A DNA stretch of 64,000 bases. Origin: Streptomyces iakyrus. GTDB taxonomy: Bacteria > Actinomycetota > Actinomycetes > Streptomycetales > Streptomycetaceae. Shown piece after piece: positions 1 to 64,000 of this stretch; within the stretch, counting starts at the first letter, position 1; each line of letters begins with the position of its first letter. The translations under genes and the position numbers were made by a program. The stretch lies in assembly GCF_000717055.1 (NCBI RefSeq), contig NZ_JNXI01000003.1, positions 1 through 64,000 on the forward strand, read 5' to 3'. The notes beneath the pieces were generated by a model. The model did no database searches. It saw only the letters and a list, made by a program, of their open reading frames with translations, and was not told the DNA's origin.

Positions 1-96
1 ACATCTCGGCCAGCAACGAGCCGAGACTTCCGCGACAGCCGTGATCTCATGTCTGAGCAGCAAAAGTCGCACCTGAGGTTCGGAAAGAGAACGACC

Positions 97-172
97 TCTG
101 AGATGACCAGTTGGACGCCGGACAGGCCGCGGGCGATGAGCGAGCGCAGGAAGGCGAGCCAGCCGGCGCCGT
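97..172 (-). pseudogene. IS256/mutator-type transposase scrap
   Basis: Directly joined to the kinase relic and in the same frame is a stretch reading WLAFLRSLIARGLSGVQLVIS, typical of the region before the second catalytic Asp of IS256-family transposases. In an intact transposase LVIS is followed by DAH; here similarity stops at that point and the frame stays open to the window edge. It is only about 25 codons, so this is a recombination scar rather than an element. Confidence 0.5.
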
Positions 173-184
173 TCTGAGGTTGGG

Positions 185-883
185 GCACGGTACTGCCGAC
201 GAGCAGCAGCAGGTTCTCCAGTCGGCGACGGAGCTGTACGACTTCGTGGTCCAGTGCGTAGAGCCCATCCCTGAATTCGGTGTCCTGGTCGGAGCGGCGC
301 TGCATGTCGTCCAGCTCCCGCAGCAGGGCGGCGACCGCGACCAGCGCGTGTTCGGCGGCTCCGGCGCAGAAGCGGTTGAAGCCCTCGCGTTCCCGGTGGA
401 CGGCGTAGGCCGAATCGAGGGTCTGCAGGGCGAGCCCGGCCACGGCATCTCTGGCGCACGGTGGGTTTGGGCAGATCGTGGGCGTTCACGTCCTCTCCGT
501 GTCTGAGGCGCGCGATCAGATCGCGAAGGTGTTGCTGGGCGACCGTCAGGGCCATGGTCCGGGCATGATCGGCCCGCCGGGTCACCGTGCGGCTGATGAC
601 GAGGGTCAGCCCGGTCACCACGAGGCCGACGAGGCACCGGCTCCGGCGAGTGCATACGTCTCGCGTCGCAGCTGCCGTCCGGCTCCTCACCGCTGACGGA
701 GCCGTCGACCAGGGCATCGGACTTCTGGAGCATCCAGGTCGTGCGCGCGACGACCAGGCCGGTCATGGCGACCGCGACAGTGATCGCGAGAAGACGAAGG
801 AGGCTGCGCAGGGATAGCGGACCGGGCCAGGCATCGTGTCTGCGGAGCGGCAGGGATGGTGCCGAAGTGGGCGGAGAGAGCAT
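185..883 (-). pseudogene. Decayed sensor histidine kinase (N-terminal half)
   Basis: No single frame is intact. From an ATG near 883 one frame gives a transmembrane helix (LLAITVAVAMTGLVVA) and the start of a periplasmic loop. The next stretch continues a second helix and cytoplasmic linker in another frame (VTGLTLVISRTVTRRADHAR). From about 449 a third frame gives ALQTLDSAYAVHRERE and a long helical segment. Read together these resemble the two-TM sensor plus helical linker of Streptomyces nitrate/nitrite-type orphan kinases. At least two frameshifts (about 600-690 and 450-456) separate the parts, and no ATPase domain follows. The family assignment is an inference from recognisable segments only. 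Sequencing error is an alternative for the frameshifts. Confidence 0.5.
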
Positions 884-1187
884 CGATCCTGACGGAGGGT
901 GGCAACGAGGGGAAGCAGGGGGACAAGGTACCGCCGGGCCGCGCGTCGGCTTCGGAAGGTGAACGAAGCCGAGGCGCGGCGCGGCCCGGCGGCCGATCTG
1001 GGCGACCGGCCAGGTCGTGTCCGACCATTCCCGTCGTCGCCCGGGAGGGCGGCCTCGCTGCGTCGTGTGTGTGCTCTCGGCCGCCGGGCGTAGAGCCTCG
1101 TACTGGGTGTACTCGGGTCTGCGCTCGGTGCGGCGGGAGTGCGAGCATGGCGTCGCGAGGCAGACGGGATTTGTCAGACAGGGCCTA
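884..1187. other. Intergenic stretch without a supported gene
   Basis: This spacer lies between the relic kinase and the end of the glutamine-synthetase-like gene. I see no coding pattern, tRNA or clear hairpin. Confidence 0.4.
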
Positions 1188-2636
1188 CTAGGCTCGGGCG
1201 AACCCACGCTGCCGGTCGACATCGGTCACGTGCGTGTGAACGACGTCCAGCTCGATCTCGGCGGCCCGGGAGTAGTGCTCGACCACGGCGGGGCCGAGGA
1301 TACGGCACGCCGACTTGCTGTTCCGGAACGCCTCCAGTGCCTCGTGCAGGGTGGCCGGGACCGGCCGGTCCCCTGTTGCCTGGTACGCGTTGCCGGTCTG
1401 CGGCGGCGGCAAGGGCAGCTCATGGTCGATCCCGTGCTGTGCGGCGGCCAGAACCGCCGTGAGGGCCAGATAGGGGTTGACGTCCGCCCCTGGCAGCCGG
1501 ACCTCCAGGTGGAGGCCTTCATCGTGGCCGACCACACGCACGGCGCAGGTGCGGTTGTCCCGGCCCCAGGTGAAGGCGGTCGGGGCGAATGAACCGGCAC
1601 GGTATCGCTTGTAGGAGTTGGGGTTGGGAGCGTAGAGGGGCGCGAGGTCGGGCAGAGCGTCGAGCAGACCGGCGACGACCTCGCGCGCCGTCTCCGGCAG
1701 GCGACCGTCCCGCTCGGCGAAGACCGGCTCGTCTCCCCGCCACAGGGACAGATGCACATGGCATCCGCTGGCTACGCCGGTATCGGGGGCCGCCATGAAC
1801 GTCGGCGCCATTCCGGCGCGCTCAGCGGTGTGGCGTACGGCGTGCTTGAAGACCACGTGTCCATCACATGCCCGTAGCGGATCCCCGTACGGAAAGGTCA
1901 CCTCCACCTGGCCGGGGCTGCCTTCGCCCTTCACCGCTTCGACGGGGAGACCGGCACCCGCGAGGGCGGCTTGCAGCCTGCGCAGATACGTGTCCGTTCG
2001 CCGGGGCATGTCAAGGGAGTAGTCAAGATTGGTCATGACGATGGGCCGAAGCTCCCGGTGTCCGGACTGTTCAAGGTCGTGATGGGTTCCCCGGTAGAGG
2101 ACGAACTCGCTCTCCAGGCCCACTTTGGCGCTCAGACCATGCCTGCGGAGCCCTTCCAACTGGCGGTGCAGCATATGGCGGGGAGCCACCTCCACGGGCC
2201 GGTCGGCGGTGTCCAGCGCATCGGCGAACACGAGAGCAGCGCCGGGAATCCAGGGAAGCATCCGAACGGTGCCCGGGTCGGGGAGCAGGCGCACGTCCCC
2301 GTACCCGCTCTCCCATGAGGTCAGCGCGTAGCCGTCGAGGGGACGCATGTCGACGTCCGTGGCGAAGACATAGGCGCACATCTCCGCACCGCCGGAGAGA
2401 ACCCGGTCCACGAAATGGCGTGCGCCGTGACGCTTGCCCTTCAGCCGGCCCTGCATGTCGGGTGCGGCGAGCAGCACGGTGTCGACGTGTCCGGCGGTCA
2501 CATGGTCGACGAGCTGGTCGAGGGTGAGCAGCCCGGAGGGCCGCTGCGGCCTGGAGCGGCCCGCGGGCGGCGCAGTGGCCTGGCGGGCTTGGCCGGCGAG
2601 TTGCCCGGGGGTGACAGCCTGTTGCTCAAGCGCCAT
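1188..2636 (-). CDS. Glutamine-synthetase-like (gamma-glutamyl-amine) ligase
   Basis: This is a 482-residue cytosolic ATP-dependent ligase of the GlnA superfamily. Visible motifs are the N-terminal beta-grasp segment, GLESEFVLY (metal-binding Glu), KGEGSPGQVEVTF, HVHLSLW, NSYKRYRAGSFAP for the ATP/ammonia site, and NRTCAVRV. It starts with the ATG that overlaps the TGA of the upstream permease (ATGA), so the two are translationally coupled. The length and the permease partner fit GlnA3/PuuA-type enzymes that glutamylate polyamines or ethanolamine better than the housekeeping glutamine synthetase. The conserved adenylylation-site region of GlnA is not evident. The substrate is not decidable from sequence. 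Confidence 0.85.
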   Translation of the reverse strand: MALEQQAVTPGQLAGQARQATAPPAGRSRPQRPSGLLTLDQLVDHVTAGHVDTVLLAAPDMQGRLKGKRHGARHFVDRVLSGGAEMCAYVFATDVDMRPLDGYALTSWESGYGDVRLLPDPGTVRMLPWIPGAALVFADALDTADRPVEVAPRHMLHRQLEGLRRHGLSAKVGLESEFVLYRGTHHDLEQSGHRELRPIVMTNLDYSLDMPRRTDTYLRRLQAALAGAGLPVEAVKGEGSPGQVEVTFPYGDPLRACDGHVVFKHAVRHTAERAGMAPTFMAAPDTGVASGCHVHLSLWRGDEPVFAERDGRLPETAREVVAGLLDALPDLAPLYAPNPNSYKRYRAGSFAPTAFTWGRDNRTCAVRVVGHDEGLHLEVRLPGADVNPYLALTAVLAAAQHGIDHELPLPPPQTGNAYQATGDRPVPATLHEALEAFRNSKSACRILGPAVVEHYSRAAEIELDVVHTHVTDVDRQRGFARA

Positions 2637-4150
2637 CAGACGACGTCCCTCTGGATCGCGGCCATTTCGGGGTTGCCGCTGTACAGGGGGGTGGAATAGG
2701 ACCGGTGAGCCACCCACCACCAGACACTGGCCAGCAGCAGCACCACGGCCAGTGCCACCGACGCGTAGTTGAAGGAATCGACCGTGACGGGATTGCTCTG
2801 CGGCAGGCAGAACAGAACGGTCACGACCGCTACCCACACCACTGCCACCCAGCCGATCGGCCTGCTCCAGGCTCCGAGGTTCCACGGCCCCACGGGGAAC
2901 CGGTGGCCGGCGCGCAGCCGAAGATAGATGGGGATGGCGTAGGCCGGAGTGATACCGATGACGTTGATCGCCGTCACCGCTGCGTAGGCCGTCGCCGAGT
3001 ACAGGGACGGAAGGGCCAGGACCAGGGCCACTCCGACCGAGAACCACACGGCCCGGGTGGGTGTCCCGGTCCGGGTGGAGACGCGCCGCCACTGCCCGGA
3101 TCCGGGCAGTGCACCGTCCCGGGAAAAGGCGAACACCATCCGGCTCGCCGCCGCGACCTCGGCGTTTCCGCAGAACAACTGGGCCACGATGACGATCAGC
3201 AGCAGTGCCTTGGCCCCGGCCAGTCCGACGGCGTCAAGGAAGATCTGCGCCGGCGGCACCCCGGTCGCCGTGCCCTGCGTGGCGGCGTAGTCCTGAATCG
3301 CCCAGGTCAGCCCGGTCAGCAGGATGAAGCCGGCGATCCACGAGACCCAGATCGAGCGCACGATGCCACGCGCGGCGGACACCTGGGCCCGGGTCGTCTC
3401 CTCGGACAGGTGCGCGGACGCGTCGTAGCCAGAGAACGTGTACTGCGCCAGCAACAGCCCGATCGCCGCGACATAGAACGGACTCTCCCAACCGGTGCCG
3501 TTGGCGTAGTGCCCGAACACGAAGTCCGCGGACTGGTGGTGCGGCGGCACGATCGCGAGGACGCCGACGATGACGGCCACGCCCCCCAGGTGCCACCACA
3601 CGCTGACCGAGTTGAGGATGCTCACCAGGCGTACGCCGAACAGGTTCAGCGCGGCGTGAAGGACGAGGATGCAGGCGTAGATGATCAGGATCGATCCCGG
3701 TGTGGGATCGAAACCCCACTGAAGGTTCAGCAGAGCGCCGGTGAACAGCGCGGCACCGTAGTCGATCCCGGCGATCGCCCCGAGCAGACCCAGCAGGTTC
3801 AGCCAGCCGGTGTACCAGCCCCATCGGGGACCGCCCAGCTGATGAGCCATGTAGTACAGCGCCCCCGATGTGGGGTAGGCGCTGGTGACCTCTGCCAGTG
3901 CCATGCCGACGCACAGGACGAACAGACCCACGGCGACCCAGCCCCACAGCATCACGGCCGGGCCGCCCGTGTTCAGCCCGAAGCCGTAGAGAGTCATGCA
4001 GCCGGACAGCACCGAGATGACCGAGAAGCTGATGGCGAAGTTCCCGAAGGGGCCCATACGGCGGGCGAGTTGTGGTCTGTAACCGAGCTGGGAAAGCAGC
4101 TCGTCGTCCTCCGCGGACGGCGAAACTGCGGATCGTGCCGAGTGCGACAC
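2636..4150 (-). CDS. APC-superfamily amino acid/amine permease
   Basis: This 504-residue integral membrane protein has about twelve hydrophobic segments. The N-terminal region reads GPFGNFAISFSVISVLSG and GLNTGGPAVMLWGW, the hallmark of amino acid/GABA permeases of the APC family. The GTG start is preceded by GGAGGT at good spacing. It is first in a two-gene operon with the ligase, so it probably imports that ligase's amine or amino acid substrate in symport with protons. The TPR-like gene upstream lies on the same strand about 75 bp away. Confidence 0.88.
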   Translation of the reverse strand: MSHSARSAVSPSAEDDELLSQLGYRPQLARRMGPFGNFAISFSVISVLSGCMTLYGFGLNTGGPAVMLWGWVAVGLFVLCVGMALAEVTSAYPTSGALYYMAHQLGGPRWGWYTGWLNLLGLLGAIAGIDYGAALFTGALLNLQWGFDPTPGSILIIYACILVLHAALNLFGVRLVSILNSVSVWWHLGGVAVIVGVLAIVPPHHQSADFVFGHYANGTGWESPFYVAAIGLLLAQYTFSGYDASAHLSEETTRAQVSAARGIVRSIWVSWIAGFILLTGLTWAIQDYAATQGTATGVPPAQIFLDAVGLAGAKALLLIVIVAQLFCGNAEVAAASRMVFAFSRDGALPGSGQWRRVSTRTGTPTRAVWFSVGVALVLALPSLYSATAYAAVTAINVIGITPAYAIPIYLRLRAGHRFPVGPWNLGAWSRPIGWVAVVWVAVVTVLFCLPQSNPVTVDSFNYASVALAVVLLLASVWWWVAHRSYSTPLYSGNPEMAAIQRDVV

Positions 4151-4225
4151 CGAACTACCTCCATCAAGAGAATCTGTAAGGACGCGCGGAAACAGGCGCG
4201 GAGGGAAGCGGCCGCCGGAAACGCG

Positions 4226-5251
4226 CTACCTGTAGCGGGCACCACGTGCCGGTTCGGCTTGGGCCGCGGCGAGGCACTGCGCACGTGCCCACACGAACGC
4301 GCCCTCGGCCAGGTTTGCGCGGCCGGAGAGATCGGCGGTGTCCTCCCACGGCTGGTGCGTGGCGTACTGACCGATCGCGCGGAAGACGTCGGCGGCTTCT
4401 GAGAACCGGTGGCCGGCCCACAGGGCATGGGCGAGGTGGTTGAGATCCAGTGGTGGGCGAAGAACCTCTCCTGGATGCCTGAACCACCGGTGCAGGGCCC
4501 GGTCCACGTCGCGGACGATGTGTATGCGCTGCCATTGCTGACGCGCAAGTGGATCCGCCGCTTGAAGCCGCTCGCGTTGCAGGCGGTGGTGGGCCGCGTA
4601 CGCGTACAGCGGCAGTACGAGGACCGCCGATCCGTCCGGCGCCGACGCAGCCGCCCACTGCACGAAGTGCAGCGCGTCCGCGAGCGACCCGCCGGCGCGG
4701 GCGTAGAAGAACTGCAGCATCCGGTGGCAGGCCTCGCGGTTGAACGGATCCCGTACGTGAGCCTCCCGCAGGAACTGCCACGGACCGTGGGGCAGGGTCG
4801 GGTCCGGCGGCGCCACCTGCTGTTCCTGGCGCAGTTGCTGCTCGTCGAGTTGCGCCAGCGCCAGCAGACACACCCATGGAACCGGGTCGTCCGGGGCACT
4901 GTGAGCCGCGAGCCGTACCGCCTCACGGGCCGACTCGGCCAGCTCTTTCTCCCTGGGATGCCGCCGGCGCCGGGCCTGCAGCGCCCGCTCCACCGCGACC
5001 CGGGCCCGCATCATCATCGCGTCCGCGTTGCCGGGGTCCTCGGCCCGCCATGTCTGCACCACGTCCGAAGCCGCGGCCGCCGCAGCCAGCACCTGACTGC
5101 GCGACGTCCTGAGCGCCCAGTTCCCGTCTGCGCGGGCCAGCACGGTCCGCATCGCCATCCAGCGTCCGGTCCGGAGGTCCTCCAGCGCCACCCGCAGTTC
5201 CTGGTCGTGACCGGCCGGGTGGTACACAGGCCAGAAGCCGTCACGTCCCAC
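4226..5251 (-). CDS. Helical TPR-like hypothetical protein
   Basis: This 341-residue soluble protein is rich in Ala, Leu, Arg and Gln and consists of repeated helix-turn-helix patterns (for example ALRTSRSQVLAAAAAASD and AREAVRLAAHSAPDDP), which resemble TPR or SEL1-type scaffolds. It has no signal peptide, no catalytic motif and no TM segment. The GTG start at 5251 gives a coherent Streptomyces codon bias throughout. I do not recognise the family. The spacing does not prove co-transcription with the permease. Confidence 0.7.
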   Translation of the reverse strand: MGRDGFWPVYHPAGHDQELRVALEDLRTGRWMAMRTVLARADGNWALRTSRSQVLAAAAAASDVVQTWRAEDPGNADAMMMRARVAVERALQARRRRHPREKELAESAREAVRLAAHSAPDDPVPWVCLLALAQLDEQQLRQEQQVAPPDPTLPHGPWQFLREAHVRDPFNREACHRMLQFFYARAGGSLADALHFVQWAAASAPDGSAVLVLPLYAYAAHHRLQRERLQAADPLARQQWQRIHIVRDVDRALHRWFRHPGEVLRPPLDLNHLAHALWAGHRFSEAADVFRAIGQYATHQPWEDTADLSGRANLAEGAFVWARAQCLAAAQAEPARGARYR

Positions 5252-5932
5252 GAGTTCGCCTCTGCAAGTCAGCTCGCGTATCCCCGCACTGTGGGAAGCA
5301 GGGCCGGCGCACAGCCCCGCTCGGACTGTTCGATTCCTTATTCTGTTTCATCTGAGCCTCGTGGGTGGGCAGTTGTCGGCGTTGTGGGGCGGGGCGTTCG
5401 CCCCATGGCATGGGTCGAGCAGTCTTGTGAAGGCGGCGGGAAAGACGGGTGTGGCTCCTGTTGGTCTTCCAGGCCGTCGAAGAAGAAGAACCCGGTCCGG
5501 TCCCGTTTCGAAAGACACGGTCTTCACGGCGATCGGCGGTCGGGCACCACACCCCACACCGGGAGGGGACTCGCCTCGCCCGGTGATGTCGTGATCAGAA
5601 TGCACCATCTGACGGGCCGCCGGAATCGGTGGAAACACCCATCCGTAGAACTACCTATAGAGCGCCATCCCTCACCGTGATCGCTGCCGAGACCCGGACT
5701 GCCATGTGACGACGTCCCCAGCCGTGCTGGGCAAGTCTTGGTCAACTCAGTTCGGCGTCCGCCCTCGGTACGAAGCCGCAGGGAACCTTGGGTACGGCAG
5801 TACCGGTCGGCAGGTGGCGTACTCGCAAGTCAGAGTTGCCGGAGCCCGGTGTTCACCCATACCACCCGAGCGTGTCTCATACTCCGAACGCTCTGACGGC
5901 GGTCGTTCCCGAAGGGTCTCAACAAGTCCGGC
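5252..5932. other. 681-bp region without a supported gene
   Basis: All short open frames here lack coding bias. The GC content is a little lower than in the flanks, and the stretch lies beside the IS3/maturase debris, so it may be decayed mobile DNA, but I cannot name a family. Confidence 0.35.
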
Positions 5933-6085
5933 ATGATCACTGTTCATCTGAAGTACGAGATCGACCCCGACAAGCTTGAGGACTTCGAGGAATACGGTCG
6001 CCGCTGGGTCCGGCTCGTCAACCGTCGCGGCGGGACGCACCACGGTTACTTCCTGCCGAGTGAGGGCGACAGCGACATCGCCTAC
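5933..6085 (+). pseudogene. NIPSNAP-family protein, truncated by IS3 remnant
   Basis: The frame from ATG 5933 reads MITVHLKYEIDPDKLEDFEE and continues to HHGYFLPSEGDSDIAYA. This is the N-terminal half of a one-domain NIPSNAP (ferredoxin-like) protein, usually about 105 residues long. After residue 51 the sequence becomes antisense to the IS3 transposase. The remaining half is not found on the other side of the element, so this is a deletion as well as an insertion. A 79-codon chimeric frame survives but is unlikely to fold. Confidence 0.7.
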
Positions 6086-6790
6086 GCCGGCGTCGATCAG
6101 GTGCGCGGTGAACGCGAAGGGACGTGTACTGACTGCCCGCGTCGCAATGGTGAACCAGCCCCGGTCCAGTAGGAGTTCCAGCGCGGGCACGTCGCCACAA
6201 GGCCATGCCGAGGGCGTCGCGGACGAGCTTGGCCCGCTTGCTGACGGCAGCGGACCAGCCCACGATCGTGCGGGAGAAGACGTCCACGACGAACGCGACG
6301 TAGACGATCCCGGACCAGGTGGCGACGCAGGTGAAGTCGGCCACCGACCGCTCGTGCGGACGGGACGTGGTGAAGTCGCGCTGGAGCAGGTCACCAGCCC
6401 TGTCCTGGCCGTCGTTCCGGATGGTGGTGCGGATATTCTTTCCGCGTTGGGCGCCCTCCAGGCCGAGGTCGCGCATCAGCCGGGCGACGGTGCAGCGGGC
6501 CGCTGGTATGCCCTCGCGGTGCAGTTGCCGCCAGACTTTTCGCACGCCGTAGACACTGAAGTTGTCCGTGTGCACGCGGCTGATCTGCGTCTTCAGCTCC
6601 GCGGCGCGGACCGACCGGGCGCTGGGGGCGCGGTTCTTGGCGGCGTAGTAGGTGCTCGTTGCGATCTTCAGTCCGTGGCTGGTCAGGACACGGCAGATCG
6701 GCTCGGCCCCGAACACCTGGCGGTGTGCGTCGATGAACGCTACGAGCGTTTCGACGGCCGGTCGAGCTCGGCCGCGAAGAAAGCCGACGC
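6085..6790 (-). pseudogene. IS3 transposase OrfB, truncated and frameshifted
   Basis: The frame reads FIDAHRQVFGAEPICRVL, then the rve integrase domain with the first catalytic Asp (VADFTCVATW) and the second (HHCDAGSQYTS). After SQYTSLR a one-base shift moves the expected FTAHLIDAG into another frame, and about 100 residues, including the third catalytic acid (Glu), are gone. The DDE triad is therefore incomplete and the enzyme dead. Confidence 0.8.
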
Positions 6791-7066
6791 CGCCTTCAAA
6801 GTCTCGTTCGCCCGCCGCAGCTCGGCGTTTTCGGCCCGCAGCCGCTTGATCTCCGCGGCCTCCTCGGACGTGACGCCGGGCCGCTGGCCGGCGTCGACTT
6901 CGGCCTTGCGGACCCAGGTCCGCACTGTCTCCGCCGCACCGATCCCCAGCTTGGCCGCGACCGCCTTCAGCGCGGCCCACTCGGCCGGATAGCTCGGGCG
7001 GATCTCCGCGACCATGCGCACCGCGCGCTCACGAAGCTCGGGAGGGTAGGGGGACGGACGTGCCAT
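6740..7066 (-). CDS. IS3 transposase OrfA
   Basis: This 108-residue protein carries a helix-turn-helix (MARPSPYPPELRERAVRMV through TVRTWVRKAEVDAGQ) followed by a leucine-zipper-like coiled coil (EIKRLRAENAELRRANETLK), as in IS3 OrfA DNA-binding subunits. The frame is intact. It normally feeds into OrfB by -1 ribosomal frameshifting near the shared end. With OrfB truncated it can at most act as a binding protein or repressor. Confidence 0.88.
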   Translation of the reverse strand: MARPSPYPPELRERAVRMVAEIRPSYPAEWAALKAVAAKLGIGAAETVRTWVRKAEVDAGQRPGVTSEEAAEIKRLRAENAELRRANETLKAASAFFAAELDRPSKRS

Positions 7067-7116
7067 GACTCGATCCTTTCAGGGAATCGAGCCTCCACCA
7101 GACCCGGAGCGGTTCA

Positions 7117-7280
7117 CCGTAGTACTGCATCCAGCCACGCATAATGGCGTTGAACCATCGTGCGAACTCGCCGAGGGTGCAGCCGATCGGCATGTGGAGC
7201 CGCCAGGAGCGACCGGACCTCTTGGCCGTGTGCAGTTGAAGGCCGCCCTCATGTCGGATCTGCTCTACTCGCTCAGCCAC
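7117..7280 (-). pseudogene. Group II intron maturase C-terminal fragment
   Basis: Immediately upstream of the IS3 left end, in the same orientation, is a frame reading RSWRLHMPIGCTLGEFARWF then MRGWMQYYG. This is the GIIM (maturase-specific) domain at the C-terminus of group II intron reverse transcriptases. Reverse transcriptase motifs (YADD) and the DV/DVI RNA hairpins are absent. The reading stops at the IS boundary. Confidence 0.65.
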
Positions 7281-7678
7281 CCCGCAAGTTGGGTGGCGGT
7301 CTTCTCGCCCGCTCGCTGCTTGATCAAGCCTTCCTTGGCAGCTGCACGAAGCCTGACCTTCGAGCTACCCATCCCGCAATTGGTCACCAGCGCCGTAACC
7401 ACTACAGGATTCATGCCGAGCGCGCCTCCCCTGGTGACGACACGGATGGTCTTCTGGTCCACGCAAGGCTCGACATGCATGGGCCCCACTGCTCGTCCGG
7501 CGAGACCAAGCACGTTGGCGACACGCCTGACGGCATCATCGAACGGCAAGGGCATCTCGAGGTCGATCTCATGGACATTCTTCCTCATCAGCTGGGCCAC
7601 AAGCCGGGTCAAGCGACCGCCCCTGGCTGCCAGATCAGCAAGCTCCTCGGCAAGGATCTCGTCCTCACTCCGGTCCAC
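7265..7678 (-). CDS. Hypothetical protein, 137 aa
   Basis: The GTG start at 7678 follows a G-rich SD (GAGGGGGG). The protein is acidic at the N-terminus (DEILAEELADLAARGG), has a central helical region and ends in a basic helical tail (VRLRAAAKEGLIKQRAGEK). It has no signal peptide or TM segment and no motif I recognise. Its 3' end overlaps the maturase fragment by a few bases. It is isolated among mobile debris and could be accessory cargo. Confidence 0.5.
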   Translation of the reverse strand: MDRSEDEILAEELADLAARGGRLTRLVAQLMRKNVHEIDLEMPLPFDDAVRRVANVLGLAGRAVGPMHVEPCVDQKTIRVVTRGGALGMNPVVVTALVTNCGMGSSKVRLRAAAKEGLIKQRAGEKTATQLAGWLSE

Positions 7679-7906
7679 GCGCCCCCCTCACTGTCTGCAT
7701 TTACCATGTAATCAGCCACACGCTCCCGCCCGCCCATCACGGGCCGGCCCTTACACGCCCAGCTCCTGAGTGACATCAGAACTCTGTTCTGGCACGGAGG
7801 CTTCGCCTTCGGACTGGCGGGGGTGAGGCTTCGTCAGGTTTGCGGCTGAAGTCACCGCCGAACGACTCCTGCGGAAACCGACACGGCCAACCGTTCCAGG
7901 GAGTAT

Positions 7907-8674
7907 TCAGAGAAACGTCGCCCTGCCGGGGCCTTCCTCGACGAAGCTGCGCATGCCCCGCTCGCGGTCCTCTGTCGCGAACAGGCCCGCGAACCAGTTG
8001 CGCTCGATGGTGAGACCGGTGTCGAGGTCGGTCTCCAGACCCTGGTCGATCGACTCCTTGGCGGCCCGCAGGGCGAGTGCTGGGCCCTTGGCCAGTCGGG
8101 AGGCCCAGACCCGCGCCTGCTCGTACACCTCGGCGGCCGGAACCACGAGGTCGACCAGGCCGATACGAAGAGCCTCGTCGGCCTTGACCATCCGGCCGGT
8201 GAAGACGAGGTCCTTGGCCTTGGAGGGGCCCACGAGCCGGGACAGGCGCTGGGTACCGCCCGCGCCGGGGATCAGGCCGAGCAGGATCTCGGGCTGGCCG
8301 AGCTTGGCGTTGTCGGCGGCGATCCGGTAGTCGGTGCACAGGGCCAGCTCGCAGCCGCCTCCGAGTGCGTAACCGGTGATCGCGGCGACGACCGGCTTCG
8401 GGATGCGAGCGACGGCCGTGAAGGCGTCCTGAAGCGGGCGTGAGCGCCTGACCATGCCCGCGTGGTCGAGGAGCTCCATCTCCTTGATGTCTGCTCCGGC
8501 CGCGAACACCTTCTCGCCGCCGTACAGGATCACCGCCCGGATGTCGTCGCGCTCGGTCACCTCCGCGGCGAGCTCGCCGAGCCGGTCCTGGGTGGCGATG
8601 TCGAGGGCGTTCATCGGCGGGCGGTCGAGGCGGATCGTGCCGACGCCTGCGGCGACGTCAAGGTGGACGGACAT
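7907..8674 (-). CDS. paaF: Enoyl-CoA hydratase (crotonase fold), paa operon
   Basis: This 255-residue crotonase hydrates the double bond of a CoA thioester. It has the oxyanion-hole and catalytic motifs AAGADIKEM, GYALGGGCELALCTDYRIA (first catalytic Glu) and GQPEILLGLIPGAGGTQRL (second catalytic Glu). It lies 8 bp after paaE, so it is the last gene of the paaABCDE operon, and 2,3-dehydroadipyl-CoA hydratase is the natural guess. A second hydratase (13922-14668) is an equal candidate for that step, so the paaF symbol is provisional for both. Confidence 0.85.
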   Translation of the reverse strand: MSVHLDVAAGVGTIRLDRPPMNALDIATQDRLGELAAEVTERDDIRAVILYGGEKVFAAGADIKEMELLDHAGMVRRSRPLQDAFTAVARIPKPVVAAITGYALGGGCELALCTDYRIAADNAKLGQPEILLGLIPGAGGTQRLSRLVGPSKAKDLVFTGRMVKADEALRIGLVDLVVPAAEVYEQARVWASRLAKGPALALRAAKESIDQGLETDLDTGLTIERNWFAGLFATEDRERGMRSFVEEGPGRATFL

Positions 8675-8682
8675 GGGCTTCC

Positions 8683-9795
8683 TCAGCTGTCGAAGTCGAC
8701 GGTCAGCGTCTCGGAGACGGGGAAGGTCTGGCAGGTCAGCACATAGCCGGCCTCGACCTCGGCGGCTTCGAGCGCGAAGTTGCGGCGCATGTCGGCCACT
8801 CCTTCGGTGACTAGGGCGCGGCAGGTACCGCATACGCCGCCCTTGCAGGCGAAGGGCAGGTCGGGGCGCGTCTTCTGGGCGCCGTCCAGCACCGTGGCCG
8901 CGCGCGGCAACGCGGCGGTGGTGGACCGGCCGTCGAGCGTGATGGTGACCTGGCTGACCGGGCCCTCGACAGCGGCTTCCTCGTGCCGCGTCTGCCGTAC
9001 CGGCGCGTCGTCCGCGTAGAACAGCTCCTGGTGGACACGGGTGTCGGGCACCCCCAGGCCGGTCAGCACCTCCTGGGCATCGCGGACCATGCCGTGGGGT
9101 CCGCACAGCCACCAGTGGTCCGCGGCGGTGACGTCGACCAGCCCGCCGATGAGGGCGGAGAGACGATCGGCGTCCAGGCGGCCGGAGAGCACCTCGGCCT
9201 CGCGGGGCTCGCGGGAGAGGACGTGGGCGAGCTGGAAGCGCACCGGCTGGAGGTCCTTCAGGTCGGCGAGTTCGTCGGCGAACATGACCGAGCCGGTGCG
9301 GCGGTTGCCATAGAACAGCGTGACCCGCGAGCGGTCGTCGGCGGCGAGGACCGACTCGGCGATGGAGAGCATGGGGGTGATGCCGGACCCCGCGGCGATG
9401 AGGACGTGGTGGCCGGGTGCGGCGAGGTCGGGGGTGAAGGCACCGGTCGGGGCCATCACCTCCAGGGTGTCGCCGGGCCGTACGTCGTGGACCAGCCAGG
9501 AGGAGAACAGCCCGCCGGGCACTTCGCGCACCCCGATGCGCGGCGGTGCGCCCACCTGAGAGCAGATCGAGTAGGAGCGCCGCTCGTCCCGCCCGTCGAC
9601 CTCACGGCGAAGGGTGAGCGACTGGCCCGGGGCGAAGACGAACTCCTCGGCCAGGTCGTCCGGGATGTCGAAGCCGACCGCGACCGCGTCCTCGCACAGC
9701 CGCTGCACGGTGGCCACGCGCAGGTGGTGGAAGGCCGGGCGGCGGCGCCGCACGGGCGTGGGGGCCAAGGTGCCGGGTGGCAGCAGGTCCTCCAT
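8683..9795 (-). CDS. paaE: Phenylacetyl-CoA epoxidase reductase subunit PaaE
   Basis: This 370-residue protein delivers electrons from NADPH to the PaaA diiron centre. It has an FAD-binding domain (RRSYSICS), an NAD(P)-binding domain (LIAAGSGITPMLSI, TLFYGNR) and a C-terminal plant-type [2Fe-2S] ferredoxin domain with CKGGVCGTC plus a distal Cys (YVLTCQTFP). Its ATG overlaps the paaD stop (ATGA). With PaaA broken it has no partner in this window. Confidence 0.95.
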   Translation of the reverse strand: MEDLLPPGTLAPTPVRRRRPAFHHLRVATVQRLCEDAVAVGFDIPDDLAEEFVFAPGQSLTLRREVDGRDERRSYSICSQVGAPPRIGVREVPGGLFSSWLVHDVRPGDTLEVMAPTGAFTPDLAAPGHHVLIAAGSGITPMLSIAESVLAADDRSRVTLFYGNRRTGSVMFADELADLKDLQPVRFQLAHVLSREPREAEVLSGRLDADRLSALIGGLVDVTAADHWWLCGPHGMVRDAQEVLTGLGVPDTRVHQELFYADDAPVRQTRHEEAAVEGPVSQVTITLDGRSTTAALPRAATVLDGAQKTRPDLPFACKGGVCGTCRALVTEGVADMRRNFALEAAEVEAGYVLTCQTFPVSETLTVDFDS

Positions 9796-10310
9796 CAGAT
9801 CTCCTTGATGTACTCGAAGGGTTCGCGGCAGGCGCGGCAGCGCCACAGTGCCTTGCAGGAGGTGGCGCCGAAGCGGGAGGTCTCCTCCGTGTCCGCCGAG
9901 CCGCACTGGGGGCACGGCACCGCGGGCCGGGTGGGGGACAGGGCCAGCGGCACCGGGCCGGGGGCGGGGCGCGGCGCCGGCCCGGGGGGCGCGATGCCGT
10001 GCTCGGCGAGGGTGCGGCGGCCGCTCAGTGTGATCCAGTCCGTGGTCCAGGGCGGATCGAGCACGGTGCGCAACCGGACATGCGCGTATCCGGCAGCTGT
10101 GAGGCGCGCTGCCACTTCGGCGCGCATCTCGGCCATGGCCGGGCACCCGGAGTAGGTCGGGGTGAGGCTGACGACGACCGTCCCGTCCTCACCGACCTCG
10201 ACGCCCCGCAGCACGCCGAGGTCGGCCAGGGTGAGCATGGGCAGCTCGGGATCCGGTACGGACGCGGCGATGTGCCGAGCGCGGCGCGCATCCGTCAGTA
10301 CGGTCACCAT
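9795..10310 (-). CDS. paaD: PaaD, metal-cluster assembly factor for PaaABCE
   Basis: This 171-residue protein combines an N-terminal MIP18/DUF59 domain (SVPDPELPMLTLADLGVLRG, TPTYSGCPAM) with a C-terminal zinc-ribbon-like part (CPQCGSADTEE, CRACREPFEYIKEI). PaaD proteins help mature the Fe/S or diiron components of the phenylacetyl-CoA epoxidase. It overlaps paaC by 7 bp and paaE by an ATGA. A Pro-rich linker separates the two halves. Confidence 0.93.
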   Translation of the reverse strand: MVTVLTDARRARHIAASVPDPELPMLTLADLGVLRGVEVGEDGTVVVSLTPTYSGCPAMAEMRAEVAARLTAAGYAHVRLRTVLDPPWTTDWITLSGRRTLAEHGIAPPGPAPRPAPGPVPLALSPTRPAVPCPQCGSADTEETSRFGATSCKALWRCRACREPFEYIKEI

Positions 10311-11131
10311 GTCGCGTCCGGGTGGGCGCGGGCAAGGCTCTGCAGCTCGGCCAGAAGCGGGGCGAGGTGCTCAGTGTGCTCGCCGTCGCGGCCGGCGCCG
10401 GGCAGCGGCCGGCACGTCGGCAGAGGCACTCCGGCCGCCTTCGTGACCTGCTTCAGCACCGCCCCGACCTCGTCCTCGACGTCGTACGCGGTGAACAGCT
10501 CGTCCAGGTACGGCGCGATTTGCTCCAGCGCGTCCTGCATCCGGTGATGCGACTCGGCGGTGCCGTCGCCGAGGCGGACGACCCACTCGGCGGCGTACTG
10601 CCGGTGATAGCTCAGCTCCTTGACGCCCTTGGCGGCGATCGCGGCGAGCACCGGATCGTCGGAGGCGGTGAGCCGCTCGAAGTGGGCGAGCCTCCAGGCG
10701 GAGAGCGCCAGCAGGCGTGCGACGCAGAACGCGAAGTCGCCGCCCGGGAGTTCGGCGAGGCGAACGTTGCGGAAGTCGCCGGCGTCCCGGAAGTAGGCGT
10801 AGGCGTCCTCGTCACGGCCGGTGCCGTCGACCTGGCCCGCGCGCGAGTACAGCAGGCGGGCCTGGCCGAGCAGGTCGAGCCCGATGTTCGCCAGCGCCAC
10901 CTCCTCCTCCAGCTCAGGGGCGCGGGTGGTCCACTCGGCCAGCCGTTGCGCCAGGACGAGGGCGTCGTCGGCCAGCGCGACACAGACGGCGGCCAGTTCA
11001 CCGGCGTCGATGCCGTCGGGTACCGCGCTGTCCACGCCGTGCAGGGGGTCCTCGAAGCCGGTGCCGTAGGCCCAGCGGGTGTCGTCCTCGTGTCCCTCGG
11101 CCAGGGTCAGGTGGACGTGGTCGTCGCTCAT
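10304..11131 (-). CDS. paaC: Phenylacetyl-CoA epoxidase structural subunit PaaC
   Basis: This 275-residue four-helix-bundle protein belongs to the ferritin-like PaaA/PaaC family. PaaC is the scaffold partner of catalytic PaaA and lacks a working diiron site. Recognisable stretches are ANIGLDLLGQARLLYSRAG and KGVKELSYHRQYAAEWVVRL. The start at 11131 sits 10 bp after the paaB stop. The gene is intact. Confidence 0.94.
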   Translation of the reverse strand: MSDDHVHLTLAEGHEDDTRWAYGTGFEDPLHGVDSAVPDGIDAGELAAVCVALADDALVLAQRLAEWTTRAPELEEEVALANIGLDLLGQARLLYSRAGQVDGTGRDEDAYAYFRDAGDFRNVRLAELPGGDFAFCVARLLALSAWRLAHFERLTASDDPVLAAIAAKGVKELSYHRQYAAEWVVRLGDGTAESHHRMQDALEQIAPYLDELFTAYDVEDEVGAVLKQVTKAAGVPLPTCRPLPGAGRDGEHTEHLAPLLAELQSLARAHPDATW

Positions 11132-11141
11132 TCCCTGCTCC

Positions 11142-11435
11142 TCAGATGTGGGGGACGTCGTCGGGGATGTCGTAGAAGGTCGGGTGGCGGTACACCTTGT
11201 CCGCGCTGGGCACGAAGAAGGGATCCTTCTCGTCGCGGGTGGAGGCGGTGATGTTCCCACTGCGCACCACCCAGATCGACACGCCCTCGTTGCGTCGGGT
11301 GTACAGGTCGCGGGCGTGCGTGAGGGCCATCCGGTCGTCGGCCGCGTGCAGCGAGCCCACATGGACGTGGTTGAGCCCGCGCTTGCCACGCACGAACACC
11401 TCGTACAGCTGCCAGTTGTCCTTCTCGGTGGTCAT
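11142..11435 (-). CDS. paaB: Phenylacetyl-CoA epoxidase subunit PaaB
   Basis: This 97-residue protein begins [20 protein letters not shown] and contains [15 protein letters not shown] and [10 protein letters not shown], the standard PaaB fold that bridges PaaAC heterodimers. Its start overlaps the end of paaA (ATGA at 11432-11435). The length is normal for the family. Confidence 0.96.
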
Positions 11436-12170
11436 GCCACCGCTCCCTTCTGCGTACGGGCCGCCTGCTTGGCGGCGTGGGCGGTGGCCGCCTCCCTGAC
11501 CCAGGCGCCCTCCTCGTGGGCAGCCCGGCGCCGGGCGACGCGCTCGGCGTTGCAGGGCCCGTCACCGGAGATCACCCTGGTCAACTCGGCCCAGTCGGGC
11601 GTGCCGAAGTCGTGGTGGCCGCGCTCCTCGTTCCAGCGCAGCTCCGGGTCGGGGAGCGTGACGCCGAGCTTCTCGGCCTGGGGCACGGTCATGTCGACGA
11701 AGCGCTGACGCAGCTCGTCGTTGCTGTGCCGCTTGATCTTCGGCGCCGTCCACGAACCAGCCGATCACGCCGACGTCCGCGAAGCTCAGCGTCGGGTAGT
11801 TGAAGATCGACGAGTACTTCTGGCGGCCCTCGATCAGCCGGTCCGTGAGGTCCGCGCGATCGGCACCCAGGGTCTCCGCCGCCGAGTACAGATACAGCCC
11901 GTGCCCGGCCTCGTCCTGCACCTTGGCGAACAGGATCGCCTTGCGGCGCAGCGAGGGCGCCCGGGTGATCCACTCCCCCTCGGGCTGCATGCCGATGATC
12001 TCCGAGTGGGCGTGCTGCGCGATCTGGCGGACGAGCGTCTTCCGGTAGCCGTCCGGCATCCAGTCGCGCGGCTCGATCCGCCAGTCGCGGGCGATCGTCG
12101 CCTCGAAGTGCTCCTGCAGCTCCGATCCTGCGCAGCCCACCGCCGACACGTCGGCGTGTGACGCGGTCAT
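11432..12170 (-). pseudogene. paaA: paaA with about 250-bp internal deletion and frameshift
   Basis: From ATG 12170 the frame follows PaaA well: [75 protein letters not shown]. It then jumps directly to DNA for [20 protein letters not shown], but in another frame, and the true C-terminus ([18 protein letters not shown] to the stop at 11432) follows in that frame. Against the roughly 310-residue PaaA family about 84 residues are missing at 11740-11748. They include the helix with the EESFHQRQ diiron-ligand motif. The monooxygenase subunit is therefore non-functional as read. An assembly collapse is the main alternative. Confidence 0.88.
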
Positions 12171-12189
12171 CTGTCCCTACCTTCCCGAC

Positions 12190-12207
12190 CGACCGTTCGT
12201 TCGGTCG
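12190..12207. promoter_or_regulatory. PaaR-like operator before paaA
   Basis: The 18-bp dyad CGACCG-N6-CGGTCG contains ACCGTTCGTTCGGT, which fits the ACCG-NN-CG-NN-CGGT pattern I recall for TetR-type PaaR repressors of actinobacteria. It starts 20 bp upstream of the paaA ATG, where a repressor would block the promoter. Related sites lie before the other paa genes in this window. Confidence 0.65.
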
Positions 12208-12252
12208 ACATCATGGTTGAGCGTTCGTGTTCCCGCAAGTGCGGCAGCCGGA

Positions 12253-13074
12253 TCAGTGTCCGGTGAAGGATGGCTGCTGACCTTCGAGAAAGGCCCGCAC
12301 AGCGGCCCGGTGGTCCCCGGTCGTGCCCAGCCGTTCCTGGGCCGCCGCCTCGCGTTCCAGCACCACGGGCAGGGGCGCTCCGTCAGCACGCAGCAGCGCC
12401 TTGACTTCGGCGTACGCGGCCGTGGGGCCGGTAGCGAGACGCTGGGCGAGGGTCAGACCCTGCGCAGCGGCACCGCCGGCCGGCACGACGCTGTGGACGA
12501 GGCCCCACTGCTGCGCCGCCTCGGCGTCGAAGCGGTCGCCGAGCAGCATCAGAGCGGCGGCCCGCGACGGACCGACCGCCTGCGTCAGAGCCCCGCTCAG
12601 ACCGCTGTCGGCGGCGAGGCCGATCCCGGTGAACGCGGTCGAGAAGCGGGCACCGGCTCCCGCGACCCGCAGGTCGGCACAGAGCGCGAGCCCCAGCCCC
12701 GCTCCGACGCAGGCGCCCTCGATGGCCGCGACCACGGGCTGCGGCAGCGTGCACAGTTCCTCGACGAGCGGGTTGTACTCGTCCCGGACGATGGCGAAGG
12801 CGGAGGCGGGTGCGCTCTCCAGGGCCCGCGCGTGCTCCTTGAGGTCCTGGCCGACGCAGAAGTGCCTGCCCTCGGCGGTGAGCAGCACCGCCCGGACGAG
12901 GTCACCGTCGGCGCGCACCCGGCGTACCGCGGCGATCAGTCCGGCGCGCAGCGACACGTCCAGAGCGTTTCCCGCGGAGGGCCTTCGTAGTTCGATGACA
13001 GCAACGCCGTCGTCCAGGGTGTAGCCGACGCCCGGCGGCGTCTCGTCGGCCGGAGGCCCGCTCGTCGCGCTCAT
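12253..13074 (-). CDS. paaG: Ring-opening isomerase of the paa pathway, PaaG-like
   Basis: This 273-residue crotonase-fold protein converts epoxyphenylacetyl-CoA to oxepin-CoA. It follows PaaG rather than hydratases: FCVGQDLKEH, EYNPLVEEL, GACVGAGLGLALCADLRVAG, the catalytic Asp region IGLAADSGLS in place of the hydratase Glu, and a C-terminal FTGH. The ATG at 13074 overlaps the paaH stop (ATGA). An in-frame ATG two codons earlier is less likely. It is last in the paaN-J-F-H-G operon. Confidence 0.85.
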   Translation of the reverse strand: MSATSGPPADETPPGVGYTLDDGVAVIELRRPSAGNALDVSLRAGLIAAVRRVRADGDLVRAVLLTAEGRHFCVGQDLKEHARALESAPASAFAIVRDEYNPLVEELCTLPQPVVAAIEGACVGAGLGLALCADLRVAGAGARFSTAFTGIGLAADSGLSGALTQAVGPSRAAALMLLGDRFDAEAAQQWGLVHSVVPAGGAAAQGLTLAQRLATGPTAAYAEVKALLRADGAPLPVVLEREAAAQERLGTTGDHRAAVRAFLEGQQPSFTGH

Positions 13075-13925
13075 TCCCACGTGTAGAAACCCTTTCCGGT
13101 CTTGCGTCCGAGCTCGCCGCGGGCGACCTTCTCCCGCAGCAGCCGGGGCGGGCCGAAGCGTTCGCCGAGTGTGGCGTGCAGGTGCTCGGCGATGGCGAGG
13201 CGTACGTCGAGCCCGACCAGGTCGGTCAGGCGCAGCGGCCCCATCGGGTGCTTGTAGCCGAGCCGCATGGCGTCGTCGATCGCCTCCGGTTCCGCGACGC
13301 CCTCCTCGACCATGCGGATCGCCTCCAGGCCCAGGGCCAGGCCAAGGCGGCTGCTGGCGAAGCCGGGCGAGTCCTTGACGACGACGTCCTTCTTGCCGAG
13401 GCAGCGGGTCCAGCCGAGGGCCGCCTCGACCGTGTCGGCCCCGGTGTCGGGTGCGACAACGATCTCGACCAGTTCGGAGGCGGGCACGGGGTTGAAGAAG
13501 TGCATGCCCAGGAAGCGGTCCGGCCGGGTGAGGGCTGCGGCGAGATCGGTGACCGACAGGGAACTGGTGTTGCTGGCCAGTACCGTCCCGGGGCTCACCG
13601 CCTGCTCGGCGGCGGCGAGGAGCCGGGCCTTGAGCGCGGCGTCCTCGGGGACGGCCTCGACGACCAGGTCGGCGTGCGAGGGCAGGGCGTCGACGGACGG
13701 GACCGTCGCCACCCTGGCCAGCACCTCCTCCGCGGGCTCGGCGAGTGCGCCGCGTTCGGCTGCTCTCTTCAGGCCGGCGGCGACGCGGTCCAGCGCCGCG
13801 GCCGCGGCCTGCTCGCCGCTCTCCACGACGGTCACGGCCGAGCCGGCCGTCGCGAAGGACTGTGCGATACCGGCGCCCATGCGGCCGCCGCCGATCACCC
13901 CGACGACTGCGGGTGCTGAGGTCAT
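13071..13925 (-). CDS. paaH: 3-hydroxyacyl-CoA dehydrogenase PaaH
   Basis: This 284-residue NAD-dependent enzyme oxidises 3-hydroxyadipyl-CoA. It has an N-terminal Rossmann fold (GVIGGGRMGAGIAQ), NTSSLSV, the catalytic His in LGMHFFNPVP, and a C-terminal helical domain (DSPGFASSRLGLALGLEAI, GYKHPMGPLRLTDLVGLD). It is one-domain-length, as in actinobacteria, and shorter than the duplicated E. coli PaaH. Both ends overlap its neighbours by ATGA. Confidence 0.93.
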   Translation of the reverse strand: MTSAPAVVGVIGGGRMGAGIAQSFATAGSAVTVVESGEQAAAAALDRVAAGLKRAAERGALAEPAEEVLARVATVPSVDALPSHADLVVEAVPEDAALKARLLAAAEQAVSPGTVLASNTSSLSVTDLAAALTRPDRFLGMHFFNPVPASELVEIVVAPDTGADTVEAALGWTRCLGKKDVVVKDSPGFASSRLGLALGLEAIRMVEEGVAEPEAIDDAMRLGYKHPMGPLRLTDLVGLDVRLAIAEHLHATLGERFGPPRLLREKVARGELGRKTGKGFYTWE

Positions 13926-14668
13926 GCCCGGCTCCTCTTCTCCAGAAAGCGTGTCATGCGGTCCTTCTTGTCCTGTCCCTCGAACAGCACGGCCTGGGCC
14001 AGGTCGTCGGCGACCGGGTGGGCGCCGGGCGAGTCGACGACGAGCTTTGTCAGCCGCAGGGCGGTGGCGGAGGAGCGGGCCATGCGGTCGAGCAGGGCGT
14101 GCGCCTCGTCCAGCAGCTTCTCCGCCGGTACGACGTCGATGACCAGGCCGGCCGCCAGTGCCGCAGCGGCGTCGAGGTTCCGCCCGGCGAGCAGCACCTG
14201 CTTGGCGATCGACTCGCCCACGAGCTCGGGCAGCCGCCAGCAGGCCCCGGCCGCGGCGAGGATGCCGAGCCCCGGCTCGGGGTTGCCGAAGACGGCCTCC
14301 GGACCGGCGATGCGCAGGTCGCAGGCGTACGACAGTTCGGCGCCGCCGCCCAGCGCCCAGCCGTCGACGGCGGCGAGCGTGGGCATGGGGAGTCTGCGCA
14401 CCCGATCGAACAGGCGGCTGTTGACGCCCTGGAGGGCTTCGTCGCGGCCGCGTCGCAGCAGTTCTGCGATGTCGGCGCCGCCCGCGAAGACGCGGCCGTG
14501 GCCGGTGAGCAGCAGCAGCTTCGGATCCGCTTCCAGCAGCCCGCACACCTCGTGCAGTTCGGCGATCATGCGGCCGCTGATGGCGTTGCGAGCCTCGGGC
14601 CGGTGCAGGGTGACGACGACCCGGTCTTCCCGTTCCTCGACGAGCAACGTCTCATAGGCGGTACTCAC
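13922..14668 (-). CDS. paaF: Enoyl-CoA hydratase of the paaN-J-F-H-G operon
   Basis: This 248-residue crotonase uses a GTG start that overlaps the thiolase stop (GTGA), so an upstream in-frame ATG is rejected. It retains both hydratase glutamates (WALGGGAELSYACDLRIAG and FGNPEPGLGIL), with AGGADIAEL for the oxyanion hole. Its place between thiolase and hydroxyacyl-CoA dehydrogenase makes 2,3-dehydroadipyl-CoA hydratase the best guess. The other hydratase (7907-8674) may be redundant with it. Confidence 0.87.
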   Translation of the reverse strand: MSTAYETLLVEEREDRVVVTLHRPEARNAISGRMIAELHEVCGLLEADPKLLLLTGHGRVFAGGADIAELLRRGRDEALQGVNSRLFDRVRRLPMPTLAAVDGWALGGGAELSYACDLRIAGPEAVFGNPEPGLGILAAAGACWRLPELVGESIAKQVLLAGRNLDAAAALAAGLVIDVVPAEKLLDEAHALLDRMARSSATALRLTKLVVDSPGAHPVADDLAQAVLFEGQDKKDRMTRFLEKRSRA

Positions 14669-15888
14669 ACCCGCTCCACGAGCATCGCGACGCCCTGACC
14701 GACTCCCACGCACAGCGTCGCCAGGCCCCGGCGGGCGTCCTCGCGCTCCAGCCGGCCGAGCAGCGTCAGCAGGATGCGCGCACCGGAGCAGCCGAGGGGA
14801 TGGCCGAGCGCGATGGCGCCGCCGTCGGCGTTGACCCTCTCCTCGTCGAGCTTGAGACGGCGTATGACGGCCAGCGCCTGGGCGGCGAACGCCTCGTTCA
14901 GCTCGACCGCGTCCAGGTCGCCCGCCTGCCAGCCGGCCCGGGCGAGGGCCTTCTGCGTGGCGGGCACCGGGCCGAGGCCCATGATGTTGGGCTGGACGCC
15001 GGCCGACGCGGACGTGACGATCCGCGCCCGCGGGGTGAGCCCGTACCGCTCCACCGCCTCGCCGCTCGCGACCACCAGCGCGGCGGCGCCGTCCGACAGC
15101 GGCGAGGAGGAACCGGCGGTGACGATGCCACCCTCGCGGAAGATGGTCCGCAGAGCTCCGAGCTTCTCCAGCGTCGTGCCGGGGCGCGGCCCTTCGTCAG
15201 CGGTGACCTCGCCGTCCTTCACCGGGACCGGCACGATCTCGCGGTCGAAGCGCCCCGCCTCCCGTGCCGCCACGGCCCGCTGGTGACTGCGCAGCGCGAA
15301 CGCGTCGGACTCGGCACGGGTGATGCCGTCCAGGGCGGCGACCTCCTCGGCCGTCTCCCCCATCGCGAGAGTCACCTTGGCCGTCTCGGGACCGGCCCCC
15401 GCGGGCACGGCCCGGTCGGCGGCTGCGAAGCGCGGATTGGTGAAGCGCCAGCCCAGTGAGGTGTCGTGCACCTCCCCCGGCTTGGCCCAGGGGGTGCCGG
15501 GCTTGGCCATCACCCAGGGGGCGCGGGTCATGGACTCCACCCCGCCCGCGACCACCAGATCCGCCTCCCCGGACCGGATCGCCTGGGCGGCACTTGCGAC
15601 CGCGGTCAGCCCGGAGGCGCAGAGCCTGTTGACCGTGTAGCCGGGGACGGTGTGCGGCAGCCCCCCCAGCAGCACGGCCATGCGCGCCACGTCCCGGTTG
15701 TCCTCACCCGCCTGGTTGGCGGCCCCCAGGACCACCTCGTCCACGGCCTCCGCCGGGATCCCCGCGCGGCGCACGGCCTCACCCACCACCAGGGCGGCCA
15801 GGTCGTCGGGACGCACGGATGCCAATGCGCCGCCGTAGCGGCCTTGCGGGGTGCGCGCCCCGTCGATCAGAAAGACGTCGTCAGGCAT
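14665..15888 (-). CDS. paaJ: Beta-ketoadipyl-CoA thiolase PaaJ
   Basis: This 407-residue thiolase cleaves 3-oxoadipyl-CoA and 3-oxo-dehydrosuberyl-CoA. It has the nucleophilic Cys in TVNRLCASGLTAV, the conserved NEAFAAQALAV, GGAIALGHPLGCSGAR with the catalytic His, and a second active-site Cys in TLCVGVGQG. The start at 15888 lies 5 codons inside the end of paaN (8-bp overlap of the two frames). A relic of the same start region occurs at 40200-40373. Confidence 0.95.
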   Translation of the reverse strand: MPDDVFLIDGARTPQGRYGGALASVRPDDLAALVVGEAVRRAGIPAEAVDEVVLGAANQAGEDNRDVARMAVLLGGLPHTVPGYTVNRLCASGLTAVASAAQAIRSGEADLVVAGGVESMTRAPWVMAKPGTPWAKPGEVHDTSLGWRFTNPRFAAADRAVPAGAGPETAKVTLAMGETAEEVAALDGITRAESDAFALRSHQRAVAAREAGRFDREIVPVPVKDGEVTADEGPRPGTTLEKLGALRTIFREGGIVTAGSSSPLSDGAAALVVASGEAVERYGLTPRARIVTSASAGVQPNIMGLGPVPATQKALARAGWQAGDLDAVELNEAFAAQALAVIRRLKLDEERVNADGGAIALGHPLGCSGARILLTLLGRLEREDARRGLATLCVGVGQGVAMLVERV

Positions 15889-17593
15889 GAGCGGACTCCT
15901 CGACGAGAACGGGCCGACGTGACTGCAGCGTCGCGAAGCGGCCGGTGACAAAGGCAGGATCGGAAAGGGTGGCACTGGCCGCCGGGTTGGCGGCACTGCC
16001 GTGGAAGTCGCTGAAGGCAGCGGACTGGTTGACGAAGACGCCGCCGGTGAGGTTCTCCGACAGGTGCACACCGGCGTCCAGGGCGGCCGACTCGGCGGCG
16101 GCCAGCACGTCTTCGCTCGTGGAGTGGACGGCGGCGGTCAGCGCGCCGTGTTCCCGCACGGTCTCCCGGAAGACCGAGAGGCTGTGCTCGGTGGAGTCGG
16201 TGTCTATGACGAAGGAGACGGGCCCGAACCACTCACTGGTGTAGGTCTCGCGGTCGGCAGTCGCATCCAGCCGTACCACCAGCGGCGTACGGACGACCGC
16301 TTCCGGGTACTCCGGATGCTCGACCGGCGCCGACGCACGCACCGTACGGCCGAGCCCGGCGGCCCGCTCCAGCCGCTCGCGCACACCGTCGTTGACGAGG
16401 GCGCCCAGGGTGCCGGCCGCGCGGGCCGGGTCGCCGAGCAACCGGTCCAGCGCGGCTCCGAGGTCGGCGGCGAACTGGTCGGCGCTCTTGACGCCCTGGT
16501 CCGTGGCGATGCCGTCGCGCGGGATCAGCAGGTTCTGCGGGGTGGTGCACATCTGACCGCTGTAGAGGGCCAGCGAGAAGGCCAGGTTGCCCAGCAGTCC
16601 GCGGTAGTCGTCGGTGGAGTCCAGGACGACGGTGTTCAGACCCGCCTTCTCGGTATATACGACGGCCTGGCGGGCGTGTGTCTCCAGCCAGTCGCCGAAC
16701 TCGGTGGAGCCGGTGAAGTCAATGATCCGTACGTCCGGGTGGAGGGCGTACACCGACGCCGTACGGTCCTCGGGGCTCTCGGCGGCCAGGATCACCACGT
16801 TCGGGTCGAAGCCCGCCTCGGCCAGCACCTCGCGGGCGATGCGCACGGTGATCGCGAGCGGCAGGACAGCACCCGGGTGCGGCTTGACGACGACCGGATT
16901 GCCGGTGACCAGGGAGGCGAACAGGCCCGGATAGCCGTTCCAGGTGGGGAAGGTGTTGCAAGCGATCAACAGCGCCACCCCGCGCCCTACGGGCGTGAAC
17001 TTTTTGTCCATCACCAGCGGTCCGCCCTTGCGCTGCGGCTTGCTCCAGCGAGCCGCAGCCGGGTGCCGCTTCTGCTCGGCCCAGGCATAGGCGACCGCCT
17101 CCAGGCCGCGGTCCTGAGCGTGCGGACCGCCCGCCTGAAAGGCCATCACGAAGGCCTGGCCGGTCGTGTGGTGCACGGCGTGCGCGATCTCGAAGCTCGC
17201 CGCGTTCAGACGGGCGAGGATCTCCGCGGCCACGCCGGCGCGGGTGTCCGGCCCCGCGTCACGCCACGGGCCGCTGGCGGCCTTCGCGGCGGTCACCGCC
17301 TCGTCCGGGGCGACGCGGGGGTAGGTCATATCAAGCGGAAATCCGTACGGAGAGGTCTCGGTCGCCGGTACCGCTCCGTTGCCGGGATGGCCGGGGAGCT
17401 CGAAGTGGCCCCCGAGCCCGTCCCGGAAAGCGGCTTCTCCGTTCTTCGCGGCGTCCTCGCCGTACACCGACTTGCTCGGCGACTCCGGATACGGCGTCCA
17501 GTGGTCCCGGCTCGCGGTGGCGGCGACCGACTGTTCCAGCAGCGTGCGATGGAGCGCGAAGAAATCAGGGCCATTCGACCTCTTGTGCGACAT
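15881..17593 (-). CDS. paaN: PaaN, oxepin-CoA ring-cleavage aldehyde dehydrogenase, copy 1
   Basis: This 570-residue ALDH-fold protein is the actinobacterial counterpart of the PaaZ dehydrogenase half. It has the cofactor-binding Lys in VVVKPHPGAVLP, the Asn in FPTWNGYPG, and the catalytic Cys349 in LYSGQMCTTPQN. ATG 17593 is preceded by AGAGG at good spacing and is preferred over a GTG three codons earlier. It heads the paaN-J-F-H-G operon behind a PaaR-like site. It lacks a MaoC hydratase domain, so a separate hydratase (one of the crotonases) must serve ring hydrolysis. Confidence 0.93.
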   Translation of the reverse strand: MSHKRSNGPDFFALHRTLLEQSVAATASRDHWTPYPESPSKSVYGEDAAKNGEAAFRDGLGGHFELPGHPGNGAVPATETSPYGFPLDMTYPRVAPDEAVTAAKAASGPWRDAGPDTRAGVAAEILARLNAASFEIAHAVHHTTGQAFVMAFQAGGPHAQDRGLEAVAYAWAEQKRHPAAARWSKPQRKGGPLVMDKKFTPVGRGVALLIACNTFPTWNGYPGLFASLVTGNPVVVKPHPGAVLPLAITVRIAREVLAEAGFDPNVVILAAESPEDRTASVYALHPDVRIIDFTGSTEFGDWLETHARQAVVYTEKAGLNTVVLDSTDDYRGLLGNLAFSLALYSGQMCTTPQNLLIPRDGIATDQGVKSADQFAADLGAALDRLLGDPARAAGTLGALVNDGVRERLERAAGLGRTVRASAPVEHPEYPEAVVRTPLVVRLDATADRETYTSEWFGPVSFVIDTDSTEHSLSVFRETVREHGALTAAVHSTSEDVLAAAESAALDAGVHLSENLTGGVFVNQSAAFSDFHGSAANPAASATLSDPAFVTGRFATLQSRRPVLVEESAHA

Positions 17594-17652
17594 GTGGTCC
17601 ACCTCTTGACAGGCATTGGTCCGGTCGGATTACTTAGCCGTGCCGCACGCTA

Positions 17653-17666
17653 ACCGAATGTTCGGT
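17653..17666. promoter_or_regulatory. PaaR-like operator between paaN and paaI
   Basis: ACCGAATGTTCGGT is a near-perfect 14-bp palindrome midway in the 93-bp divergent spacer between paaN (minus) and paaI (plus). It could control both directions at once. Its half-sites match the operator before paaA. Confidence 0.65.
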
Positions 17667-17686
17667 CGGGAGACAAGGTCGTATAA

Positions 17687-18163
17687 ATGGTGATACAAAC
17701 CACAGACGCGACTCCTACGGAGGCGATGTTCTCCGCGGACGAGGCGTCCCGCGGTCTGGGAATCGAGCTGCTCGAACACAGCGCAGGGACCGCCGTGCTC
17801 CGCATGACGGTGACCCCGGCGATGGTGAATGGGCACAAGATCGCCCACGGCGGCTATGTGTTCCTGCTCGCCGACACCGCCTTCGCCTGTGCCTGCAACA
17901 GCCACGGTCCCGTGACCGTCGCGGCGGGCGCCGACATCACCTTCGTCGGCCCGGCGTACGAGGGCGACGTGCTCGTGGCGACCGCCGAGGAGCGCACCCG
18001 GTTCGGCCGCAGCGGCATCTACGACGTGAGCGTCCGGCGCGGCGAAGAGGTGATCGCGGAGTTCCGCGGACGCAGCCGCAGCATCCCCGGCACGCCACCG
18101 GGCTCGACCAGGGACACGACGGCGCACAGCGCGCCGGGCACCACCACGAAGGAGTCGCGATGA
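17687..18163 (+). CDS. paaI: Hydroxyphenylacetyl-CoA thioesterase PaaI
   Basis: This 158-residue hot-dog-fold thioesterase has the signature NGHKIAHGGYVFLLADTAFA, including the HGG motif and catalytic Asp, plus CNSHGPVTVAAGADITF. PaaI rescues dead-end CoA esters formed when ring opening stalls. It is the first gene of a plus-strand pair, and its TGA overlaps the paaK ATG (ATGA). The last 25 residues are an unstructured Thr/Ser-rich tail. Confidence 0.92.
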   Translation: MVIQTTDATPTEAMFSADEASRGLGIELLEHSAGTAVLRMTVTPAMVNGHKIAHGGYVFLLADTAFACACNSHGPVTVAAGADITFVGPAYEGDVLVATAEERTRFGRSGIYDVSVRRGEEVIAEFRGRSRSIPGTPPGSTRDTTAHSAPGTTTKESR

Positions 18164-19506
18164 GCAACGAGACGACGGCCACGGCAGCCCCCGCATCCCG
18201 CATGGGGGAACCGCTCCCCCACGACCTGCTGGACAACGGCGAGCGCCTGACGCGGGAACAGCTGAGAGAACTTCAGCTCGACCGTCTGCGATCGACGCTG
18301 CGGCACGCCTACGACAACGTGGGGCTGTACCGCACAAAGTTCGACGAGGCCGGTGTGCGGCCCGACGACTGCCGGTCGCTGGAGGACCTCGCCCGGTTCC
18401 CCTTCACCACCAAGGCCGACCTGCGGGACACCTACCCCTTCGGCATGTTCGCCGTGCCGATGGCGGACGTACGGCGCATCCACGCCTCCAGCGGCACCAC
18501 CGGCCGCCCCACGGTCGTCGGCTACACCGACAACGACCTGTCCATGTGGGCGGACATGGTCGCGCGCTCGATCCGCGCCGCCGGCGGCCGCCCCGGCCAC
18601 AAGGTTCACATCTCCTACGGCTACGGCCTCTTCACGGGCGGCCTCGGAGCGCACTACGGCGCCGAGCGGGCCGGCTGCACAGTGATCCCGGCGTCCGGCG
18701 GCATGACCGCGCGCCAGGTGCAGATCATCCAGGACTTCGAGCCCGAGATCATCATGGTCACCCCGTCCTACATGCTCACCCTGCTCGACGAGTTCGAACG
18801 GCAGGGCATCGACCCGCGCACCAGCTCCCTGAAGGCGGGCATCTTCGGGGCCGAGCCGTGGACGGAGGAGATGCGCCGCGAGATCGAGGAGCGCATGGAC
18901 ATCCACGCCGTCGACATCTACGGCCTGTCGGAGGTGATCGGCCCCGGCGTCGCCCAGGAGTGCGTGGAGACCAAGGACGGCCTGCACGTGTGGGAGGACC
19001 ACTTCTACCCCGAGGTCGTCGACCCGGTCACGGACAGCGTGCTCGCGGAGGGCGAGGAGGGAGAGGCCGTCTTCACCTCACTCACCAAGGAGGCCCTGCC
19101 GATCATCCGCTACCGCACCCGCGACCTGACCCGGCTGCTGCCCGGCACGGCCCGGCCCGCCTTCCGCCGGATGCAGAAGATCACCGGCCGCTGCGACGAC
19201 ATGATCATCCTGCGCGGCGTGAACGTCTTCCCCAGCCAGATCGAGGAGATCGTGCTGCGCACGCCCGCAGTGGCCCCGCATTTCCAGATCCAGCTCACCG
19301 AGCGCGGCCGCATGGATCATATGGTCGTGCAGGTCGAGGCCCGCCCTGACGCCGGCCCCGAACAGCGCGAGGCCGCCGCCAGGGCGATCAGCCAGGGCAT
19401 CAAGGACGGCGTGGGCGTCACCGTCGAGGTGGCGACCGTCGACCCCGAGACCCTGGAGCGGTCCCTCGGCAAGCTTCGTCGTGTCAAGGATCTCCGGGGG
19501 GGGTAA
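18160..19506 (+). CDS. paaK: Phenylacetate-CoA ligase PaaK
   Basis: This 448-residue adenylate-forming ligase activates phenylacetate. It shows the AMP-binding P-loop SSGTTGRPTVVGY, GYGLFTGGLGAHYGAE, the YGLSEVIGPG motif, RYRTRDLT and the C-terminal hinge ITGRCDDMIILRGVN before a small C-terminal lid domain. The length is typical. Residues 1-28 are extra and low-complexity. It is coupled to paaI. This is the entry enzyme, so with PaaA broken phenylacetyl-CoA would build up unless another epoxidase exists. Confidence 0.96.
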   Translation: MSNETTATAAPASRMGEPLPHDLLDNGERLTREQLRELQLDRLRSTLRHAYDNVGLYRTKFDEAGVRPDDCRSLEDLARFPFTTKADLRDTYPFGMFAVPMADVRRIHASSGTTGRPTVVGYTDNDLSMWADMVARSIRAAGGRPGHKVHISYGYGLFTGGLGAHYGAERAGCTVIPASGGMTARQVQIIQDFEPEIIMVTPSYMLTLLDEFERQGIDPRTSSLKAGIFGAEPWTEEMRREIEERMDIHAVDIYGLSEVIGPGVAQECVETKDGLHVWEDHFYPEVVDPVTDSVLAEGEEGEAVFTSLTKEALPIIRYRTRDLTRLLPGTARPAFRRMQKITGRCDDMIILRGVNVFPSQIEEIVLRTPAVAPHFQIQLTERGRMDHMVVQVEARPDAGPEQREAAARAISQGIKDGVGVTVEVATVDPETLERSLGKLRRVKDLRGG

Positions 19507-19549
19507 CAGCTGATCTTGCGGGTTGCGGGGTGTGGGAAGGGAGGCTGCC

Positions 19550-19898
19550 ATGTCGGACGCACGCGCGGGCCGGCCGTGGCGGCCCCGGATGGTCGTGTTG
19601 GCGTTCCGCCTGACCATGGCGGTGGTGATCGCGCTGTTCGCCCGTCGGACGTACGAGAAGGTGGCCATCGCGTGGGCCCGTTCCTCGGGGACCCTGTATG
19701 TTCGGCATCATCGTCGGACTGGCCACGATCGCTCCCCTGGCCCTGGTCCCGGCCGTCCTCGGCACCGACGATCTCCGATTCTGGCCGCTCATCCCGGTCG
19801 CCACCGGTACCACGGCCTCACTGCTCCTCATACGCGGGCAGCGCCGGCGCCGGCAGAGCAAGGCCACCCGCGCCGCGGCGGACGACACCACCGCGTAG
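19550..19898 (+). pseudogene. Small membrane protein split by a +1 frameshift
   Basis: ATG 19550 follows GGGAGG and codes for an N-terminal helix (MVVLAFRLTMAVVIALFARR). About 150 bases later the first frame turns Arg/His-rich and non-coding. The neighbouring frame, from ATG 19698, gives two more hydrophobic helices (GIIVGLATIAPLALVPAVLG and a segment around FWPLIPVATGTTASLLLI) and a basic tail. Joining the frames yields a plausible three-TM protein of about 115 residues. Two separate short genes are the alternative. Confidence 0.4.
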
Positions 19899-20613
19899 AG
19901 CTCGTCCGCTCGGCCCTGAGCGCCGTGACGGAGGCGGTCAGCCGTCCCGAGCTGCAGCGAGTTTCACCGTGTGCGGTGACCGGCATAGCCTGGCCGGCTG
20001 CCCTGTGTTCCTGCGGCGCCGGCCCGAGTGGACGGTGCACAGGCTCCCGGCGAGGGCTCGGTGAGCGTCCTCGGCCCGCCGGATCGCGTGAGCGCCGACC
20101 CACGGATGCGGCAAGCGGATACGTGGACGACTCAGTGTTCTCCCTGATGTGCGCACGGCCCTCAGCGGTAACAGTTGTCACCCCGGCGCCCGAGTCACCC
20201 CGGACGGGCGCCGGGAACCAGGAGACAAGGATGGTGCAGTGCGCCTGTCCGACGACAGGCGGTCCGAGCCAGACACAGGTCCCGGGGATGCCCTGTGGCC
20301 CGCGTCCTTCTCCCATCGCCCCGCAGCCCGCACGGGTGCGCACGCACTGGCGAGGCCCGTCGTCGAGTCCGCGCTCTTTCTGGCGTATGCCGGGTACTTC
20401 TTGGGCGGATTCACCCCACGCGGCCGCCCGACCGGCCACGCATACGACGTTGACTTCCTGCCGGCTTGGTGGCTGTCTCGCTGTCGCCGCGGCCGCCCGA
20501 TCGGCCGCACGGCAGCACGCCGCTCCCAGCCCTCGCCCCTGCGCCGGGTGACGGGGGCGGCGGCGAGGGCTGGGGATTCACCTCACCGTCCGGCCGTCGC
20601 AATGGCCGCGGTG
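19899..20613. other. 715-bp region without a supported gene
   Basis: A weakly coding plus-strand stretch near 20330-20470 contains ESALFLAYAGYFLGGFTP, a possible single TM segment of a degraded protein, but it has no clear start or end. The rest shows no coding bias. Confidence 0.3.
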
Positions 20614-20713
20614 CTCGAAGACGCCGCGTACGTCGGGCCCAGCGATGAGGGAGGCGAGCGTGGCGAGGTCCATGTGCGGCCGGTACTTCGCCAGGTAGGC
20701 GGACAGCTCCAAC
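20614..20713 (+). repeat. 100-bp direct repeat, copy 1
   Basis: This 100-bp stretch is identical to 26541-26640 in the same orientation, and flanking bases differ at once on both sides. It encodes, on the minus strand, the amidase segment from ELSAYLAKYRPHMDLATL to PDVRGVFE. Confidence 0.95.
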
Positions 20714-20985
20714 GACCGGCACCAGGCCCACGCCGGCCGCCTCCAGGTTGCGCAGGGCCGTCTCCCACTGGACGGCGACCTCATCCTGCAGCGGCTCGGT
20801 GAAGTAACCGGTCGGCACCCCCAGCCGGATCGACCGCGGCGGACGCGCGGCGACCGGGGTGTCCTCACCACTGAGGACGCCGTCCAGCAGAGCCAGGTCC
20901 ACCACCCGGCGCGCCATGGGCCCGATGGTGTCCCTGGTGCTCGACAGGGGCGTCACACCCTCCCCGGAGTAGCGCCCGACCGCGC
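20614..20985 (-). pseudogene. Amidase middle fragment
   Basis: The minus strand reads AVGRYSGEGVTPLSSTRDTI then GPMARRVVDLALLDGVLSG, RSIRLGVPTGYFTEPLQDEV and ALRNLEAAGVGLVPV, the central part of an amidase-signature enzyme just after its catalytic DTGGS region. A frame change then leads into the 100-bp repeat. There is no start, no catalytic Ser and no C-terminus. It corresponds to the part absent from the amidase relic at 26154-27084, so the two are pieces of one ancestral gene or of two copies. Confidence 0.75.
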
Positions 20986-21578
20986 GTGCCGTGACCACGG
21001 CAGGCATGCGCGGCCCGTCTCGAAGGTGTTCTACGCACGATGGCGCGGAATGGAACATGCACAAACCGGGCCGCCCTTGCCCTCGCATGCCGCCGCCGGA
21101 GCACTCGGGCATCCACGCGCGACGCACGCCGGCAAGGCGTTGAGCCGGGCGAAGTCCCATCCGGTCAACTCCCTTGACAGGGGATGCACGGCTGCCTTTA
21201 CTTACCAACCATGAACCGACCAATCGTTCGGTCGGTAGGTCTGGCGACGATTACTCAAACCGCCCAGCACCTCAGTCAGCACAGGTGAACGACCAGGTCC
21301 GCTAACCAGCAGACTCTCTATCTCCACCTCGCGGAAGCAGTCCGGGCACAACCGTGCCTCAGCCTTCCTGCTTGAGACGACCGGCCCGACCCGACTCCAA
21401 GAGGTATGCCGGAAATGGAGCACAAGGCGGCAGCGCATACCCAGCCGTCAAATGAGGTGAGGACAGGCCGCCTCATCAGCTTGGCAACTGGGCGAGTCCA
21501 TCGTGATTTCACTCCGACCTCTCTTCAAACCCCGATGATCAGCCGCGGCAGCATCATTCACCCTGGCAGGAGACAGCA
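20986..21578. other. Leader region of the MHS transporter
   Basis: I see no gene in this stretch. It holds the PaaR-like dyad at 21215-21236 and otherwise only non-coding sequence. Confidence 0.4.
21215..21236. promoter_or_regulatory. PaaR-like operator upstream of MHS transporter
   Basis: The 22-bp dyad has perfect 7-bp arms, ACCGACC and GGTCGGT, around CAATCGTT-type centre bases. Its inner part, ACCAATCGTTCGGT, matches 13 of 14 positions of the paaA-type site pattern ACCGNNCGNNCGGT. It lies about 340 bp upstream of the transporter start with no gene between. Confidence 0.55.
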
Positions 21579-22874
21579 TTGACCATCGACAGAAACCTAT
21601 CCGAGTCAGCCACACCAAAGCAGGTACGCCCACTGCGGGTAGCTACGGCCAGCTTCATCGGAACCGCCATTGAGTGGTACGACTACTTCATCTACGGCAT
21701 GGCTGCGGCAATTGTCTTCGGACCGCTCTTCTTCCCCTCTGCCTCGTCGACGGCCGGCACCCTGGCCTCCTTCGCCACGTACTCGGTCGGATTCTTCGCC
21801 CGTCCAGTGGGCGGCGTCATCATGGGTCACTACGGTGACCGCCTAGGCCGCAAGTCCATGCTGGTGATCTCGCTCCTCACCATGGGACTCGCCACGGTGG
21901 GAATCGGACTGCTTCCCACCTACGAGACCGTCGGCGTCTGGGCGCCGATCCTGCTGGTCACCCTGCGCTTCATCCAGGGCATAGGCGTCGGTGGCGAGTG
22001 GGGCGGAGCCGTCCTCATGGCGGTCGAGCACGCCCCGGAGAACAAGAAGACGTTCTACGGCAGCTTTCCGCAGATGGGTGTGCCGGGCGGACTCATCATC
22101 GCCAACCTGGTGTTCCTCGGTCTCACAAAGAACCTCAGCGATGACGCATTCCTGTCCTGGGGCTGGCGCGTTCCCTTCCTGGCCAGCGCCATCATGATCG
22201 TGGCAGGGCTTGTCATTCGGCTCTCCATCGAAGAAAGCCCTGACTTCGAGGCGGTCAAGCAGTCGAAGAAGGAGCAGCGCCTGCCCATTGTGACCGTACT
22301 GAAGGGAAACTGGAAGGAGGTACTCCTTTCTGCCGGTGCCTTCATCGGCATCAACGCGGTCGGCTATATCTTCATGGCCTACCTACTGGCCTACACGACT
22401 GTCGGGCTCGAATTGAAGCGGGATCTCATTCTGACCTTCACGCTCGTTGCTTCCCTGGTGTGGCTGGCGGTCATTCCTTGGGCTTCCGCCCTCTCGGACC
22501 GGCACGGCAAGGCGACGGTGCTCAAGGTCGGTTCTGTAGGCCTTGCAGCGAGCACGCTCATCCTGTTCCCGTTGATCAACACCAAGAATTCCGCCTTCAT
22601 TCTGTTCGCGCTCCTGGTGACGGCAGTATTCATGGGTGCGGTCTACGGGCCGATAGCGGCACTGTTCTCGGGGCTCTTCAAGGCCGAAGTCCGCTACAGC
22701 GGTGCCTCTCTCGGTTACCAAGTGGGATCGATCCTGGGGGGCGGTATCGCACCGACCATCGCCACAGCGCTCTACGCGAGTTACTCATCCACCACACCGA
22801 TCGGCCTTTACCTCACAGCCATGACATCGCTCAGCCTCGCATGCGTGTGGGTGGTTACCCGCAAGACAAACTGA
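21579..22874 (+). CDS. MHS-family (MFS) metabolite:proton symporter
   Basis: This 431-residue membrane protein has about twelve TM segments. It carries the metabolite:H+ symporter hallmarks ASFIGTAIEWYDYFIYG, GHYGDRLGRKSMLVISLL (loop 2-3 motif) and RFIQGIGVGGEWGGAVLM. The TTG start at 21579 has AGGAG at optimal spacing. Codon choice is less GC-biased than in the paa genes, suggesting later arrival. The PaaR-like site upstream makes phenylacetate or a related aromatic acid a candidate substrate, but that is inference. No operon partner follows. Confidence 0.85.
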   Translation: MTIDRNLSESATPKQVRPLRVATASFIGTAIEWYDYFIYGMAAAIVFGPLFFPSASSTAGTLASFATYSVGFFARPVGGVIMGHYGDRLGRKSMLVISLLTMGLATVGIGLLPTYETVGVWAPILLVTLRFIQGIGVGGEWGGAVLMAVEHAPENKKTFYGSFPQMGVPGGLIIANLVFLGLTKNLSDDAFLSWGWRVPFLASAIMIVAGLVIRLSIEESPDFEAVKQSKKEQRLPIVTVLKGNWKEVLLSAGAFIGINAVGYIFMAYLLAYTTVGLELKRDLILTFTLVASLVWLAVIPWASALSDRHGKATVLKVGSVGLAASTLILFPLINTKNSAFILFALLVTAVFMGAVYGPIAALFSGLFKAEVRYSGASLGYQVGSILGGGIAPTIATALYASYSSTTPIGLYLTAMTSLSLACVWVVTRKTN

Positions 22875-23373
22875 CGCTCGGTGCGCCGGTGGCGGTAAGG
22901 CTGATCCGCTGTGCGGCTTTCACACAGCCAGGGTTGACCGAGCCGCCATCGGAATCTCCCGGTATCCCCGCCCCGGTGGCGCCGACGCGTACTCGCTGGT
23001 CGGGGACGCAGCGCCAGCATGGACGGAGGCTGAGCTGCCAGGTGATGCCGCAGACCTGGGCAGCGGCCCAGAACTCCGAGTCAGGAGTGGTGCACTCCTC
23101 AATGGTGATCAGCTGCGCGGCCAGCGCGTGGGCGGTGCCCCGGGCACGGGGTGTGCCCGGAAAAGAGGCAGGCCACAACACGTGGTGGGCGCGTGTCTCA
23201 GGCTGGGGGGGGGAGAAGGACCTTGGCATCGATCGATTGCCGCACGTGCCAGTGCCTTCGGACTCGAAGGGGATGCGGACGGGTGCACCGCAGGCCCCAG
23301 TGCGGGTATGACTCTGGTGCATCGCCTCATGAAGCGACATCCGTGGAATCACGTAGTCCAACAGTCGGAACAT
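22855..23373 (-). CDS. Possible hypothetical protein
   Basis: This is a doubtful gene of about 172 codons. The central part (ALAAQLITIEECTTPDSEFW then AAAQVCGITWQLSLRPCWRC) has good Streptomyces codon bias and a Cys/Trp-rich character. The N- and C-terminal parts look weak and no SD is evident. It may be the remains of a conserved gene. It overlaps the end of the transporter by 20 bp. Confidence 0.3.
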   Translation of the reverse strand: MFRLLDYVIPRMSLHEAMHQSHTRTGACGAPVRIPFESEGTGTCGNRSMPRSFSPPQPETRAHHVLWPASFPGTPRARGTAHALAAQLITIEECTTPDSEFWAAAQVCGITWQLSLRPCWRCVPDQRVRVGATGAGIPGDSDGGSVNPGCVKAAQRISLTATGAPSVSLSCG

Positions 23374-23507
23374 CAGCCGGGTCCGCCGGAGATGGCGGCG
23401 TCCGGCGAGGAACGAACGCCTCGGAGGAGGCAGGGCGGGGCGTAAGTCATGGGATTGCAGCCGACGACGGCACCGCACGACGGCGGGGTCGTCGTGATCG
23501 ACAAATC

Positions 23508-25919
23508 TCACGAGCCCCGGCCTGTTGGCATGGTGGGGAGAGCCTGTTCAGCCCAGATCGTCTTGCCGGTGCGGGTGGGGCGGCTGCCCCAGCGCTGGGT
23601 GAGCTGGGCGACGAGCAGCAGACCGCGGCCTCCCTCGTCGAAGACCCGGGCCCGGCGCATGTGAGGGGCGGTGCTGCTGGAGTCCGACACCTCGCAGATG
23701 AGCGCGGTATCACGGATCAGGCGGAGCTGGATGGGGGATCCGCCGTACCGGATGGCGTTGGTGACGAGTTCACTCACGACGAGTTCGGTGACGAATTCGA
23801 GGTCCTCCAGATGCCAGGCGGCCAATTGCTCGCCTGCCAGCGCACGGGCCCGGGCGACGGACGAGGGGTCCGCCGGCACCTCCCAGGTGGCGATCCGGCC
23901 CGCTTCCAGCGCGCGGGTGCGCACCACAAGGAGAGCGATGTCGTCGGCGGGTTGCTCGGGCAGGTTGTGCAGGATCCCGTCACAAATCTCCTCCAGCGCA
24001 CGGCGGGGCCCGCCGAGGGCTCGGCGGAGCAGGGCCAGTCCGTCGTCGAGGTCGAGGTCGCGGGCGTGGACCAGTCCGTCGGTGTAGAGGGCGAGGACGC
24101 TGCCCTCGGGGAGCTCGAAGTCTGCCGTTTCGAACGGCAGACCGCCCAGCCCGAGTGGTGGTCCGCTCGGCAGGTCGAGGAATGAGACATGCCCATGTGG
24201 GGTGACCATGGCCGGGACGGGGTGACCGGCGCGGGCTGCGGTACAGCGGCGTGAGACGGGGTCGTAGACGACGTAGAGACAGGTGGCGCCGACCTCGCCC
24301 GGGCTCTGTGGTTCCCCGGCAGCGTCCGGTGCCCGCTCGGAGTCCAGACGCAGGACGATGTCGTCAAGGTGTGTGAGGAGCTCGTCGGGGGCCAGATCGA
24401 CATCGGCGAGAGTGCGTACGGCGGTGCGGAGACGGCCCATCGTGGCGGACGCCTGCACCCCGTGGCCGACGACGTCGCCGACGACGAGAGCGACCCGGGC
24501 TCCGGACAGGGGGATGACGTCGAACCAGTCGCCGCCGAGGCCGGCACGGGAGCTTGTGGGCCAGTAGCGGGACGCGACCTCGACAGCCGCCTGCCGGGGA
24601 GTGTGCTGCGGGAGCAGGCTGCGCTGGAGAGCGAGTGCCGTTTCGCGTTCCTGCGTGTAGCGGCGGGCGTTGTCGACGCAGACCGCCGCGCGCGCCGCGA
24701 GTTCCTTGGCGAGCAGCAAGTCGTCGTCGTCAAACGGCTCAAGTGTTCGATGGCGGCCGAGGATTGCCAGGCCGAGCGTGATGCCGCGGGCGCGCAGGGG
24801 CACGACCAACAGGGCGTGGATGCCGTGTTCGTCGATGCTGCGGACGCTGTCGGGGGAGTCCGCGGCCCACCAGCGTCGGCCGGCGTCGTCAACCGCGTGG
24901 AACATGCCACGGCCATCGGTCAGCACGCGCCCTTGCGGCGAGCCCTCGCGGTAGCCGTGGAGGGCGCCGACGGGAATAGTCACCTCGGGACAACCCTCGA
25001 GCACGGAGCGGCAGGCGGTGCGACGGAAGACGGGCGCAGTAGGAGGCGGGGCCGCCGTCTCGCCCCCGGCCAGCGTGGAATCCAGCAGGTCCACGAGGGC
25101 GAAGTCGGCGAAGTGCTCCGTGCACACCTCGGTCAGTTCTTCGGCCGTGCGGGTCACGTCGAGGGTGGAGCCGATGCGGACGCTGGACTCGTTCAGAACG
25201 CTCAGTCTGCGTCGGGCGCGGAGCTGGTCCGTACTGTCCATGGCCGCCAGGCACATGCCTCGTACGCGGTCGGCACTGTCCTTCAACGGGCTGAGGGACA
25301 CCAGCCAGGCGTGTTCGCCGGGCTCGGCACGGGGTTGCAGCCAGGCCTCGTACGGCACGGTCTCCCCCGTGCGCAGGACTCGCTGCGCAGCGTCGTCGAG
25401 ACCCTCGAATCCGGGAAGGCGCCGGAGGCTGTCGGCGGACTCGCCCACCCGCCGGCCCCGCAGTTTCCAGAAGGGGCTGCCTGTCACCCTCTCCATCGCG
25501 GAATTGGTCGACACTACGATCCCGTCCTGGTCGAAGAGAGCCACCGGTACGGGGAACTGCTCCAAAGCCCACTTCTGCAGCCGCGCCGTCGGCTCCGGCG
25601 CGGTGACCCTCAGGAACCAGCGGACCGCGTTGTCCGAGCTCCGCAGCGGGTGTGCCTCAAGCCGCACCTCGACGTGGTGGCCGTCCTGGTGCCGGGCCGT
25701 GACCGTGCCGGTCCATCCGTCCGAGTCGGCAAGGCTGTGCAGCGCATCAGGCGGCAGGGGTTCGGCCAGCAGATCTGTCACAGGGCGGCCCAGCACGTCC
25801 CTGGTCTCGAAGCCGAGCAGGCTGCGGGCCGCGTCGCTCCACGCGGTGACCAGCCCTTTGGCGTCCGCCTCGGCTGCGGCGGCGCCTCGGGTCATCGGCG
25901 TGGCCCAGTGCTTGTCCAC
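23508..25919 (-). CDS. PAS-GAF-SpoIIE phosphatase with HATPase domain, copy 1
   Basis: This roughly 803-residue cytosolic signalling protein contains two PAS-like domains (1-230), a GAF domain (about 245-420, LLVVPLRARGITLGLAILGR), a PP2C/SpoIIE phosphatase (LGGDWFDVIPLSGARVALVVGDVVGHG, ALYTDGLVHARD, DDIALLVVRT) and a C-terminal HATPase_c anti-sigma-type kinase (TELVVSELVTNAIRYGG, DEGGRGLLLVAQL). Such proteins set sigma-factor partner switching. GTG 25919 fits the AAGGGG SD better than GTG 25925. A close paralogue lies at 35543-37987. Confidence 0.92.
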   Translation of the reverse strand: MDKHWATPMTRGAAAAEADAKGLVTAWSDAARSLLGFETRDVLGRPVTDLLAEPLPPDALHSLADSDGWTGTVTARHQDGHHVEVRLEAHPLRSSDNAVRWFLRVTAPEPTARLQKWALEQFPVPVALFDQDGIVVSTNSAMERVTGSPFWKLRGRRVGESADSLRRLPGFEGLDDAAQRVLRTGETVPYEAWLQPRAEPGEHAWLVSLSPLKDSADRVRGMCLAAMDSTDQLRARRRLSVLNESSVRIGSTLDVTRTAEELTEVCTEHFADFALVDLLDSTLAGGETAAPPPTAPVFRRTACRSVLEGCPEVTIPVGALHGYREGSPQGRVLTDGRGMFHAVDDAGRRWWAADSPDSVRSIDEHGIHALLVVPLRARGITLGLAILGRHRTLEPFDDDDLLLAKELAARAAVCVDNARRYTQERETALALQRSLLPQHTPRQAAVEVASRYWPTSSRAGLGGDWFDVIPLSGARVALVVGDVVGHGVQASATMGRLRTAVRTLADVDLAPDELLTHLDDIVLRLDSERAPDAAGEPQSPGEVGATCLYVVYDPVSRRCTAARAGHPVPAMVTPHGHVSFLDLPSGPPLGLGGLPFETADFELPEGSVLALYTDGLVHARDLDLDDGLALLRRALGGPRRALEEICDGILHNLPEQPADDIALLVVRTRALEAGRIATWEVPADPSSVARARALAGEQLAAWHLEDLEFVTELVVSELVTNAIRYGGSPIQLRLIRDTALICEVSDSSSTAPHMRRARVFDEGGRGLLLVAQLTQRWGSRPTRTGKTIWAEQALPTMPTGRGS

Positions 25920-26153
25920 CCGCACCCCTTCTGCACGACACAGGTGTCGCTATCCATTGTGCGCCGGGATCACCTGAGTACGCCCTGTCACTGCGCGATT
26001 CGGGTGGATGGTGAGGGAGCCCGGCGCGACAGTGGCGGGGCCGCACAGAGTGAACATCGTCAGCAGGACGGGGCCCGATGACCACAGCGGACAAGCGCGG
26101 CACCCTTGGCGGACTGCAGGAGAAGCGCATCGCCCACCCCGGCCGAGGGAACT

Positions 26154-27084
26154 TCAGCCGCAGATCTCCTCAATGGTCAGCCCGAGGGCGAGCAGTTCGC
26201 GGTCGGCTCCGACGGGAGCGTCGATCTCGAGGCCCGTCGGCAGGCCGTTGGTCGCCACGCCCATGGGGATGCTCAAGCCGGGGGCTCCGATGACGCTGGC
26301 CGGGCCGGTGTTGCGGATGAAGGTGGCGAATGTGTCGGCGTCTTCTCCGCACAGGATCATGCCCTGGTCACAGGTGGCCAGGTCAAGCGCGGTAGCCGGG
26401 GTGGTCGGGAAGGCCAGGCCGTCCAGGCCGTGTGCGGCGATCGTGTCCGCGTAGGCCGCGCGCAGGCGCCGGCGCTGGGCCAGGCACTCGCGGTAGACGT
26501 CCTCGGAGACCCGGCCCGGGGCCCCGTCGAGGATGCAGCCCTCGAAGACGCCGCGTACGTCGGGCCCAGCGATGAGGGAGGCGAGCGTGGCGAGGTCCAT
26601 GTGCGGCCGGTACTTCGCCAGGTAGGCGGACAGCTCCAACCCCGCCGCTGCTGCCACCGGCGAAACGGCTGGGGTCGCGTGGGTTGCGGACGGGGCCGAA
26701 CGCCTGGTTGTTGCTGGTGATACCGAACGCCAACTCGTGCATGTTGGCCTTGCCGAGGATGACGGCACCGGCGTCACGCAGTCGCCGTACCGCGGGCGCG
26801 TCGCACGGGGGGACGAAGTCCCGCAGGGCGGGGGTACCGGCCGTGTTGGGCAGCCCGGCGACGTGGATGTTGTCCTTGATCGCGAGGGTCATGCCGGACA
26901 GCGGGCCCGGCTTGTCTGAAGTCGTGGCGGCTGCATCACGGTCGAGGGTGATGAAGCCGCCCAGGTGGGCCGCCTCCTCGGCGCGTTCCAAGGACGTCTG
27001 CACGGCCTCGTGCCGGCTGCGCGCGCCCGCGGGCGCAGCCCGGCCGGTCCGCGTGCCGGGTTCCTTCGTGGTGGGTTCGCTCAT
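26154..27084 (-). pseudogene. Amidase-signature enzyme with internal deletion
   Basis: From ATG 27084 (SD AAGGAG) the frame gives 148 residues of an amidase: MTLAIKDNIHVAGLPNTAGT with catalytic Lys70, GKANMHELAFGITSNN and FAGGSSGG with the cis-Ser. It then enters the 100-bp repeat in the wrong frame. The other frame continues with the C-terminus (ECLAQRRRLRAAYADTIAAH, GAPGLSIPMG, PTGLEIDAP) to 26154. About 150-200 residues, including the DTGGS nucleophile, are gone. The gene is divergent from the ABC transporter, as amide-utilisation genes often are. Confidence 0.85.
26541..26640 (+). repeat. 100-bp direct repeat, copy 2
   Basis: This is identical over 100 bp to 20614-20713. In this copy it is followed on the minus strand by the natural amidase C-terminal part and preceded by the N-terminal GGSSGG codons. 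Confidence 0.95.
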
Positions 27085-27198
27085 GGCCTGCTCCTTCGTG
27101 CGGATCCGCTTCGACAGCTCACGGACGATCACTGCGCCGCCGCCCGTACGACGCCGGCTTTGGTTGCGGCTTTTGGAGGGTTGACCACCCCTGAGGGT

Positions 27199-27228
27199 CA
27201 TGTCATCGTTCGCTCACGCGATGACATG
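27199..27228 (+). promoter_or_regulatory. 10-bp perfect inverted repeat just before the SBP ribosome site
   Basis: CATGTCATCG and CGATGACATG flank a 10-nt loop and end 2 nt before the GGAGG of the binding-protein gene. It could be an operator or, as RNA, a hairpin controlling access to the SD. It lies in the 156-bp divergent spacer between the amidase relic and the transporter operon. Confidence 0.6.
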
Positions 27229-27240
27229 TTGGAGGAAAGA

Positions 27241-28458
27241 GTGTCCACCATCAAGTCCCACCAGCTGAACAAGACCTGGCTCGCCGTCACGGCTGCCTCC
27301 GCTCTCGCCCTGACGGGCTGCGCCACCGACGGCGGAAAGTCGAGCGCCGGAAAGCAGCGGTCCGCCTCCGGCGGCGCATTGAAGATCGGCCTGCTGACCA
27401 GCATGTCCGGGCCCGCCGGGCTCTTCGGGCCGGCGACGAGGAACGTCGCGGAACTCGCGGCCCAGGAGATCAACGCCTCCGGCGGAGTGCTCGGCCGCAA
27501 GGTCAGCGTGGTCATCGGCGACGACGCGACCAACCCCGACACCGGCAGACAGACGGCCACCCGCCTGCTCAACTCCGACGGGGTCTCGGTGCTCGTGGGC
27601 ATGCACACCTCCGCCACCAGGGAGGCGGTGCTGCCCGCGGCGAGATCCGCCGACACGCTCTACATGTACACACCCGTCTTCGAGGGCGGCACCTGCGACC
27701 CGGATCTCTTCACCAACGGCGAAGTCCCCAGCCAGCAGCTGAAGCAGACCATCCCCTGGACGCAGAGCGCCACGGGCCGCACGAAGTGGTTCCTGCTCGG
27801 CAACGACTACGCCTGGGGACGCGCGAGCCTCGATGCGGCCAAGCAGTACATCACCGCGTCGGGCGGGGAGGTCGTCGGGACGGCGTTCGTGCCGCTCGGC
27901 ACCACCGACTTCCAGGCCGTGATCCAGAAAATTCAGCAGGCGAACCCCGGACTGCTGCTCCCCGCCCTCGTCGGAGGTGACGCGATCGCTTTCGAGAAGC
28001 AGGCGTACGACGCCGGGCTGGGCAACAGCGAGGCTCAGCGGCTGGGAATCCTCTACGAGGAGAACACGCTGGCCGGCATGGGCCCGAAGGTCACGGAGGG
28101 GATGTACACCTCGCTCGGGTACTTCCAGTCCCTCGAGTCCCCCGCCAACTCCGCCTTCCTGACGGCGTACCGGAAGAAGTTCGGCGCCGAGGCCCCGACC
28201 GTCACCTCCCTCTCGGAGCAGACCTACGTCGCCATCAAGGCATGGGCCCAGGCGGCCAACGCGGCCGGGAGCACCCAGGCGAAGGACGTGGCCGCCAAGC
28301 TCGGCGGGCTCTCCCTCGACGCGCCCGCCGGCAAGGTCACGTTCGAGAAGAACAGGACCGCCACCCAGCCCGTCTACGTCGGACGGGTGGCCGACGGAGC
28401 CGTCAGGATCGAGAAGACCTTCACGGGCGTCGCCGCCGACAGCAAGTGCACGGGGTGA
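27241..28458 (+). CDS. Amide/urea-type ABC transporter substrate-binding lipoprotein
   Basis: This 405-residue protein has a basic N-terminus, a hydrophobic stretch and a lipobox ALTGC, then a Peripla_BP (AmiC/LivJ/UrtA-type) domain beginning LKIGLLTSMSGPAGLFGPAT and including EINASGGVLGRKVSVVIGDD and WFLLGNDYAWGR. GTG 27241 has GGAGG at 5-nt spacing, so upstream in-frame starts are rejected. It heads a four-gene transporter operon. Its ligand domain is clearly homologous to the cytosolic fusion proteins at 32340 and 38655. Confidence 0.93.
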   Translation: MSTIKSHQLNKTWLAVTAASALALTGCATDGGKSSAGKQRSASGGALKIGLLTSMSGPAGLFGPATRNVAELAAQEINASGGVLGRKVSVVIGDDATNPDTGRQTATRLLNSDGVSVLVGMHTSATREAVLPAARSADTLYMYTPVFEGGTCDPDLFTNGEVPSQQLKQTIPWTQSATGRTKWFLLGNDYAWGRASLDAAKQYITASGGEVVGTAFVPLGTTDFQAVIQKIQQANPGLLLPALVGGDAIAFEKQAYDAGLGNSEAQRLGILYEENTLAGMGPKVTEGMYTSLGYFQSLESPANSAFLTAYRKKFGAEAPTVTSLSEQTYVAIKAWAQAANAAGSTQAKDVAAKLGGLSLDAPAGKVTFEKNRTATQPVYVGRVADGAVRIEKTFTGVAADSKCTG

Positions 28459-28465
28459 CGGACGC

Positions 28466-29317
28466 ATGGACCAGACCATCGCCCTGACCCTGGGCGTACT
28501 CTCCTCCGCCGCGGTCCTGGCACTGACGGCCGTAGGACTGTCGCTGTCCTTCGGGCTGATGCGCATCATCAACCTGGCGCACGGCGAGTTCCTCACCGTC
28601 GGCGCGTACAGCTCCGTGGTCACCGCCGACCACGGCCTGTCCTGGGGGGTGGGCCTGGCGGCGGCCGCCGCCGTCGGACTCGGGATGGGGGCACTGACCG
28701 AGCTGCTGCTGATACGCCGGCTGTACCGGTCACCGGAGCTGTCCATCCTGGCGACCTTCGGCCTGTCGATCGTCGTACGTCAGCTGATCCAGCTGGCGTA
28801 CGGCAAGGACTACCGGACGGTGGCCAATCCGCTGCCCGGTGCGACCCAGGTGCTCGGCGTCCCCTTCCCCACCTACCAGTTGCTGCTCACCGGGTTCGCG
28901 GTGGCGATCGTGGTGGCGGTTCTCGCCGTGCTGCGGTTCACCTCCCTCGGACTGCGGGTCCGTGCGGTCGCCGACGACGCCGCACTGTCGGAGACCCTGG
29001 GAGTGCCTTCCACGCGGGTGAACCTCGTGGTGTTCGCGACGAGCGCGGCGCTCGCGGCGACCGCTGGAGCACTGGTCGCGCCCCTCACCAACGTCCAGCC
29101 CGACATGGGCCTGGACTACGTCTTCACCGCCTTCCTCGTGGTCATCGTGGCCGGGCGGCGCGTGGCGCCCGTACTCGTCGCCGCGCTGGGGCTGGCGGCG
29201 GTGCAGAACCTGACGACCTTCTGGACCGATCCGCTCCTGGCCCGCCTGGCGATCCTGGTGCTGGCCTTCCTGGCGGTGCAGGTCCGTCCCTCCGCTGGTT
29301 TCCGGGTGGCCACATGA
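28466..29317 (+). CDS. LivH/UrtB-type ABC permease
   Basis: This 283-residue inner-membrane permease has 7-8 TM segments and the family motif LSFGLMRIINLAHGEFLTVGAY near the N-terminus. The EAA-like loop reads TSLGLRVRAVADDAALSETL. It starts 7 bp after the binding protein and overlaps the next gene by ATGA. Confidence 0.93.
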   Translation: MDQTIALTLGVLSSAAVLALTAVGLSLSFGLMRIINLAHGEFLTVGAYSSVVTADHGLSWGVGLAAAAAVGLGMGALTELLLIRRLYRSPELSILATFGLSIVVRQLIQLAYGKDYRTVANPLPGATQVLGVPFPTYQLLLTGFAVAIVVAVLAVLRFTSLGLRVRAVADDAALSETLGVPSTRVNLVVFATSAALAATAGALVAPLTNVQPDMGLDYVFTAFLVVIVAGRRVAPVLVAALGLAAVQNLTTFWTDPLLARLAILVLAFLAVQVRPSAGFRVAT

Positions 29318-31074
29318 ACCCCTTCGTCCGACAACTGCTGCCCATACCGCTGGCAGCCGCAGCGGCAGTCCTCGCCGGGCCCTATGCGGGCGGCCTGCTG
29401 GCCCAGTTCCTGGTTCTCGGCACGGTGACCGCCGCACTGGCCCTGACCTGGGGAACCGCGGGAATCCTCAATCTCGGTCACAGCGTGACCTTCGGCGCGG
29501 GCGCGTACGCGGGTGCCTGGTTCAGTCTGTTCGCGGAGGCGCACGGAGGGGCCTACGGATCGCTCGCGGGGCTGGGTGCCGGGGCGCTGCTCGGCGGGGT
29601 CATGGCGTGGCTGATCGCGGCGGTGGGCCTGCGGCGCAGGCTGGACGCGGTCGGCTTCGCCCTCGTCACCTTCGTCGTGGCTCTCGCGGCGGAACAGGTC
29701 GCAGGCCGCTGGACCGGGGTGACCGGCGGCTTCAACGGCCTGACCGACATCCCGCGCTTCCACATCGGCGCGCTCTCCTTCACCCCGACCGCGGCGCGGG
29801 GTGTGACGGCGGGCCTGGCAGTGCTGGTGATCGTGCTGCTGGCGAGTCTCGCACGGCGCCCGTACGGTGTCGCCCTCGCCGCCGTACGTGACAACGAACG
29901 CCGGATGGCTGCACTCGGCTACGACGTGGGAGCGGCGAAGACCGGTGTGTTCACCTTCACCGGCGTCGTGGCGGGACTGATGGGCGCGGTGTACGTCATG
30001 CAGGTCCAGTTCGTCTCCCCAGGTCTGATCGGGCTCGTCATGGGCACGAATTTCGTGGTCTGGGCGATGCTGGGCTCGCGGCGGACCGTCTGGGGACCGG
30101 TGGTCGCCACGCTGGTGGTCAGCGCCGGTGCGAACCTGCTGGCCGACGCGGCGCTGGACTACTGGCTGCTGGTGACGGGTGCGGCGTTCGTCGCCGCCGT
30201 GGTCCTCGTGCCCGACGGGGTGGCGGTCGTCGTACGCCATCGCATGCCCGCCAGGTGGTTCCCCGCCCGGCGGGTGGTGCTCGGCAGGGCGGCCCCCGTG
30301 GCGGACGGCCAGGCCAGGGAGGGACTGGTGGTTCGGTCGGTCGGCTGCCGCTTCGGTCCCTTCACCGCGCTGCGGGGGGTGGACCTGGACCTCACCGAAC
30401 CGGGCGTGCACTGTCTCATCGGTCCCAACGGGGCAGGCAAGTCGACGCTGCTGGACGTGCTGTCCGGGTTCACGCCGGCGACCGACGGATCCTGGCGGCT
30501 GAACGGCCAGGACGTCACCGGCCGGCCTCCATGGGAACTGACGCGCTCCGGGCTGGGCCGCAAGTTCCAGGCACCGAGCATCGCCGGTTCACTGACCCTG
30601 GCGGAGAATCTCGCCCTGGCCCGGTGGGGTAGGACGCACGGTGCGCGCGCACTGGTGCGGCAGCGGTGGACGGCAAACCTGCCGCCGGAGGCGTGGTTCG
30701 TCCTCGACGCCGCCGGGTTCGCGGACCGTATGGACACCCTCGCAGGCAGTCTCTCGCACGGCGAGCAGCAGCTGCTGGAGCTCGCCATGACGCTGACCGC
30801 GGGCTGCGACGTGCTGCTGCTCGACGAACCCACCGCGGGCATGACCCGGAGCGAGACCGAGCAGGTCGCCGAGGTGCTCCGCGGACTCGTTCACGACCAC
30901 GGACTGCCGGTCCTGGTCGTCGAGCACGACATGGCCTTCATCCGCAGCGTCGCCGACCGGGTCACCGTGCTGCGCGGCGGCGAGGTCATGGCCACCGGGA
31001 CGGTGGCGGAGATCGAGTCGAATTCCGAAGTGTCGGCGGTCTACGTCGGCCGGGCGGCGGGAGGCCGGCCATGA
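29314..31074 (+). CDS. Fused LivM-type permease and LivG-type ATPase
   Basis: This 586-residue protein is a natural fusion. Residues 1-315 form the second permease (TWGTAGILNLGHSVTFGAGA, AVRDNERRMAALGYD). Residues 335-586 form an ABC ATPase with Walker A GPNGAGKST at 370-378, signature LSHGEQQ and Walker B CDVLLLDEPTAG, followed by VEHDMAFIRS. The linker is short (ARWFPARRVVLG). Such fusions occur in the branched-chain/amide transporter family. It is coupled to both neighbours by ATGA overlaps. Confidence 0.93.
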   Translation: MNPFVRQLLPIPLAAAAAVLAGPYAGGLLAQFLVLGTVTAALALTWGTAGILNLGHSVTFGAGAYAGAWFSLFAEAHGGAYGSLAGLGAGALLGGVMAWLIAAVGLRRRLDAVGFALVTFVVALAAEQVAGRWTGVTGGFNGLTDIPRFHIGALSFTPTAARGVTAGLAVLVIVLLASLARRPYGVALAAVRDNERRMAALGYDVGAAKTGVFTFTGVVAGLMGAVYVMQVQFVSPGLIGLVMGTNFVVWAMLGSRRTVWGPVVATLVVSAGANLLADAALDYWLLVTGAAFVAAVVLVPDGVAVVVRHRMPARWFPARRVVLGRAAPVADGQAREGLVVRSVGCRFGPFTALRGVDLDLTEPGVHCLIGPNGAGKSTLLDVLSGFTPATDGSWRLNGQDVTGRPPWELTRSGLGRKFQAPSIAGSLTLAENLALARWGRTHGARALVRQRWTANLPPEAWFVLDAAGFADRMDTLAGSLSHGEQQLLELAMTLTAGCDVLLLDEPTAGMTRSETEQVAEVLRGLVHDHGLPVLVVEHDMAFIRSVADRVTVLRGGEVMATGTVAEIESNSEVSAVYVGRAAGGRP

Positions 31075-31796
31075 GCACCTCTTCTCCCAGTGTCCGGGAT
31101 GTTTCGAACGCCATCGGCAGGAAGGCGCTGGAGATCCGTGGGCTCACCGCGGGCTACGCGGGGACCACCGTGGTGCGCGGCGTCGATCTGTCGGTCGCGC
31201 CCGGCGAGGTCGTGGCGCTGCTGGGCCGCAACGGCGTCGGGAAGACCACGCTGGTGTCCGCGGTGTCGGGCACCCTGAGCGCCGACGCCGGGGTGACGCT
31301 CCTGGCGGACCGGGATGTCACCGACTGGCCCGGCTCCCGGCGCAGGCGGAGCGGGCTGCGGGTGGTCACCCAGGACCGGCCGGTGCTCGGCGAACTGACC
31401 GTGGCGGAGAATCTGCGGCTGGCCGGTATCCGCGACCTGTCGGAGCCGGCGGAGCTCTTCCCCTTCCTCCGGGGCCGGGAACGCCAACGTGCGGGAACCC
31501 TTTCCGGCGGGGAGCAGAAGATGCTGGCGATCGCCCGGACGGTCGCGGCTCCGGGCACGGTATGCGTCTTCGACGAGCCGACGGAGGGCCTCCAGCCCGC
31601 CAATGTGGACCGGTTCGCCGAGGCGGTGAGACTGCTCGCTGCCATCGGGGTCGCCGTACTCCTCGTTGAGCAGCACCTGGACATGGCGCTGGGCGTGGCG
31701 GACCGGTGGTATCTGATGGAGAAAGGGCAGATCGCCGAAGAAGGGCAGGTTCACGAGGGAATCGTCGAGCATGTGGCGGGCCGGATGTCGCCCTGA
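31071..31796 (+). CDS. LivF-type ABC ATPase
   Basis: This 241-residue ATPase has Walker A LLGRNGVGKTT, signature TLSGGEQKMLAIART, Walker B TVCVFDEPTEGL and a switch His in LLVEQHLDMAL. It forms the second nucleotide-binding domain with the fused protein upstream. The first 18 residues are extra. It ends the transporter operon, 122 bp before the ArsR regulator. Confidence 0.92.
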   Translation: MSTSSPSVRDVSNAIGRKALEIRGLTAGYAGTTVVRGVDLSVAPGEVVALLGRNGVGKTTLVSAVSGTLSADAGVTLLADRDVTDWPGSRRRRSGLRVVTQDRPVLGELTVAENLRLAGIRDLSEPAELFPFLRGRERQRAGTLSGGEQKMLAIARTVAAPGTVCVFDEPTEGLQPANVDRFAEAVRLLAAIGVAVLLVEQHLDMALGVADRWYLMEKGQIAEEGQVHEGIVEHVAGRMSP

Positions 31797-31837
31797 GCAT
31801 CCGCCCTCTCTGGCCGGGCGGGCACGAAGACAGTAAA

Positions 31838-31861
31838 GTCAATGGGTACACATACATTGAC
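31838..31861. promoter_or_regulatory. 24-bp dyad before arsR
   Basis: Arms GTCAATG and CATTGAC flank a 10-bp AT-rich centre (GGTACACATA) ending 57 bp before the GTG of the ArsR gene. This is the size and placement of an ArsR/SmtB-type operator used for autoregulation. I see no equivalent before the decayed second copy. Confidence 0.5.
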
Positions 31862-31918
31862 ACGTTGTCGCCGCCTCACGGTGCCGCCGCATTCCGAAAG
31901 GATGAGAGGTCCCAGGAA

Positions 31919-32272
31919 GTGATCGACCACAGCCACGAGAGCGACCTGGTATTCCGTGCCCTCAACGACGCGACCCGTCGGGCCGTTCTGGCCCTGCTGG
32001 CATCGGAACACGAACCCACGGCCGGAGACATCGCGGCCGCGTTCCCGGCGATCGGCCGGACCGCGGTCTCGGCGCACCTGAGGGTCCTGCGGGACGCGCA
32101 GCTGGTCTCCGAGATCCGAGACGGCAAACACCGACGGTACCGTCTGGGTCCCAACCGCGCGGACGCAGCGATCGCGTTCCTGCGTCAGATCTATGAGCAG
32201 TCGCTGCCCACGGACCAGCGGGTGGCAGAAGACCGGCCGGAGGGCGGGCTGCGTGAAGCGAAGAGCGGATGA
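31919..32272 (+). CDS. ArsR-family transcription regulator
   Basis: This 117-residue winged-helix protein (FRALNDATRRAVLALLASEH, AIGRTAVSAHLRVLRDAQLV, RDGKHRRYRLG) belongs to the ArsR subgroup that usually accompanies SRPBCC (AHSA1) genes. It has no metal-binding Cys cluster. GTG 31919 follows CCCAGGAA. It lies directly upstream of the SRPBCC-AmiC fusion gene, so the pair probably forms a regulatory unit for the adjoining transporter. Residues after about 100 are disordered. Confidence 0.88.
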   Translation: MIDHSHESDLVFRALNDATRRAVLALLASEHEPTAGDIAAAFPAIGRTAVSAHLRVLRDAQLVSEIRDGKHRRYRLGPNRADAAIAFLRQIYEQSLPTDQRVAEDRPEGGLREAKSG

Positions 32273-32339
32273 CGGCAGCGGGTACGTCTCCCGGCGTGCC
32301 CGTCAGCCTGGCCTGGTCACGGCCTGCTGAGGAGAGCCC

Positions 32340-33800
32340 ATGCACGAGATCGTCCTCGTCAACGAGACGCACCTCGGTGTGCCCCCGCACGAGGCGTTCG
32401 GCATGTTCGGACGAACCGGCGGCCCGGGCTGGTTGTTCTCCGCGCGGTTCGACCGCGCGGAGCCCGGCGCGGCGGCCGGCATCGACATACCCCTGCCGTT
32501 CGCGACCCCAGGGGGCGAGAAGACCGTACGGGGCACGGCACGCATCGTGGAGATGCGGCCGTACCGGCGGATCGTGCTGCAGCACGAGACGCCGTGGACC
32601 GGGCGGATCACCATCACCTTCGCCCGTGAGCCCGGGGGCACACGGGTGCGCACGGTCACCGAACTCGATCAGGAGGCGCTCGGCTGGATGACGGGCGGCC
32701 TGTGCTGCGTGACGCCGGACGGCGAGAGCCGAGCCGACGAGACGTGTGTCGCCTTGCTGACCAGCATGTCGGGAAGCGCCGGCCTGTTCGGCCGGGCCGC
32801 CGCCAACTGCGCGGCGCTAGCGGCCGAGGAGATCAACGCCGAGGGCGGGATCGGCGGCCGGCCGGTGCGGATCGAGGTGATCGACGATCGCACTCACGCC
32901 GCCACGGGGCTGGCCCGGCTGCGGGAGGTCGACCAGCGGCACGGTCTGGCGGCCGTGGTAGGGGTACACAGCTCGGCGACCTTCAACGCGGTGAGCCGCT
33001 ACGCGCGGGCGTCGGGGCTGCTGTATCTCTACACCGCCGCCAACGAGGGCAGCCGTATGCAGGACGGAACGTTGTTCCGGCTCGGTGAGTCAGTGGCGGA
33101 CCAACTGGTGCAGGCGGTGCCGTCGCTGATGCGGGAGAGCGGTGGTCGCTCCTGGTACCTGATCGGCAACGACTACTCCTGGCCCCGGGCCGTCTGCACA
33201 CGGGGCCGGCGCATCACCGAGCACCACGGCGGGCAGGTCGTCGGCGAGCGCCTCGTCCGGCTCGGCGAGTCGTCCTTCGACGACGTGCTGGAGGACATCG
33301 AGGCGTCCGGCGCCGACCTGGTGCTCTCCAGCCTGGTGGGGTGGAGCTCGATCGACTTCGAGCGGCGGTTCCACGCCGCGGGGCTGCGCCGCCGTATCCG
33401 TACGCTCGCACCCCTGCTGGAGGAAAGCACCAGAGAGCATCTGGGCGCCGCAGGCAGCGGGGTCTGGTCCTGCATGCCGTATTTCTCCGCCCTGGACACA
33501 GCGGAGAACGCCGACTTCCTGCGACGCTACCGGGCCGCTTTCGGTCCCTGGGCGCCGTCACCGTCGGCGCTGACGGAATCGGCGTACGAGGGCCTGCATC
33601 TGTTCGCCCGGGCCGCGCGGAAAGCGGGGTCGCCGCGGGGCGGTGAGGTCTCCCGGGCCCTGCACGGTCTCACCCTGGCCGGACCGCGCGGCAGAGTCTC
33701 GGTGGGAGCCGACGGCCGGCTGCGGCAGAGCATGTACCTGGCCGAGGCCACCGCCACGGGGTTCGCGATCCGTGAACAGATGCGGTCCGGTACCGCCTGA
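32340..33800 (+). CDS. SRPBCC-AmiC-like fusion, cytosolic ligand sensor, copy 1
   Basis: This 486-residue protein has no signal peptide. Residues 1-130 form an SRPBCC/AHSA1 (START-like) domain (VNETHLGVPPHEAFGMFG, GTARIVEMRPYRRIVLQHET). Residues 140-480 form a periplasmic-binding-protein fold of the AmiC/Peripla_BP type (VALLTSMSGSAGLFGRAA, WYLIGNDYSWPRAVC, ESAYEGLHLFARAARKAG) that closely parallels the lipoprotein at 27241. AmiC of Pseudomonas is likewise a cytosolic amide sensor, so a sensing role beside ArsR is likely. The SD is GAGGAG. Confidence 0.88.
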   Translation: MHEIVLVNETHLGVPPHEAFGMFGRTGGPGWLFSARFDRAEPGAAAGIDIPLPFATPGGEKTVRGTARIVEMRPYRRIVLQHETPWTGRITITFAREPGGTRVRTVTELDQEALGWMTGGLCCVTPDGESRADETCVALLTSMSGSAGLFGRAAANCAALAAEEINAEGGIGGRPVRIEVIDDRTHAATGLARLREVDQRHGLAAVVGVHSSATFNAVSRYARASGLLYLYTAANEGSRMQDGTLFRLGESVADQLVQAVPSLMRESGGRSWYLIGNDYSWPRAVCTRGRRITEHHGGQVVGERLVRLGESSFDDVLEDIEASGADLVLSSLVGWSSIDFERRFHAAGLRRRIRTLAPLLEESTREHLGAAGSGVWSCMPYFSALDTAENADFLRRYRAAFGPWAPSPSALTESAYEGLHLFARAARKAGSPRGGEVSRALHGLTLAGPRGRVSVGADGRLRQSMYLAEATATGFAIREQMRSGTA

Positions 33801-33900
33801 CCATGCATACCCACGAGCCCATGCCAATGGCGATGGCAGGCGGTCGCGGGCATACACGCATGCGGCCATGCTGTGGCCCAACTAGCGCTCGGAGAGGTTC

Positions 33901-35493
33901 ATGAGAACTCTGGATCCCACGGATCCACCGGCCATTGGCGGCTATCCCCTGCTGGCACAGCTCGGTGCCGGCGGCATGGGACAAGTGTTCCTGTCCCGTA
34001 CCGTGTCGGGCCGGCCACTGGCGCTGAAGACCATACGGACCGAGTTCGGCGCGGATCCGGGGTTCGAGGAACGATTCGCCCGCGAAATCGCCAGCAGCAA
34101 TCAGGTGCGCTCTCCGTGGACGGTGGCAGTCGTCGACTACAGCCCCGCGGGACACAGGCCACAGTGGCTGGCCACCGAGTACGTCGCCGCACCTTCCCTC
34201 GCGGACTGGGTGGAACGGCACGGCCCGCTGCCCGAGCCCGTGGTCCGCGCCCTCGCAGCGGAACTCGCAGAGGGCCTGCGCGCAGTGCACCGGACGGGCC
34301 TCGCACATCGCGACGTGAAGCCCTCCAACGTACTGCTCGCCCGCCGCCACCCGCTGCTCATCGACTTCGGCATCGCCCGAGCCGCCGAAGACACCCGCCA
34401 CACCCGGACCGGCGGGGTCATCGGCTCACCCGGATACATGGCACCGGAGCAGGCGACCGGAGGAGACTCGGCCGAACCCGCCGACATCTTCGCCCTGGGG
34501 GCCGTACTGGTCTACGCAGCCTCCGGAAATGGCCCCTTCCTGCACCCCGGCGAGGATCTGTCGGCGGCACAGCTGCTTTACCGGATCATCCACGAGGAGC
34601 CGGTGCTCGACGGCGTACCACCCGCCCTGATGCCGCTGGCGGCCGCCTGCCTGCACAAGTCGCCCCAGGCCCGTCCTACCACGGACGAACTGCTCAAGCA
34701 GCTCGGCACCGGCCCCCGTGCCTGGGTCACGGCGCTGCCACCGGACCTGGAGGCGGAGATCGCCGCGAGGGAGGCCGAGCTGCAAACGGCGCTGAAGCGG
34801 CCGGCGGTCCCTTCCCTCTCGCCGTACCCGCCCCCCTCGGCGGGGTTCGGACCGCCGATTGCCCACCTCCCCCCTCCAGCCCTCCCGCCCGGGACCGCTC
34901 CGCGGCCTCCGTCCTTCGTCCCTCCCGGCATCGGACCCGGCCCCGCACCCGGTCGGCGGTCGGCTTACACCCTTACGGTCGCCGTCCTCGCGGGCATAGT
35001 GACGGCGGCGGCCGCCACCGCAGCAATCACCTGGCCGGAGGGAACCGAAGGCACGCCCACAACGACTTCCCCCTCCGCCTCGACGCCTTCGGATGCCCTG
35101 CCCGCGTCGTGGGCGGGCACATGGCGGGGCACCGGCCCCGGCAACTCCTCCGGTGACGGCATCACCAGCGCCCGGACGACCAAGGTGTCCGTCACCGTCA
35201 CGCTCCACGCGGCGGGGCGCGGCGAGATCGTGGGCAGACAGGTCAGCAAGGTGACCGAAGCCACGACAGGCCGGGACATCGGGTGCACGGAAACTCTTCG
35301 CCTGCAGGAGTCGCATCGAACGACCATGGTCTTCCAGGCGGTCACGAGCGCTCCCACCGACCCCTCCGCGGGCGTACTGTGCGCGCGGGGCAACCTCTAC
35401 ACGCTGACGAAGACCGGCGCCGACGTCCTCACCCTGGAGGACGAGGGCAGTCAGACGACGGGATCCCCGTCGCGGTTGGTCCGCTCTTCCTGA
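33901..35493 (+). CDS. Membrane Ser/Thr protein kinase
   Basis: This 530-residue Hanks-type kinase has LGAGGMGQVF (P-loop), Lys43, AHRDVKPSN (catalytic Asp138), DFG 155-157 and the APE region GYMAPEQATGG. After a Pro-rich linker (270-355) one TM helix (VAVLAGIVTAAAATAAITW) leads to an extracellular domain of about 140 residues with two Cys and a lipocalin-like pattern (SWAGTWRGTGPG). It has no PASTA repeats. The gene stands alone, convergent with the phosphatase downstream. Its link to the amide genes is positional only. Confidence 0.93.
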   Translation: MRTLDPTDPPAIGGYPLLAQLGAGGMGQVFLSRTVSGRPLALKTIRTEFGADPGFEERFAREIASSNQVRSPWTVAVVDYSPAGHRPQWLATEYVAAPSLADWVERHGPLPEPVVRALAAELAEGLRAVHRTGLAHRDVKPSNVLLARRHPLLIDFGIARAAEDTRHTRTGGVIGSPGYMAPEQATGGDSAEPADIFALGAVLVYAASGNGPFLHPGEDLSAAQLLYRIIHEEPVLDGVPPALMPLAAACLHKSPQARPTTDELLKQLGTGPRAWVTALPPDLEAEIAAREAELQTALKRPAVPSLSPYPPPSAGFGPPIAHLPPPALPPGTAPRPPSFVPPGIGPGPAPGRRSAYTLTVAVLAGIVTAAAATAAITWPEGTEGTPTTTSPSASTPSDALPASWAGTWRGTGPGNSSGDGITSARTTKVSVTVTLHAAGRGEIVGRQVSKVTEATTGRDIGCTETLRLQESHRTTMVFQAVTSAPTDPSAGVLCARGNLYTLTKTGADVLTLEDEGSQTTGSPSRLVRSS

Positions 35494-35542
35494 CGTACGG
35501 CTGCCATCGCGCTGCACTTCGTCGTGTGACCGCCAGCACGGG

Positions 35543-37987
35543 TCACGGCACGTCCGTAGCGGTCAACTGTTGTTCGGCCCAGATGGTCTTGCCACGAGGA
35601 GTGTGGCGGCTGCCCCAGCGTTCGGCGATCTGGGCGACCAGTAGCAGGCCGCGTCCGCCTTCGTCGAAAATGCGGGCCCGCCGCAGGTGCGGCGCGGTAC
35701 TGCTGCCGTCCGACACCTCACAGATGAGTGTCGAGCCGCGGATCAGCCGCAGCTCGATAGGGGTGCTGCCATACCGGATCGCGTTGGTGACCAGCTCGCT
35801 CACGATCAGTTCGGTGGCGAACACCGTCTCAGACAGGCCCCATGCCGCAACCTGCTCACCCGCCATCCTGCGGACTCGCGCAACAGCCGCAGGGTCCTGT
35901 GGCAGCTGCCAAGTACGGACCCTGTCGGCGTCGAGTCCCCGTGTGCGGGCCATCATGAGCACGATGTCGTCGGAGTGACGGCTGGTGAGCACGGTTCGCA
36001 GCACCCGGTCGCAGGTTTCCTCCAACGCGCCGCCGACCGGGCTGCTCAGTGCTTGGTGCATCAGTTCAAGCCCGACCTCAATGTCGCGGTCGGCGGCCTC
36101 GACAAGGCCGTCGGTGTAGAGAGCGAGCAGGCTGCCCTCGTCGACCTCCACCTCGGCTGCCTCGAACGGCAGGCCGCCAAGGCCAAGTGGGGGGCCGGCA
36201 GGAAGGTCGAGGAACCGTACATCGCCGTCCGGGGTGACCAGGGCGGGCGGCGGGTGCCCCGCGCGGGCCACGGTGCAGCGGCAGGACACCGGGTCGTATA
36301 CCGCGTACAGACAGGTGGCCCCCACTTCGCCCGAGGCCTCTGTCACCTTCCCTCGTGTTTCCGGGCCTTCCTCGCGGTCGAGCCTGATCACGAGGTCGTC
36401 AAGCTGGGTAAGCAGTTCGTCGGGGGTGAGGTCGACATCCGCGAGAGTCCGTACGGCGCCCCGCAGTCGTGCCATCGTTGCCGATGCGTGAAGGCCATGG
36501 CCCACCACGTCACCGACGACGAGGGCAACCCGAGCGCCGGACAGCGGAATCACATCGAACCAGTCTCCGCCGATGTCCGTGCCAGGACCGGACGGGAGGT
36601 AGCGGTAGGCAACCTCCACTGCGGGCAGCGTCGGCGGCCGTTCGGGCAGGAGGCTGCGCTGGAGTGCCAGGGCCGTCCGTCGCTCACGTGTGTAACGGCG
36701 GGCGTTGTCCACGCTCACCGCCGCCCTGGCGGCGATCTCCTCGGCGAGCACCAGGTCGTCGTCGTTGAAGGGTTCCGCCGTACGATGGCGGATGAACTGC
36801 GCCAGCCCCAAGGTCACTCCGCGGGCCCGCAGCGGGACCAACATCACCGAGTGGATCATGAACCTGGACACGGACTCGGTGCGAGCGGCGGAGGACTCCA
36901 CCCATTCCAGCATTCCCGGCTCTCCGGGTACGCGCCTTGTGCCCCGTCCGGCGATCAGGGTCCGCATCGGCTGGGTATCCACGGGGTAGACGACCCTGTC
37001 GCCTGTGGCGGCCGCCGATTCCGGGCAGCCCTGCAGCACGGACCGCTGCGCTGTGCGTCGCACGGTTGCCGACTCACTCCGCTTTACCGGCTCCGGCTCA
37101 TCGCCCGATGCAACCGACTCCAGCAGGTCCACGGTAACGAAGTCCGCGAACCCGTTCACCGCCACCTCTGCGAGTTCCTCGGCTGTGCGGGTCACGTCCA
37201 AGGTGCTTCCTATGCGGAGGCTGGCGTCACTGATCACTGCCAGTCGAGAACGGGCCCAGTACTGCTCGGTGGTGTCGAACACAGCTGTGGAGAGCCCTTG
37301 CACCGTGCCGTCCTGATCCTTCAACGGCCAGAGATACACGGACCAGGAATGTTCCCGTAGCTCTCCAGGAGATCGCCAGTGCTCCTCGTGAAACACCATC
37401 GTGCCGGTCCTCAAGACCTGTCGCTGGAGGCGGGCGTACTCGTCGAAAGGCGGGTGGGGCTCGATCTCCCCCAGGGTCAGGCCCCGCATCTCCCCCTCGG
37501 TCCTGCCCATCACCCGGGTCATGAACTCGTTGGCGGCCACAAGGCGGTTCTCGCGGTCGTAGACTGCCACCGGTACAGGCATCTGTGTGACAGCGAGGTC
37601 CCACAGGCCCACGGCGTCGGGGTGGATCCGACGGGCTGGGTGCGCAGGCGCTGTACCAGTCACCAGCCACATCTGTCTGCCGCCGGCGTCAATCAGAGGC
37701 GTTCCTTGCAGCCGCACCACGACACGGTCCCCGTTCTGGTGCCGAAGCGCTGTCTCGCCGGCCCACCGCACGCCGTCACGCAGCTGACGCCGTGGAGAGC
37801 CGGGGAGGTCAGCGGCAAGCAGTTTGGTGGCGGTCAGACCGACGATCTCGTCGGATCCGTATCCGAGCAGGCGCTGAGCCCCAGCACTCCACGCCATGAT
37901 CACTCCACGGGCATCGACCAGGACCTCGAAGTCCTCCAGCGGGCGGCCCTCGAATCCACCTCCGGAAGTCACGTCCCTGCTTTCCAT
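35543..37987 (-). CDS. PAS-GAF-SpoIIE phosphatase with HATPase domain, copy 2
   Basis: This 814-residue paralogue of the 23508-25919 protein shares its domain order: two PAS domains (MAWSAGAQRLLGYG, VAVYDRENRLVAANEFMTR), GAF, SpoIIE (IGGDWFDVIPLSGARVALVV, LYTDGLVEAADRD, DDIVLMMART) and C-terminal HATPase_c (ATELIVSELVTNAIRYGS). ATG 37987 is chosen because the sequence upstream loses coding character. The SD is weak. The pair may act on different anti-sigma-factor antagonists. Confidence 0.9.
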   Translation of the reverse strand: MESRDVTSGGGFEGRPLEDFEVLVDARGVIMAWSAGAQRLLGYGSDEIVGLTATKLLAADLPGSPRRQLRDGVRWAGETALRHQNGDRVVVRLQGTPLIDAGGRQMWLVTGTAPAHPARRIHPDAVGLWDLAVTQMPVPVAVYDRENRLVAANEFMTRVMGRTEGEMRGLTLGEIEPHPPFDEYARLQRQVLRTGTMVFHEEHWRSPGELREHSWSVYLWPLKDQDGTVQGLSTAVFDTTEQYWARSRLAVISDASLRIGSTLDVTRTAEELAEVAVNGFADFVTVDLLESVASGDEPEPVKRSESATVRRTAQRSVLQGCPESAAATGDRVVYPVDTQPMRTLIAGRGTRRVPGEPGMLEWVESSAARTESVSRFMIHSVMLVPLRARGVTLGLAQFIRHRTAEPFNDDDLVLAEEIAARAAVSVDNARRYTRERRTALALQRSLLPERPPTLPAVEVAYRYLPSGPGTDIGGDWFDVIPLSGARVALVVGDVVGHGLHASATMARLRGAVRTLADVDLTPDELLTQLDDLVIRLDREEGPETRGKVTEASGEVGATCLYAVYDPVSCRCTVARAGHPPPALVTPDGDVRFLDLPAGPPLGLGGLPFEAAEVEVDEGSLLALYTDGLVEAADRDIEVGLELMHQALSSPVGGALEETCDRVLRTVLTSRHSDDIVLMMARTRGLDADRVRTWQLPQDPAAVARVRRMAGEQVAAWGLSETVFATELIVSELVTNAIRYGSTPIELRLIRGSTLICEVSDGSSTAPHLRRARIFDEGGRGLLLVAQIAERWGSRHTPRGKTIWAEQQLTATDVP

Positions 37988-38354
37988 GGACCGACCCACT
38001 TTCGGCGTCGCCCCCTCCGAAGCATGGCGGTGAAGCAACGCCCGGGGGGGCTGGGTTCGGCGGAATCCGGGCGCTGTGTTCAGTGTTCCTCCGGACCGCC
38101 TGCGGCTCAAGCGAGCGGTATGCGGCAAGCTCCGAGCCGCACCATGAGGCGCCAGTCCTCCATGAATGATCGGCGGCTGGGCGTGTACATGGAGTCGACG
38201 AAACACGGCGAACCCACACCGATCACCGTACAAAGAGTCCAGCGCGCAAGCGAGAGAGTCATCGAGCGTGCGGCGGCTGGAGGACGCCGAGCGGGCCGCG
38301 CTACCCGGGGGACGCATCAGCGGTATAATCCACGTTTAGTCATATTTCCGGATC
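37988..38354. other. Spacer before the decayed arsR
   Basis: I see no supported gene. A TATAAT-like hexamer near 38322 is the only promoter-like feature and could serve the second fusion gene. Confidence 0.35.
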
Positions 38355-38475
38355 CTGTGGGACGCCCAATTTGTTCCGAGGTGCGTGACGGCGAGCACTG
38401 CCGGTTCTCGGACGCGGCGATCACGTTCCTGCGGCAGATCAATGGGCAAGGCGCTGCCTGCCGACCAAGGGGCAG
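38355..38475 (+). pseudogene. arsR relic, second copy
   Basis: The stretch SEVRDGEHCRFSDAAITFLR parallels SEIRDGKHRRYRLGPNRADA plus AIAFLR of the intact ArsR at 31919. About six codons are lost in the middle, and the whole DNA-binding half is missing upstream. Only the C-terminal third survives, in front of the second fusion gene, proving that the arsR-fusion pair was duplicated as a unit. Confidence 0.7.
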
Positions 38476-38654
38476 CATCGAACCGGTGAGACGGGCAATC
38501 CGATATGAAGAGCGGACAGGAGTCCACGGCACGCTCCCCCGCATGTCCTCCAGGCGGGCTCTCCGCTAGCGGGCACCCGCGGGACACCAGAACATGGCTT
38601 CTCGCGGAGCCCTCGAGGTGGCCCTCCTCGTCCCGGCCCCTTGAGGAGGGCCCC

Positions 38655-40142
38655 ATGCGCGAGACCGTCCTGATCAACGAGACGCACCTTTGTCTCCCCC
38701 CGCACGAAGCGTTCAGCATGTTCGGGCGGGCTGGGGGGTCCGGGTGGATGTATCCAGCCGGCGGGGTCGGCTGGATGTTCTCCGCACGATTCGAGAAAGC
38801 GGAGCCCGGTACGGCGGCCGGAATCGAGATTCCCCTGCCCTTCGCGGGCCCGGACGGTGAGACACGGGTTCGGGGCACCGCGCGCATAGTAGAGGTTCGA
38901 CCGTACTGGCGTCTCGTGCTGCAGCACGAGACGCCATGGACCGGACGGATCACCATCACGTTCACTGAAGCGCCCGGAGGAACGCGGGTCCGCGCAGTCA
39001 CCGAACTGGACGACAACGCCCTCGGGCGGACGACTGGAAGTCCGTGCCTCGCGGCGCCTGACACCGAGAACAGAGCCGACGAGATCCGTGTCGCCCTCCT
39101 CACCAGCCTGTCCGGGAGCGCTGGCCTCTTTGGCCGGACCGCCGCAAACTGCGCGGCATTGGCGGCCTATGAGGTCAACGCTCAAGGCGGCATCCGCGGC
39201 CGACCGGTGCGCGTCGAGGTGATCGACGACCGTACCGACCCCGCCACCGGGCTGACCCGGCTGCGGGACCTCGACCGACGGCGCAGCCTGGCGGCCGTGG
39301 TGGGGGTGCACAGCTCCGCGACCTTCACCGCGGTGAGCCCCTATGCGCAGGAATCGGGCCTCCCGTATCTCTACACCCCCGCGAACGAGGGCTGCCGGGT
39401 ACAGCGCGGAACCCTGTTCCGGCTTGGGGAATCGGTGGGAGACCAACTGGCGGAGGCGATCCCGGCACTCATGCGCGAAAGCGGCGGCCGCACTTGGTAC
39501 CTGATCGGCAACAACTACTCCTGGCCCCAGACGGTCTGCGCGCAGGGCCGCCGTATCGCGGAACAACATCGCGGGCATGTCGTCGGCGAGCGACTCGTCC
39601 AGCTCGGCGATTCGATGTTCGACGACGTGCTCGAGGACATCGACGCGTCTGGCGCCGACCTGGTGCTCTCCAGCATGGTGGGGTGGAGTTTGATCGACTT
39701 CGAGCGGCGCTTCCACGCCGCGGGGCTGCGCGGCCGCCTGCGCACCCTCGCACCCCTGCTCGAGGAGAGCACACGTGAGCATCTGGGCGCGGCGGGCAAC
39801 GGGATATGGTCCTGCCTGCCGTACTTTTCCGCTCTCAACACGGCAGAGAACACCGACTTCCTGCAGCGCTACCGAGCCGCGTTCGGGGCCTGCGCGCCGA
39901 CCCCGTCAGCCGTGACCGAATCGGCCTACGAGGGCCTGCACCTGTTCGCCCAGGCGGCCAGGCAGGCCGGATCACCACAGGGCCCCGAAGTTGCTCGCGC
40001 CCTGCGCCGTCTCACGCTGACAGGGCCGCGCGGCAGGATTTCGGTGGGAGCCGACGGCCGACTGAGGCAGAGCATGTACCTGGCCGAGGCCACTGCCACT
40101 GGGTTTGTCGTCCGCGCACAGATGCCGTCCACTGCGCCCTAG
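38655..40142 (+). CDS. SRPBCC-AmiC-like fusion, cytosolic ligand sensor, copy 2
   Basis: This 495-residue paralogue of the 32340 protein has the same SRPBCC and AmiC-like halves (INETHLCLPPHEAFSMFGRA; LTSLSGSAGLFGRTAANC; WYLIGNNYSWPQTVC). Near residue 30 it carries a short in-frame duplication (SGWMYPAGGVGWMFSARFE) not present in copy 1. The SD is GAGGAGGG before ATG 38655. The frame is fully open and conserved, so it is probably still used although its ArsR partner has decayed. Confidence 0.87.
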   Translation: MRETVLINETHLCLPPHEAFSMFGRAGGSGWMYPAGGVGWMFSARFEKAEPGTAAGIEIPLPFAGPDGETRVRGTARIVEVRPYWRLVLQHETPWTGRITITFTEAPGGTRVRAVTELDDNALGRTTGSPCLAAPDTENRADEIRVALLTSLSGSAGLFGRTAANCAALAAYEVNAQGGIRGRPVRVEVIDDRTDPATGLTRLRDLDRRRSLAAVVGVHSSATFTAVSPYAQESGLPYLYTPANEGCRVQRGTLFRLGESVGDQLAEAIPALMRESGGRTWYLIGNNYSWPQTVCAQGRRIAEQHRGHVVGERLVQLGDSMFDDVLEDIDASGADLVLSSMVGWSLIDFERRFHAAGLRGRLRTLAPLLEESTREHLGAAGNGIWSCLPYFSALNTAENTDFLQRYRAAFGACAPTPSAVTESAYEGLHLFAQAARQAGSPQGPEVARALRRLTLTGPRGRISVGADGRLRQSMYLAEATATGFVVRAQMPSTAP

Positions 40143-40199
40143 AACGGATAGGAGGACCACCCGGACCATCCATCCGGTCGCCACCTGGGCGCATCGGCG

Positions 40200-40373
40200 A
40201 CCGGATCGCCTATCGCGCCGAAGATCACCTCGTCCACGGCATCAGCCGAGATCACCGAGCGCCGTTCCGCCTCACCGACGGCGAGGGCAGCCAGGTCGTC
40301 GGGGCGTACCGAAGCCGGTGCGCCCCTGTGACGGCCCTGCGGGGTGCCCCGTCGATCAGCTGGACCTCGGCAT
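40200..40373 (-). pseudogene. paaJ: paaJ (thiolase) 5' relic
   Basis: Read from ATG 40373 with several frame changes, the sequence parallels the start of PaaJ: VQLIDGA, RPDDLAALAVGEA and DAVDEVIFGA, compared with VFLIDGA, RPDDLAALVVGEA and EAVDEVVLGA at 15700-15888. The start codon overlaps the end of paaN2 just as paaJ overlaps paaN1. The rest of the gene is gone. Confidence 0.8.
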
Positions 40374-42071
40374 CAGACCGCTGCTCTCCTCCTCAGGGGC
40401 GTGGCGGCGTGACTGGACTACCGAGAAGCGGCCGGTGACAAAGGCCGGATCGGTGAGGGCGGCGTTGGCGGCGGGGTTGGCCGCAGTGCCGTGGAAGTCG
40501 CTGAACGCGGCGGACTGGTTGACGAAGACGGCGCCGGTCAGGTTCTCCGACAGGTGCACGCCCGCGTCCAGAGCGGTCTCGCGAGCCGACTCCAGCACGT
40601 CGTCGCCGGTGGTGTAAACGGAGGCGGTCAGCGCGCCGTACCGCCGGACGGTTTCGTGCAGGAGCCGCAGGCCGTGGGCGGTGGAGTCCGTGCCGATGAC
40701 GAACGAGACTGGTCCGAACCACTCGCTGGTGTACAGCTTCTCGTCGGCCCGGGCGTCGATCCGGGCCACCAGCGGGGTGCGGACGACCGCGTCGGGGTGC
40801 TCGGGGTGCGTCAGCTCCCGGGAAGGGTGCGCGATACGGCCGGTGAGGACCGTCGCCGCTTCCTCCAGCCGGTTCAGGACGCCCTCGTTCACGATCGCGC
40901 CCAGGGTGCCGGCAGCACGCGCGGGGTCACCGAGCAGCTTGTCCAGCGCCGTACCCAGGTCGGTGGCGAACTCGTCGGCCGTGCGCAGCCCCTGGTCGGT
41001 GGTGAAGCCCTCGCGTGGGACCAGGATGTTCTGCGGGGTAGTGCACATCTGGCCGCTGTAGAGGGCGAGCGAGAAGGCCAGGTTGCGCAGCAGTCCCGCG
41101 TAGTCGTCGGTGGAGTCGACGAGGACGGTGTTCAGTCCGGCCTTCTCGGTGTGCACGGCGGCCTGCCGGGCGTTGGTCTCCAGCCAGTCGCCGAACTCGC
41201 TGGATCCGGTGAAGTCCACGATGCGCACATCGGGGTGTGTGGCCAGGGTGGTGGCGGTTCGCTCGCCGGGGCGCTGGGCGGCGAGCAGCACCACGTCCGG
41301 GTCGAATCCGGCCTCCGCCAGGACCTCACGGGCGATGCGCACCGTGATGGCCAGCGGCAGCACGGCCCGCCGATGCGGCTTGACGATCACCGGGTTGCCG
41401 GTGACCAGGCTCGCGAACAAACCCGGGTAGCCGTTCCAGGTGGGGAAGGTGTTGCAGGCGATCAGCACGGCGACGCCGCGTCCGACGGGGGTGAAGGTCT
41501 TGTCCATGGCAAGCGGGCCGCCCCTGCGCTGCGGCTTGCTCCAGCGGGCGGTGGCCGGGTGGCGCTTCTGCTCGTACCAGGCGTACGCCACCGCTTCGAG
41601 CCCGCGGTCCTGGGCGTGCGGGCCGCCGGCCTGGAACGCCATGACGAACGGCTGGCCGGTGGTGTGCTGGACGGCGTGCGCGATCTCGAAGCTGGCCGCA
41701 TTCAGCCGGGCCAGGATCTCGGCCGCGACTCCGGCCCGGGTGTCGGGGCTCGCGGCGCGCCACTGCGCGGCGGCGGCCTTGGCCGTGGCGACGGCCGTGT
41801 CGGGGGCGAGGTAGGGGTAGCTGACGTCGAGCGGAAAGCCGTAAGGCGAGAACTCGGCGGCGGGGACGGTACCGGCGGTGGGGTGTCCTTCGAGGGGGAA
41901 GGGGTTGCCGAGGAGGGCGTGGAAGGCGGCCTCGCCCTGCTGGGGCGCCTCGGCTCCGTAGACGGAGGTGCTGGGTGTCTCCGGGTACGGCGTCCAGTAG
42001 CCACGGGCGGCGGCGTGCTCCACGGCCTGCTGGAGCAGGTCCGCGTGGCGGGCGTAGAAGTCGGGGGACAT
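40356..42071 (-). CDS. paaN: PaaN aldehyde dehydrogenase, copy 2
   Basis: This 571-residue ALDH-fold protein is very similar to PaaN1 over its whole length, with VIVKPHRRAVLP, FPTWNGYPG and the catalytic Cys in YSGQMCTTPQN all kept. The SD GGAG precedes ATG 42071. A PaaR-like site lies 12 bp upstream. The following paaJ has decayed, so this copy now stands alone. It may back up PaaN1 or serve a related ring-cleavage step. Confidence 0.92.
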   Translation of the reverse strand: MSPDFYARHADLLQQAVEHAAARGYWTPYPETPSTSVYGAEAPQQGEAAFHALLGNPFPLEGHPTAGTVPAAEFSPYGFPLDVSYPYLAPDTAVATAKAAAAQWRAASPDTRAGVAAEILARLNAASFEIAHAVQHTTGQPFVMAFQAGGPHAQDRGLEAVAYAWYEQKRHPATARWSKPQRRGGPLAMDKTFTPVGRGVAVLIACNTFPTWNGYPGLFASLVTGNPVIVKPHRRAVLPLAITVRIAREVLAEAGFDPDVVLLAAQRPGERTATTLATHPDVRIVDFTGSSEFGDWLETNARQAAVHTEKAGLNTVLVDSTDDYAGLLRNLAFSLALYSGQMCTTPQNILVPREGFTTDQGLRTADEFATDLGTALDKLLGDPARAAGTLGAIVNEGVLNRLEEAATVLTGRIAHPSRELTHPEHPDAVVRTPLVARIDARADEKLYTSEWFGPVSFVIGTDSTAHGLRLLHETVRRYGALTASVYTTGDDVLESARETALDAGVHLSENLTGAVFVNQSAAFSDFHGTAANPAANAALTDPAFVTGRFSVVQSRRHAPEEESSGLMPRSS

Positions 42072-42082
42072 CGGGAACTCCT

Positions 42083-42096
42083 GCCGAACTTTCGGT
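42083..42096. promoter_or_regulatory. PaaR-like operator before paaN copy 2
   Basis: GCCGAACTTTCGGT (reverse ACCGAAAGTTCGGC) differs from the paaN1/paaI operator ACCGAATGTTCGGT at two positions and lies 12 bp before the start codon of paaN2. This implies the operator was duplicated with the gene. Confidence 0.55.
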
Positions 42097-42202
42097 AGAT
42101 CGGTGGACGCGGGCCGCCTAGGGGCGGATGCGCGGAAGGGCTGGGGTCAGGGGCTGAGGAGCGAGGGGCCGGGCTGAGGGCCTGACGGGTGGGGTCGGCG
42201 GA

Positions 42203-43711
42203 TCAGACGTCCGCGAGCAGGATCGCCGGGCGTTCCACGCAGTCGGCCACGAAGCGCAGGAAGCCACCGGCCACTCCGCCGTCGCAGACCCTGTGGTCGA
42301 AGCTGAAGGAGAGCTGTGTGACCTTGCGGACCGTCAACTGGCCGTCAACGACCCATGGTTTGTCGACGAGGCGGCCCACGCCGAGGAGAGCGGCCTCCGG
42401 GTGGTTGATGATCGGCGTGGATCCGTCGACGCCGAACACCCCGTAGTTGTTGAGGGTGAAGGTGCCTCCGGTCAGCGCGTGCGGCGGCAGGTTCCCGCCG
42501 CGCGCGAGCTCGGTCAACCGGGCGAGTTCGGCGGCCAGTCGGACGGTCGTCATGAGGTGGGCGTCGCGGACGACCGGGACGACCAGCCCGCGTTCGGTCT
42601 GGGCGGCGAAGCCCAGGTGCACCTCGTCGTAGCGGAGGATCTCCCGGCGCTCGGTGTCGACCGTGGAATTCAGCTCGGGGAAGCGGCGCAGTCCGGCGAC
42701 ACAGATGCGGGCGAACAGCGCCAGCAGGCCGATGCGGGTGCCGGTTCCGGCGGACTCCAGCGCCTTCTTGGTCTCGAGCAGCCCGGTCGCGTCCACGTCG
42801 ACCCAGGTGGTGGCGTCGGGGATCTCGGTCCGGCTGCGGGAGAGCTTGTCGGCGACGGCGCGGCGGACTCCGCGCAGGGGGATGCGCTCGGGGCCGACGG
42901 CCGTGGCCGGCTCCTGCGGGGCGGGGGCCGCGGCCTTGTGAGCCGGGCTCGTGCTCGCGGTCTGCCCGGCCCGGGCGATGGCCTGCTCGACGTCCCTTCT
43001 GAGGACGAGTCCCGCCGGGCCGGACGGTGACACACCGGCGAGGTCGACGCCGTGGTCCCGAGCCATCCTCCGTACGAGGGGCGAGATCACCCGGGGGGCG
43101 TGCGATGCGGTGGCGGCCGAGGTGTCGGGTGCGGCGTGCGAGGCGGATACGGCGCCGCCCGCCGGTGCGGCACTGTCGACCGCGCCGGATCGCGGTACGG
43201 CACTGGCGCTCCCGGCGGCCCCGGCAGGCGCGGCGCCCGCGGACGGGTCCGCTGCCGCGGCGGCGCGCCGACGGCGGCGGCGCGAGGGCGTCGGGCCGTG
43301 GCCGGTGCCATAGCCGATCAGCACATTGCCGGATCCGGCCTGTTCCTCCTCCCGGTAGCGCTCGGCCGCCGCGTCGGCGGGCGCCACCGGCTCCGGTGCG
43401 CCACCCGCCTCCTCGGGCCGGGGCCCGCAGGCGGATCCGTCGGCCCCGGCGGGAGCACCCGCCCCCACGGTGATCAGCGGCTCCCCCACCGCCAGCGCCG
43501 TGCCCGCCTCCGCGTGCAGCCGGAGCACTGTGCCCGCGTACGGCACCGGCACCTCGACCGCGGCCTTGGCGGTCTCGACCTCGACCACGACCTGGTCGAC
43601 GGTCACGGTGTCGCCGACGGCGACCTTCCACTCGACGATCTCCGCCTCGGTCAGCCCTTCGCCGAGGTCGGGCAGCCGGAACAGCTGCTCCAGGCGCGTT
43701 GCCGTGGTCAT
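42203..43711 (-). CDS. bkdC: 2-oxoacid dehydrogenase E2 (dihydrolipoyl acyltransferase)
   Basis: This 502-residue protein has an N-terminal lipoyl domain with the lipoylated Lys in VEVETAKAAVEV, a long Ala/Pro linker, a peripheral-subunit-binding domain (ISPLVRRMARDHGVDLAGVS) and a C-terminal acyltransferase core with the catalytic LSFSFDHRVCDGGVAGGFL. The poly-Arg stretch RRRRRR in the linker is odd. It is last in the three-gene E1alpha-E1beta-E2 operon. It belongs to the branched-chain type; activity on phenylpyruvate is possible but unproven. Confidence 0.92.
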   Translation of the reverse strand: MTTATRLEQLFRLPDLGEGLTEAEIVEWKVAVGDTVTVDQVVVEVETAKAAVEVPVPYAGTVLRLHAEAGTALAVGEPLITVGAGAPAGADGSACGPRPEEAGGAPEPVAPADAAAERYREEEQAGSGNVLIGYGTGHGPTPSRRRRRRAAAAADPSAGAAPAGAAGSASAVPRSGAVDSAAPAGGAVSASHAAPDTSAATASHAPRVISPLVRRMARDHGVDLAGVSPSGPAGLVLRRDVEQAIARAGQTASTSPAHKAAAPAPQEPATAVGPERIPLRGVRRAVADKLSRSRTEIPDATTWVDVDATGLLETKKALESAGTGTRIGLLALFARICVAGLRRFPELNSTVDTERREILRYDEVHLGFAAQTERGLVVPVVRDAHLMTTVRLAAELARLTELARGGNLPPHALTGGTFTLNNYGVFGVDGSTPIINHPEAALLGVGRLVDKPWVVDGQLTVRKVTQLSFSFDHRVCDGGVAGGFLRFVADCVERPAILLADV

Positions 43712-44745
43712 GCGACCGCTCCCTTCAGTAGATGCCGGGTGTCCGGTTCGTCGCCGAACTGAAGACGGTCGACGGCGTCGAGAATCCGGTCGACGCCGGG
43801 CAGATGCGCGTGCTCCAGCTTCGGTGGCGGATAGGGGATGTCGAAGCCGGCCACGCGCAGGACGGGTGCGGCGAGCGAGTGGAAGCAGCGTTCCTGGACG
43901 CGCGCGGCGATCTCCGCCCCGACCCCGGCGAAGCCCTGGGCCTCCTGGACGACCAGACAGCGCCCGGTCCGCCGTACGGAAGCCGTCACCGTCTCGTCGT
44001 CGAAGGGGACGATCGTGCGCAGGTCGACGACCTCCAGCTCGATGCCCTCGGCCGCTGCGGCCTCGGCGGCGGCCAGGGCCACCGGAACCGACGGCCCGTA
44101 CGCGACGACCGTGGCGTCACGGCCCTCCCGCCGTACGGCGGCCCGCCCGAACGGCAGCGCGCCCCGGCGCTCCAGGTCGGTGTCCTCGCGTGACCAGTAG
44201 AGCTTCTTCGGCTCCAGGAAGACCACCGGGTCGGGGTCGGCGATGGCGTCCCTCAGCAGCCAGTACGCGTCCTCGGCAGTGGCCGGGGTGACGACCTTCA
44301 GGCCGGGTGTGTGCGCGTAGTACGCCTCGCTGGAGTCGCAGTGGTGCTCGACTCCGCCGATGCCGCCCGCGTACGGGACGCGGATCACCATCGGCAGCGT
44401 GAGCCGTCCCCGGGTCCGGTTGCGCAGCTTGGCGACGTGGGAGGCGATCTGCTCGAACGCCGGGTACGCGAAGGCGTCGAACTGCATCTCCACCACGGGC
44501 CGGAAGCCGCCCATCGCCATGCCGACGGCGAGTCCGACGATGCCGGCCTCGGCGAGCGGGGTGTCGAAGCACCTCTCCTCGCCGAAGTCGCGGGTCAGTC
44601 CGTCGGTGATGCGGAAGACGCCGCCGAGCGGGCCGACGTCCTCGCCGAAGACGAGCACGCGGTCGTCCTCGCGCAGTGCGTCGCGCAGTGCGGTGTTGAG
44701 CGCCTGCGCCATGGTGACCTTGGTGGCCTTGGTGGTCTCGGCCAT
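43708..44745 (-). CDS. bkdB: 2-oxoacid dehydrogenase E1 beta subunit
   Basis: This 345-residue transketolase-like subunit has EDVGPLGGVFRITDGL, DTPLAEAGIVGLAVGMAMGG, MVIRVPYAGGIGGVEHHCDS and a C-terminal domain (RCLVVQEAQGFAGVGAEIAA). It pairs with the alpha subunit to decarboxylate 2-oxoacids with TPP. Its ATG is 3 bp from the alpha stop, and its own stop overlaps the E2 ATG. Confidence 0.93.
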   Translation of the reverse strand: MAETTKATKVTMAQALNTALRDALREDDRVLVFGEDVGPLGGVFRITDGLTRDFGEERCFDTPLAEAGIVGLAVGMAMGGFRPVVEMQFDAFAYPAFEQIASHVAKLRNRTRGRLTLPMVIRVPYAGGIGGVEHHCDSSEAYYAHTPGLKVVTPATAEDAYWLLRDAIADPDPVVFLEPKKLYWSREDTDLERRGALPFGRAAVRREGRDATVVAYGPSVPVALAAAEAAAAEGIELEVVDLRTIVPFDDETVTASVRRTGRCLVVQEAQGFAGVGAEIAARVQERCFHSLAAPVLRVAGFDIPYPPPKLEHAHLPGVDRILDAVDRLQFGDEPDTRHLLKGAVA

Positions 44746-44748
44746 GGG

Positions 44749-45870
44749 TCAGTCCTCCTGAGTCAGGGCGGTCTCGGCGAGCTCGGCCGCCAACTGGGCG
44801 CGCTGTTCGCGTAGTTGCGGGGTGGGCTCGGCGTAGACGTGGTCGAAGAGCTCCATCGGGTCGGCGGTGGTGTCCGCGTTCATGCGGGTGCGCAGGTCCG
44901 CTGCCAGGGCTTCCGCCTCCTCCCGTGCCGCCGCCGCGTCGGCGTCGGTGAGGCCGCCACGGGCACGCAGGTGCGCCTCCAGCCGGCTGAGGGGGTCCGC
45001 GGCACCCCAGCGCTCGACCTCGTCGGCGTCGCGGTAGCGGGTCGCGTCGTCGGCGTTGGTGTGCGCGTCCATGCGGTAGGTGTGCGCCTCGACCAGGACG
45101 GGGCCGTGCCCGGCGCGGGCGTGCGCGACGGCGTCGGTGAGCACCGCGAGCACGGCGACCAGGTCGTTGCCGTCGACCTGCTCGGAGCGCACCCCGTAGC
45201 CGATGCCCTTGTAGGCGAGGGCGGGCGCCGCGGTCTGCCGGGCCAGCGGGACGGAGATCGCGTACTTGTTGTTCTGGACGAAGAAGACGACCGGCGCGCG
45301 CAGGACGGCCGCGAAGTTCAGCGCCTCGTGGAAGTCGCCCTCGCTGGTGGCACCGTCGCCGACCAGGGCCATCGCCACGCCGTCCTCGCCCTTGCGGCGC
45401 TGCGCCTCCGCCATGCCGACGGCGTGCAGCACCTGGGTGGCCAGCGGGGTGCACTGGGGGGCGACGCGGGTGGCGGCGGGGTCGTAGCCGCAGTGCCAGT
45501 CGCCGCGCAGCAGGGTGAGCACCTCGACCGGGTCGATGCCACGGGTTACCAGGGCGACGGAGTCCCGGTAGGTCGGGAACAGCCAGTCGTCCGCGCGCAG
45601 TGCGAGCACGGCGCCGATCTGGCAGGCCTCCTGGCCCCGGCTGGACGGGTAGACGGCGAGCCGCCCCTGCTTGGTGAGCGCGGTGGCCTGGGTGTCGAAG
45701 CGGCGCCCCAGGACCATCCGCCGGTAGGCCTCACGCAGGGCCTCCACCGAAGGCTCGCGGTAGCCGGCCGGAGGCTTGGCCACGGGGGTGCCGTCCTCGG
45801 CCACGAACCGCACCGGCGTGAGGGACGGCAGGAGGCCCTGGACTGTCTGTCGGAGGCTCTTCACGGACAT
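44749..45870 (-). CDS. bkdA: 2-oxoacid dehydrogenase E1 alpha subunit
   Basis: This 373-residue TPP enzyme subunit has the TPP motif VGDGATSEGDFHEALNFA...NNKYAISVP, YRMDAHTNADDATRYRD (the phosphorylation-loop equivalent) and YREPSVEALREAYRRMVLGR. ATG 45870 is chosen by homology; an upstream ATG would add 22 non-conserved residues, and the SD is weak. The operon is divergent from the Lrp regulator, typical of Bkd systems. Confidence 0.92.
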   Translation of the reverse strand: MSVKSLRQTVQGLLPSLTPVRFVAEDGTPVAKPPAGYREPSVEALREAYRRMVLGRRFDTQATALTKQGRLAVYPSSRGQEACQIGAVLALRADDWLFPTYRDSVALVTRGIDPVEVLTLLRGDWHCGYDPAATRVAPQCTPLATQVLHAVGMAEAQRRKGEDGVAMALVGDGATSEGDFHEALNFAAVLRAPVVFFVQNNKYAISVPLARQTAAPALAYKGIGYGVRSEQVDGNDLVAVLAVLTDAVAHARAGHGPVLVEAHTYRMDAHTNADDATRYRDADEVERWGAADPLSRLEAHLRARGGLTDADAAAAREEAEALAADLRTRMNADTTADPMELFDHVYAEPTPQLREQRAQLAAELAETALTQED

Positions 45871-45895
45871 GGAGGGCGCTCGCTTTCTCTGGACG

Positions 45896-45936
45896 CTTGA
45901 CAGGAGAATGGTGACGGCGGGGAAATATGTGTTCAA
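45896..45936. promoter_or_regulatory. Shared upstream motif, bkd operon
   Basis: CTTGACAGGAGAAT (45896-45909) and GTTCAA (45931-45936) recur with exactly the same 20-base gap at 49378-49418 before the aminotransferase. They are upstream of both minus-strand genes, so they probably mark a common promoter or regulator site, most simply for the Lrp protein encoded next door. Confidence 0.5.
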
Positions 45937-45990
45937 GACTTCACCTGAACCACAGATGAAGTGCCGAATTCCAATGTCGTGGAGAGCAAT

Positions 45991-46491
45991 GTGTCTGAGA
46001 TGGACTCGTCGACGGGGGCTGTGCCCGGACGAACTGCCGTCCCGCTCGACGACATCGACCGCCAGATCCTGGCCCGGCTGCTAAAGGACGCCCGCCAGTC
46101 GGTCCGCGCGCTGGCCGAGCAGGTGCACATCTCGCGCGCCAACGCCTACACGCGCATCGGCCGGCTCGTGGCCGAGGGGGTGATCACCGGCTTCACCGCG
46201 CAGCTGAACCCCAAGCGGGCCGGCCTCGGCACAAGCGCGTACATCACGTTGAGCACCGAGCAGGCCGCCTGGCGGGACATCTCGCGCGAGCTGCGCGAGA
46301 TCCCGTACGTGGAGCACGTCTCCCTGGTGACGGGCGACTTCGATGTCCTGGTGCTGGTGCGCGCGCCGGACAACGAGGCGCTGCGCTCGGTCGTGCTGGA
46401 GAGCATCCACCGCGTTGCCGGGGTGCGTTCGACACGGACCTGGCTGGTGTTCGACGAAGTGCCGGGGCGCGGGGCGGACTGGACGGGCTGA
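45991..46491 (+). CDS. Lrp/AsnC-family regulator (BkdR-like)
   Basis: This 166-residue regulator has an N-terminal winged HTH (DDIDRQILARLLKDARQSVR, VHISRANAYTRIGRLVAEGV) and a C-terminal RAM ligand-binding domain (YVEHVSLVTGDFDVLVLVRA). GTG 45991 follows GGAGAG; the earlier GTG at 45961 has no SD. It is divergent from the 2-oxoacid dehydrogenase operon, so it likely responds to an amino acid or oxoacid and controls that operon. Confidence 0.92.
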   Translation: MSEMDSSTGAVPGRTAVPLDDIDRQILARLLKDARQSVRALAEQVHISRANAYTRIGRLVAEGVITGFTAQLNPKRAGLGTSAYITLSTEQAAWRDISRELREIPYVEHVSLVTGDFDVLVLVRAPDNEALRSVVLESIHRVAGVRSTRTWLVFDEVPGRGADWTG

Positions 46492-46496
46492 CGAAG

Positions 46497-46569
46497 TACC
46501 GGCCGGCCTCGACCGCGCGGCCAGGGGTACCGGCCGGCCACGACCGCGCGGCCAGAGGTACCGGCTGAC
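46497..46569 (+). repeat. 31-bp tandem repeat, two and a third units
   Basis: Units at 46497-46527 and 46528-46558 differ at only two bases, and a third begins at 46559. Each contains GGCCGGCC-type self-complementary parts. They fill the gap between the convergent lrp and paaN-like genes and could form terminator hairpins. Confidence 0.75.
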
Positions 46570-46589
46570 CGGGAGTGCCGTCCGGCCCG

Positions 46590-48275
46590 TCAGGCGCCGA
46601 CGAGTTCCTCAGGGTCGCGCACGGGCGGGCGCCCGGCGGTGGCGAGGCGGCCGCGCGAGCGCACCACCCGGAACCGGCCGGTGACGAAGTGCGCGCCCCC
46701 GCCCGGCGGTTCGGGCGCGGCAGAGGAGGGGTCGGCGGGGAGGTCGTCGGCGAGGTTCTCCACCAGGTGGACCCCGGCGTCCAGCGCCGCCGCCTCGGTG
46801 GCCGCCAGCACCAGCGGATCGGTCGAGTGCACCGCGGCCAACAGCGCACCGTGGCGGCCGACCGTGCGGCGGAAGATCTCCAGGCTGTGCGAGGTCGAGT
46901 CGGTGCCCACCAGGAAAACGACCGGCCCGGGCCACTCCCGGGCGTAGACCCGCTCGTCCCGCGCCCCCAGCCGGACCACGAGCGGGCTGCGCAGATCGGC
47001 GCCGGGATGGTTCGGATGATGCAGCGCCCCGGAGGCGTGCACCACCGCGCCGTATCGCGCGGCCTGCGTCAGCCCCGTGCGCACCTCGTCGTCGACGATC
47101 GCGCCCAACAGCCTCGCCACGCGTACCGGGTGCCCGAGCAGCCGGTCGACGGCCTCGCCGAGGTCGGCGCCGAGGTCCCGGAGGGTCTTGCGCCCCTCGT
47201 CGGTCGCGACGCCCGTCGCGGGCACCAGGATGTTCTGCGGTGTCGTACGGACCGTTCCGCTGCACAGGCACAGAGAGAGCGCGAGGCCGCGCAGCAGGCC
47301 CCGATAGTCCTCGGTGGAGTCGACGACCACGGTGTTCAGCCCGGTCCGGTGCGCGAACACGGCGGCCTGCCGGGCGTGTTGTTCCAGCCAGTCGGCGAAC
47401 CGGGCCGGACCGGTGAAGTCGACGATACGCACCGCCGGATCCGTGGCCAGCCGCTGCCGCAGGGGTTCCCCGGGTGCCGCCACCGCCAGGGTGACGAGGT
47501 CGGGCTCGTGTCCGGCCTCCGCCAGCACCTGCCGCGCGACGCGCACGGTGATCGCCAGCGGCAGCACGGACCTGGGATGCGGGGCCACGATCACCGGGTT
47601 GCCGGTCACCAGGCTGGCGAACAGCCCCGGCCAGCCGTTCCACGTCGGATGCTCGGGGCAGCCGACGAGCAGCGACACACCGCGCGGCGCCAGAGCGCAG
47701 GTGCCCGCCATCGCCAGCGGTTCCTTACGGCGGCGCGGACTCTCCCAGTGCAGGTCCGCGGGAACACGCTCCGACTCGGCGAAGGCGCGGGCCACCACCT
47801 CCAGTGCGCGGTCCTGGGCGGGCGGCCCGGCGGCCCGGAACGCGGCCGCGAGGGACCGGCCCGTGGTGTGGTGCACGGCGAGCGCCAGCTCATGGCTGCG
47901 GGTGTTCAGCCGGCGCAGTATCTCCACCGCCACCCCGGCTCGGTGGTACGGCCCGGCGGCCCGCCAACCGGCCATCGCCCGGCCGGCCGCCGCCACCAGC
48001 GCCGCGGGGTCGCACCGCGGATAGCCGATGTCCATGGCGACCCCGTACGGCGAGGCCTCGGTGCTCACACGGCCGAGTTCACCGGGCTGGCCGAGCTCGA
48101 AGGCGCGGCCCAGCAGCGAGCCGAACACCTTCTCCGCGGTCCGTGTCGACCTCATGCCCGCATCGGCGCCGCCCCGCCCTACCCGAGTGAACGCTGCGCA
48201 GCACTCACCGGCCGCCACGGCCCGTACAGCCTGCTGGAGCAGCTCGCGATGCCGCTCGTACGGCCCCACGCGCAT
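46590..48275 (-). CDS. PaaN-like protein lacking catalytic Cys, copy 3
   Basis: This 561-residue ALDH-fold protein aligns end to end with PaaN1 and PaaN2 but is much more divergent. The catalytic Cys is replaced: GTVRTTPQN (Arg343) in place of GQMCTTPQN. The cofactor-binding Lys is Ala in VIVAPHPRSVLP, while PTWNGWPG is kept. It therefore cannot work as an ordinary aldehyde dehydrogenase. It lies 5 bp after the aminotransferase and is probably co-transcribed. A structural, regulatory or altered catalytic role is possible, as is early decay, but the frame is intact. Confidence 0.88.
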   Translation of the reverse strand: MRVGPYERHRELLQQAVRAVAAGECCAAFTRVGRGGADAGMRSTRTAEKVFGSLLGRAFELGQPGELGRVSTEASPYGVAMDIGYPRCDPAALVAAAGRAMAGWRAAGPYHRAGVAVEILRRLNTRSHELALAVHHTTGRSLAAAFRAAGPPAQDRALEVVARAFAESERVPADLHWESPRRRKEPLAMAGTCALAPRGVSLLVGCPEHPTWNGWPGLFASLVTGNPVIVAPHPRSVLPLAITVRVARQVLAEAGHEPDLVTLAVAAPGEPLRQRLATDPAVRIVDFTGPARFADWLEQHARQAAVFAHRTGLNTVVVDSTEDYRGLLRGLALSLCLCSGTVRTTPQNILVPATGVATDEGRKTLRDLGADLGEAVDRLLGHPVRVARLLGAIVDDEVRTGLTQAARYGAVVHASGALHHPNHPGADLRSPLVVRLGARDERVYAREWPGPVVFLVGTDSTSHSLEIFRRTVGRHGALLAAVHSTDPLVLAATEAAALDAGVHLVENLADDLPADPSSAAPEPPGGGAHFVTGRFRVVRSRGRLATAGRPPVRDPEELVGA

Positions 48276-48280
48276 GGCCG

Positions 48281-49327
48281 TCAGCCTCTCCAGCTCGCGG
48301 CGAGCGTGAGCAGGGCGTCGTTCTCCGCCCGCAGCCCGATCGTCACCCGGACGCCCTCACCGACGAACGGGCGCACGACGACGTCGTCGCCGAGGCAGTG
48401 CAGGGCGAAGTCCCCGCTGTCACCGGCGAGCGGCAGCCAGACGAAGTTGGCCTGGGAGTCGGGGACTTCGAAGCCTATGGCACGCAGCCGCCCTGTCACC
48501 CGCTGCCGCTCGGCGACCGTGAGGGCGGCCCGCCGGACGACCTCCGCGTGCTCGCCGAGGGCGACCGTCGCCGCCTCCTGGGCGAGCGCGCTGACGCTGA
48601 ACGGGATCTGGGTCTTGCGGACGTGCGCGGCGATGCCGGGCGGGCCCACGCAGTAGCCGACCCGCAGCCCGGCCAGGCCGTACGCCTTGGAGAAGGTCCG
48701 CAGCACCACCACGTTCGGCCGGTCGCCGAGCAGCGCGAGGGCGTCGGGGACCAGCTCCGGGTCGGCGTACTCCCGGTACGCCTCGTCGACGACGATCATT
48801 ACGTCCTCCGGCACCCGGTCCGCGAAGTCGCGCAGCGCCTGCTCGCCGACCGCGGTGGAGGTGGGGTTGTTGGGGTTGCAGACGAAGACCAGCCGGGTCC
48901 GGTCACTGACCGCCTCGGCCATCGCATCGAGGTCCAGCCCGTGCGCACGCAGGGGGACCTGCACGGCGGTGCCGCCCGCCACCGCGGTGAGGATCGGGTA
49001 CGCCTCGAAGGACCGCCAGCCGAAGACGACCTCGTCGCCGGGCCCGACGACCGAGTGCAGCAGCTGTGCGCAGACCTCCGAAGAGCCGGCGCCCACAGCG
49101 ATCCGCTCGGTCTCGACATCGTGGTGCTCGGCGAGGGCCTGGACGAGTGCGGTGGCGCTCAGGTCGGGATACCGCGACACCCCTCCGGCCATTTCCGCGA
49201 GCCTCGCCGTGACACCGGGCAACAGCCCGTACGGAGACTCGTTGCTGGCCAGCGCGACCGCGCCGGGCTTTTTGCGGCCGGGGACGTAGGCGGGCAGCTG
49301 GACCAGGGACGAACGGACACGCACCAT
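48281..49327 (-). CDS. HisC-type PLP aminotransferase (aromatic aminotransferase candidate)
   Basis: This 348-residue fold-type I aminotransferase has LASNESPYGLLPGV, GAGSSEVCAQLLHSVVGPGD, FVCNPNNPTST, DEAYREYAD and the PLP Lys in LRTFSKAYGLAGLRVGY. It is close to HisC/Pat proteins that act on histidinol phosphate or phenylalanine/tyrosine. No other his gene is near, and the shared promoter motif with bkd favours amino acid catabolism. ATG 49327 is chosen by homology. Confidence 0.88.
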   Translation of the reverse strand: MVRVRSSLVQLPAYVPGRKKPGAVALASNESPYGLLPGVTARLAEMAGGVSRYPDLSATALVQALAEHHDVETERIAVGAGSSEVCAQLLHSVVGPGDEVVFGWRSFEAYPILTAVAGGTAVQVPLRAHGLDLDAMAEAVSDRTRLVFVCNPNNPTSTAVGEQALRDFADRVPEDVMIVVDEAYREYADPELVPDALALLGDRPNVVVLRTFSKAYGLAGLRVGYCVGPPGIAAHVRKTQIPFSVSALAQEAATVALGEHAEVVRRAALTVAERQRVTGRLRAIGFEVPDSQANFVWLPLAGDSGDFALHCLGDDVVVRPFVGEGVRVTIGLRAENDALLTLAASWRG

Positions 49328-49377
49328 GCTCGACTCGCTTCTGCAGCGGCGGGTGCCGGAAGTCGTACCTCCGGGCA

Positions 49378-49418
49378 CTTGACAGGAGAATCGTGGACAG
49401 CAATCGACAATCGTTCAA
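49378..49418. promoter_or_regulatory. Shared upstream motif, aminotransferase
   Basis: CTTGACAGGAGAAT (49378-49391) and GTTCAA (49413-49418) repeat the arrangement found before the bkd operon with identical spacing, 51-91 bp upstream of the aminotransferase ATG. Confidence 0.5.
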
Positions 49419-49655
49419 CCAATTGGGAAATCAGGCGACAAACTGCCGATCAGCCACATCCGTACCGGCAAGTAGTCCCTCCGATCGCTCGTCAGAACCG
49501 CTCCCGCAAGACGGACGGCCCGGCCCGGCAAGCGTGTGTTGATCACAAGTCGGCCACATGCCCCTTTCCGGTCCCCCGGCCGCCGCCGTGCTCCGCAAAG
49601 ACTGCCCTCACTCCGCGAGGCCGCCATGCCTCGCCCACGCCGATCGAGGGAGACC

Positions 49656-50288
49656 ATGTCCAGGCCCCAGCTCGCCCACGGGTCGTTGACGTCACTGGCG
49701 GCGGCTCTGACACTGCTGACAACCGGCTGCGCGCAAAAAGCCGACGGCGCGCAGGTCGCCGCCGACGCCTGCCGGGCGGGCGACGGCTGGTCGGCCCAGA
49801 AGCGGGCGGAGTGGCTGCGCACGGCCGTGTCGCTCCCCGATGAGGCGGCGGCCGAGGACGCGGCGGTGGTGATCGGTTCGCACACCGGCGCGCCCCTGTG
49901 CGAACCGATCGCGGTGCAGGTCCAGTTCTGGGAGGCCACCGCCACGACGGCGGGAACGGACCTGAGGTCCGTCCTGCGTATCCGCCTGACCACCGACGGA
50001 AGCAGGCCCCGGACCATCGGCTTCCCCGGGGGCCTCGCCCCGGAGGAACGCGACGACTGCACCGGCGTCCTCATGGCGGCGTACCCCGGCACGCCCCTGG
50101 CCGAGAGCGAACTGCCCAAGGACATCGGCCTCCTCGTTCCCGGCAGCCCGAAGGTGAAGTTCAGAACCGGCAGGATCGGCGCCTACCGACTCCTCCCTCC
50201 GTCGCAACCGGAATCATGCCGCGCGAACGGAGAGCCCATGACCGCACCTCCCGCCATCCCAAACCCATGGGGCAGCAACCATCCGTGA
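49656..50288 (+). CDS. Putative lipoprotein
   Basis: This 210-residue exported protein has a signal peptide ending LLTTGC (lipobox-like) and a mature part with four further Cys. ATG 49656 has GAGGGAG upstream. The mature domain (WSAQKRAEWLRTAVSLPDEA, TDLRSVLRIRLTTDGSRP) matches no family I know. It is convergent with the RiPP operon and probably independent of it. Confidence 0.7.
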   Translation: MSRPQLAHGSLTSLAAALTLLTTGCAQKADGAQVAADACRAGDGWSAQKRAEWLRTAVSLPDEAAAEDAAVVIGSHTGAPLCEPIAVQVQFWEATATTAGTDLRSVLRIRLTTDGSRPRTIGFPGGLAPEERDDCTGVLMAAYPGTPLAESELPKDIGLLVPGSPKVKFRTGRIGAYRLLPPSQPESCRANGEPMTAPPAIPNPWGSNHP

Positions 50289-50410
50289 ACGACACCCCAG
50301 GGGAAGGACCGTTCACACAGACCGCGCAGGCCGTCCTCCGCTCCGCACGCGGGAGCCGTGGAACCCGGCGCCCACCCGACACAACAGCCGGGCCACTGGC
50401 ACGATGACTT

Positions 50411-51904
50411 TCAGTGCACGGTGCCCGCGGAGGGGGCCCGTGCCAGTGCCAGCGGGTCGGTGCGGATACCGAAGCGCCGGCGCAGGGCCTGCCGCGCGGC
50501 GTACAGCCCGCACATCCCGTGGACGGCCGGGCCGGGTGGGGTCGACGCGGAGCACAGATACACGCCGGGGATCGGGGTGGTGTACGGATCGCGGGCCGGC
50601 ACCGGTCGCATTGCCGTCTGCCACGAGGACAGCGCGCCTCCCGCGATGTCGCCACCGACGTAGTTGATGTTGTGGTCCGCCAGTCCGGCGGCGGGGATGG
50701 CGTGTCGGGCGAGCACGAGGTCACGGAAGCCCGGCGCGAAGCGTTCCACCTGCGCGGTCACCGCGTCCCCCATGTCCAGGGGTGAGCCGTGCGGAACGTG
50801 CGCGTAGGTGTACAGGGTGTGGCGGCCGACCGGCGCGCGGGTCGAGTCGACGACGCCGGGCTGGACGGCGAGAACGAAGGGACGCTCGGGGTGTCGGCCG
50901 GCGGCGACCTCGCGTTCGGCGGCCAGGGCCTCTGCACGGCTGCCCACCAGGTGCAGCGTGCCCGCGAGTTCGCAGCCGTGCGCCTTCCACGGCACCGGTC
51001 CCGACAGCGCGAAGTCGACCTTGCAGACAGCCCCGCCGTACCGGTACGACCGCAGGCGGCGGGCGTACCGGCCGGGGAGCGCGTCCCCGGCGACGCGCAG
51101 CAGTCCGGCCGGTGTCACATCCAGCAGGACGGCGCGGGAGCGCGGCAGCTCGGAGAGGCTGTGGATGTGCCGGCCGGTGATGATCCGCCCGCCACGGCGG
51201 CGCAGCTCGGCGGCCATCGCGTCCGCGATGGCCTGGCTGCCACCGAGAGGGATCGGCCAGCCCACGGCGTGTCCCAGGGCCGCCAGGACCAGTCCGACGC
51301 CCGCCGGGACGGGGGCGCGCGGTGGGGCGATGGCGTGCGCGCTCACTCCGGTGAGCAGCGCCGGGGCGAGGGGGCCGCGGAAGCGTGCTCCCCACAGCGG
51401 TGAGCCCTGCTCCGCGACGCGCAGTGCGAGGCGGGCCGCCGTGACGAGGTCCGGCGGAAGGCTTCGCAAATCCGACATGGCGGCGCCGGCCAGCCCCTGC
51501 CAGCGGTCCACCAGCGGGCCGAGCAGCGAACGCCAGGCCGGTCCGTCCTGTCCGAGTCCGTCGACGGTGCGGTCCAGGTCCCGCCAGGCGAGTCCCGCCC
51601 GGCCCTCGTCGAGGGGGTGGGCGTACGACACCGCGGGGCGTAGCATCCGCACCCCGTGCGCCGCGAGGTCGAAGGCGCGGAAGAAGGGCGAGGCCAGACC
51701 CATGGGGTGGGCGGCGGAGCACACGTCGTGGCGGAATCCGGGCAGGGTCAGCTCGGCGGTGCGGGTGCCGCCGCCGATGGTGGGCGCGGCCTCGTACACC
51801 TCGACCTCCAGCCCGGCCCCCGCGAGGACGATCGCCGCGGCCAGGCCGTTGGGCCCGGCCCCGACGACCACGGCGTCCACCTCGCCGTCGGATGCACCCC
51901 TCAT
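50411..51904 (-). CDS. FAD-dependent phytoene-desaturase-like oxidoreductase
   Basis: This 497-residue flavoprotein has the N-terminal dinucleotide motif VVVGAGPNGLAAAIVLAGAG, GGGTRTAELTLPGFRHDVCS and the C-terminal FAD segment PGVYLCSASTPPGPAVHGMC. It is the last gene of the RiPP operon, coupled to the peptidase by ATGA. Oxidoreductases of this type accompany several linaridin clusters and would oxidise the core peptide (dehydrogenation or decarboxylation). The substrate is inferred from context. Confidence 0.88.
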   Translation of the reverse strand: MRGASDGEVDAVVVGAGPNGLAAAIVLAGAGLEVEVYEAAPTIGGGTRTAELTLPGFRHDVCSAAHPMGLASPFFRAFDLAAHGVRMLRPAVSYAHPLDEGRAGLAWRDLDRTVDGLGQDGPAWRSLLGPLVDRWQGLAGAAMSDLRSLPPDLVTAARLALRVAEQGSPLWGARFRGPLAPALLTGVSAHAIAPPRAPVPAGVGLVLAALGHAVGWPIPLGGSQAIADAMAAELRRRGGRIITGRHIHSLSELPRSRAVLLDVTPAGLLRVAGDALPGRYARRLRSYRYGGAVCKVDFALSGPVPWKAHGCELAGTLHLVGSRAEALAAEREVAAGRHPERPFVLAVQPGVVDSTRAPVGRHTLYTYAHVPHGSPLDMGDAVTAQVERFAPGFRDLVLARHAIPAAGLADHNINYVGGDIAGGALSSWQTAMRPVPARDPYTTPIPGVYLCSASTPPGPAVHGMCGLYAARQALRRRFGIRTDPLALARAPSAGTVH

Positions 51905-52788
51905 GTGCCCGCCACCACGATGGTCTGCCCGTCGGCGGGGACACTCTCGGCGGGTTCCCGGCCGTCGACACCGACATCGGAGAAGACGAACGGCATCCCG
52001 GCGGCGACGAGCGGGGAGGGATGGTCCATCAGCTGGAAGTGCAGGTGCGGCTCACTGGAGTTGCCGGAGTTGCCGCAGCGTCCGATCACCTGGCCGCGGT
52101 GGACCCGCTGACCGGGTCTGACCCTGGCCGACCCGTGTTGGAGGTGCGCGAAGAGCGCGTAGGCGTGGCCGCCGAGGTCCAGGACGATGTGGTTTCCGAA
52201 TACGCCCCGGGGGCCTGCGAGTCCTCGGACCATGCCGTCCAGGGTCATGTAGGCGAGCGCAGGCCGGGTCGAACGGCTGCGGTGGTCCTTTGCCCGGTCC
52301 CGGACCGTCACGACCCGCCCGTCGCAGGGCGCCACCAGCTCGCGGCCGAAGGCGGGGAAGTCGTCGGGCGGCCGGAAGCCAGGGGTTTCACCGAACTTCG
52401 GGCGTGAACCGCTCTCGGGCTCGTGTACCAGGTCGATCGCGAACGTCTGGCCATAGGCGTGCGTGCGATGGCTCGGCACCCTGGTGCCGGGGCTGTTCAC
52501 AGCAGACCAGCGACCGGTGACAGGGGCGCCCAGGGAGCGTGGCGTGACCCGCGGTGCGGCCGGCAGGAAGGACAGCGCCAGCCCCAGTACCAGCACCGCG
52601 GATCCGGTCAGCCACAGGTCGGACGCCAGCCCCGGGGTGAACACGGATGGCAGTGCCGAGGGGCCCAACACACCGCTGATCAGTACCGCGGGACCCACTG
52701 GGGTGGCGATCCCCCTGACCCGGGCGCTGAGCCGGAACCATGCCGGCAGTGCCTGCGGCACGTTTTCCACAGCCCCCGCGCCGCTCAT
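51901..52788 (-). CDS. Membrane-anchored M23 (LytM-type) peptidase
   Basis: This 295-residue protein has two N-terminal TM helices (TPVGPAVLISGVLGPSALP, LTGSAVLVLGLALSFLP) and a C-terminal M23 domain with zinc ligands in THAYGQTFAIDL (His, Asp) and EPHLHFQL (HxH). Such domains cut Gly/Ala-rich peptides, which fits a leader or core of this composition. It is coupled by ATGA on both sides within the RiPP operon, so precursor cleavage is a reasonable inference. Confidence 0.85.
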   Translation of the reverse strand: MSGAGAVENVPQALPAWFRLSARVRGIATPVGPAVLISGVLGPSALPSVFTPGLASDLWLTGSAVLVLGLALSFLPAAPRVTPRSLGAPVTGRWSAVNSPGTRVPSHRTHAYGQTFAIDLVHEPESGSRPKFGETPGFRPPDDFPAFGRELVAPCDGRVVTVRDRAKDHRSRSTRPALAYMTLDGMVRGLAGPRGVFGNHIVLDLGGHAYALFAHLQHGSARVRPGQRVHRGQVIGRCGNSGNSSEPHLHFQLMDHPSPLVAAGMPFVFSDVGVDGREPAESVPADGQTIVVAGT

Positions 52789-53369
52789 GACGCCTGGCCC
52801 GTGGGAACGAACGGGGACAGGAACACATAGTCCGGTTCGTGGCCCTGGTCGTGCCCGGTGTGTCTGGCGATCAGGAACTGGAACCCCTGCGGCGGTGAGT
52901 CCTGACCGGCGCATGCGTCCCGCACGGTCAGCGCCACGGAGTCCCGCAGGACCCGGTACACGGGGAACCGTACGATCTCCAGGCCCGGCCTGTTCATGAG
53001 CATGATCAGTTCGGCGCACACGTCGAACAGTGCCTTCTCGCGGCGGCGGTCCGGGAACCACAGGAGCTGGTGCCAGGCCCGGGGGGTGATCCGCGTGGTC
53101 TCCTCCCAGGGGGTCTGGGTGCCGTCCGCCGTCAGCACGCGGTGCAGGACGTGGAAGTCGTGCTGGGCGGGCTCGGGGGCGAAGAACTTCCAGTTCGGTA
53201 TGAGCAGTCCGGTCCTGTCACGGTTGCGGACACGGCCGAACGTGCTGTGCGGATGCTGGCCGGCGGTGGTCGCGCCGAGCCACGCCGCGAGCCCGCCGAG
53301 GAGCAGCAGGGTGAGGGCGCCTCGCGACTTCTTCCGTACCGCGCCGCCGTCAACTCGCTGGGCGTTCAT
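52785..53369 (-). CDS. Small membrane-anchored protein of the linaridin-like cluster
   Basis: This 194-residue protein has one N-terminal TM helix (ALTLLLLGGLAAWLGATTAG) and a domain beginning NWKFFAPEPAQHDFHVLHRV that is common in partners of HTTM proteins. It overlaps the HTTM-hydrolase gene by 20 bp and the peptidase by ATGA. Its position and size match the small CypL-type membrane protein needed with CypH for dehydration in linaridins. That role is inferred. Confidence 0.75.
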   Translation of the reverse strand: MNAQRVDGGAVRKKSRGALTLLLLGGLAAWLGATTAGQHPHSTFGRVRNRDRTGLLIPNWKFFAPEPAQHDFHVLHRVLTADGTQTPWEETTRITPRAWHQLLWFPDRRREKALFDVCAELIMLMNRPGLEIVRFPVYRVLRDSVALTVRDACAGQDSPPQGFQFLIARHTGHDQGHEPDYVFLSPFVPTGQAS

Positions 53370-55254
53370 GGGAATCTTCTTCCTTCTCGGTCCTCGCTGC
53401 TTCCTCGCCGAGGCTCGCGACGAAGTCAGACATCAGCTTGACGACGTACTCGGCCGTCTCCCTGTTCGTGAGTACGGAGTCGTGGTCGGCGTTGTCGATG
53501 ATGTGGTGCGCGGCGTGCGGAGCCGATTCGGCCAGCTCGGCGTGGAGTTCCGTCTGGACCGGGTCCTGGGATGCGGTGTGGCCGGCCGTCATGACGAGCA
53601 GGGGGACGCCGGGGTCCGGCATCGTCCCGTCGAAGGAGGTGAACTCCTCCTGCACGGCGCGCCACTCGCGGCGTCCGGCCGCCCACATCCGCGGGTCCCG
53701 GTACTGCGCCACCAGCAGTTCCCGTATCTCCTCGGGCAGCCGGTCGACCCAATCGGGGTGAGTCAGCAGTGCGCCCATGCCGAGCTTCAGCGAGACGTTC
53801 ATGTTCGAGAGCACTCTGCTGAACTGCTCCGCGCCCCGGGCCTGGCGGGACGAGCGCTGGAGCTCGGCGGGATGACTGGAGTCAAGCAGTCCGATTCCGA
53901 GGATCCGGCCCGGGAGCCGGTCGGCCGCCTTCAGCGCCAGATAGCCGCCCAGGGAGTGGCCCACCACGAAGACCGAGCGGTCGCCGGCCGTGTGCCCGAC
54001 CAGGTCGACGAGATCGTCCACGGCGGTGTGGAGGCCGTACTCGTCGCCCTCGCGCCCGGCATAGGTGCTGCGGCCGTAGCCCGCCCGGTGGTAGGTCACG
54101 ACGGGGAACCGCTGCGAGAGCCCTCGGACGATCCACTCCCAGTGCTCGACGGTCGCGACGAGGCCGTTCTCCAGGATGACGACCGGCTGTGTGCCGTCGT
54201 CGGCCGCACCGTCCGGACCGGTGCGGCGGTAGGAGATCGTGTTCCCGGACGAGGCCGTGAACTCCCGCTCGTCACCCCGGCCCCGCAGCACCGTGCGGCT
54301 CTGGCGGACCTTCTCCGCCTGGAGGGCGCCCAGTCCGGCTGCCAGCATCCCCATCGCCAGCACCGGCAGAGCGTCGTCGCGCCGCTCCACCCGGCCCTCG
54401 GCCCCGACGTGCTCGCGCGGGCCCGCGGCGTACAGAACGGCCGGGTGCATGGAGACGAACGACCACAGGAAGCGGCCAAGTCCCATCACCCGGGCGTTGG
54501 CGAGGTGGAAGAGGGCCGCCGAACCCAGCATCAGCGGAGCCGGCCGCCCCTTGGCGAGGAACACGGCGGGGAACGCGCACTCCAGGGCGAGCACACCGGC
54601 GCAGAGCACGTGCGCGGCACGCGGGTGACGGCGCGCCAGCTCCCACGCGGTCCGGTCCCCATAGGTCAGGGTCCGCATCACCCCGGGCAGCGCCCGGCCG
54701 CTGCGCCAGGTCGGGCTGATTATCTTGACCCAGCCGGACACGGCGTACGACAAGGTCGACTGCAGGGCGACGAACCACAGGCAAGCGTCCACGACCTGCG
54801 GATTCCGCTCACCCGCCCGGGCGACCGTAGCGACCGACTGGACCAGGAAGGACACCTGGTCGGAGCCGTCGGTGCCGTAATGGTTGATCGGATACAGCAG
54901 AAGCGAGGTACCCGACAGCACGGCGTTCGCGGCGACACGCACCGGGCGGGGCGACGGCGCCAACAGCGCCACCGCGGCTCCCACCCGGGCGACATGCACC
55001 GCACGCGTGACGCGTGGCCGGGCGGCGAAGTCGAGCACCTTGACGAGCCGCGGCGACCAGGTCGAGAAGGCCTCCCGGTTGACCTCCCAGTTGTTCAGCC
55101 CGCCCGGCCGCCTGTCGCGGTCGGTCGTCAGATACTCCAGACTCGACGCGAGGTGCGTCGCGGCGCTCAGCCGCTCACTGAGTGAGAGGGCCTTGGCCCG
55201 GCTCACGTTCGGCGGCGACAGGACGGCACGCATCAGTTTCGGCAACCGTGCCAC
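53350..55254 (-). CDS. HTTM membrane domain fused to alpha/beta hydrolase (CypH/LinH-like)
   Basis: This 634-residue protein has an HTTM-type membrane domain with several TM helices (about 90-310; LLLYPINHYGTDGSDQ, LSYAVSGWVKIISPTWRSG, FPAVFLAKGRPAPLMLG) and a hydrolase domain (330-615) with nucleophile Ser434 in VVGHSLGGYLAL and the His in IIDNADHDSV. This fusion is the hallmark of linaridin clusters, where CypH acts in dehydrobutyrine formation. It sits between the ABC exporter and its membrane partner, making it the strongest evidence for the cluster type. Confidence 0.87.
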   Translation of the reverse strand: MARLPKLMRAVLSPPNVSRAKALSLSERLSAATHLASSLEYLTTDRDRRPGGLNNWEVNREAFSTWSPRLVKVLDFAARPRVTRAVHVARVGAAVALLAPSPRPVRVAANAVLSGTSLLLYPINHYGTDGSDQVSFLVQSVATVARAGERNPQVVDACLWFVALQSTLSYAVSGWVKIISPTWRSGRALPGVMRTLTYGDRTAWELARRHPRAAHVLCAGVLALECAFPAVFLAKGRPAPLMLGSAALFHLANARVMGLGRFLWSFVSMHPAVLYAAGPREHVGAEGRVERRDDALPVLAMGMLAAGLGALQAEKVRQSRTVLRGRGDEREFTASSGNTISYRRTGPDGAADDGTQPVVILENGLVATVEHWEWIVRGLSQRFPVVTYHRAGYGRSTYAGREGDEYGLHTAVDDLVDLVGHTAGDRSVFVVGHSLGGYLALKAADRLPGRILGIGLLDSSHPAELQRSSRQARGAEQFSRVLSNMNVSLKLGMGALLTHPDWVDRLPEEIRELLVAQYRDPRMWAAGRREWRAVQEEFTSFDGTMPDPGVPLLVMTAGHTASQDPVQTELHAELAESAPHAAHHIIDNADHDSVLTNRETAEYVVKLMSDFVASLGEEAARTEKEEDSHERPAS

Positions 55255-55335
55255 GATGCGGACCCCCTTCCCTCATTGCTGCGGATGGTGACGGTGGTCA
55301 TTGGTGCGGCCGCTGACACGGGGCCGCTGTGGTGC

Positions 55336-57183
55336 TCAGCCGAGCAGTTGGTGTGAGGCGAGCTCGGCGTACAGGGCGTCGTCGCGCAGCAGCGCGTCGT
55401 GTGTGCCGACGGACCTCAGCCCGCCGTCCTGGATCACCGCGATACGGTCGGCCGAGCGCACGGTCGACAGGCGATGGGCCACGACCACGACAGTGGTCCG
55501 CGTCGACAGTTCCTCGATGACCTCGCGTAGCGCCGCCTCGTTGACGGCGTCGAGCTGTGAGGTCGCCTCGTCGAGGAGGAGCAGGCGTGGGCGGCGCACC
55601 AGGGCCCGCGCGATGGCGATGCGCTGCCGCTCGCCCCCGGACAGGGAGGTGCCGTGGTGGTCGATGGAGGCGTCGAGGTCGCCGCCGAGGCGTTCCAGCA
55701 GCGGCAGGAGACGGGTTGCGGCCAGCGCCGCGTACAGATCGTCGTCCGTCGCCGCGGGGGCGGCATAGGCGAGGTTGTCGCGCAGCGTGCCCGCCATCAC
55801 CGGGGCGTCCTGCTCGACGTAGCCGATGCCGACGCGCAGGTCCTTCAGGTCCCAGTCGCGCAGATCGCGCCCGTCGAGAAGGACGCGGCCGCGGTCCGGG
55901 TCGTAGAAGCGCTCGATGAGATTCAGCGTGGTGGACTTGCCGGCGCCGGAGGGGCCCACCAGGGCGGTCAGCCCGGTGGCCGGGATCCGCAGGGAGAAGC
56001 CGTCCAGCGCGGGGGTGTTCCGGCCCGGATAGGTGAAGGCGACGTCCTCGAAACGCAGGTCGGCCGCACCCGTGTGCCGCCCGCCGGTCACGTGCAGCGG
56101 TGAAGGAGCCTGTTCCACGGGCTCGGTGGGCAGCCGGGTGACCTCGGCCAGGCGTTGCACGGCAGCCCGCGCGGCCTGGAAGTAGGTGCCCACGTCGGTC
56201 AGCGACATGACCGGCTGCGCGAGATAGAGGACGTACAGCAGGAACGCCGTGAGCGTGGCCACCGAGATCGCGCCGCTGCTGACCCGGGCACCGCCCACGC
56301 CGAGCACGACGAGAAAGGCCACCTGCATGGCGAGCCCCGCGGCGGTGCCCGCCACCGAGCCCCAGCGGGCGAGCACGACACCCTGGTCGTACGCGTCCCG
56401 GGCCGCCGCGTCGACCCGCTCGGCCTCGACCTCCTCCGCCCCGGACGCCTTGACCGTGGTGAAAGCGCTCAGCGCACGTTCCAGAGCCGCGCCCATCAGC
56501 CCCACCGACTCCTGCGCCCGCAGCGCCGCGCGCCGGATCAGGGGCAGGATGACGCCGACCACGCCCCCCAGGAGGACGACCACACCGACGGTGACGGCGA
56601 GCAGCACGGCGTCGACGACGGCCATCATCACCAGCGTGCCGACGATCATCACGACTCCGGTGAGGGCCTGCACCAGGGTCTGGGTGACGATCTGCCGCAG
56701 CAGCGAGGTGTCGCCCGCGGCCCGGGCGAGCAGATCACCCGGAGCCTGGCTGCGCATGGCCTTCATCGGCAGCCGCAGTATGTGACGCACCAGCCCGCTG
56801 CGTCCGGCCAGCACCACGCGCTCGGCCGCACGCAGCAGCAGGAAGTTGCCGACCGCCAGCGCGAGCGCGGCCACCAGCACCAGGGCGACGAGCTTCAACA
56901 GGTCCGGCGCCACCTCGTTCCCCTGTGCGTACACGGTGAGGACGTCTTCCACCACGAGTGGCTGGAGCAGGCCGAGCACCCCCGCCCCCACCAGCAGCAG
57001 GCTCGCCACCGTGATCTCCCGCCAGTGCGGGCGCACATAGCCGCGGAAGACCATGAACGTCTCCCGCAGGGAAAGCCCGTCCCCTGACGCGGCGCCGGCG
57101 CCGGTGGATTCCGCGCCCGCGTCCGGCTCATCCGTGATGGTCCCCGTGTCCGGGGCGTCGGTGCTCAGTGAAGTGCTTGCCAT
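55336..57183 (-). CDS. ABC exporter (membrane-ATPase fusion) of the RiPP cluster
   Basis: This 615-residue half-transporter has a six-TM domain (60-340) and an ATPase with Walker A VGPSGAGKSTTLN, Q-loop GYVEQDAPVMAG, signature SLSGGERQRIAIA and Walker B LLLLDEATSQLD. It lacks a C39 peptidase domain, so leader removal needs another protease (perhaps the M23 protein). It corresponds to CypT-type exporters. It starts 10 bp after the methyltransferase. Confidence 0.93.
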   Translation of the reverse strand: MASTSLSTDAPDTGTITDEPDAGAESTGAGAASGDGLSLRETFMVFRGYVRPHWREITVASLLLVGAGVLGLLQPLVVEDVLTVYAQGNEVAPDLLKLVALVLVAALALAVGNFLLLRAAERVVLAGRSGLVRHILRLPMKAMRSQAPGDLLARAAGDTSLLRQIVTQTLVQALTGVVMIVGTLVMMAVVDAVLLAVTVGVVVLLGGVVGVILPLIRRAALRAQESVGLMGAALERALSAFTTVKASGAEEVEAERVDAAARDAYDQGVVLARWGSVAGTAAGLAMQVAFLVVLGVGGARVSSGAISVATLTAFLLYVLYLAQPVMSLTDVGTYFQAARAAVQRLAEVTRLPTEPVEQAPSPLHVTGGRHTGAADLRFEDVAFTYPGRNTPALDGFSLRIPATGLTALVGPSGAGKSTTLNLIERFYDPDRGRVLLDGRDLRDWDLKDLRVGIGYVEQDAPVMAGTLRDNLAYAAPAATDDDLYAALAATRLLPLLERLGGDLDASIDHHGTSLSGGERQRIAIARALVRRPRLLLLDEATSQLDAVNEAALREVIEELSTRTTVVVVAHRLSTVRSADRIAVIQDGGLRSVGTHDALLRDDALYAELASHQLLG

Positions 57184-57193
57184 CGTGGCGTCC

Positions 57194-58003
57194 TCACCGT
57201 TCCTGGCCCGGGGCTGCGGAAGCGGCATGCTCGTCCGGACCCGGGTCGGCGTTCCTGTCCGCGCTCCGGTACACACAGATCGTCATCGGCTCGGCGCCGG
57301 TGAACGGCGACCCCTGCCAGTCCCCGTAGCGCGCCTCCAGACGCAGCCCGGCGCGTTCGGCGTACGCATCGATCTCTTCGGGTATCGTCAGCCTGCTGCT
57401 CTCCGAGGCGAGCCGGGTGCCGCCGCCCTCGTGCCAGATGTGTGACAGGTGCCAGAGCTGTCGGGCGGGGACGATGAGGGAGTACGACTGCAGAGCGGCG
57501 TTCTCCCCGCAGGGGATGAGGAACGTGTCGCGCAGGCGCCCCTCGTGCATCGCGTCCACGAAGGCCGGATTGTGGGTCTCGACGACCACGGCACCACCGG
57601 GGGCCAGGGCCTGCGCACAGGTCTCGAGCACCTGCTGCTGTTCTGCGGGGTCCAGCAGCATCGACAGTGTTCCGCACACGCAGAACACCAGGCCGTGCTT
57701 GCGCTCGCTCCGGTAGGTCCGGATGTCGCCGTGCACCGCGGTGACGGGCCGCGGCTCGCGCGCCAGTGCTTCGCGCAGCACCTGCAGCATTTCCGGGGAG
57801 GAGTCGACACCGACCACCTCACCGGCCTGGTCCGCCAGCGGCAGGGCGATACGTCCTGTGCCGACGCCGAGTTCCAGTGACGCCGTACCGTCTCCCGGAT
57901 GGAGGTCGGCGAGCCGTTTCACCGTGTCGTCCCCCGGCGGGAATATTCGGTTGTAGAAGTCGGCGAACTGACGTCCGTAGCCGAGGTCCTGGATATCACT
58001 CAT
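57194..58003 (-). CDS. SAM-dependent methyltransferase (CypM-like candidate)
   Basis: This 269-residue class I methyltransferase has motif I LELGVGTGRIALPL, VVGVDSSPEMLQV and HGDIRTY. It lies between the precursor genes and the exporter on the same strand. In cypemycin-type linaridins CypM dimethylates the N-terminal amine of the mature peptide, and the predicted cores here mostly begin with Ala or another small residue. The last 20 residues are disordered. Confidence 0.88.
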   Translation of the reverse strand: MSDIQDLGYGRQFADFYNRIFPPGDDTVKRLADLHPGDGTASLELGVGTGRIALPLADQAGEVVGVDSSPEMLQVLREALAREPRPVTAVHGDIRTYRSERKHGLVFCVCGTLSMLLDPAEQQQVLETCAQALAPGGAVVVETHNPAFVDAMHEGRLRDTFLIPCGENAALQSYSLIVPARQLWHLSHIWHEGGGTRLASESSRLTIPEEIDAYAERAGLRLEARYGDWQGSPFTGAEPMTICVYRSADRNADPGPDEHAASAAPGQER

Positions 58004-58117
58004 GTGACCTGCTCGATAGACGATGGTTCGGAGATCGCACAGGGGGCGAAACTCCCTTTTCTGGGCAATGAAGGGGAGGGCGGACAGGTCAGGACCGGTA
58101 CGCCCTCCCCTGGTGGA

Positions 58118-58303
58118 TCAGCTCGGCTGCTTCGAGCCGGCGACCGCGAGACTGGGGCCGCTAACCGAAGCGAAGCCCATGCAGGCAATTGCAGGGGTCG
58201 CGAGGACCGGTGCGAGTTCATCCATCTGCTGGGCCCGGTCGGACCTCAGCGGCAACTCCGCCAGTACGCTGCTGGCATTCACGCGTTCTGTCAGCACGGA
58301 CAC
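58118..58303 (-). CDS. Linaridin-like precursor peptide 1
   Basis: This 61-residue peptide has a GTG start with AAGGAG at 5-nt spacing. The leader (VNASSVLAELPLRSDRAQQM) carries the PxxxTP motif as APVLATP. The predicted core after ATP holds a Cys (AIACMGF) and several Ser and ends GSKQPS. It is the last of five paralogues in transcription order. Confidence 0.82.
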   Translation of the reverse strand: MSVLTERVNASSVLAELPLRSDRAQQMDELAPVLATPAIACMGFASVSGPSLAVAGSKQPS

Positions 58304-58381
58304 GATTACTCCTTTTACGTCATGTCATGGTTCGGGGAAGGCTCGGCCGCGCCCCGTCAGATGCACGGCCAGGGGCCGGAT

Positions 58382-58579
58382 TCAGTTCGGCTGCTTCGAG
58401 CCGGCGACCGTGTAAATGTCGGCCAATGCGACGGCGACGGCGGCGGCGGCGGCGACCAAGGCGGCGGAAGGGGTCGCGAGGACAGGTGCGAGTTCGTCCA
58501 TCTGCTGGGCCCGGTCGGCCCTCAGCGGCAACTCCGCCAGTACCCTGCTGGCATTCACGCGTTCTGTCAGCACGGACAC
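58382..58579 (-). CDS. Linaridin-like precursor peptide 2
   Basis: This 65-residue paralogue has a leader almost identical to that of peptide 1, with APVLATP. The core is extremely Ala/Val-rich (LVAAAAAVAVALADIYTVAG) with one Ser and one Thr and ends GSKQPN, the only Asn-ended member. It has a GTG start and AAGGAG SD. Confidence 0.82.
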   Translation of the reverse strand: MSVLTERVNASRVLAELPLRADRAQQMDELAPVLATPSAALVAAAAAVAVALADIYTVAGSKQPN

Positions 58580-58655
58580 GATTACTCCTTACGTCATGTC
58601 ATGGTTCGGGATAGGCTCGGCCGCGCCCCGTCAGACGCACGGCCAGGGACCGGAC

Positions 58656-58868
58656 TCAGCTCGGCTGCTTGCTGCCGCCGGCCGCGAGACCGGCGCCGAA
58701 CGCGTTGGTGACCGCAACGCCGACGCCCACTCCGGCGGCGAAGGCCACGGCGGTGGCAGGGGTCGCGAGGACCGGTGCGAGTTCGTCCATCTGCTGGGCC
58801 CGGTCGGCCCTCAGCGGCAACTCCGCCAGTACGCTGCTGGCATTCACGCGTTCTGTCAGTACGGACAC
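58656..58868 (-). CDS. Linaridin-like precursor peptide 3
   Basis: This 70-residue member has the longest core: small residues with Thr near the front (ATAVAFAAGVGVGVAVTNAF) and an extra Gly-rich stretch before GSKQPS. The leader and APVLATP match peptides 1 and 2. It has a GTG start and AAGGAG SD. Confidence 0.82.
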   Translation of the reverse strand: MSVLTERVNASSVLAELPLRADRAQQMDELAPVLATPATAVAFAAGVGVGVAVTNAFGAGLAAGGSKQPS

Positions 58869-58945
58869 GAGTGCTCCTTACGTCCAGTCATGGTCAGGGG
58901 AAGATTCGGCCGGGCCGCGACAGGGGCACGGCCAGGGGGCCGGAT

Positions 58946-59140
58946 TCAGCTCGGCTGCTTACTGCCGATAGCACCGGCGACGTATGGGGTGGCGACGACG
59001 TAGAGACCGACCGCAACCACAACGGCGCCAGGGGTCGCGAGGACCGGTGTGAGTTCATCCATCCGTCGGGCCCGGTCGGCCCTCAGCGGAAACTCCGCCA
59101 GTACGCTGCTGGCGTTCACGTGTTCTGTCAGCACGGACAC
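58946..59140 (-). CDS. Linaridin-like precursor peptide 4
   Basis: This 64-residue paralogue has TPVLATP in the leader and a Val-rich core with Tyr and one Thr (GAVVVAVGLYVVATPYVAGA) ending GSKQPS. By alignment the start is GTG 59140, but its AAGGAG is only 3 nt away. A GTG seven codons earlier would place that SD inside the frame. Translation of this copy may differ from that of the others. Confidence 0.78.
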   Translation of the reverse strand: MSVLTEHVNASSVLAEFPLRADRARRMDELTPVLATPGAVVVAVGLYVVATPYVAGAIGSKQPS

Positions 59141-59215
59141 GTGCTCCTTACGTTCTGTCACGGTCAGGGGAAGATTCGACCGGGCCGCGACAGGGGCACG
59201 GCCAGGGGGCCGGAT

Positions 59216-59419
59216 TCAGCTCGGCTGCTTACTGCCGAGAGCACCGACGGCGTAGCCCACGGCGTATGCCGCCACCGAGACGCCCACTCCTGCGGCGAAA
59301 GCCGCGGGCGTGGCCATCACGGGAGTCAGCTCCGAAAGGTGGCGGGCTCCGTGCGTCGTCCTCAGATCGCCGAACAGCATCGGCGATCTGCCATTGACGT
59401 GATCAGAGATACTGGTCAT
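59216..59419 (-). CDS. Linaridin-like precursor peptide 5 (first in operon)
   Basis: This 67-residue member is the most divergent in its leader (MTSISDHVNGRSPMLFGDLR) but keeps LTPVMATPAAF, close to the CypA cleavage region, and the GSKQPS end. It uses ATG with AAAGGA upstream. Its core (AAFAAGVGVSVAAYAVGYAV) has one Ser before the tail. It probably represents the ancestral copy nearest the promoter. Confidence 0.8.
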   Translation of the reverse strand: MTSISDHVNGRSPMLFGDLRTTHGARHLSELTPVMATPAAFAAGVGVSVAAYAVGYAVGALGSKQPS

Positions 59420-59604
59420 CGTGCAGATTCCTTTCCTGTGTGGGTATGAAGTCCGCCGGAACGGTTCCGAGCGCGGATTCTTCATGGGCATGTGCCGTGA
59501 CGGCCGGCCACGCTGACGGGCAGGGACGGGCCGCGGGTTCAGGCACACCGAACGCTGCGGCCGTACGTGAACCGCGCGCAGGCATATGGGTCAGTCGCAC
59601 CGGT

Positions 59605-60570
59605 TCACGGCGCTGTGCAGGTGCCGGGGATCGGGCCGAGGTATGCCTCCAGGAAGGCGACCGTCGGACAGAACGCCCGGGAGCTGTAGCCCAGGCCGTG
59701 CACGTGCCCCGGCAGCACCAGCGTCGTGGCCTCCACGTCGGCTTCCACCAGGGCGGCGTTCATGACCTTGAGCTGGTTCAGCGGAATCTTCTCGTCGACC
59801 GAGTTAGCCAGCAGCATCGGCGGGGTGGTGGAGGCGACATGGGACACCGGAGAAGCGTCCGCGGCCGTCGCCATGCAGGCCCGGGTTCTCCTCGGGTCGC
59901 AGCCCAGGTAGTTGAGGGACGTCATGATGTTCTCGGGACTGGCGCCGGTGAAGTCGGTGAAGTCATAGGCGCCCGACCATCCGACCGCGGCCGCGACCGA
60001 GACCTCACCCTGCCCCTTGCCGGTCAACGCTGCCGTATGGGTCGCGAGGGTGGCGCCGGCCGAGGTGCCCCAGACCGCGATACGGTCCGGGTCGACCCGG
60101 TAGGTGGATGCGTTCTCGGCCAGGAACTCGGTGGCGGCCTGGACGTTCTGCACCTCGACCGGAAAGCCGGCCGTCCCGCGGGGCGGCATGCAGTAGTCGA
60201 TGGAGAAGACGGCCCAGCCCTTCGACGCCAGATACGTCCCGGTATTCACGAACCATTCAGAGTTCCGTACTCCCGACACGAAGCCTCCGCCGTGCACGAG
60301 GATCACCGCCGGTGCGGCGTCCTCCAGTGGCGGTGACGGCAGGTACGCGTCCGCGAGTTGGCTCTGCATACCCTCGCCCGGGCACTCCTCCGTCAGGTAG
60401 GTGATGCCTTGGACGACCTTGACCCCGGTGTCCGTCGGCGTCACGTCCGCCGCACCTGCCCGGCTCACGGCCAAGTAGGCGAGCAGGCCGAGCGCGGTCA
60501 CCCCGGCCGTCAACAGGCCGACCGCGCGGTGCCGCTTCCGGCGGCGGGTGTGCAATGCTCGCGCTACCAA
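59605..60570 (-). CDS. Exported alpha/beta-hydrolase (esterase/lipase)
   Basis: This 321-residue protein has a basic N-terminus and a signal/anchor helix (VGLLTAGVTALGLLAYLAVS). The hydrolase domain has the oxyanion HGGGF, nucleophile GTSAGATLA, the acid in NSVDEKIPL and the His in PGHVHGLGY, as in the hormone-sensitive-lipase family. TTG 60570 is preferred because GGAGG lies 6 nt upstream. It lies 185 bp upstream of the precursor operon on the same strand and may be part of the cluster or an independent gene. Confidence 0.82.
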   Translation of the reverse strand: MVARALHTRRRKRHRAVGLLTAGVTALGLLAYLAVSRAGAADVTPTDTGVKVVQGITYLTEECPGEGMQSQLADAYLPSPPLEDAAPAVILVHGGGFVSGVRNSEWFVNTGTYLASKGWAVFSIDYCMPPRGTAGFPVEVQNVQAATEFLAENASTYRVDPDRIAVWGTSAGATLATHTAALTGKGQGEVSVAAAVGWSGAYDFTDFTGASPENIMTSLNYLGCDPRRTRACMATAADASPVSHVASTTPPMLLANSVDEKIPLNQLKVMNAALVEADVEATTLVLPGHVHGLGYSSRAFCPTVAFLEAYLGPIPGTCTAP

Positions 60571-60946
60571 CAGGTTCCTCCTTTGAAAAGGCGCCGCAGC
60601 GGCGGCCGTTCTGTCTCTGCTCCTGCCGCAGGCATGCGTGTGCTTCAAAAGGGGCCGCCCGCGAGAGGGAGATGAACGACGTGATCGGCGCCCCAGGCTC
60701 ACGAACATCAGTTTCCGTACGGTGGGTCCAGATCCGGTCGGCCGACGGTTCAGTACCGGTATGCCTGCTGCTCGCGCGGGGCGGTGGCGATGTGGCAGTC
60801 GGAACAGCGGGGTGCCGTGTGCTCCGCATGCCGTGAGCGGTGCCCGTGGCGCCCTGGGCCGGCAGCCGGCGCACAGGGCAACCGGCAACCGGCAACCGGC
60901 AACCGGCAACCGGCAACCGACCGGAGGGACGTGCGACCGGACACGG
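60571..60946. other. Spacer between esterase and SARP gene
   Basis: I see no gene here. It contains the CAACCGG repeat tract and must hold the esterase promoter. Confidence 0.4.
60879..60920 (+). repeat. Six-unit CAACCGG heptamer repeat
   Basis: Five exact CAACCGG units plus CAACCGA run without a gap, 26 bp after the SARP stop codon. Each heptamer step is less than one helix turn. It could be a replication-slippage tract or an array of half-sites for a regulator. Confidence 0.9.
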
Positions 60947-62827
60947 TCATGCGTCCGGGGCGAGGGCAGTTGCAGCCGCTGCCCCGATCGCCGACTGTGC
61001 CGCTACCTCGTTGGCGTAGAGACGGATCAGGTGCGACACGGCATACAGGGCGTCGGATGCGGCGATCTCCCCCGCGGGTAAGGCGACCACCCCCATCTCG
61101 ATCAGCCGTTCCACCGTCCACAGCGCCGGCCTCTTCTCACAGCCAAGCGCCGTGGCGGCCTCCTCCAGGGTGAACAGTGCGGGCAGGGGCCCGATTCGGA
61201 GCAGGGCGGAACGGGTGGAGTCGTCCAGATGCCGCCATTGGTCGGCGACATGGCGCCGCACCGCGATGTCGCCCGCGGAGAGCTCGTCCAGTGCCGTCGC
61301 GGGGTCGTCCAGCCGGGCCGCGTACTCTTCGAGCGGCAGGTGCCGCAGCACCGCGAGTTTGAGGCCGGCGGCCCGGACCGCCAGCGGCAGCATCCCGCAG
61401 GCCGTGACGATCCGCTCGGCGGCGGCCTGGTCGGACCGCACCCGGCGGGGGCCGATGACCCGACCGAGCATGTCCAGCGCCTCGGGCATGGAGTATGGCG
61501 GCACCTCGACCCGCAGGACGGGAGCGAGTCCGGCGAGCTGGGTCCGGGCGGTCACAACGGCCGAGCTCGGGCCGGCACTCGGTAGCAGCAGCCGGACACT
61601 CGCCTCGTCCGGAGCGTCGTCGAGCACCAGCAGGAGTTTCTGTCCCACCAGCCAGGCACGCCAGAGTGCGGCGGCCCGCTCCGGCTCCTCCGGCCTGCTC
61701 TCGGCCAGGCCGGCGAACGACCACAGCTCGGCCGTCAGCGACGCGAGGCACCGGGGCTTCCCGCTGTCCTCGCGGAGCCGCACGAAGATCTGCCCGCCGG
61801 GGAACTCGTCGCGCAGGCGGTGTGCGACATGGATGGCCAGTGCGGTCTTCCCGGCACCGGCCGGTCCAACGGCGACGACGGCCGCGCTGCCGCGCGCAAG
61901 GGCCTCCCGCAGTTCCCGCACCTGGTCCTCCCGGCCGGTGAAGTCGGCGGTGTCCGGCGGCAGCAGGGCAGCAGACCTCCCCGACTGAGCGATTTTGCTT
62001 CGGCGGGCCGGCCCGGTGCCGGGCGGGAAGCCGGCACCCGTTGTCCCCTCGCCCAGGATCGAGTGGTACAGCGCCTTCAGCGCCGGGCTCGGGGGCAGAC
62101 CCAGCTCGCGCGACAGATGCTGCCGCAGTGCGTCGTAAGCCGCCAGGGCCTCGGCGCGGCGTCCCGACCGGTGCAGTGCGGTCATCTGAGCGGCCCTCAG
62201 CCGCTCCCGCATCGGGTGCTGCTCCACGAGGTCACCGACGGCTTCGACGACCTCGTGGGCGTGCCCGAGCCCGAGTTCGGCCTCGGCCCAGTCCTCGCTG
62301 ACAGTCAGGTATCGGCTCATCAGGCGGTCAGCCTCCGCCTGGACGGGTTGCGAACTTCGCAGTTCCGGCAGCGGAGGCCCGGCCCACAGCTCCCGTGCCT
62401 GCCGGAGAAGACTGGCAGCGGCTTCGAGGTCCCCGCTCGCGGCGGCCTGACGCCCGGCGCGGCCCATGGCCTGGAGCCGCAGGGAGTCGAGGTCGGTGTC
62501 GGCCAGCCGGAGGCGATAGCCCCCCGAGTGGTGGACGAGCCGGTCCGCGTCCCCTGCTTCGGCCAGGAGCTTGCGCAGCGCCGACACATACATCTGCAAG
62601 TTCTTGCGCGCGGTTCTGGGCGGTTCGTCCTCCCAGACCGCCTCCGTCAGCATGTCGACGGAAACCGGCGTGTTGGGGTGGCACAGCAGCATCGCGAGGA
62701 CCAGTTGCTGCTTGTGAGGGCCGAGTGGGAGCATCAAGCCGTCGATTTCGGCCGACAGGTGCCCGAGGACACGGAACCGCACACGTCCCGGCTGTGGTCC
62801 GCGCCCGGGGTCGGATGCCTCAGGCAT
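60947..62827 (-). CDS. SARP/AfsR-type regulator with BTAD and NB-ARC domains
   Basis: This 626-residue regulator has an OmpR-like winged helix (VRFRVLGHLSAEIDGLMLPL, ARKNLQMYVSALRKLLAEAG), a BTAD helical domain (115-260), then a STAND ATPase with P-loop VGPAGAGKTALAIHVAH and Walker B LLLVLDDAPDEAS. ATG 62827 overlaps the stop of a small upstream ORF. It is the probable activator of the RiPP cluster on the same strand. SARPs bind TCGAG-type heptamer repeats, which I did not find clearly upstream of the precursors. Confidence 0.9.
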   Translation of the reverse strand: MPEASDPGRGPQPGRVRFRVLGHLSAEIDGLMLPLGPHKQQLVLAMLLCHPNTPVSVDMLTEAVWEDEPPRTARKNLQMYVSALRKLLAEAGDADRLVHHSGGYRLRLADTDLDSLRLQAMGRAGRQAAASGDLEAAASLLRQARELWAGPPLPELRSSQPVQAEADRLMSRYLTVSEDWAEAELGLGHAHEVVEAVGDLVEQHPMRERLRAAQMTALHRSGRRAEALAAYDALRQHLSRELGLPPSPALKALYHSILGEGTTGAGFPPGTGPARRSKIAQSGRSAALLPPDTADFTGREDQVRELREALARGSAAVVAVGPAGAGKTALAIHVAHRLRDEFPGGQIFVRLREDSGKPRCLASLTAELWSFAGLAESRPEEPERAAALWRAWLVGQKLLLVLDDAPDEASVRLLLPSAGPSSAVVTARTQLAGLAPVLRVEVPPYSMPEALDMLGRVIGPRRVRSDQAAAERIVTACGMLPLAVRAAGLKLAVLRHLPLEEYAARLDDPATALDELSAGDIAVRRHVADQWRHLDDSTRSALLRIGPLPALFTLEEAATALGCEKRPALWTVERLIEMGVVALPAGEIAASDALYAVSHLIRLYANEVAAQSAIGAAAATALAPDA

Positions 62828-63068
62828 GGGCCGGGCCCGAATCGACCCCACATCGTCGGGCCAGCCGGCCAGGGGGACGGCCACGGTTCATGCGCCGTAC
62901 CCGGGTCTTGCCACGTGTTGCCCGAGAGTCCGGGCGAGCCGGATGTTCGGGGCGGCCGGCCCGGTCGATGTCACCGTCACGGCCGCTGCCCGTGGCCCCC
63001 TCATCAGGCAGCTCGCCGAGTGCCGCCCTGTCGCTCTGCCGGTCGTACCAGGCGCATGGCCCAGCCAT
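62820..63068 (-). CDS. Small ORF translationally coupled to the SARP gene
   Basis: This 82-codon frame starts at ATG 63068 behind an excellent SD (GGAAGGAG) and ends with an 8-bp overlap with the SARP start. The peptide is Arg/Asp/Gly-rich without a recognisable fold, and its third-position GC is lower than that of neighbouring genes. It may be a leader ORF whose translation drives the SARP rather than a functional protein. Confidence 0.4.
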   Translation of the reverse strand: MAGPCAWYDRQSDRAALGELPDEGATGSGRDGDIDRAGRPEHPARPDSRATRGKTRVRRMNRGRPPGRLARRCGVDSGPAHA

Positions 63069-63126
63069 GGAGACTCCTTCCTGCCAGGCGCAAAGGCATG
63101 TCGGGAGCGGAGGCTAGGAACCATGG

Positions 63127-63143
63127 TTGTGAAAATTCTGTGA
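63127..63143 (-). promoter_or_regulatory. Direct-repeat regulator site before the SARP leader
   Basis: The minus strand reads TCACAGAATTTTCACAA, two TCACA(G/A)A repeats one helix turn apart, followed about 12 nt later by TAGCCT as a possible -10. This is the form of an OmpR-type response-regulator site overlapping the -35. A matching copy lies at 63944-63961. Confidence 0.5.
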
Positions 63144-63220
63144 CCGAGCGGGGACCCGGGTCCGGTGGTCCGGAGCCCAGGTCCCCGTTCACGTGGAAGG
63201 CGGGATGGAGTTCCCGACGA

Positions 63221-63472
63221 TCAACCGTCCTTCGCGGTATCGGATTCCACGGCGGCGACCGCGCTCTCGGCGTCGTCCAGGATGCGACCCAGCTCCGCGG
63301 GGTCGGTGGCGGCCGGATCCGGTGCGCCGGTCACCGAAGGGGCGGCGGAGCTGCCCGAAGGCTGCCTGCTACCGGCTGTGCCGTCGTCACCACCACATGC
63401 GGTGGTGGCGACGGCGCACAGGGCGACCACCGCAGCCACGGCCACGCGGCGGGACCATACGGGAAGGATCAC
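63221..63472 (-). CDS. Small lipoprotein
   Basis: This 83-residue exported protein has a hydrophobic signal (VAVAAVVALCAVATTAC) with a lipobox-like TTAC, a Gly/Ser/Pro-rich spacer and a short acidic helix (AELGRILDDAESAVAAVESD). Its ATG overlaps the stop of the secreted protein upstream (ATGA). The helix resembles the C-terminal region of small Streptomyces lipoproteins of unknown role. Confidence 0.75.
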   Translation of the reverse strand: MILPVWSRRVAVAAVVALCAVATTACGGDDGTAGSRQPSGSSAAPSVTGAPDPAATDPAELGRILDDAESAVAAVESDTAKDG

Positions 63473-63879
63473 GAGGTGGCCCCGTCAGTGGTGGTGTTGG
63501 CCTTGCACCAGTCGGAGACCTTCGAGAGGTCCTTGTCCCGCTGCTGGAGTGTGGGCACGAGCGACTTGCGGTGGGTGAGCCGGCCGTTGAGGTAGGTCTC
63601 GACCTCGTCGTGTCCCGCCGTCCTGGCATTGTCGACCCTCTGCTGGAGCCGTGCGATGGAACCGCGCGCGCTCACGGGGCCGTTGAGGCGGGTCAGGGCC
63701 TTGTCGATGCGCTTGTCGATCCGCACGGCACGCTTGCACAGCGCCTGTGCCCCGTCCCCGGTGGGGCCCGCACTCGCACTGGCCGTGGGGCCGACGCCGT
63801 CGGCGGCGGCGGGCCCTGCGCCCCCGAGCAGCAGGGCGATGACGGCGAGGGGCACCACGGTGCTCTTCCTGCGCGGCAT
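63469..63879 (-). CDS. Secreted helical protein
   Basis: This 136-residue protein has a Sec signal (STVVPLAVIALLLGGAGPAA, cleavage near AAADG) and a mature helical domain with paired Cys (ALCKRAVRIDKRIDKALTRL, KVSDWCKANT). It is coupled to the lipoprotein gene. A promoter element like that of the SARP gene precedes it, so both probably answer to the same two-component system. Its function is unknown. Confidence 0.78.
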   Translation of the reverse strand: MPRRKSTVVPLAVIALLLGGAGPAAADGVGPTASASAGPTGDGAQALCKRAVRIDKRIDKALTRLNGPVSARGSIARLQQRVDNARTAGHDEVETYLNGRLTHRKSLVPTLQQRDKDLSKVSDWCKANTTTDGATS

Positions 63880-63943
63880 GAGGTTCTCCTTCTTCGAACG
63901 GTTGCGACGCTCCGCCGCAACGAGGGAGAAGCTAGGAGCCGCC

Positions 63944-63961
63944 TTTGTGGAAACTCTGTGG
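63944..63961 (-). promoter_or_regulatory. Direct-repeat regulator site before the secreted-protein operon
   Basis: The minus strand reads CCACAGAGTTTCCACAAA, with TAGCTT about 12 nt downstream. Spacing and sequence parallel the 63127-63143 site base for base in most positions. Confidence 0.5.
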
Positions 63962-64000
63962 CTCGCCCGCGCCCGTGGTGAGCCAGTCCCGGCGCAGCAG

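Follow-up and report, generated by a model that had tools for sequence, protein, structure and literature searches.

A Five-Precursor Linaridin-Type Gene Cluster of Streptomyces iakyrus That May Encode a Set of Cooperating Hydrophobic Peptides

To our knowledge, each characterized linaridin is a single peptide, and dehydrobutyrine formed from Thr is its hallmark. Class IIb two-peptide bacteriocins are paired peptides with GxxxG motifs, made with a double-glycine leader and a peptidase-domain exporter. Type A linaridins (the cypemycin family; here loci L239, L241, and L242) are encoded together with a fused HTTM-alpha/beta-hydrolase, a LinL protein, and a methyltransferase; their leaders end in PAMATP, similar to the PV[LM]ATP of the cluster described here, and a C-terminal Cys and a decarboxylase provide for AviCys. 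A PEG-type clade with matches to NF033402/NF033403, which presumably corresponds to the legonaridin/pegvadin type B linaridins, has separate HTTM and hydrolase genes and a single Thr-rich precursor (in seven of eight loci). According to PMC9927463, the LinL protein is the class marker of linaridins, and corynaridin combines an HTTM protein, an alpha/beta hydrolase, LinL, an ABC transporter, and a PxxxTP leader, all of which recur in the cluster described here; corynaridin differs in its single Thr-rich precursor, its short-chain oxidoreductase, and its lack of a methyltransferase. Daptides (PMC10036551) are made as several hydrophobic peptides per cluster, with N-methylation chemistry and synergy, and depend on RRE-mediated recognition, a decarboxylase/aminotransferase pathway, and an invariant C-terminal Thr.

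The cluster lies on the minus strand of a 64,000-nucleotide stretch of Streptomyces iakyrus DNA (contig NZ_JNXI01000003.1; hereafter the window), from 50411 to 59419, and these coordinates, given by the first-pass annotation, are correct. They also look like functional limits, because the four flanking ORFs (an aldehyde dehydrogenase, an aminotransferase, a 236-aa ORF, and an esterase) are matched in 0 of 88 other loci (E ≤ 1e-8). A consensus scan of 49800–61200 returned no promoter-like sites (0.5 expected) and four terminator-like sites (2.9 expected), a result that is uninformative for Streptomyces; no Rfam family reaches its gathering score in the window.

Five small paralogous ORFs with a PxxxTP leader had been proposed as precursors, and all five indeed carry this putative cleavage site in the form PV[LM]ATP. 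A1 (59216–59419, 67 aa) has a ribosome-binding site, a leader ending in PVMATP, and an alpha-type core, AAFAAGVGVSVAAYAVGYAVGALGSKQPS; its alpha relatives occur in S. muensis, S. collinus, and others. The remaining four are of a beta type: A2 (58946–59140, 64 aa, GTG start; core GAVVVAVGLYVVATPYVAGAIGSKQPS), A3 (58656–58868, 70 aa; core ATAVAFAAGVGVGVAVTNAFGAGLAAGGSKQPS), A4 (58382–58579, 65 aa; core SAALVAAAAAVAVALADIYTVAGSKQPN), and A5 (58118–58303, 61 aa; core AIACMGFASVSGPSLAVAGSKQPS). Beta relatives of A3 end in different tails in S. muensis, NPDC000878, and HUAS ZL42 and in a GSKQPN tail in S. collinus. An HMM trained on 95 precursors from loci other than the window and S. muensis was run against the 940 stop-to-stop ORFs of at least 30 aa in the window. 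It retrieves exactly five precursor ORFs at E values from 3e-16 to 2e-10 (A1–A5: 2.9e-16, 4.8e-11, 2.2e-15, 3.8e-11, and 1.7e-10), and the next ORF scores 0.2.

The order of the genes that follow on the same strand also stands as annotated, with support from Pfam. A 269-aa SAM methyltransferase (57194–58003; Methyltransf_25) precedes an ABC exporter (55336–57183; ABC_membrane and ABC_tran), for which the ATG at 57183 is preferred as the start in a frame open from 57276. A Pfam scan of the exporter detects no peptidase domain. The exporter and the PV[LM]ATP leaders, which lack a double glycine, set this enzyme-rich cluster apart from class IIb systems, despite the likeness at the gene level in paired peptides and GxxxG motifs. 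Next is a 634-aa LinH-type protein (53350–55254) with HTTM and alpha/beta-hydrolase domains in one ORF, the HTTM match being below its cut-off (20.3 versus 27.7 bits). A 194-aa DUF5819-like protein (52785–53369), again below the Pfam cut-off (24.3 versus 27.1 bits), is a LinL homologue by its identity to the LinL proteins of PEG-type L113 and cypemycin-type L239, and consists of one N-terminal helix and a small domain. Its structure model has no fold match in the PDB at E ≤ 0.001, and a lone sequence match to a thread matrix protein (E 0.009) was judged spurious. The cluster ends with an M23 peptidase (51901–52788; Peptidase_M23) that has a hydrophobic N-terminal part, read from the ATG at 52788 within an ORF reaching 53061, and a 497-aa FAD oxidoreductase of the amine oxidase/CrtO-like kind by Pfam (50411–51904).

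The identities of the window proteins to those of L113 are 41% (LinL), 49% (methyltransferase), 51% (FAD oxidoreductase), 38% (ABC), 33% (HTTM), and 29% (hydrolase); those to L239 are 34% (LinL), 28% (methyltransferase), 33% (HTTM), and 27% (hydrolase). The original assignment to the linaridin class holds at the enzyme level (LinH-type fusion, LinL, methyltransferase, exporter, and PxxxTP), because the three cypemycin-type loci also encode a fused HTTM-hydrolase, in one open frame of 619–622 aa, and LinL. It needs refining at the level of the precursor models and the HTTM clade. The five window precursors and one of L167 (0/6) do not reach the cut-offs of NF033402, NF033403, or NF033752, models that annotate known members rather than define the class; the sole listing for the window is A3 with NF033402, at 10.5 bits against a cut-off of 35. 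The precursors of L239 and L241 exceed the NF033752 cut-off. In the HTTM tree, the window falls in a clade (support 100/99) that is sister to the cypemycin-type and PEG-type linaridins, although the sister node, at 87/96, falls short of the tool's strong-support mark. This tree contained the window, 41 chosen loci of 82, and 15 of 18 further LinL loci (L233, L238, and L246 dropped), with seven DUF5819-linked HTTM rows as the outgroup. This comes close to the grouping outside LinH proteins that the first-pass annotation had named as refuting its reading, yet the LinH/LinL machinery is common to both sides of the split. A LinL tree that covered the window together with 40 selected loci and all but two (L238 and L246) of the 18 further LinL loci separates the window's lineage from the known types by a 99/98 branch, with the long-branched lone LinL of L233 inside. 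Judged from these sequences, the cluster probably belongs to a third lineage of linaridins, sister to the cypemycin-type and PEG-type ones.

The M23 peptidase had been counted in the linaridin gene set, but no locus of a known type was seen to carry it: it is found in 0 of 8 PEG-type loci and has no match in the three cypemycin-type stretches. It occurs in 10 of 70 loci of the window's lineage and in nine of the 88 other loci. A role for M23 as a tail-trimming protease was rejected, since most of these nine loci lack shared tails, and tails are shared in S. muensis and in the Micromonospora loci, where M23 has no match. The FAD oxidoreductase is present in all eight PEG-type loci and in 52 of 70 loci of the window's lineage, with no match in the three cypemycin-type stretches.

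The HTTM domain has a lysine, Lys177, that is invariant in 24 of 24 HTTM sequences outside the cypemycin type; in alignment it coincides with a Lys that is likewise invariant in the DUF5819-linked HTTM proteins. Vitamin-K-carboxylase-like chemistry was set aside as an idea only, Lys177 being tied to no solved active site. The eight PDB sequence matches include no HTTM protein, the fold-search lists for the fused protein are filled by matches to the hydrolase domain, and PMC5343777 does not mention K218/Lys218.

Five precursors sharing one machinery had been called unusual. Five is the maximum among the 82 loci compared (89 minus seven near-identical; 41 weak loci, L065–L105, and the short loci L009–L025 were left out of the counts), but several precursors are the rule in the lineage: at least two are found in 47 of the 55 loci with a detected precursor and one in the other eight, with none detected in 15 of 70. 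A third precursor ORF counted in L182 looks spurious. The PEG-type loci have a single precursor in seven of seven with a detection and none detected in the eighth, and the three cypemycin-type loci have one each by motif scan. In 22 dereplicated two-precursor loci, precursors at the same position are more alike than those across positions, a pattern matched by 0 of 500 random swaps. At the gene level, then, these clusters encode two different peptides of two positional types, and the peptide mixture suggested for the window is better read as one alpha and four beta types.

The cores are Ala/Gly/Val-rich, very hydrophobic, and transmembrane-like. They contain 85 GxxxG motifs versus 53 (sd 6) in shuffles, a count that none of 1000 shuffles reaches. 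This excess may reflect a general small-residue period, because A...A is also enriched (238 versus 190) and Gly at spacing 7 is not (33 versus 47). Such cores would suit peptides kept in the producer's own membrane as signals or morphogens rather than antibiotics, and related DUF5819-HTTM gene pairs are found in nearly all sampled relatives. We consider this improbable: 44 of 392 same-genus genomes match at E ≤ 1e-50, with PEG-type and further loci among the matches, and both this patchy distribution and the variation of core and tail from cluster to cluster fit competition better than housekeeping.

The Thr content of the cores bears on a second alternative, an ordinary linaridin cluster whose five independent peptides, Thr/Ser-dehydrated and N-dimethylated, act alone, with more precursors widening the spectrum. 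The enzyme kit common to known linaridin types is what such a cluster would have, at least one Thr is present in 95 of 117 lineage cores, and four of the five window leaders are 0.90–0.97 identical, as after recent duplication. However, Thr density per residue is 0.051 in the 117 lineage cores versus 0.160 in seven PEG-type cores, and the conserved alpha/beta positional pair and the matched tails are unexpected for independent peptides. A1–A5 contain 0, 1, 2, 1, and 0 Thr, so that dehydrobutyrine from Thr is impossible in A1 and A5 and dehydration could occur at Ser only; the earlier expectation of dehydration in all five cores was too simple. A general claim of a Thr-free product class was also rejected, just 22 of the 117 cores being without Thr; six lack both Ser and Thr. 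On balance, an ordinary linaridin cluster appears rather unlikely.

A daptide-like pathway, in which a decarboxylase, an aminotransferase, and the methyltransferase would yield helical hydrophobic peptides with charged ends, was weighed because daptide_MTase is the best NCBIfam model of the window methyltransferase. The score of 81 bits is below the cut-off of 175. Daptide clusters likewise encode several aliphatic-rich precursors, and hemolysis by daptides is described as synergistic (PMC10036551). Yet the six non-precursor ORFs include no alcohol dehydrogenase (PF00465), class III aminotransferase (PF00202), or, by Pfam, any decarboxylase; the nearby class I/II aminotransferase is common to none of the 88 other loci; no daptide model is listed for the precursors, although NCBIfam may hold none; and the window cores end in Ser or Asn, without the invariant Thr of daptides or the C-terminal Cys of type A linaridins. 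The pathway is disfavored as very improbable.

All five window precursors end in a common tail, GSKQPS/N, although their cores differ. A cluster-specific tail is common to all precursors in eight of 31 dereplicated loci, one of them weak (L176, with a generic AGR-type end); 0 of 2000 shuffles reach the sharing observed in this set. In NPDC000878 the alpha and beta tails are identical, GGCGGGPQPPKQAL. Tail likeness in 14 alpha/beta clusters is 0.555 within and 0.170 between clusters (0/20000 permutations), a set that was picked after the tails had been seen and in which S. muensis and the window were each represented by one beta; cores and leaders are coupled in it too (0 and 132 of 20000). Six close Streptomyces clusters, whose alpha cores are 0.84 alike, have tail values of 0.725 versus 0.348 (1/720 permutations, the identity), and their cores and leaders are not coupled (114 and 617 of 720). 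Restricted to Micromonospora-type clusters, the test gives a weak result for tails (10/120), and cores do equally well (6/120).

The shared tail could be a by-product of tandem duplication and 3′-end gene conversion, without a function of its own. Between A1 and A2, DNA identity is 1.00 in the tail and 0.95 in the 3′ flank, versus 0.65 in the leader and 0.64 in the core. Of 133 codon comparisons at shared tail residues, 104 show identity versus 75 expected, which indicates that the sharing is due in part to copied DNA, and the first two genes of L040 are alike just past the stop by eye. Against this, post-stop DNA, also by eye, differs in L028, L044, L168, the third gene of L040, and largely in S. 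muensis, and tail residues agree wholly or partly in loci where it does; codon switches (Ser AGY/TCG, Arg CGN/AGR) occur, and separate subclades have shared tails of their own, unrelated in sequence. We give a by-product origin a real but less than even chance, and it is compatible with the rest of our preferred explanation. More tentatively still, the tail may be a cluster-specific identity code that is read by a partner peptide, the exporter, or an immunity protein and must match within the producer.

Two or more peptides per cluster, sometimes with one common tail, suggest peptides that work together. Our preferred explanation, which we hold to be somewhat more probable than its opposite, is a sister-lineage linaridin RiPP cluster whose products are hydrophobic peptides that cooperate as a set. 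As best read from the gene content, the products would be one alpha and four beta peptides, N-methylated and membrane-active. The leaders would be removed after ATP and the new N-termini methylated. The HTTM-hydrolase and LinL would alter the cores by alpha-carbon chemistry, e.g., epimerization, and would dehydrate some of the Ser/Thr residues. The products would leave the cell through the ABC protein. These may insert as helices that pair via GxxxG faces, alpha and beta jointly attacking the membranes of competing bacteria by analogy with class IIb bacteriocins and synergistic daptides. That every member retains the same tail would most likely reflect the need for one partner, whether the exporter, an immunity protein, or a paired peptide itself, to recognize them all.

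Such clusters are easily overlooked because the six precursors scored fall below the cut-offs of the linaridin precursor models and a protein search names relatives annotated as hypothetical or uncharacterized, one as a bacteriocin. Among the matches listed, the titles and abstract openings of the linaridin and daptide literature contain no description of this lineage. Earlier mining counted 561 linaridin clusters, a number given in PMC9927463, and some loci of the lineage may be among them. Because it keeps the LinH/LinL core but pairs it with Thr-poor, paired precursors, a sister lineage of this kind would reveal what these enzymes do where dehydrating Thr is not their chief task. Its alpha and beta peptides and their matched tail would also make it a multi-peptide system open to genetics, suited to direct tests of how RiPPs cooperate. 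If the tail code is true, conserved alpha/beta cores would be joined to a rapidly changing tail, and the lineage would form a RiPP class of several components whose product set would co-evolve with self-recognition via a detachable tail.

The biosynthetic genes lie on the minus strand between positions 59419 and 50411, where five small ORFs (A1 to A5; 67, 64, 70, 65 and 61 aa) are followed by six larger genes. In order, these are genes for a methyltransferase and an ABC exporter, for a fusion protein of 634 aa (HTTM membrane domain plus alpha/beta-hydrolase), for a DUF5819-like protein of 194 aa, and for an M23 peptidase and an FAD oxidoreductase. All five leaders end in PV[LM]ATP. The five cores are aliphatic, with a high content of Ala, Val or Gly, and all finish in GSKQPS or GSKQPN. 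A precursor profile trained on 95 precursors of other loci, with the window and S. muensis excluded, was run against the 940 ORFs of the window. It matched exactly these five, with E-values of 2.9e-16, 2.2e-15, 3.8e-11, 4.8e-11 and 1.7e-10; the next-best ORF scored 0.21. The tandem precursors reported in the first-pass annotation are therefore not a chance observation. Four flanking ORFs (an aldehyde dehydrogenase, a class I/II aminotransferase, a 236-aa ORF and an esterase) have no match at E ≤ 1e-8 in any of the 88 other loci collected. The aldehyde dehydrogenase and aminotransferase genes lie directly downstream of the cluster (46590-49378, minus strand), and a SARP-type regulator with BTAD and NB-ARC domains is encoded upstream (60947-62884, minus strand). 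Since SARP-like proteins are also present in 8 of the 88 other loci, the window protein may be a regulator of the cluster.

The enzymes relate the cluster to the linaridins. The corynaridin paper lists an HTTM protein, an alpha/beta-hydrolase, the marker protein LinL, an ABC transporter and a PxxxTP leader motif (PMC9927463). Searching 295 Streptomyces genomes with NCBIfam model NF033402 gave three matches above cut-off, and all three loci (L113, L114 and L115) contain HTTM and hydrolase as separate genes together with LinL and an FAD oxidoreductase. L113 also has the methyltransferase and ABC genes; L114 has ABC but no methyltransferase match, and L115 has a weak ABC match and no methyltransferase match. 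Identities between L113, a PEG-type linaridin locus, and the window proteins are 33% for HTTM, 29% for the hydrolase, 41% for LinL, 49% for the methyltransferase, 38% for ABC and 51% for the FAD oxidoreductase. A LinL profile found matches in 56 of 384 genomes, and three of 18 further LinL loci (L239, L241 and L242) carry cypemycin-like precursors, two of which were tested and score 100 and 89 bits with the cypemycin-family model NF033752. In all three, HTTM and hydrolase share a single open frame (619-622 aa) adjoining LinL, as in the window, and at the level of architecture the earlier linaridin assignment holds.

The precursors and the tree position of the window set it apart. No window precursor reaches the cut-off of a linaridin precursor model; the highest score is 10.5 bits, where 35 would be needed. 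A maximum-likelihood tree was built from 64 HTTM domains, with distant HTTM proteins encoded beside DUF5819 genes as the outgroup and the midpoint root on the branch of that outgroup; in it, the window falls inside a clade with support of 100/99. Cypemycin-type and PEG-type linaridins share another clade (98/99). The two clades are sisters, but their joint node (87/96) falls short of what the tool counts as strong support. In a tree of 57 LinL proteins, these groups are again divided, by a 99/98 branch, and the cypemycin and PEG types join at 96/91; the exception is L233, a long-branched lone LinL that falls on the multi-precursor side. A broader tree of 82 rows recovers the pair of window and S. 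muensis as well as the PEG clade, with weak deep forks. Because the enzymes, LinL and the leader motif are shared, the precursors fail the linaridin models and the product chemistry is only predicted, we call the window system a sister lineage of the linaridins rather than a plain member. A DUF5819 gene followed by an HTTM gene also occurs elsewhere in the same genome (C13:244017-245626; L213, L216) and in 19 of 20 relatives. By eye, an HTTM gene follows in 26 of the 27 DUF5819 loci above cut-off; this is probably an old gene pair, related to LinL plus HTTM.

The lineage is multi-precursor. Of 89 loci with an HTTM relative, 82 were kept after near copies were removed, and setting aside eight PEG-type and four basal loci by tree position left 70. 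Detection by profile and motif, which likely undercounts, found no precursor in 15 of these, one in 8, two in 34, three in 12 (including L182, whose third ORF looks spurious) and five in the window alone. PEG-type loci have one precursor in seven of eight cases and none detected in the other. Exactly two precursors lie upstream of the HTTM gene in 22 dereplicated loci. There, precursors at the same position are more alike than crossed pairs (0.203 versus 0.151), a difference equaled in 0 of 500 random swaps. The same holds for cores alone (0.198 versus 0.123; 0 of 500). There are therefore two conserved precursor types, alpha and beta, and from sequence we read A1 as alpha and A2-A5 as betas. 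The S. muensis locus has one alpha and two betas, and a database search gave one of each for S. collinus. Corynebacterium propinquum DSM 44285 (L057) is a lineage member with a PVTATP/PVMATP pair. Six loci (L178, L179, L180, L184, L185 and L042) have one detected precursor each, in which a PTLGTP motif precedes a long Ala/Asn/Gln-rich C-terminal region. In a basal group (L121, L193, L229 and L231), one long open frame spans HTTM and hydrolase, and single detected precursors of ~100 aa carry PVLxTP before a longer polar C-terminal region; this group shows no link to any model used here.

Within some clusters, the alpha and beta peptides share a C-terminal tail. Six close Streptomyces clusters resemble one another in their alpha cores (0.84) and beta cores (0.76) but differ in the last eight residues (0.29 and 0.30). 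Inside each cluster, alpha and beta tails have a likeness of 0.725 versus 0.348 for permuted partners; the observed value is reached by just 1 of 720 permutations, the true pairing itself. In strain NPDC000878, both peptides end in the same 14 residues, GGCGGGPQPPKQAL. Over 14 clusters, a set picked after the tails had been seen, tail likeness is 0.555 within and 0.170 between clusters (0 of 20000 permutations). Coupling in this set also extends to cores (0.400 versus 0.334; 0 of 20000) and leaders (0.172 versus 0.140; 132 of 20000), and is absent for both among the six Streptomyces clusters (114 of 720 and 617 of 720). Tails give a weak signal in the five Micromonospora-type clusters (10 of 120), where cores do no worse (6 of 120). 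Among 31 dereplicated lineage loci with at least two precursors, mean tail likeness within a locus is 0.345, a value not reached in any of 2000 shuffles, compared with 0.125 between loci. Only 8 of the 31 reach 0.5, one of them (L176) with a generic ending. Matched tails are thus a feature of a subset of the lineage, and their sequences are unrelated from place to place: GSKQPS, NKER, GTRPVPK, QLP, THPTLPHA, NT[RK]LPM and EPVIQ/EPIIT.

Tail sharing could reflect copying or selection. In A1 and A2, the tail is shared and the next 75 bases of DNA are 95 percent alike, although leaders and cores are only 65 and 64 percent alike, a pattern that points to 3'-end copying. Of 133 shared tail residues, 104 have the same codon, where codon usage predicts 75. 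In several other loci, however, tail residues agree although the sequence beyond the stop codon appears unrelated on inspection by eye, and shared residues include codon switches between AGY and TCG for Ser and between CGN and AGR for Arg. Both copying and selection probably contribute. The window's beta genes differ most in their cores (for A3-A5, likeness of 0.53-0.58, versus 0.96-0.97 for leaders), which is what a diversifying core would predict.

The cores themselves are enriched in GxxxG: 76 non-redundant cores of all lineages contain 85 instances versus 53 (sd 6) after shuffling (0 of 1000 shuffles). A...A is also in excess (238 versus 190), and Gly at a spacing of 7 is not (33 versus 47). 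Thr is rare in the lineage, at 0.051 per residue in 117 cores versus 0.160 in seven PEG-type cores, with none in the cores of A1 and A5. None of the literature titles and abstract openings surveyed describes this lineage; a key linaridin mining study, outside that scope, may include some of the loci.

What the genomic data establish is the gene content, the two precursor types, the motifs and the tails. The most likely mechanism is that leaders would be cleaved after ATP, the peptides methylated at the N-terminus, modified by the HTTM-hydrolase and LinL, and exported, after which their helices would pair through GxxxG and act jointly on membranes. With such cleavage, the calculated monoisotopic neutral masses of the unmodified cores are 2638.375 (A1), 2572.426 (A2), 2873.504 (A3), 2612.417 (A4) and 2235.103 (A5); dimethylation would add 28.031, and each dehydration would subtract 18.011. 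Two-peptide bacteriocins offer a functional parallel. Together with daptides, they are the closest such parallels, and by membership tests the window cluster belongs to neither class. Daptide products are described as synergistic haemolysins (PMC10036551). The peptides of the window cluster may act in a similar way to those of two-peptide bacteriocins and daptides.
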